Part shown: piece by piece, positions 1 to 34,610 of the stretch | Numbering within the stretch: the stretch's first letter is position 1 | How the letters are laid out: every line of letters begins with the position of its first letter | Assembly: GCA_030263535.1 (NCBI GenBank) | Contig: SZPB01000017.1 | Location: 1-34,610, forward strand | Source of the DNA: Cytophagia bacterium CHB2 | Lineage (GTDB): Bacteria; Zhuqueibacterota; Zhuqueibacteria; Zhuqueibacterales; Zhuqueibacteraceae | DNA: 34,610 nt | Direction: 5' to 3' | Notes under the pieces: generated by a model | The model's database searches: none | Told to the model about the DNA's origin: nothing | Seen by the model: the letters and a program-made list of their open reading frames with translations, nothing else | Program-made: the position numbers and the translations under genes

Positions 1-870
1 ATGGTTTTGCCGGCCATGGGCGTGATGAGTGAATTGATCACCTGCTTCTCCCGTAAGAAAATTTTCGGTTACGAATTCATCGCCTTCTCCAGCCTCGCGA
101 TTGCGGTGATCAGCTTCTTGGTGTGGGGCCATCACATGTTTACCACCGGCCAGTCGATCTATGCCGGCATGGTTTTTTCCTTTTTGAGCTTCCTAGTCGC
201 GATTCCCTCGGCGATCAAAGTGTTCAATTGGACCGCGACCCTCTACAAAGGGTCGGTATCGTATCAAGCACCGATGCTGTACGCCATCGGCTTCATTGGT
301 TTGTTCACGATTGGCGGCCTCACCGGCATGTTTCTTTCGACGCTGGCCGTGGATGTGCATGTGCACGACACCTATTTCATCGTTGCGCACTTTCACTACA
401 TTATGGTCGGCGGCACAATCATGGCTTATCTCGGCGGCCTGCACTTTTGGTGGCCCAAGATTACCGGCAGGTTGTATCCCGACGGCTGGGCGCGCTTTGC
501 CGCATTGGTGGTGTTCGTGGGATTCAATCTGACATTCTTCCCGCAATTTGTGTTGGGCTATCTCGGCATGCCGCGGCGCTATCACGTTTACCCGGAAGAA
601 TTTCAAGTCTTGAATGTTATGTCGTCTGCGGGCGCTACAATTCTGGGCGTGGGCTATTTGATCCCGCTGATCTATTTTCTCTGGTCGCTCAAATATGGCC
701 CGCGCGCGAGCGCGAATCCCTGGAGTGCGACCGGTTTGGAATGGACGACGCCTTCGCCGCCGCCCACCCAAAATTTTGAAAAAACGCCGATTGTGACGGA
801 AGAGGCATATGATTACGCGAAATTTGCGCGTGAGCATGCCAAAGAAGAAAAGGAGGGCGCCCTTGTCTGA
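1..870 (+). CDS. ctaD: Cytochrome c oxidase subunit I, C-terminal part (5' end outside window)
   Basis: Catalytic heme-copper oxidase subunit, cut by the window start; the first Met visible here is internal (the family text around it is VLPAMG). About 289 residues remain. Visible ligands, numbered from the window start: HH at 44-45 for CuB, H122-D123 near the Mg site, H130 as the heme a3 ligand and H132 as the heme a ligand (motif [12 protein letters not shown]). The spacing is that of aa3/caa3 type A oxidases. Hydrophobic helices alternate throughout, and a charged cytoplasmic tail ([13 protein letters not shown]) ends the protein. The gene overlaps the next one by 8 nt and carries that gene's ribosome site, so the two are translationally coupled. 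It is an inner-membrane protein that reduces O2 and pumps protons. Confidence 0.97.
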
Positions 871-1510
871 GCAACATCATCCGGCGCTTGCCCATCATTT
901 TGATGATCTCGACCAGCAGTTCGAAGCGGCGGGATTGGGGATGTGGGCGTTTTTGATTCAAGAGATTCTGTTTTTCGGCGGGCTGTTTGCGGTTTACTTG
1001 ATATATCGCATGAGCTATCCCGAGGCCTTCATCCAGGGCAGCCACTACCTCGACATTACGCTCGGCGGGGTCAATACCGCCATTTTGATTTGCAGCAGCT
1101 TGACCATGGCGTTGGCGGTGTTCTACGGCCAGCAAAGCAAGCGCAAGCAACTGATCATGTTTCTCGTGTTTACCGTGGTGTTGGGCGCCGCATTTTTAGG
1201 CATCAAAGCTATCGAATACACCCACAAGTTTCATGAACACCTCGTTCCCGGGCCTTTCTTTAATCCTGCGGAGGCGCATGCCCCGCAAATGCAAATTTTC
1301 TTCGCGGTGTATTTTGCCATGACGGGCATGCACGCGCTGCACATGGTCATCGGCATCGGTATTTTGTTTTATCTTATTTATCAAGCGCAGCGCGGGCGTT
1401 ATTCCAAAGAGTACAATTCCCCGATCGAAATTTTCGGTTTGTATTGGCACTTCGTCGACATCGTCTGGATTTTTCTGTTCCCGTTACTTTATCTCATAGG
1501 TCGCCACTGA
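863..1510 (+). CDS. ctaE: Cytochrome c oxidase subunit III
   Basis: A 215-aa integral membrane subunit of the same oxidase. I chose a TTG start at 863 because AGGAGG lies at 851-856 with 6-nt spacing, and because the product then begins at the family's usual N-terminus ([15 protein letters not shown]). An ATG further upstream (809) would add 18 charged residues read from inside ctaD. Subunit III hallmarks are [13 protein letters not shown] in the first helix, the conserved Glu in [19 protein letters not shown], and the C-terminal [17 protein letters not shown]. It has five membrane spans, as in short bacterial forms. It stabilises subunit I and its proton uptake. Its stop codon overlaps the ctaF start by one base (TGATG). 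Confidence 0.96.
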
Positions 1511-1818
1511 TGGGTCCACATCTCGTTCCGCAAAGAGTCTATTTTACAATTTTCGCCGCATTGATGGTTTTGACGTTCGTCACTGTGGTAGTCGCTTTTG
1601 TCGATCTCGGCCCACTCAACAACTTTATCGCCATGTCGATTGCGATTACCAAAGCCACACTGGTGATCATGTATTTTATGCATGTGCGCTACAGCGACAA
1701 GCTGGTGTGGGTTTTTGCCGGCGCCGGGTTCTTGTGGCTCATCATCTTGTTTGCCTTTCTGGTGAGCGACTATGTCACGCGCGAGGCCTGGAGCAATTTG
1801 CTGACGAGCCTGCCATAA
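1510..1818 (+). CDS. ctaF: Cytochrome c oxidase subunit IV (COX4_pro type)
   Basis: A 102-aa small membrane protein with three predicted helices, starting at the ATG that overlaps the ctaE stop. The central stretch AITKATLVIMYFMHVRYSDKL is the signature of the prokaryotic COX4/CyoD-like subunit of caa3 oxidases. The function is structural (assembly or stability of the oxidase); the family has no catalytic residues. It is the last gene of the oxidase operon: a strong terminator follows within 10 nt. The symbol follows Bacillus-style usage and could equally be written coxD. Confidence 0.9.
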   Translation: MGPHLVPQRVYFTIFAALMVLTFVTVVVAFVDLGPLNNFIAMSIAITKATLVIMYFMHVRYSDKLVWVFAGAGFLWLIILFAFLVSDYVTREAWSNLLTSLP

Positions 1819-1823
1819 AACAC

Positions 1824-1847
1824 AAAACCCCACCAAAGTGGGGTTTT
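1824..1847. terminator. Bidirectional rho-independent terminator
   Basis: A perfect 10-bp stem (1824-1833 with 1838-1847; AAAACCCCAC / GTGGGGTTTT) around a CAAA loop. It is flanked by T-runs on both strands, so it can end the oxidase operon on the plus strand and the convergent gene at 1870 on the minus strand. Confidence 0.9.
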
Positions 1848-1869
1848 TGTTTAATCTCGCTGAAAGCCA

Positions 1870-2547
1870 TTACTCCTTCCGCATCTGTGTCTTCATTTGC
1901 TTCAGCATCTCCATTGGGTTCTGACCTTCGGTGATCACCACCCCTTTCGGCAAGGTCAATTTCTCCGGAGGGACGTTCACGTTTTCCTGCACGCGGGTCG
2001 CTTCAATCAGAATTGTTTTACCCATCATGCTTGCCTCGGTTTTCAGCGCGAGCCCCTGCCAGACCCAGGTCTTGGTTTTCAAATTTTGGATTTCCCAAAC
2101 GTCGCAACGTTTTCCCAAGAACGTTTCTTCTCCAATTTTCTTCGCGCCGCTGCGCTTCATGATATCTTCGCCAATATCCGTGAGATCCTTGCCCTCGCGT
2201 TTGGCTTGTGCGCTCAGGTCTTTGAGCAAGGGCGTCGGCACTTTGGTTCCGGTTTTCGCATCCAAATCGACGCTGTAGGTCCAATCGCCATCCAACAATG
2301 TGAGTATATTTTTTTTGATGGACATGTTCATCATTTTGGTTTCCGCTTGTGAGTATTTGGCCTCGCGCATACCCCACCGGTCAAAATAGATCGTCTCGCT
2401 GCCGGTTTGCACGCCGCTGAGTTTATACTCGACAATGCCCGAGCGAATTTTATAGCGCTGGACTTCTTGCCCGAAACTTTTTGTCATCCCGCCGGCTAAT
2501 GCTAAAATCCCGAGTCCCAAACAAATGTGTCCCAATAAACGTTTCAT
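1870..2547 (-). CDS. Secreted DUF4412-like protein of unknown function
   Basis: 225 aa. The N-terminus is a signal peptide (positive MKRL, hydrophobic GHICLGLGILALAGG, cleavage near SFGQ at about residue 26), so the protein is exported. The body reads like the LolA/DUF4412-type soluble periplasmic beta-rich proteins that track metal or lipid states: YFDRWGMREAKYS, a WTYSVDLDAKTGT strand, FLGKRCDVWEI with a lone Cys, then a long C-terminal helix. I assign the family by pattern only; no catalytic residue can be pointed to. It is transcribed convergently with the oxidase operon and shares its terminator. Nothing upstream suggests an operon partner. Confidence 0.75.
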   Translation of the reverse strand: MKRLLGHICLGLGILALAGGMTKSFGQEVQRYKIRSGIVEYKLSGVQTGSETIYFDRWGMREAKYSQAETKMMNMSIKKNILTLLDGDWTYSVDLDAKTGTKVPTPLLKDLSAQAKREGKDLTDIGEDIMKRSGAKKIGEETFLGKRCDVWEIQNLKTKTWVWQGLALKTEASMMGKTILIEATRVQENVNVPPEKLTLPKGVVITEGQNPMEMLKQMKTQMRKE

Positions 2548-2621
2548 GAGATGGTCTCCCGTTTGAATTTGTGATGAATTTGAGGGTAGTGACCCATGTT
2601 GAGAAAATTCGTGCGGAAAAT

Positions 2622-3203
2622 TTAACGCGCCAGCAGTAATTCCCTGCTCAAGACTTCAATTGTGCCATTGTCAGCTTCAACCAACACGCGTAAGAAGTAA
2701 ATACCATTGCTTGCCGCTTGACCGGCAGCGGTTGTTCCAAACCATTTCAGTTGATGCGTACCGGTGAACAAAATTCCATTGTACAAGCTCTGAATCTGCT
2801 GGCCTTGCAAATTGTAGATCGTGGCTGACACACGGCCGGGCGCGCCTAGATGTAGCGGCATTTGAGTGAAATGCCGAAACGGATTGGGATAATTCGGGGA
2901 GAGGTGGAATTGAGGTCGAGAGATTGTCCGGCTTTCCTGCGACACATAGCGGCCGGGTGCCTCGGGCGCTATGCCGGGCTTTTGAATGTAGGTGAGCGAG
3001 AATTCATCGATTTCATTGTTCATTTCTTCGCCGCGCAGAAAAAAGCCCACGTACCAGTTGTCGGATTTTGGAAAATGTTTGGCGGGATCCTCGGCGGTGG
3101 CAGAGTATTCGCCATTGATGTAGTAATCAAAATAATTGCCGTCATGCTCTTGCCGGATTTTGATGGTGACTACGTCACCTGCCTGAGGTTTGAGCGGATG
3201 ATC
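2622..3203 (-). pseudogene. 5'-truncated T9SS-sorted protein (paralogue of 11055-12791)
   Basis: The minus-strand reading frame is open from an in-frame stop at 3204-3206 to 2622. It matches the last ~190 residues of the protein at 11055-12791 almost line for line: GDVVTIKIRQEHDGNYFDYY, then ATAEDPA.HFPKS, NWYVGFFLRGEEMNNEIDEF, YIQKPGIAPEAP. A Por/T9SS C-terminal sorting domain follows (NYPNPF at its start, IYNLQGQQIQSLY, GQAASNGIYFLRV). Homology stops at about 3200, so the signal peptide, FN3 domain and most of the jelly-roll domain are missing. An internal Met at 3050 could start a 142-aa product, but without a signal peptide a cell-surface role is not possible. I read it as the stump of a duplicated gene cut by the adjacent insertion. 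Confidence 0.8.
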
Positions 3204-3266
3204 TTATGAAAAAATGCGGCGAATGCCAGAAGGGTAATTGCCAAGGTCAGATGAGACTAAACTTTC

Positions 3267-4049
3267 CTAAAGCCAGGAGAGTTTCTGGGGTTCCCTCACG
3301 GCGCCTTTCTCAGAGATGACGGCAAGGAAGATTTCTTCAAGTGACAAAGAATCCTTCACGATGCCACCGTTAGTCTTTCTTCTGAGATCATCCATTGTAC
3401 CCTGGAAAAAGATTTTTCCTTTGCTGATTATTGCAATCTGATCGCAGAGTTTTTCAACGGTATTGAGATCATGAGAGCTGAGAAAGACCGTAACCCCTTT
3501 TTCAGCCATAAGGCGCAGATTATCCTTTATTGTCTTTGATGATAGCGGATCAATTCCCTCCAAGGGCTCGTCTAAAATGAGGAGCCTGGGGCGATGGATG
3601 ATTGCTGTTGCCAGCGACACCTTCTTTTTCATACCCGTTGAAAGAGTCTCAATCAAGTCATTTCGCTTTTCATAAAGAACGAAGAATTGCATGAGTTCTT
3701 CAATGCGCTTCTCTGCGACGGTTTTTTCGATGCCGTGCATGGCTGCGGCAAATTCCAAATACTCTTGTGACGTGAGTTTTTCTAAGTATACCGGCTTTTC
3801 TAGAACGAAGCCGACATTTCTTTTGTACTCAAAATCAAAATCATTCACTTTTTCACCAAGAAGAAACACTTCGCCCGCGTCCTTTTGCACGATTCCCGCC
3901 AGGATATTTATAAGGCTCGATTTCCCGGCGCCATTCGGACCGATTAGGCCAAAAACGCACCCCGCGGGAACGGACAAATCCAGATGCTCCAGGGCAACGG
4001 CTTTTTTCTTATAATTTTTTTTTAGCCCTTTGCAAACGATGGCATTCAC
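3267..4049 (-). CDS. ABC transporter ATP-binding protein (putative bacteriocin immunity/export)
   Basis: 260 aa. I start it at a GTG overlapping the upstream permease stop (GTGA, 4-nt overlap), which removes 36 poorly conserved residues. It has a complete nucleotide-binding domain: Walker A GPNGAGKS at 37-44, signature LSTGMKKK from 136, Walker B LLILDEP at 156-162, and switch His 193 in SSHD. This is the ABC-2 type (CcmA/BcrA-like) domain, cytoplasmic and paired with two separate membrane subunits encoded just upstream. As the last gene of the precursor-peptide operon it most likely powers immunity or removal of the mature peptide. That role is inferred from context. A lantibiotic-immunity or antibiotic-efflux family member would look the same. 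Confidence 0.88.
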   Translation of the reverse strand: MNAIVCKGLKKNYKKKAVALEHLDLSVPAGCVFGLIGPNGAGKSSLINILAGIVQKDAGEVFLLGEKVNDFDFEYKRNVGFVLEKPVYLEKLTSQEYLEFAAAMHGIEKTVAEKRIEELMQFFVLYEKRNDLIETLSTGMKKKVSLATAIIHRPRLLILDEPLEGIDPLSSKTIKDNLRLMAEKGVTVFLSSHDLNTVEKLCDQIAIISKGKIFFQGTMDDLRRKTNGGIVKDSLSLEEIFLAVISEKGAVREPQKLSWL

Positions 4050-4720
4050 GATAGATCTCCCAAAATGACGAACTTGTGTTTCTGCAACGCTTTTGCAGTT
4101 GATGGGATCATGACAAAGTACCACGCCACCACAGAACCCATTAAGAATATCACGCACAAGAGGTAGCTTTGAAATATCACTTTCAGGATCAGATAGGGAA
4201 GTGAAGCGAACATCATCATGCCGAATTGCAGAAGCAGGGAGATGATGAGATTGTCCGTAGAATCCTGAAGAGAGAATCGAACAGCAATGAAGTTTCCGAG
4301 CCAGAAAAAGAGAAAGATGGAGGTCAGGAGTAATACCAGTGCATCAAGAAAGTCAAGCACGTTGGATTCATGTCGTGCTGCCGCAACAAGTGCCGTTAAA
4401 CAATACAATCCCAGAACGAGAATGAAGATGCTTAGGTTTTTTGCGAATATGATCCTTTTGAGATCTGTCGGGAACAGAAAATAGCAGGTTTTTTCGTTTT
4501 TGCCTTCCCAAAAAATATTGGCAAACAAAAATCCTGTGACCAGATAGTTGAAGGTAACAATGCCAATAAACACATTCATGCCCGCAAACAGTGATTTTGC
4601 AAGCGAAGACAATAGCAAAGCGTTACATGCGACACTTATGATGATGAAACTCCAAGTTAATTGGCGATGAAGCATGATCATGCTTATCTTTACGAGAGTC
4701 TGTGTTCGCGGTTTTGTCAT
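4046..4720 (-). CDS. ABC-2 type permease subunit
   Basis: 224 aa from the ATG at 4720 (MTKPRTQ); an earlier ATG at 4792 would overlap the upstream gene by 50 nt. About six hydrophobic segments are visible: LTWSFIIISVACNALLL, MNVFIGIVTFNYLVTGFLF, LSIFILVLGLYCLTALV, ALVLLLTSIFLFFWLG, IISLLLQFGMMMFASLPYLIL and LLCVIFLMGSVVAWYFVMI. The soluble loop between spans 2 and 3 (FWEGKNEKTCYFLFPTDLKR) resembles the cytosolic coupling segment of ABC-2 permeases. It overlaps the ATPase gene by 4 nt. It is poorly conserved at sequence level, and the function rests on its place between another permease and the ATPase. Confidence 0.75.
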   Translation of the reverse strand: MTKPRTQTLVKISMIMLHRQLTWSFIIISVACNALLLSSLAKSLFAGMNVFIGIVTFNYLVTGFLFANIFWEGKNEKTCYFLFPTDLKRIIFAKNLSIFILVLGLYCLTALVAAARHESNVLDFLDALVLLLTSIFLFFWLGNFIAVRFSLQDSTDNLIISLLLQFGMMMFASLPYLILKVIFQSYLLCVIFLMGSVVAWYFVMIPSTAKALQKHKFVILGDLS

Positions 4721-4742
4721 AGATTTTCCGCTGCATCCGTTT

Positions 4743-5507
4743 TCATTCAGAGTAATTATTCGGGTATGGATTCCCATTTCTTCTTGTTGCAAGAAATGCC
4801 AATACTATAATTCCGCTCACTAGGAACAGACCCAAGAACAGGCTATTGGTGAGCGCTCCTTGTATGTTGCCGGTTTTGAGTGCGTAAAGGGCGTTGCCCG
4901 CGTGACTGATGAGCGGTAATGCACCGAATATATCCAATCTCTTTGTGATGAGTACCACGTTAAAGAAGATAATTCCAAAATAAAATATTATTAGGGCATT
5001 GCTTTTTGTTCTTCTGAAGAAATTTCCACAAAGACTATAAGTGATATGAAACCAAACGATCATTGTCAATAGAAAGGCAAGAATGAGTACTACACCAAGC
5101 AGCGCCTTTAACGGAGACAGTTCTTTCAGAAAAAAAACAGCGAAAAGGAGAGCAATCATCAAATAAAGCAATGATTTGTGGTCCACGATGGCAATCATGA
5201 GGTTGAATTTTAATTTTTGAAGATATCCGATTGGGAAGATGCTCAAATGAAATGGCTCTATCAGGGTTCTGGTTTGAAATCTCAATAGTGTGAACAGGAC
5301 ATCGACCGCAGATATAAACAGTATGCCGGCACTAAACGCAATTTGTGTTTGTTTCACGCTTTCAAAGTCAAGCATCTCTGTAAAAAGCAATAACGTCCAA
5401 AATGATATAGGGGAGAGTGAAGCTAAAGCCACAAGGAGCAAATAAATATGCCCCCTCTTTCTTGATCGTTTTATTAGGATAAAATTAATTCGAAATAAAT
5501 CAAACAT
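4743..5507 (-). CDS. ABC-2 type permease subunit
   Basis: 254 aa from the ATG at 5507 (MFDLFRINF), preferred because it begins with the short amphipathic helix usual for such permeases; an ATG at 5558 would add 17 residues. Six hydrophobic spans follow a basic KRSRKRGH segment. The loop FQTRTLIEPFHLSIFPIGYLQKLK resembles the coupling loop of its neighbour (FPTDLKR), suggesting the two permeases form a heterodimer. It lies 22 nt upstream of the second permease and downstream of the precursor gene, separated from it by a strong hairpin. Likely role: membrane channel of the immunity or efflux transporter. Confidence 0.72.
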   Translation of the reverse strand: MFDLFRINFILIKRSRKRGHIYLLLVALASLSPISFWTLLLFTEMLDFESVKQTQIAFSAGILFISAVDVLFTLLRFQTRTLIEPFHLSIFPIGYLQKLKFNLMIAIVDHKSLLYLMIALLFAVFFLKELSPLKALLGVVLILAFLLTMIVWFHITYSLCGNFFRRTKSNALIIFYFGIIFFNVVLITKRLDIFGALPLISHAGNALYALKTGNIQGALTNSLFLGLFLVSGIIVLAFLATRRNGNPYPNNYSE

Positions 5508-5570
5508 TATATTTGATACTGATTTTCCCATTGGGCACCATGCACAATATGTGCTCACGATAAAGTGAAC

Positions 5571-5605
5571 TCATCGAGCAGGAATCCGAAATTCCTGCTC
5601 GATGA
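5571..5605 (-). terminator. 15-bp perfect hairpin between precursor and immunity genes
   Basis: Arms 5571-5585 and 5591-5605 pair perfectly (15 bp) around a CCGAA loop. On the minus strand it follows the precursor stop at 5644 and is followed by GTTCACTTTA, which is not a full T-run. It is therefore more likely a leaky terminator or an mRNA-protecting stem than a full stop. Such a stem after the structural peptide gene raises peptide mRNA over downstream genes in known bacteriocin operons. Confidence 0.7.
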
Positions 5606-5643
5606 TCAAACAGTTTACGGTATTTTATTTGACTTGCAGCAAC

Positions 5644-5850
5644 CTAACCGCACATGTCAGAGCAACTGCAGATAATTCCTGCCGCGCCCGAAAACAATCC
5701 TAGTTGGCCTATAATAAATACCCCAATTCCTCCCGTTGCGGCAGCGGCGCCGGCAATAGCGATTCCGTACCCAGCCAAGGCTAGTGCACACTCAAACGGC
5801 AACTGCCCGCCATTGAGCTCTTGCATTGCTTCCAACGAAAGCTCTTTCAT
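5644..5850 (-). CDS. Double-glycine leader bacteriocin-like precursor peptide, four core cysteines
   Basis: 68 aa from the ATG at 5850, which has GGAGG 5 nt upstream (5856-5860). The leader MKELSLEAMQELNGG is 15 residues with the acidic/hydrophobic pattern and Gly-Gly cleavage site recognised by C39 peptidases. The 53-residue core starts QLPFEC and is rich in Gly/Ala/Ile with a hydrophobic centre (YGIAIAGAAAATGGIGVFII). It ends with a Cys cluster IICSCSDMCG. Cysteines lie at core positions 6, 46, 48 and 52, so two disulfides are possible. No Ser/Thr-rich lanthionine pattern and no lanthionine synthetase, radical-SAM or YcaO gene is nearby. I infer an unmodified or disulfide-bonded membrane-active peptide exported by the C39 ABC transporter of the same operon. 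I do not recognise a named family. Confidence 0.85.
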   Translation of the reverse strand: MKELSLEAMQELNGGQLPFECALALAGYGIAIAGAAAATGGIGVFIIGQLGLFSGAAGIICSCSDMCG

Positions 5851-5902
5851 AATGACCTCCAATGTCAATAGATTTGAAGACTATTGCTCCGCGGCGAGAG
5901 CG

Positions 5903-6442
5903 TCAATTATGGCCGCTAACCCGGCGTTCCGGACCACCGGTTTTATTCAATTCCTTCAAGATTTTGTCTAACTTGGCTTCGCCTCGTATTTTCGAAAGCA
6001 ATCTTCCGAATTGATCAAAAATGAACACATAGGGTACCGCACGACTCCCGAAGCGATTCTCAAAATGATTCGGATCAACTTCACCCCACATCACATTTTG
6101 CGCGATTTCCAACTCCGGCCACATATTTGTTTTGTCCGAGCGCAGAAAATTCTTCTCGGTGGTGAGGATGATCATCTTTACATCATTGAAACTATGGAGA
6201 TTTTCATTGAACAAATTCAGTTGATACTTACAGTATTTGCAAAGGCTGTGAAAGTGAACGACGATCGTGCTGTAGCTGCTATCCGGCGCAAGGTGTTTAA
6301 CCCCCTTGGAGGAATGATACTCCAAGGCTGGCATGTGTGCTCCGAGTGGCAGTACCGCTGGTCGGAAAGCTGCCTGGAGCAGCCAGATGATGATGATCAA
6401 AAAGCAAACCAGAAAGATTCCCGCCGACGCTTTTTTATACAT
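5903..6442 (-). CDS. Membrane-anchored TlpA-like thiol-disulfide protein
   Basis: 179 aa. An N-terminal membrane anchor or signal (FLVCFLIIIIWLLQAAF, about residues 10-26) precedes an extracytoplasmic thioredoxin fold. The redox motif is CKYC (C68, C71) in HFHSLCKYCKYQLN, and the cis-Pro loop is AVPYVFIFD with P137. The CXXC sits after the usual first beta strand, as in TlpA/ResA. The start overlaps the stop of the MauE-like gene by 8 nt. Next to a four-Cys precursor, the simplest role is forming or reshuffling disulfides in the exported peptide. Cytochrome c maturation is unlikely because no ccm genes are near. Confidence 0.88.
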   Translation of the reverse strand: MYKKASAGIFLVCFLIIIIWLLQAAFRPAVLPLGAHMPALEYHSSKGVKHLAPDSSYSTIVVHFHSLCKYCKYQLNLFNENLHSFNDVKMIILTTEKNFLRSDKTNMWPELEIAQNVMWGEVDPNHFENRFGSRAVPYVFIFDQFGRLLSKIRGEAKLDKILKELNKTGGPERRVSGHN

Positions 6443-6839
6443 GTTTCATACCCCGAGAATCGTATTTCAACAGGCAGGTCATGACAATGAGAAGTAGATT
6501 TTTTAAAACACTTATCAGCGGATTTACTTCCAGAAATGTACCGAAGCAGCCACAATTCTCCGCCTCCATGAATGCCATGGCCACACTTGTTCCCAGAAAG
6601 GCAATCAAAGTTATCAGTATGACGCTGTAAACGGTATTTGCACTACGCTGATTGAAAACCAAAAGGCAAACAAATGTCAATTCAATCAGAATTGTCGTGG
6701 CAACCAGATAGTGAACGACTTCATTATTTATATTGGTGAAACTCGCAAAATACACGACAGTATTCTCAAAATCAAAAATCTTTGCGAGAGCAGAAATTCC
6801 AAAGATCGCACTGATCGTGCCTTTGAAAAAATTAGTCAT
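6435..6839 (-). CDS. MauE/DoxX-like redox-associated membrane protein
   Basis: 134 aa, four hydrophobic spans. The diagnostic loop ENCGCFGTFLEVN carries a Cys-Gly-Cys pair of the MauE/methylamine-utilisation type (PF07291), where the membrane thiols pass electrons to a periplasmic thioredoxin-like partner. The neighbouring TlpA-like gene is exactly such a partner. It starts at an ATG overlapping the upstream gene by 4 nt, so the genes are co-translated. Likely role: quinone-linked oxidation or reduction of the TlpA-like protein during peptide maturation. The family call is firm; the substrate is inferred. Confidence 0.85.
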   Translation of the reverse strand: MTNFFKGTISAIFGISALAKIFDFENTVVYFASFTNINNEVVHYLVATTILIELTFVCLLVFNQRSANTVYSVILITLIAFLGTSVAMAFMEAENCGCFGTFLEVNPLISVLKNLLLIVMTCLLKYDSRGMKHV

Positions 6840-7510
6840 CCGCTAACTCCGTTCAAATAAGCTGTGATTCCCCACTGCAACAGCAGGAGCAGCATCCACA
6901 TACAGAATACCAGGAAAGCAGCTAGCTCTTTCTTTAGTTTTTCTGTGCGCACCAAACCTTTGTAAATGATAAAACACCAGGCCGCCTCAAATAGGCTGAA
7001 CTTGTTCAAAACTGTGAATGCGGCCTGGGGATATTGTGACGCATCGAGAATGCTTGCAATGGAAAGAGGTACAACGCTCAAGCTGGCGAGAGAGATTTCC
7101 GATGCGGGTAGATTGTTCAACCAGAAAATTTTGACGAAGGCAGAGGCGGTCATTGGCAAAGAAGCGCATGTGACGATGCGAAAAAGCCGGCGAAATGGAA
7201 TGTCAATCATCATGAGAATAAGCGGCATTTGAATGAGCAAGACAAGAAACGTGACGTGTATCCATGTAAGGATCGGTTGAAAAATATATCCCCAAAGGGT
7301 CAGTTTTCTCATGAAATTGAAGTACTCATCGATCCGCTCGGCCTCCAGTTGTTCAGACAGCAGATTCTGGTAAACATCACGCGTCAGGACGTGTTCATTG
7401 TAAAACCAGCCTGCCAGCAGATTCGCGAGAAGGATAATTATGAACAGTTGCCAGGTTTTGATATAGACATCCTTGTTCAAGGCCAATGACGGCGCTATAC
7501 TATAGGGCAT
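6836..7510 (-). CDS. Multi-TM protein, Yip1-like, of unknown role in the peptide operon
   Basis: 224 aa from the ATG at 7510, which overlaps the exporter gene's end by 11 nt and has GGAAGG upstream. The first span (WQLFIIILLANLLAGWF) is followed by a ~50-residue soluble loop (EHVLTRDVYQ, EAERIDEYFNFMRK). At least four more spans follow, including LTWIHVTFLVLLIQMPLILMM and VFCMWMLLLLLQWGITAYL. The layout recalls Yip1/YIP-type membrane proteins. No cysteines sit in a redox pattern, so it does not look like a disulfide enzyme. It could be an immunity factor or exporter accessory. Function not established. Confidence 0.7.
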   Translation of the reverse strand: MPYSIAPSLALNKDVYIKTWQLFIIILLANLLAGWFYNEHVLTRDVYQNLLSEQLEAERIDEYFNFMRKLTLWGYIFQPILTWIHVTFLVLLIQMPLILMMIDIPFRRLFRIVTCASLPMTASAFVKIFWLNNLPASEISLASLSVVPLSIASILDASQYPQAAFTVLNKFSLFEAAWCFIIYKGLVRTEKLKKELAAFLVFCMWMLLLLLQWGITAYLNGVSG

Positions 7511-9704
7511 GCGAACTTCCTTCCAACTCGAACTCGTGATTTTGCTGAATCTCCCAAAGTTTTCTGAAATGGCCGCTTTTATGCAGCAATTCGGTGGGAG
7601 TGCCACTCTGTATTACTGTGCCGTCACTCAAAAGAAAGGTAAAATCAGTTCTGAAGATGGTTCTGAGGTTATGTGAGATCACCAAGACGGCGTTGCGTTT
7701 GGCATACCTTCGCAATATCTCAAATACGAAGCTCTCGATTTCCGCATCGATTGCACTTATACCCTCATCCAGAATCAAAATTTCGGGTTCATCATAAAGC
7801 GCGCGCAATAGTCCCAAGAGCTGAAGTTCTCCGCCGGACAACTGACGGCCCTCTTCGCCAATGGGGGTAAACATACCATGCCCAAATCTTGAGATAAAGG
7901 CCGTAAGGCCATAACTATCTAATCGCTTTGCCATGTCCTCGATATTCGAAATATGCCGCCCGAGCAATATGTTTTCTGCAATTGTACCGTTGAACACCTT
8001 CACGGATTGAGGAACGACGGCAATATTTTTTCTACAGCTTTGTAAATCAAATTCATTTATTGGTAAGGAATCAATCAAGATTTTTCCGGACGAAAGCAGA
8101 TATTTTCTTTGCAAGATTTTGACAAGGGTGCTTTTGCCTGCTCCGCTCACTCCCCAAAGTCCAGTAATCCTCCCCTGTTGAATCGAAAGATTGAGATTAT
8201 TGAATAGGCATTTCCCTTTGGGCCAGGTGAACTGTCCATCAATTATTTCCAAGGATTTCGCCATCTTGAAAGGCAGATGTCCCACATTGCTTTCCTTCGG
8301 AACAAGTAATAGATCCATGAGACGTCTGGCAGCCATGGATGCACCCTGCAGAGATATGTTCGCTTCCACGAGACGATTCACTGCCGGTACCATGTTTGCC
8401 AGTATCGCATATGCAGCCATCATCTGCCCGAGTAACAGAGACGCATTCATGACTGAAATAGCGCCGAACGTGAGCGTACCCATGATCAAAACGCCCGCGG
8501 ACAGCTCAGCTTGTAACGAAACTTTTGCCTGCGTCAGGCCAAGTCTTGCTACCTGGTTCTGAAAATTCTCATAGAGGAGTGTATTCGACTTCGCGAAGAA
8601 TAAAGATGCGTTAAAACCCAGTATTTCGCTTATTCCGCCCAGACTGTCAAAATAAAAGGATTCTACCCGTGCATAAGCTTTCATTGTTTCATAGTGCTTT
8701 TGTTTTATTTTGCGTGCGGTTAAAAACAAAACAACTGCATAAAGGGGCAATGTCGCCATGGCGATCCATGCGATTGGCCTCGCAAGCATGAACAAAAAGA
8801 GAAAGGAACCCAGAACAATCAAGCCGTCAATGACGGTCACTCCTATAACTGTTAGAATAACTTGTTGGATTTTAATACTGTCATTTATTCGCGCTGTGAT
8901 GTCCCCAATCTTGTGCGTGTCGAAGAAGCTAAGCGGCAATTGGAATAAATGGCTCAGAAAGTCTCTATTGACGTTGGTATTGACGCGTTTATTGAGCTCA
9001 ACCAGAAACATTTGCTTCAGGTATCCTGCCAGGGCTCTCAACAGTTGCAGCGCCAGCAGAAAAAAACCTGTAATGATGATTTTGAAATAATCTCGCTCCG
9101 GAATAAGTTTGTCGATCAGCGATTGAATAAATACTGCCACAAGAAGTCCTAGCGCAGTATAGATGAGACCAAGAAAAATGGATTGATAAAGCCAAGATTC
9201 CTCTGTTCGAAAATAAGTGAGAATCCAGCTTAACCAGGTTGATGATTTACCGTGGTACAGTTGCTTCGGAGCCAACAGGATTACTGCCTTCTCTCTCCAT
9301 ATGGCGAGAAATTCATTTCGGGATAGTTTATATACTCCTTTGCCCGGGTCCCCAACAATCACACCTTTGGCATTGATCTTAAAAACTACTATAAAATGTT
9401 GGAGGCGATCATCCATGATAACATGAGCTATGCATGGCATGTCTTCTTTAATTAAGTCTTCGTATTCGCCAGTTGCCCCCTTTGCTTCAAAACCAAGTGC
9501 CCGAGCTGCTTGAACCAAGCCAAGCATCGTGCTTCCACTTGAATCCGTTTGGCTAAGCGACCGAACATGAACAAGTGTTGTATTTCCTCTCCAAAATCTC
9601 AAAACGGTCAAGAGCGCAGCTGGCCCGCAGTCGCCCTGTTCATATTGCCGAATAAGAGCATATCGTGCCTTGACTAGGTTTTTGAAATGCGAAAGGGATT
9701 GCAT
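7500..9704 (-). CDS. C39 peptidase-containing ABC exporter (PCAT)
   Basis: 734 aa from the ATG at 9704; a TTG at 9761 would add 19 residues and neither start has a clear ribosome site. Domain 1 (about 10-145) is a C39 bacteriocin-processing peptidase with Q20 (oxyanion hole), catalytic C26 in QGDCGPAAL, H103 in QHFIVVF and D119 in GDPGKG. Domain 2 (about 170-455) has six membrane spans. Domain 3 is an ATPase with Walker A GVSGAGKST at 518-526, signature LSGGE at 622-626, Walker B ILILDE at 642-647 and switch H678. All catalytic residues are present, so it should cleave after the Gly-Gly of the precursor at 5644-5850 and export the core. It is the first gene of the operon, with overlapping or short junctions downstream. 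Confidence 0.95.
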   Translation of the reverse strand: MQSLSHFKNLVKARYALIRQYEQGDCGPAALLTVLRFWRGNTTLVHVRSLSQTDSSGSTMLGLVQAARALGFEAKGATGEYEDLIKEDMPCIAHVIMDDRLQHFIVVFKINAKGVIVGDPGKGVYKLSRNEFLAIWREKAVILLAPKQLYHGKSSTWLSWILTYFRTEESWLYQSIFLGLIYTALGLLVAVFIQSLIDKLIPERDYFKIIITGFFLLALQLLRALAGYLKQMFLVELNKRVNTNVNRDFLSHLFQLPLSFFDTHKIGDITARINDSIKIQQVILTVIGVTVIDGLIVLGSFLFLFMLARPIAWIAMATLPLYAVVLFLTARKIKQKHYETMKAYARVESFYFDSLGGISEILGFNASLFFAKSNTLLYENFQNQVARLGLTQAKVSLQAELSAGVLIMGTLTFGAISVMNASLLLGQMMAAYAILANMVPAVNRLVEANISLQGASMAARRLMDLLLVPKESNVGHLPFKMAKSLEIIDGQFTWPKGKCLFNNLNLSIQQGRITGLWGVSGAGKSTLVKILQRKYLLSSGKILIDSLPINEFDLQSCRKNIAVVPQSVKVFNGTIAENILLGRHISNIEDMAKRLDSYGLTAFISRFGHGMFTPIGEEGRQLSGGELQLLGLLRALYDEPEILILDEGISAIDAEIESFVFEILRRYAKRNAVLVISHNLRTIFRTDFTFLLSDGTVIQSGTPTELLHKSGHFRKLWEIQQNHEFELEGSSHAL

Positions 9705-9906
9705 AAACGGTCTTTGTTTTAAATGCGCATAACTATCTAAATTTTCTTGATTTCTGGTCAAATATGTCGCTTGCTTATTTGTTGGTCCTGTTTAGAATAT
9801 GTCTTTTCCCAATGTGGATGTGTTGACGTATTTCGAAATTAGATTTTTGCGGTATGCACTGTAACAAAGCGACAGCGTAGCAGATGCGCAAATTTACTTT
9901 AGACCT

Positions 9907-10062
9907 TCAGTTTTTTTGATTTTCATTGAAGTGCATGACTCCGCCCGTTTCGATGTAGAGAAATCCAGCAGTAACGGGCAACGTTCCTTGAGGACGATTG
10001 CCAAATTTGTTGAAGCCACAACAGACGAAATAAATTGGGGATGGTCGAGTTTGGCCTATGGT
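9907..10062 (-). pseudogene. Possible C-terminal remnant of an unidentified gene
   Basis: The frame between stops reads about 51 codons with protein-like composition (PIYFVCCGFNKFGNRPQG, LPVTAGFLYIETGGVMHF) and no start codon at its 5' end. I do not recognise the family. The residue pattern looks more like a real C-terminus than chance, but it is short. Confidence 0.3.
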
Positions 10063-10252
10063 CTAATTTTCTAATCGTTTTCTTCTCGAAATGATCTACG
10101 ATGCTGCAATCATTCCTTTTCATCGCAAGCGAAATATTCTCGCAACCGAAGTCATGCAAGTAAGATCGGCATGATGATCCAATATACATAAGCCGGACGA
10201 GCCTGAACCAAAAATAAAAAGCCTCGCGCAAAGACATGAAGGCGCAACGAAC

Positions 10253-10272
10253 CCGCAAAGTTTTCTTTGCGG
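10253..10272. repeat. Small hairpin in degenerate 'cgcaaag' repeat
   Basis: 8-bp arms CCGCAAAG / CTTTGCGG around a TTTT loop. It lies in a patch where cgcaaag-like words recur, as in common intergenic repeat debris. Confidence 0.4.
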
Positions 10273-11054
10273 CTCTCCGTCTTGGCGTGAAAGGTTCTTG
10301 CCTTTAAGATTTCACTTTCAATAGGATTAATAGACTACACCGATTTTTAGACAAGCTGAAAATCGAAGCTCTTCGAGCGGTTTTTAAAACTTCGCCAACA
10401 GAAGTAGAACTGCCACAGAAAGATAAAGCCTTTTCAGTGGGATTTCAGTGGGCGAAACACTTTCAGAATTTTATTCTAACTTTGAAGGGCTAATTGCATT
10501 GTGGACTTAACTCAGCAGCGCGTTTCAGGCAACCGAGGAATTCACTTAATCTCGATTTTGCCACCTCTGAAACTTTGATGCAAGATTCAGATGGCTACTA
10601 TCTGCTGGCAAGTACATCACTGATATAAGTACCAGTTCTGAATAGGCAACGAACCAGCGGCTTTACCTGAATAGCAATTAATAATGGAGTTACGAAAATG
10701 TGGGAAACTTAGAATTTAATGAAATTTGAGAAGGTCGGGATGAAGTACAAGCAGGATGTTCAAACTCTTACCCCGGCCCCATACGAATATGATATCAGTA
10801 TTCGTTCCACAAGATACTTGAGTTTGTTTTACAAGTTGTCGTAATATAATTTTTTCGAATTCAATGTCAAGATTTTTTTTAAGAGGATTACTGCAATGGC
10901 TACGCAATGCACACTAACGACGCCGTCACTTTATGTTATCGGCCGAAAAATTTTCTGGTGCTTTTTACAAGGCAGCCTGCTGTTTGGGAGCGGCAGCAAA
11001 TTGCGAAGACGATTTCGACGCTACAAATGTGCGGAGAAATTTAGATCGGAGAAT

Positions 11055-12791
11055 TCAGCGCGCCAGAATCAGTCTTCGAGTCAACATCTCCTTCATGCCG
11101 TTATCAGTCGTGAATAGCACATGGAGAAAGTAGATCCCGTTGCTTGCCGCTTGGCCTGTTTCAGTGGTACCGTGCCATCGTAGTTGATGTGAGCCGGTGG
11201 GCAAGCTCCCTTGATACAAACTCAAAATCTCCTGACCCTGCAGGTTGTAGATTGCTGCGGATACGCGACTGGCCACGTTCAGATGTAGTGACATTTGGGT
11301 TAGATACTGAAAAGGATTGGGGTAGTTTGAATCGATGAAGAATTCTTGCGGTGGTCTGGCATCGTTATTCTGCGCCGCAATTGGTGCAGGCGCTTCCGGT
11401 GCAATACCGGGCTTTTGAATGTAGGTCAGCGAGAATTCATCGATTTCATTGTTCATCTCTTCGCCGCGGAGAAAGAACCCCACGTACCAGTTTTCAGATT
11501 TTGGAAAATGTCTGGCGGGATCTTCGGCGGTGGCAGAATAGTCGCCGTTGATGTAGTAATCAAAATAATTGCCGTCATGTTCTTGCCGGATTTTAATGGT
11601 GACCACATCGCCCGCGCCGGGATCAGAAGCACCGTGCCAACGCCCGAGATCGCGTCCACCGACATATTCCCCGTTGTTGATCGTCCATAACCAAACCTGG
11701 CCGTAACGATGCCAGAGCCAATAACCGTTGGCATGCGGACTATCTTCGTCCACCATGAGCGCCAGCGCGCCCTCGCGCACACCGAGGGCCGTGACGTTTT
11801 TGCCCCAACGATACGAAACCTCAATGATCTCGCGGCCGTCGCCGTTGCTCACGGGATTGTAAACGGTGAGATAGCGCCAGGATTTCCAGGCTTCGGGCGT
11901 GTGATCAAGTTCGCCCTCGGTGATTTGCCAGAATTCCGGTTCACGCGTCCAATCCGGGCCAAGATCAGCGCGATTGAAGTCATCACGCACGGTCAACGTA
12001 TCGGGCGCATGGCGCGCACTCGCAAAAGTTGCATCCGTTGAATAAACGGCATTGCCGGCGGCATCGCTTGCGATTACACGATAATGATAACCGGTATTCG
12101 GAGATAACCCAGTCAGTTGTATGGCATGCTCGATTGCCAATGCTGAAGTGGGCGGCGAAAAATTTCCATACGTGAGCGTGGGGCCGTATTGAACCTGTGT
12201 GCGCGCCGGCTCATCTGTTTCACAACGAATGGTAACGGTGGTTGATGAAATGCTGCTGAGGCGAACATTGCGGAGCTGCGGCGCAACCGTATCAAGCAAA
12301 GCCGGGCTTTCTCGTTGGCCCACGGGTGGCGTGGTGGGATGCGAGCCGTCGACATAGGATTCATAGCCTAAATGCCAGCCGGTAATCGTTCCCAAAGGCT
12401 GGGGAAAAACAAGCAGCGTGTCATACGGCACAAGGCGATCGGCATTTGGCTCGGCCTTTTTACCGCCGATGGTTCCTTGAAAAATGTACTGCGTTTGCCC
12501 GTGCAATTTGACAAAAGGATTGCGCACATAATCATCGCTTGCCTTGCCTTCGCCCAAATCGACTCGTGCACGGACTTGCAATTGCTGCCCTTCCAACTCC
12601 GTAACGGTTATCGAGATCAGCGCCTCGTCAAAATGATGCGCATTGCTATCTGCGTGTGATTGCCAGGTGAATGTGCCAAGAAGCGGGGAAGCTCCGGGCT
12701 GTGTGGTTTGCGCGAATGCGAGCCCGGACAGCACCAGCGATATGCCGGTGATCAGGTGGGGGGCGAAATAGCAAAGGCGAAAGAGTCGCAT
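11055..12791 (-). CDS. Secreted multidomain protein with FN3 and T9SS sorting domain
   Basis: 578 aa. There is a signal peptide (residues 1-27, ending GLAFA). Then come an uncharacterised N-terminal domain, a fibronectin type III-like domain at about 175-260 (VRLSSISSTTVTIRCETDEPARTQV split over two strands, LSPNTGYHYRVIA), and a LamG/jelly-roll-like domain at about 270-455 (DDFNRADLGPDWT, EVSYRWGKN, YWLWHRYG, NNEIDEFSLTY). The C-terminal Por secretion sorting domain runs from about 492 (DSNYPNPFQ, IYNLQGQEILSLY, GQAASNGIYFLHV). Such proteins are exported by the type IX system and anchored to or released from the cell surface. No catalytic residues are evident; carbohydrate or ligand binding is possible. 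It is divergent from the sigma-54 activator at 13403. Its C-terminal third is duplicated at 2622-3203. Confidence 0.9.
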   Translation of the reverse strand: MRLFRLCYFAPHLITGISLVLSGLAFAQTTQPGASPLLGTFTWQSHADSNAHHFDEALISITVTELEGQQLQVRARVDLGEGKASDDYVRNPFVKLHGQTQYIFQGTIGGKKAEPNADRLVPYDTLLVFPQPLGTITGWHLGYESYVDGSHPTTPPVGQRESPALLDTVAPQLRNVRLSSISSTTVTIRCETDEPARTQVQYGPTLTYGNFSPPTSALAIEHAIQLTGLSPNTGYHYRVIASDAAGNAVYSTDATFASARHAPDTLTVRDDFNRADLGPDWTREPEFWQITEGELDHTPEAWKSWRYLTVYNPVSNGDGREIIEVSYRWGKNVTALGVREGALALMVDEDSPHANGYWLWHRYGQVWLWTINNGEYVGGRDLGRWHGASDPGAGDVVTIKIRQEHDGNYFDYYINGDYSATAEDPARHFPKSENWYVGFFLRGEEMNNEIDEFSLTYIQKPGIAPEAPAPIAAQNNDARPPQEFFIDSNYPNPFQYLTQMSLHLNVASRVSAAIYNLQGQEILSLYQGSLPTGSHQLRWHGTTETGQAASNGIYFLHVLFTTDNGMKEMLTRRLILAR

Positions 12792-13402
12792 GGCAAATTC
12801 TTCCAGAATCGAGTTGACAGGTTACGCTGCCAAAACCAGGGGCATCGTTCCTAATTCACAGCACCATCGAGCTGCATCGAGGCCGTTTTGGCAAAACAAA
12901 AGCTAATGGCGAAGATCGAATTGGATTTTGTTCGTGCTTAAGATTATTATGCCGTCCGTGGGAGGTAAGCGCGCTACGTGGAACGACAGCCAATGCAAAG
13001 CATTCCAGTTCCTGGATGAGGTCTCCAATACGCACGAAGAAGCGCGGGCGCAGAAAAGAGGCATTGCGCGCCCGGGCTTGGGGTAGAACACGCATTCATG
13101 AGGATTATCCGTTTGCGATAATCTCTCCGCGTCCTAAACCGGTCGAACCGATTCCCCAAAAACAAAAAGAAATCGCTTGTGTCACAGGCTTTTCATGCTT
13201 TATTGAGAGGTGCAGTGTGCGTGGCGGTGTAAATGTCTCTATGGAGTTGATTGACATTGACGCGTGCGACTGCGAGCACTCCTGTTAACTTGACTCAACG
13301 TCCACCGTCCGCGCGATTCAAAATCTTGACTCACTATTCCTCGCATAAATTGTACCCTAAAAATCCGGAACAATTGCTGAAAAATTCTGAAGGCAGGAAT
13401 CA
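12792..13402. other. Intergenic stretch upstream of two divergent genes
   Basis: About 610 bases. It should hold the promoters of the secreted protein (minus) and of the sigma-54 activator (plus). A TTGACT at 13326-13331 could be a -35 element for the activator, but the matching -10 (ATTGTA at 13349, 17-nt spacing) is poor. Short open frames here look like chance; no gene is called. Confidence 0.5.
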
Positions 13403-14845
13403 ATGATGGAAATCTCCAAAGCGTTGGAAAGGACCATGCTCCTTTCCCACTTTACCATCGAAAAGGATCCTGATGCGATTCTCTGGATCGATTCCGAAGA
13501 TACGCTGCATCGCGTCAACGAAGCAGCCTGCCGAATGCTTGGTTATGCCCCGGAGGAGATGGTCGGCAAAAAGCCGCCAGAGCTTGGCTTTGGACTCGAT
13601 CCGGCCTCCGTCGAGGAACTTCGGGAGAATCTCAGGCAGCATGGCATCATAAGATTCGAGCGAACCATCGAGACCAGGGACGGTCGACAGCTTCCGGTTG
13701 AAGTCACGGGCAGTCTGGTCAAATTCGAAAATCAGGAATATTTTTGCTGGTTTGCGCGCGACATTACCGAACGCCGGAAGGCTGATGCGGCTCTCAAGCA
13801 AGCCTTCCATGAAATAGAGCAGTTAAAAAATCGCCTGCAAGAGGAAAATGTTTATTTGCAGCAGGAGATCAAGCTCACGCACAATTTTGAGGCGATTATT
13901 GGCAAGAGCCAGCGGATTCAAGAGGTGCTGCACGCGGTCGAGCACGTCGCGGAGACGGACGCCACTGTTCTTATTCTGGGCGAGACGGGAACGGGCAAGG
14001 AGCTGATCGCGCGCGCGATCCATAACATTAGCATGCGTCACGACCGCCCTTTGGTTAAGGTCAACTGTGCAGCGCTTCCAGCCACGCTGATCGAAAGCGA
14101 GCTTTTCGGCCATGAAAAGGGCGCCTTCACCGGCGCGTTGAAATCCAAGGTTGGCCGCTTCGAGCTGGCAAACGGCGGTACGATCTTTCTTGATGAAATC
14201 GGCGAGCTGCCGGTTGAGATGCAGGTCAAATTACTGCGGGTAATCCAGAGCGGTGAATTTGATCGTCTCGGCGGCACCCAAACGCTGCACACCGATGTGC
14301 GCATCATTGCCGCAACCAACCGCAACTTGGAAAAGGCCGTCGCCGAAAAGACCTTCCGCGAAGACCTGTTTTATCGCCTGAACGTTTTTCCAATCCAGGT
14401 CCCGCCACTCAGAGAAAGACGGGAAGATATTCCTCTCCTGGTAGATTATTTTGTCCGGGAATACGCCAAGAAGATTGGACGGGAAATCAACGTCATCTCC
14501 CGCAGCGCATTGTCAACACTGGAGAATTACAGTTGGCCGGGCAATATCCGTGAGCTGGAAAATATCATTGAACGAAGCGTGATCCTTTGTCGTGGCCATC
14601 AGCTTGAAATCGGCAATTGGTTTCATGGCGAATCCCAGACAGAAGAGGAAAAACAGCTTCGCACTTTAACTGAATTGGAACGCGCTCACATTTTGAAAGT
14701 TCTGGACTTCACCCACTGGCGGGTAAGTGGTCCGGATGGCGCCGCGCAAATTCTCGGAATCAATCCCCAAACTTTGGTTTCCCGCATGAAGAAATTGGGG
14801 ATTGAGCGAGTATCACGTGGGCAGCACGTCGATGAAAATCACTGA
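13403..14845 (+). CDS. PAS-domain sigma-54-dependent transcriptional activator
   Basis: 480 aa. A PAS sensor domain (about 15-125, ending with the PAC-type [13 protein letters not shown]) leads into a coiled coil (130-158). The AAA+ domain of bacterial enhancer-binding proteins follows: Walker A GETGTGKE at 193-200, sigma-54 loop GAFTGA at 240-245, Walker B IFLDEIGE at 261-268, arginine-finger region FREDLFYRL at 319-327. A Fis-type helix-turn-helix closes the protein ([24 protein letters not shown], about 444-470). All residues needed to remodel sigma-54 polymerase are present. The PAS domain replaces a response-regulator domain, so it senses a ligand or redox state directly. Neither flanking gene is an obvious partner, and I saw no -24/-12 promoter beside it. 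Confidence 0.95.
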
Positions 14846-14937
14846 TGGAGAGCATTTCTAGAGGCCATCGAAGAAATGAAACAGCTTGAACGATATAACT
14901 CGGATTGAAGTCATTGTAAACTACGAAGGGGTAAGCT

Positions 14938-15951
14938 ATGCCGAAAGTAATTCAAGAACAAAAAGGCGAAATCGTCATTTACAAGACCGAAGATGGGCTG
15001 ACTGCCATCGATGTTCGGCTGCAGGATGAAACTGTGTGGCTGACACAGAAGCAGATTGCCTCTCTCTTTGGCACGCAACGGCCGGCGATCACTAAGCATC
15101 TGCGTAATATCTTTAAAAGTAAAGAGTTGCAAGAGCGCTCAGTTAGTTCCATTTTGGAACATACTGCCCGCGATGGAAAAACCTATAGCACCAAATTCTA
15201 TAATCTCGATGCCATCCTCTCTCTCGGTTATAGAATCAATTCTCCGAGGGCTACGCGGTTTCGGATATGGGCGACTACAGTCCTTCGTGATCATCTTGTC
15301 AGAGGCTTTACGCTCAATGAGAAACGTCTTCAGGACAACAAGCAACGACTAAAGGAGTTGGAAGCGGCAGTAGCGTTGGTCGAGAAGGCAAAGTCGACAA
15401 AGCAGTTGTCGGCATCGGAAACGGCCGGCCTGCTGACCGTGATTACCGAGTACACGCGCTCATGGCTGCTTCTGCATCAGTACGATTCGGGGACGCTTCA
15501 AACCAAAGAACTGCATCGCAATGTCCGATTCCGCATCGATGAAGAGAATGCAAAGCAGGCCATCGCTCAACTAAAGAAAAACCTGATGGAGCGGGAAGAG
15601 GCCGGCGATCTGTTTGGGAGAGAAAGGGAACGAGGCGCACTGAAAGGAATTCTTGGCAGTATTGAACAAACATTTGGAGGTTCAGATCTCTATCCGAGTG
15701 TTGAAGAAAAAGCGGCGAACCTTCTGTACTTCATCATCAAAGACCATCCGTTTGTTGACGGCAACAAGCGCGTCGCCTCCCTGATGTTCATCTGGTTTTT
15801 GGAAAAGAATAATCTTCTCTTGGCTCCTGACGGGGAGCGCAAGATCAACGACAACGCCCTTGTTGCCCTGACGCTGTTGGTTGCGGAGAGCAATCCGAAG
15901 CAGAAAGACGTAATGATCGACCTTATCATCAATCTCATCGGCGACCAATGA
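14938..15951 (+). CDS. RhuM-family protein fused to a Fic/Doc domain
   Basis: 337 aa; good ribosome site (AAGGGG) before the ATG. The N-terminal half (about 10-125) is the RhuM/DNA-binding region: VWLTQKQIASLFGTQRPAITKHL, a helix-turn-helix split here at the Thr-Gln, then LDAILSLGYRINSPRATRFR. A helical linker follows (125-160). The C-terminal half (about 165-335) is a Fic/Doc fold with HPFVDGNKR at 270-278. The canonical AMP-transferase motif is HPFx(D/E)GNGR. Here Lys replaces the second Gly, as in Doc-type kinases, so target phosphorylation is at least as likely as AMPylation. No inhibitory (S/T)xxxE(G/N) helix was recognised. Such fusions occur in phage-related and toxin loci. It sits at the edge of a decayed accessory region. 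Confidence 0.9.
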   Translation: MPKVIQEQKGEIVIYKTEDGLTAIDVRLQDETVWLTQKQIASLFGTQRPAITKHLRNIFKSKELQERSVSSILEHTARDGKTYSTKFYNLDAILSLGYRINSPRATRFRIWATTVLRDHLVRGFTLNEKRLQDNKQRLKELEAAVALVEKAKSTKQLSASETAGLLTVITEYTRSWLLLHQYDSGTLQTKELHRNVRFRIDEENAKQAIAQLKKNLMEREEAGDLFGRERERGALKGILGSIEQTFGGSDLYPSVEEKAANLLYFIIKDHPFVDGNKRVASLMFIWFLEKNNLLLAPDGERKINDNALVALTLLVAESNPKQKDVMIDLIINLIGDQ

Positions 15952-15971
15952 ATGATGACATACGATAAAAA

Positions 15972-16045
15972 CGCTTGCAATCATTGCTCGGCTCAAACAG
16001 GAAAACGACAACGGGAATATCCCGCCGACCAGAGTGGGAATCGGC
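15972..16045 (+). pseudogene. Fragment of class III adenylate cyclase (74-bp repeat)
   Basis: The 74 bases match 17180-17253 in the cyclase remnant with one mismatch (G/A at 16024). The frame encodes LAIIARLKQENDNGNIPP and then TRVGIG, and continues into unrelated sequence up to a stop at 16096-16098. No start codon or catalytic residue is retained, so it is debris. Confidence 0.85.
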
Positions 16046-16117
16046 GATGAAAAAGAAGTTGGATTTATAACAAGCGTTGATTATATTTTGAACTAACGAT
16101 TCAACTTTAAAAAGACT

Positions 16118-16612
16118 ATGGAACAGAATCATTCCCGCAAGCGTGGCTCGACTGTCCGGCAATATCCAACGGCAGAATCAGCCTCCGTTGATCAAATCGG
16201 TAAAGTTGCAGAGCCGGTAGCTGCGTATGTCCGTGCGCCTTCTTTTGATGAATTGTTGAAATACGTCAGTCAATTAAATTTGCCTGAATTGGATCAATTT
16301 GTCTTTCGAGTCATAGCGTTGCGAGCTCGGCGTCGAGCTCCTAATTTGTCAAAAACTGAAACCGAATTGCTCATGAGAATCAATCAGGGACCGCCGCCTG
16401 ATATTCAACAACGTTTTAGGAAGCTAAATAGCAAGCGCAAAGCCGAAAAGATCACGCCGGATGAGCATCAAGAATTGCTGGCTTTGATTGACCGGATTGA
16501 ACAGTTTGATGTCGAACGCGTTAAATATCTTGCCGAGTTGGCGAATCTTAGAGGGACTTCACTAAAAGCTCTCATGAAAGAATTGGATATTCGCCCTCCT
16601 GCTATGGCATGA
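16118..16612 (+). CDS. Hypothetical protein usually paired with an HNH endonuclease
   Basis: 164 aa. After a variable basic N-terminus the conserved part begins at about residue 41 (SFDELLKYVSQLNLPELDQF). It is all-helical: ELDQFVFRVIALRARRRAP, LSKTETELLMRINQG, EKITPDEHQELLALIDRIEQ, LRGTSLKALMKELDI. I recognise this as a widespread family of unknown function often labelled by tradition as STAS/SEC14-like, with an HNH nuclease gene directly after it. Here the nuclease follows at once but survives only as its C-terminus (16611-16763). The gene itself looks intact. It may be an immunity or regulator partner; function unknown. Confidence 0.75.
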   Translation: MEQNHSRKRGSTVRQYPTAESASVDQIGKVAEPVAAYVRAPSFDELLKYVSQLNLPELDQFVFRVIALRARRRAPNLSKTETELLMRINQGPPPDIQQRFRKLNSKRKAEKITPDEHQELLALIDRIEQFDVERVKYLAELANLRGTSLKALMKELDIRPPAMA

Positions 16613-16763
16613 TCATTTTCGTTGGAGCGACGACTATACTCACATAGCGGGTTTGACTTCGATAGGGCGCGCGACAATTGAAGCTTTGCAATTAAATCGG
16701 CAAAATCTGGTCAATCTGCGGAGGATGCTTTATGCAATGGGAGAGCACCCGCCCTTCGAATAG
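16611..16763 (+). pseudogene. C-terminal remnant of an HNH endonuclease-family gene
   Basis: The frame from 16611 reads DHFRWSDDYTHIAGLTSIG, then RATIEALQLNRQNLV, ending GEHPPFE before a stop at 16761. This matches the tail that follows the HNH domain in the short CxxC-HNH family (DHF.W..D...I.GLTP.GRAT..AL.LNR). The zinc cysteines and HNH residues are gone. The remnant joins the end of the preceding gene at its stop codon, consistent with a deletion of the nuclease's first ~100 codons. Confidence 0.75.
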
Positions 16764-16782
16764 TTGAAATTAGTTTGAATTT

Positions 16783-17331
16783 TTGCTATATTGTTCGGGA
16801 TCACTGCTGTCCGGTTCAGGCAAACAACACGTCTTGAGCTCTTTCAAGACCATCGCCGAGCGCAACGAGATCATCAATTTGTTTGGCCAGCAGGTCTCAC
16901 CGGAGATTGTCGACGCGCTGCTGAAGCAGAAGCCGGACCCGATCATTCAGAAGCGGTCGGTTTGCATCATGTTTTTGGACATTAGGAATTTCACCCCTTT
17001 CGCCGCGATGCACACACCGGAAGAAATTATCGCTTATCAGAACGCCGTTTTCGGCTTTATGATTGACATCATCAACGGCCACCACGGCATTATCAATCAA
17101 TTCTTGGGTGACAGCTTCACGTCGACTTTTGGGGCGCCGCTCTCTTTCGGAAATGACTGTCGCAATGTCGTTGAGGCTGCGCTTGCAATCATTGCTCGGC
17201 TCAAACAGGAAAACGACAACGGGAATATCCCACCGACCAGAGTGGGAATCGGCATTCACGCCGGTGAAGTGGTAGCGGGCAATGTCGGCTCCTCGCTTCG
17301 CAAGCAGTATTCGATCACCGGCATAGAGTGA
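16783..17331 (+). pseudogene. Truncated class III adenylate/guanylate cyclase
   Basis: 182 codons. It begins within the linker typical of these enzymes (LFGQQVSPEIVDALL) and covers most of the cyclase domain: metal-binding Asp in CIMFLDIRNFTPFA, second metal Asp in INQFLGDSFTSTFGAP, and VGIGIHAGEVVAGNVGS. It stops at SITGIE, where intact relatives continue DxVNxAARLE. The transition-state Asn/Arg motif and the C-terminal strands are therefore missing, as are any membrane or sensor domains. It is not expected to be active. A 74-bp piece of it is repeated at 15972-16045. The DNA just upstream is the HNH remnant. Confidence 0.85.
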
Positions 17332-17411
17332 TGGCTTGCTTTTTAGAGAAAAGTTTGCTAATTTTTACTATTAAAGTTTGCGATTGAAAAACACATGCAC
17401 AAGCTTGGAAA

Positions 17412-17738
17412 ATGCCGATGATTCAACCACAACCAACTCATGCCAACACGGAGATCGACGCGCTGGTTCGAACCGGCCTCTATCAAAACCATGATGAGGT
17501 CATTTCCGATGCGCTTCGCAATCTCTTGCTCAACAATAAGGCACTCCGGCTGGAGCTTGCCATCGAGTTGTTCCGAGCCGATGAGGTTTCCCTTGGCCGC
17601 GCCGCTGAAATTGCCGGCATCGACCGCTGGGAATTTCAAGATATTTTGCACCAGCGCCACATTCCTATTATTATAGAAGCTGAGTCTGCCGAAGCGATGG
17701 ATAGGGATATCGCGCGGTTCTTTAGCAAAGAGCAATGA
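17412..17738 (+). CDS. UPF0175-family antitoxin
   Basis: 108 aa. The N-terminal segment (TEIDALVRTGLYQNHDEVIS, ALRNLLLNN) resembles a ribbon-helix-helix dimerisation region. The UPF0175 signature follows at about 60-85 (FRADEVSLGRAAEIAGIDRW, EFQDILHQRHIP). It overlaps the downstream PIN-like gene by 4 nt (ATGA), the standard antitoxin-toxin arrangement. Likely DNA-binding autorepressor that also blocks the DUF3368 toxin. ATGs at 17412 and 17418 are both possible starts. Confidence 0.85.
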   Translation: MPMIQPQPTHANTEIDALVRTGLYQNHDEVISDALRNLLLNNKALRLELAIELFRADEVSLGRAAEIAGIDRWEFQDILHQRHIPIIIEAESAEAMDRDIARFFSKEQ

Positions 17739-18235
17739 TCATTGCAGATACCAGCATTCTCTCAACGTTCGCGCGGATTCAGCGGCTGGATTTGCTGTTT
17801 GCCGTTGCGGAGACGCCATCTCTCCATCTCCCACCTGCCGTTCAAAAGGAAATCAAGCTTGGCCTGCAAAAAGGTTTGCAATTTCTTCAACCGATCATTG
17901 ATGCTTTGACTGCCGGAACACAGTTTCTGCCTATTGCGCTCATGGACGAGGAGAAGCGCTTGATTCCCACCCTGCCGAAAGCATTGAACGCCGGCGAAAA
18001 AGAGGGAATAGCCATTTGCCTCAATCGCACGGGCAATAAATTTCTTACCAATGACAAACGTGCACATAATTTTTGCATAGCCAATAATGTTCTTGCTCTT
18101 GATCTCAAGCGTATCCTGCGCCAACTTTGGAAAGCCGGTCACTGCTCGAAAGACGAGGTCCAAAAAATTATGGAAGATATGGAACGGAGCGAACCTGGCA
18201 TGGTGATCAAGGGCAAAGATGAGATCCTCCGATGA
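17735..18235 (+). CDS. DUF3368 PIN-like toxin
   Basis: 166 aa. It has a PIN-type acidic set: D5 in IIADTSIL, E39 in VQKEI, E88/E90 in NAGEKEGIAI and D107 in FLTNDKRA. With LALDLKRILRQLW following, this is the DUF3368 family, typically encoded right after a UPF0175 gene as here. Expected activity is Mg-dependent RNase, leading to growth arrest when unopposed. All acidic residues are present, so it should be functional. Translation is coupled to the antitoxin through the ATGA overlap. Confidence 0.87.
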   Translation: MIIADTSILSTFARIQRLDLLFAVAETPSLHLPPAVQKEIKLGLQKGLQFLQPIIDALTAGTQFLPIALMDEEKRLIPTLPKALNAGEKEGIAICLNRTGNKFLTNDKRAHNFCIANNVLALDLKRILRQLWKAGHCSKDEVQKIMEDMERSEPGMVIKGKDEILR

Positions 18236-18281
18236 TCAATCCACCAAAACCATTTTATAACAAAATTTAACGGAGAAAACC

Positions 18282-18422
18282 ATGGCCAATTCAGTTATTG
18301 GCTTGCCCATGAGCGTGGAGCAAGTGGCAGTTGCCATTCGACAAATGAGGCTTACGGATCGAAAGCGACTCAAGGATTTTTCAATTCATGAAACCGATTC
18401 GTTTGACACAACATGCTCGTGA
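18282..18422 (+). CDS. Small ORF, probable truncated antitoxin-like gene
   Basis: 46 codons behind a fair ribosome site (CGGAGAAAACC before the ATG). The start MANSVIGLPMSVEQVAVAIR, QMRLTDRKRLK resembles the first helices of short antitoxin-like proteins that precede toxins. It then runs out of frame into the next gene, with a stop at 18420. It overlaps the start of the DUF4258 gene by 35 nt. It may be a broken fusion of an antitoxin N-terminus; not recognised further. Confidence 0.4.
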   Translation: MANSVIGLPMSVEQVAVAIRQMRLTDRKRLKDFSIHETDSFDTTCS

Positions 18423-18648
18423 TCAATGTAAAGAGCGCGGAACAAAAGAAGCCGAGGTACGCCAGGCCATTCAACACGGGTCGCGCGAGCCGGCGAAGAA
18501 AGGCGGGGAACAGTGCCGTTTCAACTTTCCTTATGGCCGATCTTGGCAGGGCAACGACTATGCGATCAAGCAGGTCGCGCGAGTGATCAAAGAAAAGCGC
18601 GGGAGATCGTGGTCATTACCGTTTACACTTTTTACTTTTGAGAGATAG
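18388..18648 (+). pseudogene. DUF4258-family gene with a 3' frameshift
   Basis: The frame opens MKPIRLTQHARDQCKERGT and includes REPAKKGG, CRFNF, SWQGNDYAIKQVARVIKE, all typical of DUF4258 (BrnT-like/RelE-like fold, often with DUF2283). Relatives end KQV.PI..EE..EIVVITVYTFYF. Here the 0 frame gives RGRSWSLPFTLFTFER, while the +1 frame from about 18590 gives AREIVVITVYTFYF and stops at 18639-18641. One base is therefore missing or extra in the GAAAAGCG run near 18588-18596. This could be a real mutation or a homopolymer sequencing error. Confidence 0.8.
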
Positions 18649-18652
18649 ATCA

Positions 18653-18874
18653 ATGAAAATCAGTTATGATCCCGAAGTCGATGCGTTGTATATTCGCCTG
18701 ATTGAAGGAAATCATGAATGCCGCACGGTTCGGCTGAACGAAGAGGTCGCATTAAATATCGGTGCCGGCGAACGCTTAATTGGCATTGAGATTCTTGACG
18801 CCAAAGAAGTTTTGGGACAAGGCCAGTTGCCTCCGCTTCTTTTGGAAAACATTGCGTTGGCGCCAGCGGCTTAA
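18653..18874 (+). CDS. DUF2283-family protein
   Basis: 73 aa, ATG at 18653 after GAGAGATAG. The motif MKISYDPEVDALYIRLIEG, then GAGERLIGIEILDAKEVL, is diagnostic for DUF2283. These proteins usually follow a DUF4258 gene and are regarded as possible antitoxins; the biochemical role is unproven. With the restored frame of the upstream gene the two would be 11 nt apart. Confidence 0.88.
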   Translation: MKISYDPEVDALYIRLIEGNHECRTVRLNEEVALNIGAGERLIGIEILDAKEVLGQGQLPPLLLENIALAPAA

Positions 18875-18998
18875 CTGAGGACAACAGTCTGTGTCCGTAG
18901 GGTTCATTCCTCACGCCGTCGAAGGAGCAAACTTGGTAGCAATAGCCCAGTGAAGCCAGACTTGGACACACGAAAAAAGCAAGCAAGTAGTCCAGTCC

Positions 18999-21900
18999 TC
19001 ACTCAAGTTCTTGTAACAATTCCAACAAATATGAATAAACCGCTCCCCGCTGCATATAGGCATGGGCAAACTGATTCCTATAATTTCTTAAACATCCATA
19101 GCAAGTGGTTTCAGATGCACAACCACAGTAACCATTTACGCGCTCCGCTGCGGCTTCGATACAAGCACGAAGCATCTCTTTAAATTCTAATCGTGCCACC
19201 AAGCCAGCACCACCTGGGACATTGTCGTATAAGATGATAGACGGAAAGCTAGCTTGCATATCGTAAGCATTGACGGTTACATTGAGTTCATTAGAGGGTA
19301 CTTCGAGCACCTTCGCCGCTCCTTCTAAAATGGCATAAGCAAGAGTGAAAGCGAACCATTGAGGTTCAATATCCGAATTATGAGCTTTCCAAAATATGAT
19401 TTTCAGAACATCAGTCACAAAATCATGTCCCAACGAAAGAAATCTTTCCGGTCGGCAACGGCATTTTCTGCCTAAGAAATCTTCGTGTCCGTTCTCGATT
19501 TCTGCTCTCGTCATTTCACGAAACCCCGCGCCACACTTTGGACAAACGTAAAATCCTTGCCCTTTGTAACCCTCGCATAAAACCACCATTTCGCCTGGCG
19601 ATGTTTTGGTCAACTCGATGGCGCCATATTTTATAGTTTGCTGGCTAGTGTTTTTGAAACCCACGAAATAAGGTCGAGTCGAGAAGATTCGTTCAGTTTT
19701 GCGCCGCGGCTTGTCCGGACGTTTGTTTTTCGTCAGAAAACCGAATTGCGGCACGACGTAAAGCCTCGTGGTCATACCACGGCAACATTTGGTAAAGCTG
19801 GGATTCTGGCCAGTTTGCCAACGATCAAATTGGTTATGTTTGGCGCATTTGGCGTAATGCCATCGCGCCCATTCTTTTTCTGCAACTTTTTTCAAAGCAT
19901 AGGATTCCCATTCGAATTTATTGGCCACCAACTTACTCGTCGGTGCGAATTCAGCAATAGCGATGGAAAGATCGCGCTGCAGTATGACGGTTTCACTTCC
20001 GGTATTGTTGCTAACAGAATGGGTATCGAGCTCAACCACATCCACAGGGAAACCGTATTTGGGAATTACAACGGCGCGTGAAAGAAAACTCAAAACATCT
20101 TCCTTCGCAATTGTATTGGCACGTTTCTGCGCCCATTCCGCGCTACGAAATTGATTTGATTGTTTTGATTCGTCTTGAAATTGTTTGATGATCTTGAAAT
20201 CTGTTGCTACTCTCTCTTCAGCTCCCTTCAAAGCAGCGGAAATCAAGTGCTGAATCCATGTGCCGTCCTCCAGTCCTAAAAGGCGGCTTTGCTCGTCGTC
20301 TTTAATGATCGCTCTTAAAGAGGAAAGAATCTTGCCTTGGTCTTTTTGAAGATATTCCTCGAAATCTTTCACTGCCGATGGATTTTGTAAATCGGCAAAG
20401 AATGCTTCGACGTTTTTGAATCGATTCGGAAAAGCTCTGAGGAAAAAGGATAGCGCAGCCGCGGTCAAGTGTCTTATCGTGATTTTGGGGTTGTTTTTCG
20501 CAATCACTGGTGGACTCACTTTACCGGATATCATACGATCGGGATGGTCGAAATGATAAAGATCATGGGCATTTCGGCGGCAGTATGTTACTGCAAACCC
20601 GATGTTGCCTACACGTCGTCCAGCACGGCCAACGCGTTGGGCATAATTGAAAGATTCGGGCGGAACATTGCGCAGAAAGATTGTGTCAAGATCGCCCAAA
20701 TCAACTCCCAGCTCAAAGGTGGTCGAGCAGCTCAACACCTGAATTTTGTTGTTACGAAAATCGCGCTGATATTCACGCGCGGTCACTTTTGCCAATTGTG
20801 CGGTATGTTCTTCGACACGTAGAATCTCTGGCTGTAATTCGATATACAAATTGCGATAATGATTGGATTCCAGTTCGGACATTCTAATCGCGACAAGCTG
20901 CCCATGGCAATTGCTACGGTTGCAGATGTTTTTTACTGCCACATGCTGCAATCTGCCACAGACGAGACAGCGATAGATCGTGTCCTCGTTCGTCAGCAAT
21001 TGAATGCGCCACCAATCAGGATTCAAACGTTTTGCGTCGGTGATCTCATGAAAAATGGCTTCATGTGAAGATCGGGCCTTGTTATCTGTTTCTGAGAATG
21101 ATTGCCACACAGCGCGCAAGGCCTCACCCGCTTTTATTCGCGCAGCAGATTTTTCCATTCCGGCATGCTCGAAGATTTTAGCCATCCAGCGCGCTCTTCT
21201 CCCTCTGAGGCCATCCCAGCTACGGACGAAATGTTGGCTTCCTGGTTCGCCAATACGAACTTTCATTTGTGGCGATTGCAGCCCGAGATCTTTCCAATTT
21301 AAATTGACGAGCGGTGGCAGGTTTAGGTTTACAGCTTTATCAAGCCGAACGAAATTCAGTAAAGTTTCCAGTAGAGTGAACTTTTCCGAGTCGGATAAAT
21401 GCCATGGCAAATCATTCAAAAAACTTTCAACCTTAAACCAAGAGGGCCATTTCATGACATAACGAATTAGGCCAACACCTTCCAAAGATTGATTCGTTTC
21501 TTCAGCTAAAAATTCTGAGTAGATTTGTTTCCATATTTTATTTGTTCGCTCGATGTCGCCTGTAGTTTCCCTGAATAAGCGCTGTTCTTCGTATCTATTA
21601 GACAAAACACTTGCAAGCTCGTTAAAAGTGACTGAACCAGCAGAATCAAGCTTCCTGAGTGCATGCAAGATCAAGACACGTGAAAGGAGGCCTTGATAAC
21701 TATCGTCAAGATACCAGGCAAAAAAAGCAGCCTGTTGTCGGCTATCGGCAAATGCCAAAACTTTCTTTTTTTCTAATGGCAAATTTTGCACGAGAGCTGT
21801 GGCAATGACAGCGTTGGGGCCATCTGAGCCATGCACGATTTCGCGTACGGGGTCCGCAGCTTGATAACCGCAGGCTGCGCACTTCGAAATCTGATCTGGG

Positions 21901-23657
21901 TGTTTTTTGGAAGCTTCTTGCTGTTCAACAAATATGATTGTCGTATGGTTACAAACTGGGCGCGTGGGATGTCGCGAAATTGCGCCACAAGCCAAACAAA
22001 GCTGATGCAGATTGTTCCGGTTGAATTCATCTTCGTCGTTTTGCTCGACAAGTGAAATATCAACAGGACGGAAAAAATTGGCGCCAAAATCGATATCTCC
22101 AGGATCACGTATGGCTTCGCTCAACCTACTTTTGCTTACTTTGCCAACAAGATAATGCTGTCCACATTCCCGACAAATTGCGATTTCGAAAAAGGCGTGC
22201 CCTTGCTGCACACTCGTCCGATCCAGTAAAATTTTTTGCGTGACGGGTTGATCCTTTGTGCTCGCAAGCGATAGATATGCACCCTCCAATGAGCACAGGA
22301 AAAAATGGAAGCGGGCCGTCAACAGAGGCGAGCCATCAACTGGATTCTGCGCAGCAGCCAATAGACGAATGAGCCGAACTAAAGCTTCAACTTGTTTCTG
22401 TTCCTCGAGTTCTGGGAAAATTTTTGACGCGACATCCTCAACCTTTATTGCTTTCCCCGTCACTTGTTCACGTAGCTTAGTTGTGCGAGAATCGTTGTGA
22501 AGAATAATGTAAATAGCCTCTTCCCACTTACGAGCCTCGGCCAAATCGATCCCATGCTGTGAAGCAAGCGACGATAATTTTACCTTCAGTTCTGTAACCG
22601 AATTTGGCCGTGCACTTTCCAACAGTTTATAGTCTTCGAGTAAAAGCGTATATCGACTTTCCCCTGTTAATTCTTCAAATTTTCCTCTAATGATATGTTC
22701 GGGCTCAAATGTTTCCCCAAACAAGTCCTGCGCAAATTGTGCAACACGGCCAACATCTTTGCTATCACTTGCCAAAGTTGCACTAGTCGCAATACATTGA
22801 AATCCATCTCGACGTCCTCCTTCACTCAAACGTTGCTTCAGGCGGCGGAGCAACATACCCATCTCCATGCCTTTCGTGCCACGGTACTGATGTGCTTCAT
22901 CCAACACGATGAATTTCCACCATTGGGCGTTGCCGTTATCAAAAAGTGGACTATCGTGAGGACGAAGTAACATGAATTCTAGCATCGAATAATTCGTCAA
23001 CAAGATATGAGGTGGGGTGGCGCGCATTTGTTCGCGAAATACCAATTCACCTGGCAATCTATTATCCCAGGCTTCGCGGGCATTTCGATACTGATCATTG
23101 CGGTCTTCGGGAGTATCACCGACATATTGGCCAAAAGTAAATCTAAATCTCGAATGATACGCTTCCAGTTTTCTACAAATTTCTCCTAAACGTTCACGTT
23201 GGTCAAACGCCAAAGCATTCATCGGATAAAGAATGAGCGCGCGTATGCCGTTTCCTAACTGGCCAGACACAAATTCTTTATAAAGATGAAGCAAAATAGG
23301 CAATAAGAAGGCCTCGGTTTTTCCGCTGCCTGTCCCCGTAGCAATAACGACATTCTTGCCTAGCGCCGTAAAACGGATTGAATTTTCTTGATGGCAATAC
23401 AACTGGCGTTCGCCCTCCACTGCCTGCATGAAGCCTTGTTCCGGCTCAACCCCGAGAGTTTCTGTGAATAACTCGGTTGTATTCTTTGCTCTCTTGAAAA
23501 TCGGCGTAGCTTCTAAGTAAGGACCATTGGAAAGATGGCCAGCATCAAGCGTTTCCTCAAATGATCTGCGCAAGCCGTCATCTTTGAAATAGAACATGGT
23601 CTTGAGATATTGCAGATATTTCTCTTCAACTTTTTCAGCAAGAATATAAGGATTCAT
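18999..23657 (-). CDS. Large DEAH-box helicase with DUF1998-type C-terminus
   Basis: 1552 aa, superfamily 2. Q90 (Q motif), Walker A ATGTGSGKT at 106-114, TNYSMLEFML, DEAH at 253-256, SAT at 292-294. The second RecA half has LAFADSRQQAAFFA (634-647), STTFELGVDLGDLDTIFLRN and QRVGRAGRR at 1007-1015. Between and within the halves are Cys pairs suggesting zinc sites: C495/C498, C554/C557, C593/C596, C897/C900, C912/C917. The C-terminus shows DUF1998 (LYDNVPGGAGLV; CGCASETTCYGCLRNYRNQ). This is the architecture of MrfA/YprA and of the DruE and DrmA/DrmB helicases of Druantia and DISARM. It follows the zinc-finger gene by 13 nt. It probably translocates on DNA in defence or repair; exact role unknown. 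Confidence 0.93.
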   Translation of the reverse strand: MNPYILAEKVEEKYLQYLKTMFYFKDDGLRRSFEETLDAGHLSNGPYLEATPIFKRAKNTTELFTETLGVEPEQGFMQAVEGERQLYCHQENSIRFTALGKNVVIATGTGSGKTEAFLLPILLHLYKEFVSGQLGNGIRALILYPMNALAFDQRERLGEICRKLEAYHSRFRFTFGQYVGDTPEDRNDQYRNAREAWDNRLPGELVFREQMRATPPHILLTNYSMLEFMLLRPHDSPLFDNGNAQWWKFIVLDEAHQYRGTKGMEMGMLLRRLKQRLSEGGRRDGFQCIATSATLASDSKDVGRVAQFAQDLFGETFEPEHIIRGKFEELTGESRYTLLLEDYKLLESARPNSVTELKVKLSSLASQHGIDLAEARKWEEAIYIILHNDSRTTKLREQVTGKAIKVEDVASKIFPELEEQKQVEALVRLIRLLAAAQNPVDGSPLLTARFHFFLCSLEGAYLSLASTKDQPVTQKILLDRTSVQQGHAFFEIAICRECGQHYLVGKVSKSRLSEAIRDPGDIDFGANFFRPVDISLVEQNDEDEFNRNNLHQLCLACGAISRHPTRPVCNHTTIIFVEQQEASKKHPDQISKCAACGYQAADPVREIVHGSDGPNAVIATALVQNLPLEKKKVLAFADSRQQAAFFAWYLDDSYQGLLSRVLILHALRKLDSAGSVTFNELASVLSNRYEEQRLFRETTGDIERTNKIWKQIYSEFLAEETNQSLEGVGLIRYVMKWPSWFKVESFLNDLPWHLSDSEKFTLLETLLNFVRLDKAVNLNLPPLVNLNWKDLGLQSPQMKVRIGEPGSQHFVRSWDGLRGRRARWMAKIFEHAGMEKSAARIKAGEALRAVWQSFSETDNKARSSHEAIFHEITDAKRLNPDWWRIQLLTNEDTIYRCLVCGRLQHVAVKNICNRSNCHGQLVAIRMSELESNHYRNLYIELQPEILRVEEHTAQLAKVTAREYQRDFRNNKIQVLSCSTTFELGVDLGDLDTIFLRNVPPESFNYAQRVGRAGRRVGNIGFAVTYCRRNAHDLYHFDHPDRMISGKVSPPVIAKNNPKITIRHLTAAALSFFLRAFPNRFKNVEAFFADLQNPSAVKDFEEYLQKDQGKILSSLRAIIKDDEQSRLLGLEDGTWIQHLISAALKGAEERVATDFKIIKQFQDESKQSNQFRSAEWAQKRANTIAKEDVLSFLSRAVVIPKYGFPVDVVELDTHSVSNNTGSETVILQRDLSIAIAEFAPTSKLVANKFEWESYALKKVAEKEWARWHYAKCAKHNQFDRWQTGQNPSFTKCCRGMTTRLYVVPQFGFLTKNKRPDKPRRKTERIFSTRPYFVGFKNTSQQTIKYGAIELTKTSPGEMVVLCEGYKGQGFYVCPKCGAGFREMTRAEIENGHEDFLGRKCRCRPERFLSLGHDFVTDVLKIIFWKAHNSDIEPQWFAFTLAYAILEGAAKVLEVPSNELNVTVNAYDMQASFPSIILYDNVPGGAGLVARLEFKEMLRACIEAAAERVNGYCGCASETTCYGCLRNYRNQFAHAYMQRGAVYSYLLELLQELE

Positions 23658-23670
23658 TTTCGACCCGAGA

Positions 23671-25710
23671 CTATTTTAAGGTGAAGTCATTCCATTCAAA
23701 AATTTCGTTTCGATGTGGTTGCAACAAATGGGCAAAGATGTTTTCTTCCAAAATACTTTCAAACTTCTTGTAAAAGTTATGGCAGTAGAGACATTCGACC
23801 CAGATCGGGAGATTGGATATGTGAACTGAGCGAATTTCTTCCGTATCTTCAACGACGCGAAAACGTATTTGAGAGTAGCCGCCGTGGGCTTGTGTTCGTG
23901 CATCCACGCATTCATGTTGGATATGATAGATGATCGTGCTGGTGGGATTGTCTGCAAATGAAGTGGCATTGACGAAATGGTGAAGATTATACCCACACTG
24001 ATAAATTTTTTTAGGGAATTCATGCCCGTATAAGCCTCTTTTTTGTGCTTCAGTATAAGGCAAAACCCTGTAGCCATGTGTAGAGTGGGTCTTTCTGAAA
24101 TGAGATTCCGCTTCGTGTGAATCTGGCGACGCAAATGAGCAACCAGAGATTTTGCAGTGCCAAGCCTTCGTTTTGATTCTAAGCGCAGCAACCTTGTGTT
24201 CGCGCTTCGAATCCCTAATCCATAAATAGAAGATTGCACCATTTTCACGGAGCTCTTCAGCATCACAAAATTCTCGTAGGGCAATTGGGAATTTTCCTTT
24301 TTTGCGACGAAGTTTTCGAGGTTTGAAACCAGCATGAACTGAATTGACATGGGTTGTCTTTGGTATATGTACCCAAAGTACTTCTGCTGAAGTAGCTGCA
24401 AAGCGTGATTCTTCAATTTCAATCGGTTTGTTCTGCCAATCAATTCTTGTTTCGTCGGCGTGTTTATTCGTTATCCCCCACCGAAGTCGATGAGGTTCAA
24501 AATGATGTAAATGATGTAGAGGAATTGAATGCTGATCAAAGCTAAACCAATTGCATGTTATTTCAACTCCCCTAGCAGTTTTAAATCGTGGAAAATCTGT
24601 TTGATTTTGATCGACATGGATCAAATAACCGTGCCACTGATCAATTGTAAGGAATTCTTGTTCTTGAAATACAAAACAAGAGGAGGTGAGATTCAAGCAT
24701 TCCCAATTTGCGGGAACGACTAAAAGATTGATTCCAGCAGTTACACGTTTCGCCAAACGCCCCCGATTCAGGCCTTCATCTGATAACTTAAACCAAATAA
24801 TCTTTCGCGAAATGTTAAACGTCGAACACTCGTCGCCATTTTCATGGAAAAATCGCCACGAAATGCCATATCGCTCGCAAAGGGCTGGTGGCAGGATGGC
24901 ATTCGTGCGATTAAAGATTTTCAGTGTAAATAGTGGAGCAAAATCTCGCCAACTTTGAATCGCCGAAGCAATCTTGATATTGACAATTTGGATTCTTGTC
25001 TTAATCTTGGTGCTACTGAGCTTCTCAAATTTGATTAAAGTGGCTGATAACTCCGAAGCCTCAAGTATCCAACAGTGCGGCATTTGCAAAACAGATTCGA
25101 TCTGGACGGTTGTGCTCTCGTGAAGATGGCTTTCAAAGGATCGCGCGACACCCCCGTTCACAACGATTTCATTTGAATTGATCTGATTGACTTGTGCGCT
25201 GATAATTCCATTAGTCCGATCCACGCAGGAAAACACGGCTGGTGTGACAAATGTGGAGGTGAATTTGTGGCATATTATGGTTAACCCAAGACCTTTGAAC
25301 TCATCAGGCGACAAACGCTGGACTGCCGCGTGCTTCAGTTTGAATCTGTCGGCTCGAAAAATATTGATTCTCCATGGATTTACATAGCTAAAAATAGAAG
25401 GAGTGCTAAGTTCGTGACCGGCTTTGACAGTGGCACAATTAATTGACTCAATTGGGATGGCATCAATCTGTGGGGACAAAAGATGACAACTCGATAAAAA
25501 AACGGACAAGCTCTCAAAGGTAACGGCCTTCATATTCAGCCGTCTAATGGTGGGTGTTATGGCAAGTTCGCTTTCCACGGGTGCAATCTTTTGCTGCTGT
25601 TCGCCAGTGGGCCAAGTGACTTTCAAACAACGCGCACCGATCCTGGGTACAAGCACGCGATGAACTTCCGGCTTTGCAAAAGGAAAGAGCCTATGCATCA
25701 ACTCCTTCAT
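23671..25710 (-). CDS. Zinc-finger protein of unknown family in helicase operon
   Basis: 679 aa, not recognised as a named family. The N-terminal ~500 residues are beta-rich with no catalytic motif I can defend. From about 510 come zinc-finger-like elements. One is a clean C2H2 finger (C519-x4-C524-x12-H537-x4-H542). The second is irregular (C572, H596, H599, C601). The third is C640-x2-C643-x17-H661-x4-H666. A basic patch RKLRRKKGK at about 465 precedes them. A DNA- or RNA-binding role is therefore plausible. It starts at the ATG that overlaps the upstream gene's stop by 4 nt, and the helicase follows 13 nt later, so the three genes are one transcription unit. It could supply target recognition for the helicase (inference). 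Confidence 0.75.
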   Translation of the reverse strand: MKELMHRLFPFAKPEVHRVLVPRIGARCLKVTWPTGEQQQKIAPVESELAITPTIRRLNMKAVTFESLSVFLSSCHLLSPQIDAIPIESINCATVKAGHELSTPSIFSYVNPWRINIFRADRFKLKHAAVQRLSPDEFKGLGLTIICHKFTSTFVTPAVFSCVDRTNGIISAQVNQINSNEIVVNGGVARSFESHLHESTTVQIESVLQMPHCWILEASELSATLIKFEKLSSTKIKTRIQIVNIKIASAIQSWRDFAPLFTLKIFNRTNAILPPALCERYGISWRFFHENGDECSTFNISRKIIWFKLSDEGLNRGRLAKRVTAGINLLVVPANWECLNLTSSCFVFQEQEFLTIDQWHGYLIHVDQNQTDFPRFKTARGVEITCNWFSFDQHSIPLHHLHHFEPHRLRWGITNKHADETRIDWQNKPIEIEESRFAATSAEVLWVHIPKTTHVNSVHAGFKPRKLRRKKGKFPIALREFCDAEELRENGAIFYLWIRDSKREHKVAALRIKTKAWHCKISGCSFASPDSHEAESHFRKTHSTHGYRVLPYTEAQKRGLYGHEFPKKIYQCGYNLHHFVNATSFADNPTSTIIYHIQHECVDARTQAHGGYSQIRFRVVEDTEEIRSVHISNLPIWVECLYCHNFYKKFESILEENIFAHLLQPHRNEIFEWNDFTLK

Positions 25711-26204
25711 GAGGATTGAGGTGGTTTGGTCGTGTCTTTGACGGATTGTTGATTCAGCTCTCGGCTATGCACTTGAAGAATCACCTTTTGGATGCGCTCA
25801 AATGGTTCAAAGAGATTTTGCTTTTGCGAAATTTTCTTGAGTTCCGCAATATAACCGTTGTGATTTTCCGAAATGCTTTGAATATCGTTTTTTGATGATA
25901 TCAAAACGACTGGATAATCAAGAGCGCCTTCCACATACTGAAAGATCTCCAGTTCTTTGGTAATTACCGCATCTGGTTTTTCTGTTAGAGCCTCCAACAA
26001 AGGTTTGCCAAAAACTTCAACCTTCAAGTGGCGCTCAAAAATAGCGCCATAAAGTATCTTTTGCGCTGTCGTAGGGCGAACACAATCAGTCAGATGAAAT
26101 TCAAGTGGAACGGTATCTGGCTTTGTGAGCAAAATACCAGCGCGGAAAACTTTGTCATCTTCCAATGCTATAATATCAAAAAAAGCTAAACGATTGATAT
26201 TCAT
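25707..26204 (-). CDS. Small protein of unknown family, first gene of helicase operon
   Basis: 165 aa from the ATG at 26204; a TTG at 26216 adds four residues. It begins MNINRLAFFDIIALEDDKVF and contains RAGILLTKPDTVPLEFHLTD and CVRPTTAQKILYGAIFERHL, then VFGKPLLEALTEKPDAVIT, and a charged, probably disordered tail after residue 135. This mixed alpha/beta pattern looks conserved (ligand- or nucleic acid-binding rather than secreted), but I cannot name the family. Coupled by ATGA overlap to the zinc-finger gene. Confidence 0.7.
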   Translation of the reverse strand: MNINRLAFFDIIALEDDKVFRAGILLTKPDTVPLEFHLTDCVRPTTAQKILYGAIFERHLKVEVFGKPLLEALTEKPDAVITKELEIFQYVEGALDYPVVLISSKNDIQSISENHNGYIAELKKISQKQNLFEPFERIQKVILQVHSRELNQQSVKDTTKPPQSS

Positions 26205-26275
26205 TGTTGAACTCAATTATTACGAAACCCCAAAATGAAGAGCCATAAACTAAGATAGGCTCAGTCGGCTGAAAA

Positions 26276-26290
26276 CAATTTTAAAAATTG
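26276..26290. promoter_or_regulatory. Small AT palindrome upstream of the helicase operon
   Basis: CAATTTT-A-AAAATTG, 7-bp arms, about 70 nt upstream of the 26204 start. It could be an operator for a repressor of the operon. AT-rich, so chance is not excluded. Confidence 0.3.
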
Positions 26291-26565
26291 AACGTTGAGC
26301 CCGTTGGGTTTCAGAAGCGCCTCTCGACAAGTCAATACTCAAAATTAGTATACCAGCGCACGATTGATTCGCGGAGGATATTTGCAAGGGAAATCTTTAA
26401 TTTTTAAATATCTGAAGGGAGGTTTAGGCTGGCATTGACATCAAGCGGCGCTTTTTGGCTTGCTCATGAAAGCCCCTGTTGCGACTTGGGTTTAATTTTA
26501 ATTTCAGTGAATCGAATGGATGAAACCGCTCGATTTCAATTTCTAAACGGCTCCGCGGCCAGCGC

Positions 26566-26730
26566 TTACCTAGCGGCTTCGCACAGCCGTTCCACATCAC
26601 GCACCGGCGGTAGGCCGAAGAGCCTTTTGTACTCCCGAGTGAAGTGCGAAGCATCACCGTACCCCACGCGATAGGCAACACTTGCTGCGTCGAAACTCTC
26701 GCCGAACATCAGCCGGCGGGTTTCTTGGGG
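26566..26730 (-). pseudogene. C-terminal remnant of an AraC-family regulator
   Basis: The minus frame reads [20 protein letters not shown], then [21 protein letters not shown], the second helix-turn-helix of AraC/XylS proteins. The rest of the DNA-binding domain and the whole sensor domain are absent. Upstream residues do not resemble an AraC protein, so the gene is broken. Confidence 0.75.
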
Positions 26731-27410
26731 AGCCGAATCTGCTTTTGGAACTGCAGGGGATTCTTTAATGTTGTTGGTGGGTAAAAGCTTGGCGCTGGTG
26801 AATCCCAATGAGCGTTTCGATAGCCAGGTCTTGGTGCGGGTGCGCTGGCGCTAAGCCTTCACCGACGGGGTGATTTCTTAGCTGCCGAGAGAATTAGGCA
26901 AAAAGTAGGAACGATTGAGCTATCACCTTTTTGATCCCACCGATTATTATTTAGCAACTATTCAGCCAACCTCTTCCAGGTCATTCTGGCCGAATGCCCC
27001 TTCGGGAAGAATCCTTTTCGCACTGGCATAGACTTCGGCGAGCTCAGTCGAGCCGTGCTCGAAATGAAAAAAACGCTTCATTCCGCAACCCCTCCGCTTC
27101 AGATGCCATTTTCGACACTTCATCCGAATCCCGTTTGTTCATGGTAAGCTCAAACTTAAATTGTATCCGGTAAAGAAAACAAATTCACTCGCGTTACCGG
27201 CAAACAATTGGAGAAAACCAAAGATGCATTTCTGTTTGACAATGAGGTGAACGCTGGTCGTTAAACTTTTTCTACGGCTTCTCCAATGCACTGATAACTG
27301 GTTTCATGGCAAATTCCTGCGTTATGAGAGGTCATAAAATTTCTGATATTTCATAAAAACCCCGCTGCCTTCTCACCTTTTCCTCCCTTCTTTATCTACC
27401 CCGCAACACC

Positions 27411-27432
27411 ATGTAAGCAAAGATGCTTACAT
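27411..27432. promoter_or_regulatory. Perfect 9-bp palindrome upstream of thioredoxin-like gene
   Basis: ATGTAAGCA-AAGA-TGCTTACAT. Located about 105 nt before the chosen start at 27537. The symmetry and position fit a dimeric repressor operator (MarR/TetR/ArsR type). No T-run follows, so it is unlikely to be a terminator. Confidence 0.45.
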
Positions 27433-27536
27433 AAGCTGCAAGCCTTGCCAAAATCCAATTGGTACACCAATTGAATATCCAATACGGCGAGAGTTTAACA
27501 AAGTCAGCCGGTGGAAATCAACTTGGTAATGATTGT

Positions 27537-27896
27537 ATGGCATCAAAGGCATTGACAGACCGAAATTTCGACGCTGAGCTTGTTGCTCCGGGCAGAATGG
27601 TGTTGATCATATTTTACGATGAGAATTACAGCAATCGCTATCTCATCGAACCGGGCTTGGCGAAACTGGACGAACTGTATGGCCAGCGGGTGAAGTTCTG
27701 CCGCATCAATACGCGTGAAAACCCGAAAGTGGCCGAACGCTTTCGGATTTTTATCAGCCCGACGATTCTATTTTTTCAAGATGGAAAACTGGTTGAGTCG
27801 CTGGCGGGCACTTTTCCGCGCGTTGAGGTCGAGAACATGATCCGGAAACTGCTCACTGAAAAAGAAGCAGACCGATTGTCTCCCTCGAGAAACTAA
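27537..27896 (+). CDS. Thioredoxin-fold protein lacking the CXXC active site
   Basis: 119 aa from ATG 27537; an upstream in-frame start at 27459 would add 26 non-conserved residues. The fold is clear: MVLIIFYDENYSNRYLIEP aligns residue for residue with the thioredoxin FWAxWCGPCRMIAP segment, and ISPTILFFQDGK carries the cis-Pro (P75). The two redox cysteines are replaced by Tyr31 and Arg34, so it cannot act as a dithiol oxidoreductase. It may be a binding or chaperone-like protein. It is followed 18 nt later by a DoxX gene with a strong ribosome site, suggesting an operon. Confidence 0.85.
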   Translation: MASKALTDRNFDAELVAPGRMVLIIFYDENYSNRYLIEPGLAKLDELYGQRVKFCRINTRENPKVAERFRIFISPTILFFQDGKLVESLAGTFPRVEVENMIRKLLTEKEADRLSPSRN

Positions 27897-27913
27897 AAAA
27901 GGAGGTTACAACC

Positions 27914-28357
27914 GTGAAGTACATTGTATTGGTCGGAAGAATTCTATTCTCATTAATCTTCGTGATTGGCGGCATCAGCAATTTTTCGAAGCAGGCGATC
28001 GAGCACGGAGCAGCGCAGGGAATCCCATTGGCTGCGATTGCAGTTCCGCTCTCCGGAGTGATCGCGCTCTTGGGAGGACTCAGCATCGCCCTCGGTTATA
28101 AAGCCAAATGGGGCGCGTGGCTGCTGGTATTGTTCCTCGTGCCGGTCACGGTGATGACGCACAACTTCTGGGCCATACAGGATAGCATGCTGGCGCAGAT
28201 GCATCAGGTGATGTTCATGAAGAATCTTTCCATGCTGGGTGCTGCGCTTCTCATCTCTTACTTTGGCGCTGGCCCGTTGAGCTTGGACGGACGGCAGAAA
28301 ACACATTCAGAGCAACGCACACGGCGCCTGCAACATAGAGAAGCAGTGATCGCGTAG
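27914..28357 (+). CDS. DoxX-family membrane protein
   Basis: 147 aa; GTG start with GGAGGT at 27901-27906 and 7-nt spacing. Four hydrophobic spans: YIVLVGRILFSLIFVIGGI, IPLAAIAVPLSGVIALLGGL, WGAWLLVLFLVPVTVMTH and LSMLGAALLISYFGAG. The MHQVMFMKNLSMLGAALL segment is typical of DoxX. The C-terminus (KTHSEQRTRRLQHREAVIA) is unusually long and charged. DoxX proteins act in thiol/oxidative stress handling in some bacteria; here it neighbours a thioredoxin-fold protein. Confidence 0.88.
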   Translation: MKYIVLVGRILFSLIFVIGGISNFSKQAIEHGAAQGIPLAAIAVPLSGVIALLGGLSIALGYKAKWGAWLLVLFLVPVTVMTHNFWAIQDSMLAQMHQVMFMKNLSMLGAALLISYFGAGPLSLDGRQKTHSEQRTRRLQHREAVIA

Positions 28358-28450
28358 AGAACCAGACAATCAAGTCCGTAGGCTGCGAATGACGGAAGCG
28401 GCTTATGGCACAACCAATCCGTCAACACACAACCGAAAGGAGAAACTGAG

Positions 28451-29251
28451 ATGAACAAGATGATGGTCGCAGTCTTCGACAGCGAGACGGTGGCTTTTGA
28501 GGGCCTCAGCGCGCTCAAGGGACTCCACAAGGATGGGGACATCACGGTGTACGCAACGGCGGTCCTCGTGAAAGATGCCTCGGGCAAGGTGAGCGTGAAG
28601 CAGGTCGTCGAGCAGGGGCCCATCGGCGCCGGCCTCGGCATGTTGGTCGGCAGCATGGTGGGATTGCTGGCGGGTCCGGTCGGACTGGCCGTGGGAGCGT
28701 CGATAGGTAGCCTGACAGGCTTGATCTCTGATCTGAACAAGTCGGGCATCGACGTCCAATTCGTGGACGAGGTCTCGAACGCCCTCGGCTCTGGCAAGGC
28801 GGCGGTCCTGGCCGATGTGGAAGAGAGCTGGACGGAGCCCGTTGACGCACGAGTCAGGAAACTGGGTGGCATGGTTTTCCGACGCCTGCGCTCCGAGGTC
28901 GTCGAGGACCAACTGGCGCGGGAATCCGCTGCGTTCAAGGCTGAAGTGAAGCAGCTCAAGGAGGAGCTGGCTCAGGCAAACGCTGAGAACAAGGCCGCGA
29001 TCCAGGCGCAGATCGACGAGGCGAAGAATAAGGCCCAGGTGATGCAGGACCAGGCCAAAGGCCAAATCGATCAAGCAAAGCGCGAAGCCGAGGCGAAGAT
29101 CACCGCCCTGCAGGGACAGCTCAAGCAGGCGAGCGACCGGCAGAAGGCAAAGATTGAGAAGCGCATCGCCGAAGTAAAGGCTGACCTCGAGGCACGTCAC
29201 GCCAAGCTCCAGGAAGCTGGACGACTTGCCAAGGAGGCATTGGCACTTTAG
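28451..29251 (+). CDS. DUF1269-type membrane protein with long coiled-coil tail
   Basis: 266 aa, ribosome site AAGGAG before the ATG. Residues 1-50 form an alpha/beta domain (MNKMMVAVFDSETVAFEGLS, GDITVYATAVLVKD). A glycine-rich hydrophobic hairpin follows (GAGLGMLVGSMVGLLAGPVG, about 57-95), then DEVSNALGSGKAAVLADVEE. This is the DUF1269 pattern. From about 150 the protein is a long Ala/Lys/Glu/Gln coiled coil of about 110 residues with heptad-like repeats. The coding DNA is visibly richer in G/C (ctc, gtc, aag) than its neighbours, hinting at acquisition from a GC-rich donor. Function unknown; relatives are stress-linked. Confidence 0.82.
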   Translation: MNKMMVAVFDSETVAFEGLSALKGLHKDGDITVYATAVLVKDASGKVSVKQVVEQGPIGAGLGMLVGSMVGLLAGPVGLAVGASIGSLTGLISDLNKSGIDVQFVDEVSNALGSGKAAVLADVEESWTEPVDARVRKLGGMVFRRLRSEVVEDQLARESAAFKAEVKQLKEELAQANAENKAAIQAQIDEAKNKAQVMQDQAKGQIDQAKREAEAKITALQGQLKQASDRQKAKIEKRIAEVKADLEARHAKLQEAGRLAKEALAL

Positions 29252-29263
29252 CGTCGCGCCTAA

Positions 29264-29310
29264 AAACGGGAAGTCTTCGGTAGTTGAGGTCCGTTCAAGA
29301 CTTCCCGTTT
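29264..29310 (+). terminator. Hairpin terminator after the DUF1269 gene
   Basis: Perfect 14-bp arms (29264-29277 AAACGGGAAGTCTT with 29297-29310) around a 19-nt loop, followed by CTTTAAAC. The T-run is weak, but the position 12 nt after the stop suits a terminator. Confidence 0.7.
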
Positions 29311-29353
29311 CTTTAAACATGAAAGTGGCGATGTACTTTGCGAGGAAAATGCG

Positions 29354-29914
29354 ATGTTGCAAAATCAAAATACCTACAAGGCTCTCGCGGTGAATGCAAG
29401 TCACGCCTCCGCAGAAGTTTTGGCGAGCATGTCCAGCCACCACCCAAAAACAGTGATGGATTTGGCCGAGGCCGAGAAAGTTTATGAGCTGACAACTCCG
29501 AGCCATACTGAAAATCTGGAGCCGATTCGCAGCTTCCTTGCGACCATCGCTCAAAAAGCCGGCTTTGACGAAACGGCGGTAATGGAGATCGAGATTGCCG
29601 TTGAGGAGGCCTGCGTCAATACAATTAAACATGCCCATGCAAATGACGTGGCCAAGCCGCTGCATCTTCGGATAACCATCGACCATCAAAAACTGGCGGT
29701 AGTGGTGAAAGATCAAGGTCAAGGCTTTGATCCCAAGCAGCTCGAAAAGCAGGATGCCAAGGCGCTCCTTTCAAAGCTGCAAGCCGGCGGGCGCGGCATT
29801 CTGATGATGAAGATGCTGATGGATGAAGTTCATTTTGCCTTTGAAAGCGGAATAGGAACGCAAGTCCGGCTGGTGAAATACCGCATATCTCCGCGCTGCC
29901 GGACGATTCATTAA
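29354..29914 (+). CDS. RsbW-like serine kinase/anti-sigma factor
   Basis: 186 aa. GHKL ATPase fold: N-box EIAVEEACVNTIKHA (about 76-90), G1 box VVVKDQGQGFDP, G2 GGRGILMMKMLMDEVHF. These are the features of HATPase_c_2 anti-sigma factors that phosphorylate an anti-anti-sigma partner. The first ~35 residues (NQNTYKALAVNASHASAEVL) do not match the family; the domain proper begins around YELTTPS at 48. No sigma factor or STAS gene lies next to it, so its target is elsewhere. It is followed 23 nt later by the S2P gene with its own ribosome site, and may be co-transcribed. Confidence 0.88.
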   Translation: MLQNQNTYKALAVNASHASAEVLASMSSHHPKTVMDLAEAEKVYELTTPSHTENLEPIRSFLATIAQKAGFDETAVMEIEIAVEEACVNTIKHAHANDVAKPLHLRITIDHQKLAVVVKDQGQGFDPKQLEKQDAKALLSKLQAGGRGILMMKMLMDEVHFAFESGIGTQVRLVKYRISPRCRTIH

Positions 29915-29937
29915 TAAATAAGGAAAGGAGACTTGAA

Positions 29938-31023
29938 ATGAAATGGTCTTTTAAACTCGGTGAAATTGCCGGCATCGGCATTTACGTGCACGCGACGTTT
30001 TTGCTGCTGCTCGGCTGGGTGGCGTTGAGCTATTATCTCGCCGGGCAGAGCATCGCGATGATGATCAACGGCGTGGCGTTCTTGCTGGCGCTGTTCGGAA
30101 TTGTCGTGCTCCACGAGCTGGGACACGCGCTCACCGCTAAACGCTTCGGCATTCAGACGCGCGACATTACCCTGCTGCCGATCGGCGGCGTCGCGCGTTT
30201 GGAGCGCATGCCGGATGATCCCAAACAGGAGTTGTGGGTGGCGCTGGCCGGACCGGCGGTCAACGTGGTTTTAGCGGCGGTGTTGTACATCGCCATTGGG
30301 TTAACTTCCGGGCCGCCATCGTTGAGCAACCTTAGCATGGTGAGTGGGAACTTTTGGGAAAAGTTGCTGTGGGTCAACGTCTCGCTGGCGGCGTTCAATC
30401 TCCTGCCGGCGTTTCCGATGGACGGCGGCCGCGTGCTGCGCGCGTTGTTGGCCATGCGCATGGACTATGTGCGTGCAACGCAAATCGCCGCCCACGTCGG
30501 ACAAGGCATGGCGCTTCTGTTTGGATTCATCGGCTTGTTTTACAATCCCTTCCTGGTGTTCATCGCGCTTTTTGTGTGGATGGGCGCCTCGCAAGAAGCG
30601 AGCATGGTGCAAATGAAATCGGCGCTCGGCGGCATTCCGGTCCAGGCCGCGATGATCAAGGACTTTCGCACGCTGGCGCCCGCGGATTCTTTGGAACGGG
30701 CGGTTGACCATATTCTGGCTGGTTTTCAACAAGACTTTCCGGTGGTGGAGCAAGGGCGCGTGGTGGGCGTGCTCACGCGCAACGATTTGCTGAAAGCGCT
30801 CTCGCAGCGCGGCCCAAACGGCCGGGTCGAAGACGCCATGCAGCGCCAATTTGAGACCGCCGACCCGAACGAGATGTTGGAAACTGTTTTTGCGCGATTG
30901 AATGCGAGTCGCTGCCATTCGCTGCCGCTCGTGCGCAACGGCCAGCTCGCGGGCATCCTTACGATGGATAACGTCGGCGAATTTTTGATGGTGCAGGCGG
31001 CGCTGCGAGGGGCGCGGGCATGA
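29938..31023 (+). CDS. Site-2 protease (M50) with CBS pair
   Basis: 361 aa; AAGGAG ribosome site. Intramembrane metalloprotease: zinc motif HELGH at 59-63 in the second hydrophobic span. The third ligand lies in NLLPAFPMDGGRVLRALLA (D162), the LDG-type motif. About 240-355 form two CBS domains (IKDFRTLAPADSLERAV and PVVEQGRVVGVLTRNDLLK; SRCHSLPLVRNGQLAGILT) that bind adenine nucleotides and gate activity. This is the rhomboid-unrelated S2P/CBS architecture. Substrates are usually membrane-bound anti-sigma or signalling proteins. Its neighbour is a soluble anti-sigma factor, which is not an obvious substrate. Confidence 0.95.
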   Translation: MKWSFKLGEIAGIGIYVHATFLLLLGWVALSYYLAGQSIAMMINGVAFLLALFGIVVLHELGHALTAKRFGIQTRDITLLPIGGVARLERMPDDPKQELWVALAGPAVNVVLAAVLYIAIGLTSGPPSLSNLSMVSGNFWEKLLWVNVSLAAFNLLPAFPMDGGRVLRALLAMRMDYVRATQIAAHVGQGMALLFGFIGLFYNPFLVFIALFVWMGASQEASMVQMKSALGGIPVQAAMIKDFRTLAPADSLERAVDHILAGFQQDFPVVEQGRVVGVLTRNDLLKALSQRGPNGRVEDAMQRQFETADPNEMLETVFARLNASRCHSLPLVRNGQLAGILTMDNVGEFLMVQAALRGARA

Positions 31024-31087
31024 GATTGGGGAATACAGTCTTAATCTTTACAAGTGATATCTTTGCAAAAAAAAGCAAAGACTTTTT

Positions 31088-31147
31088 CCAACGGATAGAA
31101 GAACCCAACTGAAAAAGCTTTATCCGTTGGGTTCTTCTATCGGTTGG
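31088..31147. repeat. 22-bp imperfect inverted repeat
   Basis: Arms 31088-31109 and 31126-31147 pair at 21 of 22 positions (CCAACGGATAGAAGAACCCAAC and its complement) around a 16-nt loop. Located 64 nt after the S2P stop. It could act as a terminator, or be an intergenic repeat or miniature element remnant. Confidence 0.75.
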
Positions 31148-31199
31148 AGATTATCTTTTTGGTTGCGGCTCGTCCGCGTTGGGAAGAAGCAGGAAAAGG

Positions 31200-31742
31200 A
31201 TGTTGAAAACCAAACCTACAATTATTATGAGCGAATTAGAGAAAAAGCTGGAGCAAGGCTGGGAAAAATTGACCGCCTTGCTCGATCCGAAACAGCGCGC
31301 GGAAAAAACACTTCTGGAAGCATTGCAACGTGATTATTTAGAAGAGCGGCAGACCAGCGAGGTTTTACAAAAAGAAAGCGGCCACGTTCCTTATGCGCAA
31401 TTACGCCGGAAGCTGCTGGACATTGCCGCGCGCGAACAAGAGCATGCCGAATTGCTGGCGGCAAAAATCCGCGAGCTGGGCGGCGAGCCCTCGGAACGCG
31501 CCGCCAATTTGCGCAAAGAGCGCGAGAGCAAAACTTCCCCCTCGACGCTCGATCTGCTGCAAATTTTGGAAAGAGAAAAAGATGATTACATCCAATATCT
31601 GGAAGCGGCGCATCTGGCCAAAGAGGCCGGACATGAAAATTGGACGCCCTTACTGACACAGATCGCGGACGAGGAACAAATACATCGCCGGGAGTTGATG
31701 GATATCATCACGCGCTTGAATCCATTGCCGGTGCAAAGCTAG
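31200..31742 (+). CDS. Ferritin-like/rubrerythrin-type protein
   Basis: 180 aa from ATG 31200 (AGGA spaced 6 nt). An ATG at 31227 (MSELEKKLEQGWEKL) is also possible and begins closer to the conserved part. All-helical, with carboxylate-His pairs in the helix pattern of di-iron proteins: LDIAAREQEHAELL and LTQIADEEQIHRREL. Between them is ERESKTSPSTLDLLQILERE. It lacks the rubredoxin Cys4 tail, so it belongs to the short ferritin-like group used in peroxide or iron handling. The genes around it have a stress theme. Confidence 0.78.
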   Translation: MLKTKPTIIMSELEKKLEQGWEKLTALLDPKQRAEKTLLEALQRDYLEERQTSEVLQKESGHVPYAQLRRKLLDIAAREQEHAELLAAKIRELGGEPSERAANLRKERESKTSPSTLDLLQILEREKDDYIQYLEAAHLAKEAGHENWTPLLTQIADEEQIHRRELMDIITRLNPLPVQS

Positions 31743-31841
31743 GCCTGAGATTCTAGATTTTTCCATAACCGAATTGTGCATTGCAGCCGGCAAGCGCGCG
31801 GCTGCAAGATCGATTTGAAATGAAAGGCATTTGGTGAAATT

Positions 31842-32753
31842 ATGTCAACAACGAATATGAAGACCGTGTCACTCGTTCTTGGAAGCGGGGGCGCGCGAGG
31901 TTTGGCGCATATTGGCGTCATTCATTGGCTTGAAGAAAATGATTTTAAAATCGCGTCAATAGCCGGTTGCTCAATAGGAGCAGTAATTGGAGGAGTATAT
32001 GCTGCCGGAAAATTGAATGAGTATGAGCAATGGGTACGTTCCGTAACTAAAATCGACATATTCACCCTACTGGATCTTTCGTGGGAAAAGAGCGGACTGG
32101 TGAGAGGCGACAAAATTATTAATACTTTGATCAAACTAGTTGGAAAGAAACGAATCGAAGATCTCCCGTTTTCATATACGGCTGTTGCCGCTGACATCGT
32201 CAACCAGAAAGAAGTATGGATAAAGTCAGGCAGTCTTTTTGATGCCATGAGAGCGTCTTTCGCAATACCCCTTCTCTTCACGCCATTCAAGTACAAAGGG
32301 GTCGATCTTGTTGATGGCGGGATCTTGAATCCTGTGCCCATTGCGCCGACATTTGGGGATGAAACTGATTTAACTATTGCTGTAAATCTGGGCGGCTCCC
32401 CAGATGATCGTAAAGAGCCGGCTTCCGTGAGTACGGCTTCAGTTGACCCTTCATCTCCGGTCCGTGAAAAGATCAATCGCTTTATAACACGTCTCCAACA
32501 ATCCGGGACAAGTGGCAGCAGTCGAGATTGGGGAGCGTACGATATCGCCATGCAGGCTTTTGACACGATGCAGAGTGCCATAGCCCGCCAAAAGCTTGCC
32601 GCATATCCACCGGATGTAGTAATAGAAATTGCCAGGAACGCGTGCCGGACATTGGAGTTTGACCGGGCAACCGAGATGATTGAATTGGGATACAGAAAGG
32701 CGAAAGAGTGCCTGTCTCAAGTTTCGCCACAAAGGCGGAACGATGAACGCTAA
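31842..32753 (+). CDS. Patatin-like phospholipase
   Basis: 303 aa. Oxyanion hole GSGGARG at 14-20, nucleophile Ser44 in GCSIG (Cys at the x position of G-x-S-x-G), and Asp158 in DGG (VDGGILNPVP), forming the Ser-Asp dyad. There is no signal peptide and no membrane span, so it is cytoplasmic or injected. The C-terminal 90 residues are specific to this subfamily. Substrates are acyl lipids (phospholipid or storage lipid). It overlaps the 5' leader of the next gene but not its coding start. Confidence 0.93.
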   Translation: MSTTNMKTVSLVLGSGGARGLAHIGVIHWLEENDFKIASIAGCSIGAVIGGVYAAGKLNEYEQWVRSVTKIDIFTLLDLSWEKSGLVRGDKIINTLIKLVGKKRIEDLPFSYTAVAADIVNQKEVWIKSGSLFDAMRASFAIPLLFTPFKYKGVDLVDGGILNPVPIAPTFGDETDLTIAVNLGGSPDDRKEPASVSTASVDPSSPVREKINRFITRLQQSGTSGSSRDWGAYDIAMQAFDTMQSAIARQKLAAYPPDVVIEIARNACRTLEFDRATEMIELGYRKAKECLSQVSPQRRNDER

Positions 32754-32802
32754 CATTTCGCTAAAAGATAATCACCTCAAAACTCAACCGAAAGGAGAAC
32801 CC

Positions 32803-33357
32803 ATGACTAACTTTCCTCTTCTCAACGCTTTTGCAAGCCATTGGTGGGTGCTGTTGCTACGCGGCATTGGCGCCGTGTTGTTCGGCATTTTGGCCTTCGT
32901 ATGGCCGGGGCTGACGTTGGTGGCGCTGGTTTTTCTCTACGGCGCTTATGCCCTGGTGGATGGCGTCACCGCAATCTTTGTCGCTGGGCGCGCCCGCGCG
33001 TGGTGGATGATCTTTGCCGGACTGTTCGGCATCATCGCCGGCGTGCTGACGTTTATTTTTCCCGGCATCACCGCATTTTGGCTGCTCATTCTGATCGCGT
33101 CGTGGGCCGTCGTCCGAGGCCTCTTCGAGATCGTGACGGCGATTCAATTGCGCAAAGAATTGACCAATGAGTGGATGCTGATTCTTGGCGGCGTTCTCTC
33201 GATCATCTTCGGCATCTGGCTCTTTTTGAATCCGGCCGCGGGCGCGCTGACGATGGTGTGGCTGATCGGCGCCTACACGCTGGTGTTCGGAATCATCATG
33301 ATTGTGCTTTCGTTCCGTTTGCGCGGACTGCGACAGCTCAAGCCAGCCGCGGTCTGA
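32803..33357 (+). CDS. HdeD-like acid-resistance membrane protein (DUF308)
   Basis: 184 aa from the ATG at 32803, which has AAAGGAG 6 nt upstream; in-frame ATGs further upstream lie inside the patatin coding sequence. Six hydrophobic spans in two repeats: WWVLLLRGIGAVLFGILAF with WPGLTLVALVFLYGAYAL, then WMIFAGLFGIIAGVLTFIFP, and a second set after EWMLILGGVLSIIFGIWLF. The repeat GxxxIxFGixxFxxP is the HdeD/DUF308 signature. Inner-membrane protein linked to acid or envelope stress in enteric bacteria; the role here is by analogy. Confidence 0.9.
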   Translation: MTNFPLLNAFASHWWVLLLRGIGAVLFGILAFVWPGLTLVALVFLYGAYALVDGVTAIFVAGRARAWWMIFAGLFGIIAGVLTFIFPGITAFWLLILIASWAVVRGLFEIVTAIQLRKELTNEWMLILGGVLSIIFGIWLFLNPAAGALTMVWLIGAYTLVFGIIMIVLSFRLRGLRQLKPAAV

Positions 33358-33454
33358 TGAGGCACATTTGAATTTTGCCCGGGAACAAAAAAGCTTTTTA
33401 GTATGTTTCGTGTGTTTAGCGGGCGACGCAAGATCATCGGACTAAAGTAAAACT

Positions 33455-33489
33455 AACCGGAGGTTCGGGTAAACTGAACCTCCGGTTTT
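33455..33489 (+). terminator. Rho-independent terminator after HdeD-like gene
   Basis: 12-bp perfect arms (33455-33466 AACCGGAGGTTC, 33476-33487) around a 9-nt loop, ending in TTTT. Confidence 0.85.
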
Positions 33490-33548
33490 GCGCCTCATCA
33501 ACGAAGAAATCACAACTATGAAAGTCAAATTTTAGATCAGCGCTGACG

Positions 33549-34433
33549 ATGCGGCAAAATCAAGCAAATCCTTATCAACAACCGGTTGAAGAAGTATTGA
33601 CCGCGTTCGACACGGATGCGCGGCGCGGCTTGAGCAAAGAGGAAGCGCGGGCGCGGCTCGAAACATACGGCAAAAACGAGCTGACGGCAGAGAAGCCGGT
33701 GCCAGCGTGGAGGAAATTCCTCGCACAGTTTAAAGACGTGCTTGTCATCCTGCTGCTCATCGCGACAGTGATTTCGACCGTGTTGTGGTTGTACGAGCGC
33801 GAATCGGCGCTGCCTTATGAAGCCATGGCGATCTTCGCCGTCGTGCTGCTCAACGCCATCATGGGTTACATTCAGCAATCACGCGCGGAAGATGCGGTGG
33901 CGGCGTTGCGCCAAATGTCGGCGGCGCATGCCAACGTCATCCGCGACGGCGAGCGGCAGAGTATTCCGGCAACCGAGCTTGTGCCGGGCGATATCATCCT
34001 CATTGAAGAGGGCGATACGATTCCGGCGGACGGCCGGTTGATTCAAGAAACCGCGCTGCAAACCGGCGAAGCCGCGCTGACCGGTGAAAGCTTGCCGGTG
34101 TCGAAAGATACGCTGCCGATTGCGCAAGAAGTCGGACTCGGCGACCGCGACAATATGGTCTTCAGCGGCACCGCCGCCACTTACGGCCGCGGACGCGCGG
34201 TGGTGGTGGCAACCGGAATGCACACCCAAATGGGGCGCATTGCCGGGATGCTGAAGCAAGCTCCGGAAGAAACCACGCCGCTGCAAAAGGAACTCGATCG
34301 CGTCGGCAAACTGCTCGGCATCATCGTCGTTGTCATCGCCGTCGTGATGATTGCAACGATAATCCTCGTTGAAGACGTGCGCGGCTTCGCTGGAATTTTC
34401 GACGTGCTCATCCTCGGCGTCGCGCTCGCGGTC
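33549..34433 (+). CDS. Cation-transporting P-type ATPase, N-terminal part (broken by chimeric join)
   Basis: About 295 codons, running open to the window end without a stop. The cation-ATPase N-terminal domain comes first ([40 protein letters not shown]). Membrane spans 1-2 follow, then the actuator domain ([28 protein letters not shown]) with the phosphatase motif TGES. Spans 3-4 start at [16 protein letters not shown] and LILGVALAV, where a Ca2+-type P2A ATPase would continue AAVPEGLP. Instead the reading diverges at about 34430. The phosphorylation (DKTGT) and nucleotide-binding domains are absent. This is the PMCA/MgtA-like type, probably Ca2+, from the 5' end only. Confidence 0.9.
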
Positions 34434-34610
34434 GGAGTAGGCGAACTCCGGTTCCTGACGCTGCCACTTGAGCTTGTACAGCGGAGGCTGCGCCAAGAAG
34501 ATGTGGCCATGCTCGACCAGCGGTTTCATGAACCGGAACAACAGGGTCAGCAGCAGCGTGGAGATGTGCTGACCGTCGACATCGGCGTCGGCCATCAACA
34601 CGATCTTGTG
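34434..34610 (-). CDS. gyrB: Fragment of DNA gyrase subunit B, probably chimeric
   Basis: Minus strand from the window end: [20 protein letters not shown], then [39 protein letters not shown]. This is the GyrB TOPRIM region (metal motif DADVDG) and the segment after it. The coding DNA is GC-rich, and the [16 protein letters not shown] spelling recalls actinobacterial GyrB. The frame ends in the P-type ATPase sequence near 34416-34435, so the fragment is not a real gene of this locus. Confidence 0.85.

Follow-up and report, generated by a model that had tools for sequence, protein, structure and literature searches.

A Gly-Gly peptide operon of candidate phylum KSB1 read as a class II bacteriocin-like locus with C39 exporter, Yip1-like and thioredoxin-like proteins

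Pediocin PA-1 with PedC, thermophilin 9 with BlpG, and thermophilin 13 each bring together a Gly-Gly precursor, a C39 exporter, a CXXC protein and a separate immunity gene (PMC4919988, PMC10059821). Their hosts are Gram-positive, and neither a Yip1-like core gene nor MauE is seen in those reports. Class II microcins of the microcin V type combine a Gly-Gly leader, a PCAT exporter, the disulfides of class IIa and a diderm producer, and their definition includes a membrane-fusion protein and TolC (PMC9746304). In the enterocin immunity transporters Mr10EFGH and As-48EFGH one component tracks the peptide allele and the rest track the species, component Mr10E following the bacteriocin (PMC10598978). 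Circular bacteriocin clusters also contain Yip1 proteins (PMC8659200), but the peptides of the circular and leaderless enterocins lack a Gly-Gly leader and C39 processing. In Bacillus, a YknW-like protein belongs to the SDP/YknWXYZ system, whose toxin peptide carries one disulfide (PMC4887032); YknW, however, partners a MacAB-type pump rather than a C39 exporter, and its profile similarity to the protein described below is remote. TMcin is a hydrophobic disulfide peptide in which a cluster-encoded CXXC protein makes the disulfide required for activity (PMC13252029), but there an S2P-clan protease removes the leader and a separate ABC transporter exports the peptide, without C39.

We analysed a stretch of 34,610 nucleotides (the window), which carries a KSB1 operon comparable to these systems. 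It differs from the pediocin and thermophilin type in its TlpA-like anchored thioredoxin, its diderm candidate phylum and its unrelated core sequences. From its sequence we read the locus as a previously undescribed variant of class II bacteriocin locus.

The operon and its conserved core

All eight minus-strand genes of the original prediction were found within 3267-9761, in the order it gave: C39-peptidase exporter, multi-TM protein, MauE, thioredoxin, precursor, two membrane proteins and an ABC ATPase. Its view of the eight as one unit did not hold. The conserved core consists of C39 exporter, Yip1/YknW-like protein, an optional MauE, TlpA-like thioredoxin and Gly-Gly precursor, in that order, and the ABC tail, variable between loci, lies outside it. 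This core cassette was observed in about a dozen KSB1 genomes among 82 searched, and because it recurs in independent genera its arrangement is more than chance. Other cassettes end in an ABC transporter with an ABC-2 permease, or in a small membrane protein. A single C39 locus without thioredoxin (genome G015) encodes a peptide with one cysteine and, after it, a CAAX-type (Rce1-like) protease. CAAX-type proteases are a class II bacteriocin immunity type.

The exporter (PCAT; 7503..9761, minus strand) was confirmed by its matches to the Pfam C39 (1.6e-29), ABC transmembrane (ABC_membrane, 7e-29) and ABC ATPase (ABC_tran, 7e-27) models. Its start is annotated as a TTG at 9761, with an ATG at about 9704 as an alternative. 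PCAT1 is its nearest solved relative (E 9e-105), and Q39, C45, H122 and D138 are invariant among the 12 exporters compared; the C39 catalytic residues are intact.

The gene adjoining the exporter (6839..7510, minus strand), previously called only a multi-TM protein, could be refined to Yip1/YknW-like on remote profile similarity. The NCBIfam YknW model (NF052650) gives E 3e-5 and 23.5 bits against a cut-off of 110, and Pfam Yip1 is weakly matched in 2/10 relatives (best 5e-4). Since the YknW cut-off is missed and the Yip1 matches are weak, we use the name as a label only. A fold search with the model of the protein (pLDDT 85) returned nothing above noise, the best hit being the transmembrane part of PCAT1 (Z 6.2, 10 A rmsd). 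The linkage is strict: among the 82 genomes all 11 strong matches lie directly after a C39 exporter, and a thioredoxin gene follows in 9/9 where contig is left. Between cassettes with unrelated peptides the protein is still 31-42% identical; it would be an obligate partner of the exporter, a pairing for which we found no literature report. Matches in G074, G079, G080 and G081 are remote Yip1 proteins beside TolC-like and ABC ATPase genes, and were set aside as a different cassette. Scanning a genome collection with the Yip1-like alignment gave six loci, all from KSB1 or unnamed MAG contigs and already in our set; this single-pattern scan is insensitive, so that absence beyond KSB1 is weak evidence. 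Searches of a plasmid collection by tblastn with the precursor, the Yip1-like protein and PermA (see below) gave nothing, and viral contigs gave no match.

The precursor and its redox partners

The precursor gene (5644..5850, minus strand) encodes 68 aa with the leader MKELSLEAMQELNGG and starts at 5850 behind a strong GGAGGT Shine-Dalgarno site. It scores 9.0 by our Gly-Gly leader rule; because this rule picks up spurious ORFs in other reading frames as well, only ORFs in operon direction after a thioredoxin or exporter gene were accepted. Two relatives score above the cut-off of the NCBIfam leader model TIGR01847, which does not report the window's precursor, and the match to Bacteriocin_IIc is weak (E 0.03). 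The predicted core has 53 aa, four cysteines (6, 46, 48, 52) and a reduced mass of 4992.8 Da; an AF2 model of the isolated precursor shows a helical hairpin, with low confidence (pLDDT 65.5). The locus has the short Gly-Gly-type precursor beside a C39 exporter that marks a class II locus.

It had been stated beforehand that homologous operons without a precursor-like peptide would speak against the proposal. Instead, Gly-Gly-type peptides follow the thioredoxin gene in 8 genomes, a count bounded by the G075 contig, which ends within the thioredoxin gene. These precursors are mutually dissimilar, yet all are hydrophobic, with very hydrophobic, Gly/Ala-rich cores of 38-53 aa and paired cysteines. 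The number of core cysteines is even (2 or 4) in 9/9 cassette peptides, which for about 7 independent peptides would arise by coin toss with a chance of 1/128. No core has its first cysteine more than 10 residues from its start, or its last more than 11 from its end.

Between precursor and ABC tail, the predicted hairpin (5571..5605, minus strand) proved real, with a 16-bp stem (z -4.26) and no uninterrupted U-tract directly after it; the same gap in a second genome of the species holds a different hairpin, also strong. Promoter and terminator scans were otherwise at chance level, and Rfam gave no match. All ORFs of 3267-9761 are accounted for, and none encodes a LanM or other lanthionine enzyme, radical SAM, YcaO or glycosyltransferase, as had been claimed for all but the last of these; with no modifying enzyme in the cluster, the locus would not belong to the lanthipeptides, sactipeptides or glycocins.

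The thioredoxin (5906..6442, minus strand) has one N-terminal TM segment and a CKYC motif. Its CXXC and its proline 137, at the cis-Pro position, do not vary among nine relatives, and by membrane anchor, CXXC and cis-Pro it is TlpA-like, as proposed. Profile comparison with PDB finds thioredoxin-family chains (E 7e-9), but Pfam thioredoxin models stay under their cut-offs (Thioredoxin_2, E 0.004). The subfamily was found in the cassette setting only. Seven of the ten cassette thioredoxins carry CXHC in the active site, a motif akin to the CPHC of DsbA. We infer the redox direction, oxidase as against reductase or isomerase, from this motif, and the window's own protein has CKYC, not CXHC.

The MauE-family membrane protein (6438..6839, minus strand) is well supported (Pfam MauE, PF07291, E 3.8e-14, 53.5 bits against a cut-off of 27), and its motif NC(G/A)CFGT is kept in 4/4 MauE proteins. 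The original prediction had asked whether the order recurs with other Gly-Gly precursors. It does, but with MauE optional, as it is present in four of ten cassettes. Since it is missing from the other six and VKOR is encoded elsewhere in the genome, MauE is not essential to this cassette type. We found no literature report linking MauE to a bacteriocin.

An exchanged block joins the peptide to a tail protein

The tail consists of PermA (4746..5531; GTG start 5558 also possible), PermB (4049..4720) and an ABC ATPase (3267..4049, start taken as the GTG at 4049), all on the minus strand. The ATPase is clear (Pfam ABC_tran 1.9e-27), with DrrA and lantibiotic-protection ATPase models matching under their cut-offs. 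The description of the two membrane proteins as ABC-2 permeases, in contrast, rests on position and hydropathy: neither has a Pfam match, and hhalign of two-sequence profiles to a relative's true ABC-2 permease was negative.

We compared two genomes of one species. Outside a sharply bounded block of about 1.17 kb (4625..5793) the locus is about 98-99.5% identical; nucleotide identity, at about 98-100% there, falls to about 55-73% over most of the block. The block takes in the 5' end of permB, all of permA, the hairpin gap and precursor core codons 20-69. Inside it PermA is 46% identical and the precursor core matches at 34/53 residues with all four cysteines kept. The ATPase is 99.2% identical, and PermB, of which only the 5' end is exchanged, is 92% identical with differences dense from 4625 upward. 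Both membrane proteins are absent from every other genome of the 82. The joint exchange of precursor core and PermA fits a bacteriocin with its cognate immunity component, which PermA probably is.

Readings of the locus

Beside the directly observed gene content, recurrence, linkage, cysteine pattern and allelic exchange, we place at a probability of about 0.68 the reading that a class II bacteriocin-like peptide is the product of this operon. Having cut the precursor after NGG, the C39 exporter would pass its 53-residue core through the inner membrane, and the anchored thioredoxin would close disulfides, probably two, and be re-oxidised by MauE or the cell's general system. The peptide would form a hydrophobic helical hairpin, with these bonds linking its N-terminal part and its C-terminal cysteine cluster. 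The peptide would kill, with the ABC tail protecting the producer and PermA recognising the peptide. Against this reading counts the outer membrane: neither a membrane-fusion protein next to the PCAT, as in class II microcins, nor a TolC gene was found in any cassette, in the window or its relatives, and the cassette genes appear to leave exit from the cell unexplained. We found no literature report of KSB1 peptide antagonism.

The same exchange could be read as pherotype switching of a pheromone or other non-killing peptide, imported or sensed by the ABC tail. In pherotype systems, too, strains typically exchange a specificity block, signals are processed by C39 exporters as well (one solved relative of this exporter is ComA), and short regulator-like ORFs stand beside the precursor in two relatives. 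We think this unlikely, as the operon has no kinase or receptor, cores so large (38-53 aa), hydrophobic and rich in Gly/Ala and paired cysteines are more typical of membrane-active bacteriocins, and the tails of related loci, a CAAX-type protease and ABC transporters, are of immunity types. That the product is a bacteriocin, but with the tail serving as a further exporter and immunity conferred by the Yip1-like protein, seems improbable to us. The YknXYZ pump, whose assembly YknW modulates, does protect against the 42-aa disulfide peptide SDP (PMC4887032), and clusters for circular and leaderless bacteriocins contain Yip1 proteins (PMC8659200, PMC11580447). A protein that is conserved while the peptides are unrelated, and that always follows the exporter, behaves rather as a machine part; its gene is outside the exchanged block, some way upstream, whereas PermA is within it. 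In G075 the Yip1-like sequence falls in an assembly gap, beyond what could be compared.

TlpA/ResA-type proteins are usually reductants, and the weak Pfam thioredoxin match is silent on direction. The thioredoxin and MauE might thus keep cysteines of peptide or exporter reduced, for a product with free thiols or a thiol-dependent modification; the even cysteine numbers throughout, CXHC in most cassettes and an operon free of other modifying enzymes make this quite improbable.

The locus may, tentatively, represent a new KSB1 class of hydrophobic Gly-Gly peptides closed end to end by disulfides and served by a dedicated C39-Yip1-thioredoxin machine. The Yip1-like protein might there replace the membrane-fusion protein or escort the greasy peptide, and peptide and recognising permease would pass from strain to strain as a single recombination block. 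For KSB1 bacteria, which are uncultured, the operon offers a compact, testable cassette that ties Yip1-like proteins to a C39 exporter and whose natural allele pair predicts which membrane protein would confer immunity.

Setting and recurrence of the operon

The source genome has an estimated completeness of 100% and contamination of 4%, and the window spans an entire contig (34,610 bp). The eight-gene set of the original prediction was borne out. On the minus strand, from 9761 to 3267, overlapping or narrowly spaced genes encode in order a C39 exporter, a Yip1/YknW-like membrane protein, MauE, a TlpA-like thioredoxin, the precursor, the membrane proteins PermA (4746..5531) and PermB (4049..4720), and an ABC ATPase (3267..4049). 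Related loci are labelled as candidate division KSB1. The G+C content of the operon (about 39–46%) is lower than that of the flanking genes (about 50–55%). A fragment of the upstream flanking gene (11058-12791), corresponding to its last 190 codons, was found on the operon's far side at 2622-3194, with 72% protein identity and 87% DNA identity over 246 nt. Since the sister species G076 and G077 carry a single intact copy of this gene beside the same cox genes and lack the operon, the operon lies between a gene and a second copy of that gene's 3' end, an arrangement shared with some sites of island insertion.

Elsewhere in the window, a 1552-aa DEAD helicase with an MrfA Zn-binding domain lies beside a 679-aa protein (18999-25710). 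The best PADLOC match of the helicase was Druantia DruE (E 1e-187), and no match was found for its neighbour; the two genes may form a Druantia-like defence locus in which the 679-aa protein is an unfamiliar partner. At the contig end (about 33879-34610), a P-type ATPase frame overlaps a GyrB/topoisomerase-like fragment on the opposite strand, possibly an assembly chimera.

Using the Yip1-like protein as query against 82 KSB1-phylum genomes, 11 strong matches (E < 1e-30) were obtained, window included, all directly 3' of a C39 exporter gene. Two contigs stop after the Yip1-like gene; in the remaining 9/9 a TlpA-like gene follows, with MauE intervening in three. A thioredoxin profile matched 10 genomes, always in this cassette setting, with zero matches away from it. 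In the tenth, G004, the cassette has decayed: its exporter gene is broken, but the MauE and thioredoxin genes are intact. Whether the order recurs with other Gly-Gly precursors had also been asked, and it does: a short ORF with a Gly-Gly-type leader lies 3' of the thioredoxin gene in 8 genomes. The individual parts of the C39–Yip1–thioredoxin core are already known, the nearest known kind being class II bacteriocins of Gram-positive bacteria whose clusters encode a CXXC protein; in searchable papers we found no report of this core or of KSB1 peptides.

Precursors, exporter and redox partners

Most precursor ORFs have a clear ribosome-binding site. Leaders end in GG, with AG in two and GS in the second peptide of G034. 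The cores (38–53 residues) are hydrophobic (GRAVY 0.7–1.65) and dissimilar in sequence, except in same-species and same-genus pairs. Nine peptides carry 4, 4, 2, 4, 4, 2, 2, 2 and 2 core cysteines, the first no more than 10 residues into the core and the last no more than 11 from its end. With ~7 independent peptides, all-even counts would arise by chance at 1/128 under a coin-toss rule, which is supportive rather than overwhelming evidence. Only one related C39 locus, that of G015 (n=1), lacks a thioredoxin; its peptide has one core cysteine and is followed by an Rce1-like CAAX-type protease. No precursor was left in the G046 cassette. In G018 an IS110-like transposase insertion (L018 324-1306) lies just 3' of an ATG with an SD site, at the expected precursor position. 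A regulator-like ORF separates the thioredoxin and precursor genes in G050 and G049, as does a 122-aa ORF in G045. Short ORFs of two related loci (L021 5108-5452, L021 9230-9634 and L023 3490-3891), sited 5' of the exporter gene or in the interval from thioredoxin to precursor, resemble one another and perhaps also an AraC-type DNA-binding part, and are possible regulators.

The closest solved relative of the exporter is PCAT1, and the catalytic residues Gln, Cys, His and Asp are preserved in 12/12 compared sequences. The cassette has no membrane-fusion protein or TolC genes, though the host is diderm. The Yip1-like protein always adjoins the exporter and stays conserved even where the peptides of the cassettes are unrelated, so we read it as part of the machine rather than as an immunity protein; Bacillus YknW modulates ABC pump assembly (PMC4887032). 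In the thioredoxin, CXXC and Pro at 137 are invariant, and the active site reads CXHC in 7/10, including CPHC in 3. The His of E. coli DsbA CPHC raises its oxidising potential (TMcin paper, PMC13252029). The source genome encodes VKOR; a search of it for DsbB found none.

Allelic exchange and proposed function

The second genome of the species, G075, has its locus split: contig C641 holds the exporter gene 5' part and upstream flank, and C311 runs from the ATPase through the precursor, terminating within the thioredoxin gene. The genes between fall in the assembly gap, and the comparison covers these two contigs. Identity to the window is about 98–99.5% outside one block (~4625–5793), and about 55–73% over most of that block's length. 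It extends from within the permB 5' end, through all of permA and the hairpin gap, to precursor codon 20, directly after the Gly-Gly site. PermA shows 46% protein identity. The leader differs at a single codon; no difference occurs in the SD site or in the 90 nt upstream. From codon 20, 39/50 precursor codons (stop counted) differ, about half silently, which argues that the block is an imported old divergent allele rather than a fresh mutation. Both alleles retain four core cysteines. The hairpin (5571-5605; L076 about 12750-12773) is wholly different in sequence, with a strong stem in both alleles (z -4.3 and -2.4), which suggests a role in mRNA stabilisation or in limiting read-through.

Gene content, order, recurrence, active sites, cysteine pattern and block exchange are observed, and from them we infer the following mechanism. 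The C39 domain would cut the precursor after NGG and the peptide would be exported into the periplasm. There the thioredoxin may oxidise it, with MauE or the genome's VKOR as electron sink, giving a hairpin-like core closed by two disulfides. The ABC tail would give immunity.

PermA and PermB have no match elsewhere among the 82 genomes, window and G075 aside. The co-exchange of PermA and peptide could also reflect a pheromone receptor, which we consider less likely. A published parallel exists in the enterocin immunity ABC, where Mr10E tracks the bacteriocin and the other components track species (PMC10598978). The joint swap of a secreted peptide core and its adjoining membrane protein is what peptide-specific immunity would predict.

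Follow-up and report, generated by a model that had tools for sequence, protein, structure and literature searches.

Gene content of the locus

The window analysed here, meaning the whole stretch of 34,610 nt, corresponds to contig C17 in a draft genome of 7.0 Mb (G000) from a host in the phylum candidate division KSB1. We examined three adjacent genes on its minus strand (Table 1). All three reading frames are open and intact, and they are tightly packed: gene 1 runs 4 nt into gene 2, and a gap of 13 nt separates genes 2 and 3, exactly the layout given in a preliminary description of this DNA. For gene 1, a TTG 12 nt upstream of the ATG is also a possible start.

Table 1. Features of the three-gene locus, in window coordinates
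Feature	Position	Strand	Basis or remark
Gene 1, 165-aa protein P0003, function-unassigned family	25707..26204	-	ATG start at 26204
Gene 2, 679-aa Ig-like / C2H2 zinc-finger protein P0002	23671..25710	-	ORF, finger motifs, AlphaFold2 model
Gene 2 residues 290-390, domain common to the helicase-free pair of G069/G070	24541..24843	-	hhalign 98.4%, ~90 columns
Gene 2 residues 404-514, Ig-like beta-sandwich (predicted)	24169..24501	-	AlphaFold2, VIA-align
Gene 2 zinc finger 1 (C519, C524, H537, H542)	24085..24156	-	Invariant in trio copies; also in L016; weak ZFY-finger match
Gene 2 zinc-finger-like unit 2 (C572, H596, C601)	23908..23997	-	Invariant in trio copies; hairpin + helix in model
Gene 2 zinc finger 3 (C640, C643, H661, H666)	23713..23793	-	Invariant in trio copies; weak ZFAT-finger match
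Gene 3, 1552-aa DruE-type YprA-family helicase P0001	18999..23657	-	Pfam, PADLOC, trees
Helicase motif I (ATGTGSGKTEAF)	23307..23342	-	Sequence, alignment
Helicase motif II (DEAH)	22890..22901	-	Sequence, alignment
Helicase motif VI (QRVGRAGRR)	20613..20639	-	Sequence, alignment
MZB (DUF1998) zinc-binding domain	19089..19343	-	Pfam; protein stops 28 residues beyond
Transferred cassette	18959..26525		Sole DNA here common (88%) with the G081 locus, different genus
Island around the cassette	14812..27331		12.5 kb replaced by 145 bp in same-species genome G075

The trio lies inside an island that is variable within the species, because genome G075 joins position 14811 to 27332 by 145 bp; one of its contigs (L096) carries window positions 7899-14811 joined to 27332-28549. 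The trio is absent from same-species and same-genus genomes. The preliminary description had placed it among toxin-antitoxin-like genes and gene fragments, in an island setting, and this is what we found, although G075 lacks the island. Its other contents include a RhuM/Fic protein, a nucleotide-cyclase fragment, a UPF0175 + PDC-S70 pair, a DUF4258 protein and an AraC-type HTH fragment. The window ORFs that we scanned did not include an integrase.

Several other features of the window were recorded along the way. The UPF0175 antitoxin-like gene overlaps a 166-aa gene (17412-18235), and both match the PADLOC candidate PDC-S70. The nucleotide-cyclase domain (16783-17331) matches the central part of PycC (154-311 of 374) and is probably a fragment. 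A peptidase C39/ABC exporter, a second ABC ATPase, a MauE-like membrane protein and a thioredoxin-like protein make up a peptide-export-like cluster at 3267-9761. Finally, a dispersed repeat of ~140 bp with a palindromic core, a MITE-like insertion with dozens of matching places in KSB1 genomes, occupies 31045-31182; G075 and G076 lack it at the corresponding position.

The helicase

Gene 3 has the Pfam domains DEAD, Helicase_C and MZB (the former DUF1998), and the kind of helicase named in the preliminary description was borne out by these domains and by PADLOC, in which DruE models rank first. The top match was DruE1 (625 bits, E 1e-187); the best non-Druantia family was DpdJ, at 91 bits. 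Core motifs I, II (DEAH), III, V and VI are all intact in the alignment, and distant solved relatives include 9tu7 (E 2e-70), 9wae (E 6e-45) and the YprA/MrfA structure 6znp. To place the helicase within its family, we used two trees. In a tree of 24 sequences, the trio helicases clustered with Druantia helicases, separate from ARMADA, with support of 100/100. In a tree with an MrfA-like outgroup, a long branch that leaves the deep order unsure, the trio helicases formed a 99/98 branch with those of G061 and Ruminococcus phage NatCom_28274 and the split helicase of G021. The sister of this branch was the group of cyanobacterial Druantia II/IV-like helicases, with weak support (81/90), and the MrfA-like helicase of the same genome fell far from gene 3. 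Judged by profiles and phylogeny, gene 3 is specifically a DruE-type helicase, inside the Druantia part of the YprA family.

Complete members of the trio-helicase branch end 27-28 residues past MZB, and the branch thus has no C-terminal nuclease. The corresponding stretch is 107-121 residues in clostridial Druantia I-like helicases, 147-155 in ARMADA, 356-392 in the cyanobacterial group and 404-412 in Druantia III (two proteins). The nuclease tail is missing from the G080, G081, G061 and Ruminococcus phage helicases too, so its absence looks ancestral to the branch.

The partner proteins

Genes 1 and 2 had no match in Pfam, PADLOC, NCBIfam or PHROGs, and a PADLOC scan of all members of the two family alignments returned only coiled-coil family matches, from one member. 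We compared the profiles with hhalign against DruB, DruC, DruD, two DruH proteins, cyanobacterial partners and the Ruminococcus phage partner and found nothing, in small alignments that leave room for remote homology; the probability against the two DruH proteins was 0.1%.

The product of gene 2 had been described as a zinc-finger protein, and it does carry three C2H2-type motifs, whose ligands are unchanged across all three trio copies. The top matches in a profile search were solved C2H2 fingers, all weak (E 0.06 to 0.7). The AlphaFold2 model of gene 2 (pLDDT ~80) is usable only from residue 404 on, and that of residues 1-327 is unusable. We read residues 404-514 as an Ig-like sandwich because nearly all VIA-align rows there were Ig-type folds, at middling Z scores of about 5-6; three hairpin-plus-helix units follow it in the model. 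Foldseek with this model gave no match below E 0.3. Long-helix structure matches to residues 208-275 were disregarded, as pLDDT in that region is 25-45. For gene 1, the AlphaFold2 model was unusable (pLDDT 37), and a hidden PD-(D/E)XK nuclease was considered and dropped when no fitting motif was seen by eye. Gene-1-like sequences may also occur in other phyla.

Recurrence of the trio and relatives without the helicase

Among 82 KSB1 genomes, helicases with more than 70% identity over most of their length were found in G000, G081 and G080. In all three, genes 2 and 1 lie upstream in the same order and with the same 4-nt overlap (gene 1 of G080 is split across two contigs), and recurrence of this order and overlap in G081 and G080 argues that the arrangement is not due to chance. 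The neighbourhood search suggested by the preliminary description thus found the trio again in two further genomes. The three complete copies known all come from one bacterial family, and G080 and G081 belong to one genus. Identities for gene 1 were 88% in G081, 68% in G080 (across the contig break) and 36-38% in G069 and G070; for gene 2 they were 80% in G081 and 41% in G080, with partial homologs in G064, G069 and G070. Two other helicases are cut off by contig ends: G078 retains a 77-residue helicase end (70% identity), and in G061 a helicase of 53-55% identity sits at a contig start with its upstream genes out of view. Below about 55% helicase identity, the upstream gene differs wherever it is visible; the helicases of G021 and the Ruminococcus phage (about 30-48% identity) have another upstream gene than the trio's. 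A grouping of these two upstream genes into one family did not survive a shuffle test, in which 17 of 200 shuffles did equally well.

Some relatives of genes 1 and 2 have no helicase beside them. In two KSB1 species (G069 and G070; L017:8801-10980 and L018:7793-9963), gene 1 precedes the gene for a 532-534-aa protein, of which about 90-100 residues are shared with gene 2; a TPR-like protein and a LytTR-type regulator flank this pair, in apparently housekeeping, ordinary chromosomal surroundings. In G064, again with no helicase, the C-terminal 480 residues of a 764-aa protein match the gene 2 protein of G080 (hhalign 99.7%), with a coiled coil ahead of them. The expectation that the two small genes would be conserved with the helicase therefore held for all three helicases above 70% identity, but the association is not exclusive, given the pair in G069 and G070 and the zinc-finger half alone in G064. 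Because such relatives occur without the helicase, genes 1 and 2 appear from these comparisons to be families that exist independently and were combined with a DruE-type motor as a recruited module. At L016:8245-10539 we noted a solitary protein with an apparent N-terminal membrane segment, a coiled coil and gene 2-like Ig-like and zinc-finger parts.

Outside KSB1, we found no relatives of genes 1 or 2 in plasmids or viral contigs, and none in 101 genomes of a clostridial genome's phylum in a search that had no positive control. A genome-contig scan with the helicase as query returned mostly Druantia I, and when viral contigs were scanned again with a wider helicase alignment, only helicases at 24-27% identity came up. 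None of the fetched loci other than those listed here carried gene 1 or 2. Matches of Candidatus Manganitrophus plasmids to the gene 1 family (E 2-4; profile E 0.004) were set aside as too weak. On such plasmids, weak gene-1-like matches lie directly after PRTRC ThiF genes (L101:4001-4258 and L102:4001-4186).

Transfer and selection

The DNA shared with the G081 locus is a single block, essentially the trio. Between G000 and G081 the helicases are 90% identical with a dS of 0.38, whereas RpoB is 84% identical with a dS of 1.37. Between G080 and G081, of one genus, RpoB is 92% identical and the helicases 70%, a comparison that weighs less in the argument as the G080 assembly has 9% contamination. 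Because the helicase dS is far below that of RpoB and the relationships conflict, sequence divergence indicates that the trio was transferred horizontally as one unit. We calculated dN/dS between G000 and G081 at 0.13 for the helicase, 0.31 for gene 2 and 0.22 for gene 1; by this measure each of the three genes is maintained by purifying selection, and gene 2 changes fastest. In G081, the cassette adjoins a UvrD-type helicase and a PD-(D/E)XK nuclease on the opposite strand (L014:1256-5244).

Proposed function and alternative explanations

On balance, we favour the reading that these three genes make up a horizontally mobile Druantia-like defence operon. The trio keeps the DruE motor and for that reason probably works like a Druantia system. 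In Druantia III, DruE, a helicase of the YprA type with distinct PLD nuclease domains, loads on 3' ssDNA and unwinds 3'-tailed DNA; DruH, the likely sensor, has three Ig-like domains thought to sense phage and diverges faster than DruE (PMC13192584). In Mycolicibacterium smegmatis, Druantia III prevents phage DNA from circularising and replicating (PMC13316683). The Ig-like fold predicted for gene 2 recalls DruH, which argues for the Druantia-like defence reading, and the sensor role proposed for gene 2 rests on this fold class, not on DruH homology. As a sensor or adaptor, gene 2 would recognise a phage component or DNA structure and recruit or license the helicase, and the conserved pairing suggests gene 1 as its obligate partner. 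By homology to solved and assayed relatives, the SF2 helicase (DEAH) would bind ssDNA-containing intermediates and move 3' to 5'; having no nuclease tail, it may remodel or block replicating phage DNA or expose phage DNA to host nucleases. In this order of events, gene 2 with gene 1 would sense infection or mark the target, and the helicase would then act, without cutting or with host nucleases cutting. This exact division of labour among the three proteins is doubtful. Somewhat less doubtful, and put forward tentatively, is that the locus represents a further Druantia type, in which a nuclease-free DruE is joined to a recruited two-gene recognition module (the 165-aa protein and the Ig/C2H2 protein) that occurs alone elsewhere in the phylum, giving non-degradative immunity with zinc fingers that help to recognise the invader.

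The relatives without a helicase could also mean that defence is the work of the helicase by itself, or together with a partner not seen here, and that genes 1 and 2 form a separate two-gene unit with another function that shares its operon by chance. The G069/G070 pair and the lone finger half in G064 fit this, as does the other upstream gene beside more distant helicases of the same branch, such as that of the Ruminococcus phage (L054). However, both genes, in the same order and with the same overlap, accompany all three helicases above 70% identity with visible upstream DNA, and the three genes moved as a single block between G000 and G081; we consider such independence unlikely. The loss of partners and nuclease from a classical Druantia system, leaving a decayed remnant, would account for the missing nuclease tail, the lack of any known Dru partner and the fragments of other genes nearby, yet each of the three reading frames is open and evolves under purifying selection, and the nuclease-free state is common to the helicases of G080, G081, G061 and the Ruminococcus phage and so looks ancestral to the branch. 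Decay is accordingly the most improbable of the explanations that we considered.

The YprA family includes repair enzymes such as MrfA (PMC12458937), with the DEAD, Helicase_C and MZB domains in common, and the trio might by analogy be a DNA-repair operon like MrfAB (YprA/YprB) that aids survival of DNA damage. This is very unlikely: PADLOC and the tree put the helicase with Druantia and far from this genome's own MrfA-like helicase, an MrfB-like exonuclease is missing, and the trio is patchy, island-borne, transferred, and absent from same-species and same-genus genomes. It is also quite unlikely that the main target of the Druantia-like operon is plasmid or other mobile DNA instead of phages. 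Sequence does not separate the two targets, and a helicase that senses DNA structure could conceivably act on either, but in the Druantia relatives that have been characterised the target is phage (PMC13192584, PMC13316683).

Several immune systems have a DruE-type helicase as their common motor. A branch that retains this motor, without a nuclease tail and with unrelated Ig/zinc-finger partners, offers a direct test of whether the helicase alone is the effector, and lets one ask whether such systems evolve by exchanging recognition modules. Current detection profiles would tag loci of this kind merely as orphan DruE.

Comparison with known systems

The preliminary description had recognised no partner of the named systems, and our searches agree: with PADLOC, hhalign and scans of the window ORFs, we found no DruA-D, DruH, DrmC or methyltransferase. 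With DISARM and ARMADA the trio shares a YprA-family helicase. It does not have the split DrmA/DrmB with DrmC of DISARM, as helicase and MZB are in one protein and genes 1 and 2 have no PADLOC match, and the scanned window ORFs contain no SNF2-type helicase. The helicase lies outside ARMADA in the tree, and its motif II is DEAH, whereas the aligned ARMADA-branch helicases have DELH (DEIH in the archaeal one). The 3'-5' exonuclease partner of MrfAB was likewise not found, and genes 1 and 2 have no Pfam match.

The general mark of Druantia, a DruE-type helicase with a DEAD/DEAH core, MZB and DruE as best profile, is present. Like Druantia I, the trio has a DEAH motif and a helicase that best matches the DruE1 profile, but DruA, B, C and D were not found (PADLOC on genes 1 and 2 and their homologs; hhalign against clostridial DruB, C and D) and the helicase has no tail of ~107-121 aa. 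Type IV is DruE with DruF and DruL (PMC8565338). Types II (DruMFGE) and IV are linked to the trio by the weakly supported sister position of the cyanobacterial helicases, which have two upstream genes; in contrast, the trio shows no match to DruF, G, L or M in PADLOC and no hhalign likeness to the cyanobacterial partners, and the cyanobacterial helicases carry 356-392 aa after MZB.

The likeness to Druantia III is broader and comprises a DruE-type helicase, an upstream partner gene, an Ig-like fold in the partner and a partner that evolves faster than the helicase. Unlike type III, with 404-412 aa after MZB, the trio helicase has 28 aa there and thus no PLD nuclease tail; the trio also adds the 165-aa gene and C2H2 fingers in the partner, which showed no DruH sequence similarity in PADLOC or hhalign. 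The Druantia III-like branch of the YprA family most often has no nuclease domain (Bell et al. 2025, PMC12458937), and in this trait it resembles the trio helicase. Ruminococcus phage NatCom_28274 (PV036439.1, L054) has a nuclease-free DruE-type helicase of the same branch as the trio's and a single partner gene immediately upstream with a 4-nt overlap, but that partner has 916 aa and no detectable similarity to genes 1 or 2. The phage helicase and 916-aa gene (L054:6245-13668) lie directly behind an endolysin gene and are a candidate phage-borne defence pair.

From the sequence comparisons made here, the trio fits no named Druantia type that we checked, failing every partner comparison as well as that for the type III nuclease, and should be assigned to none of them. 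The preliminary description had proposed an undescribed defence system; that the gene set matches no named system checked still stands, but an unrelated new system it is not, since PADLOC and the trees make the helicase DruE-type. Two of its proteins match no described defence component, and the trio is probably a variety, so far unlisted, of a bacterial immune system of known kind.
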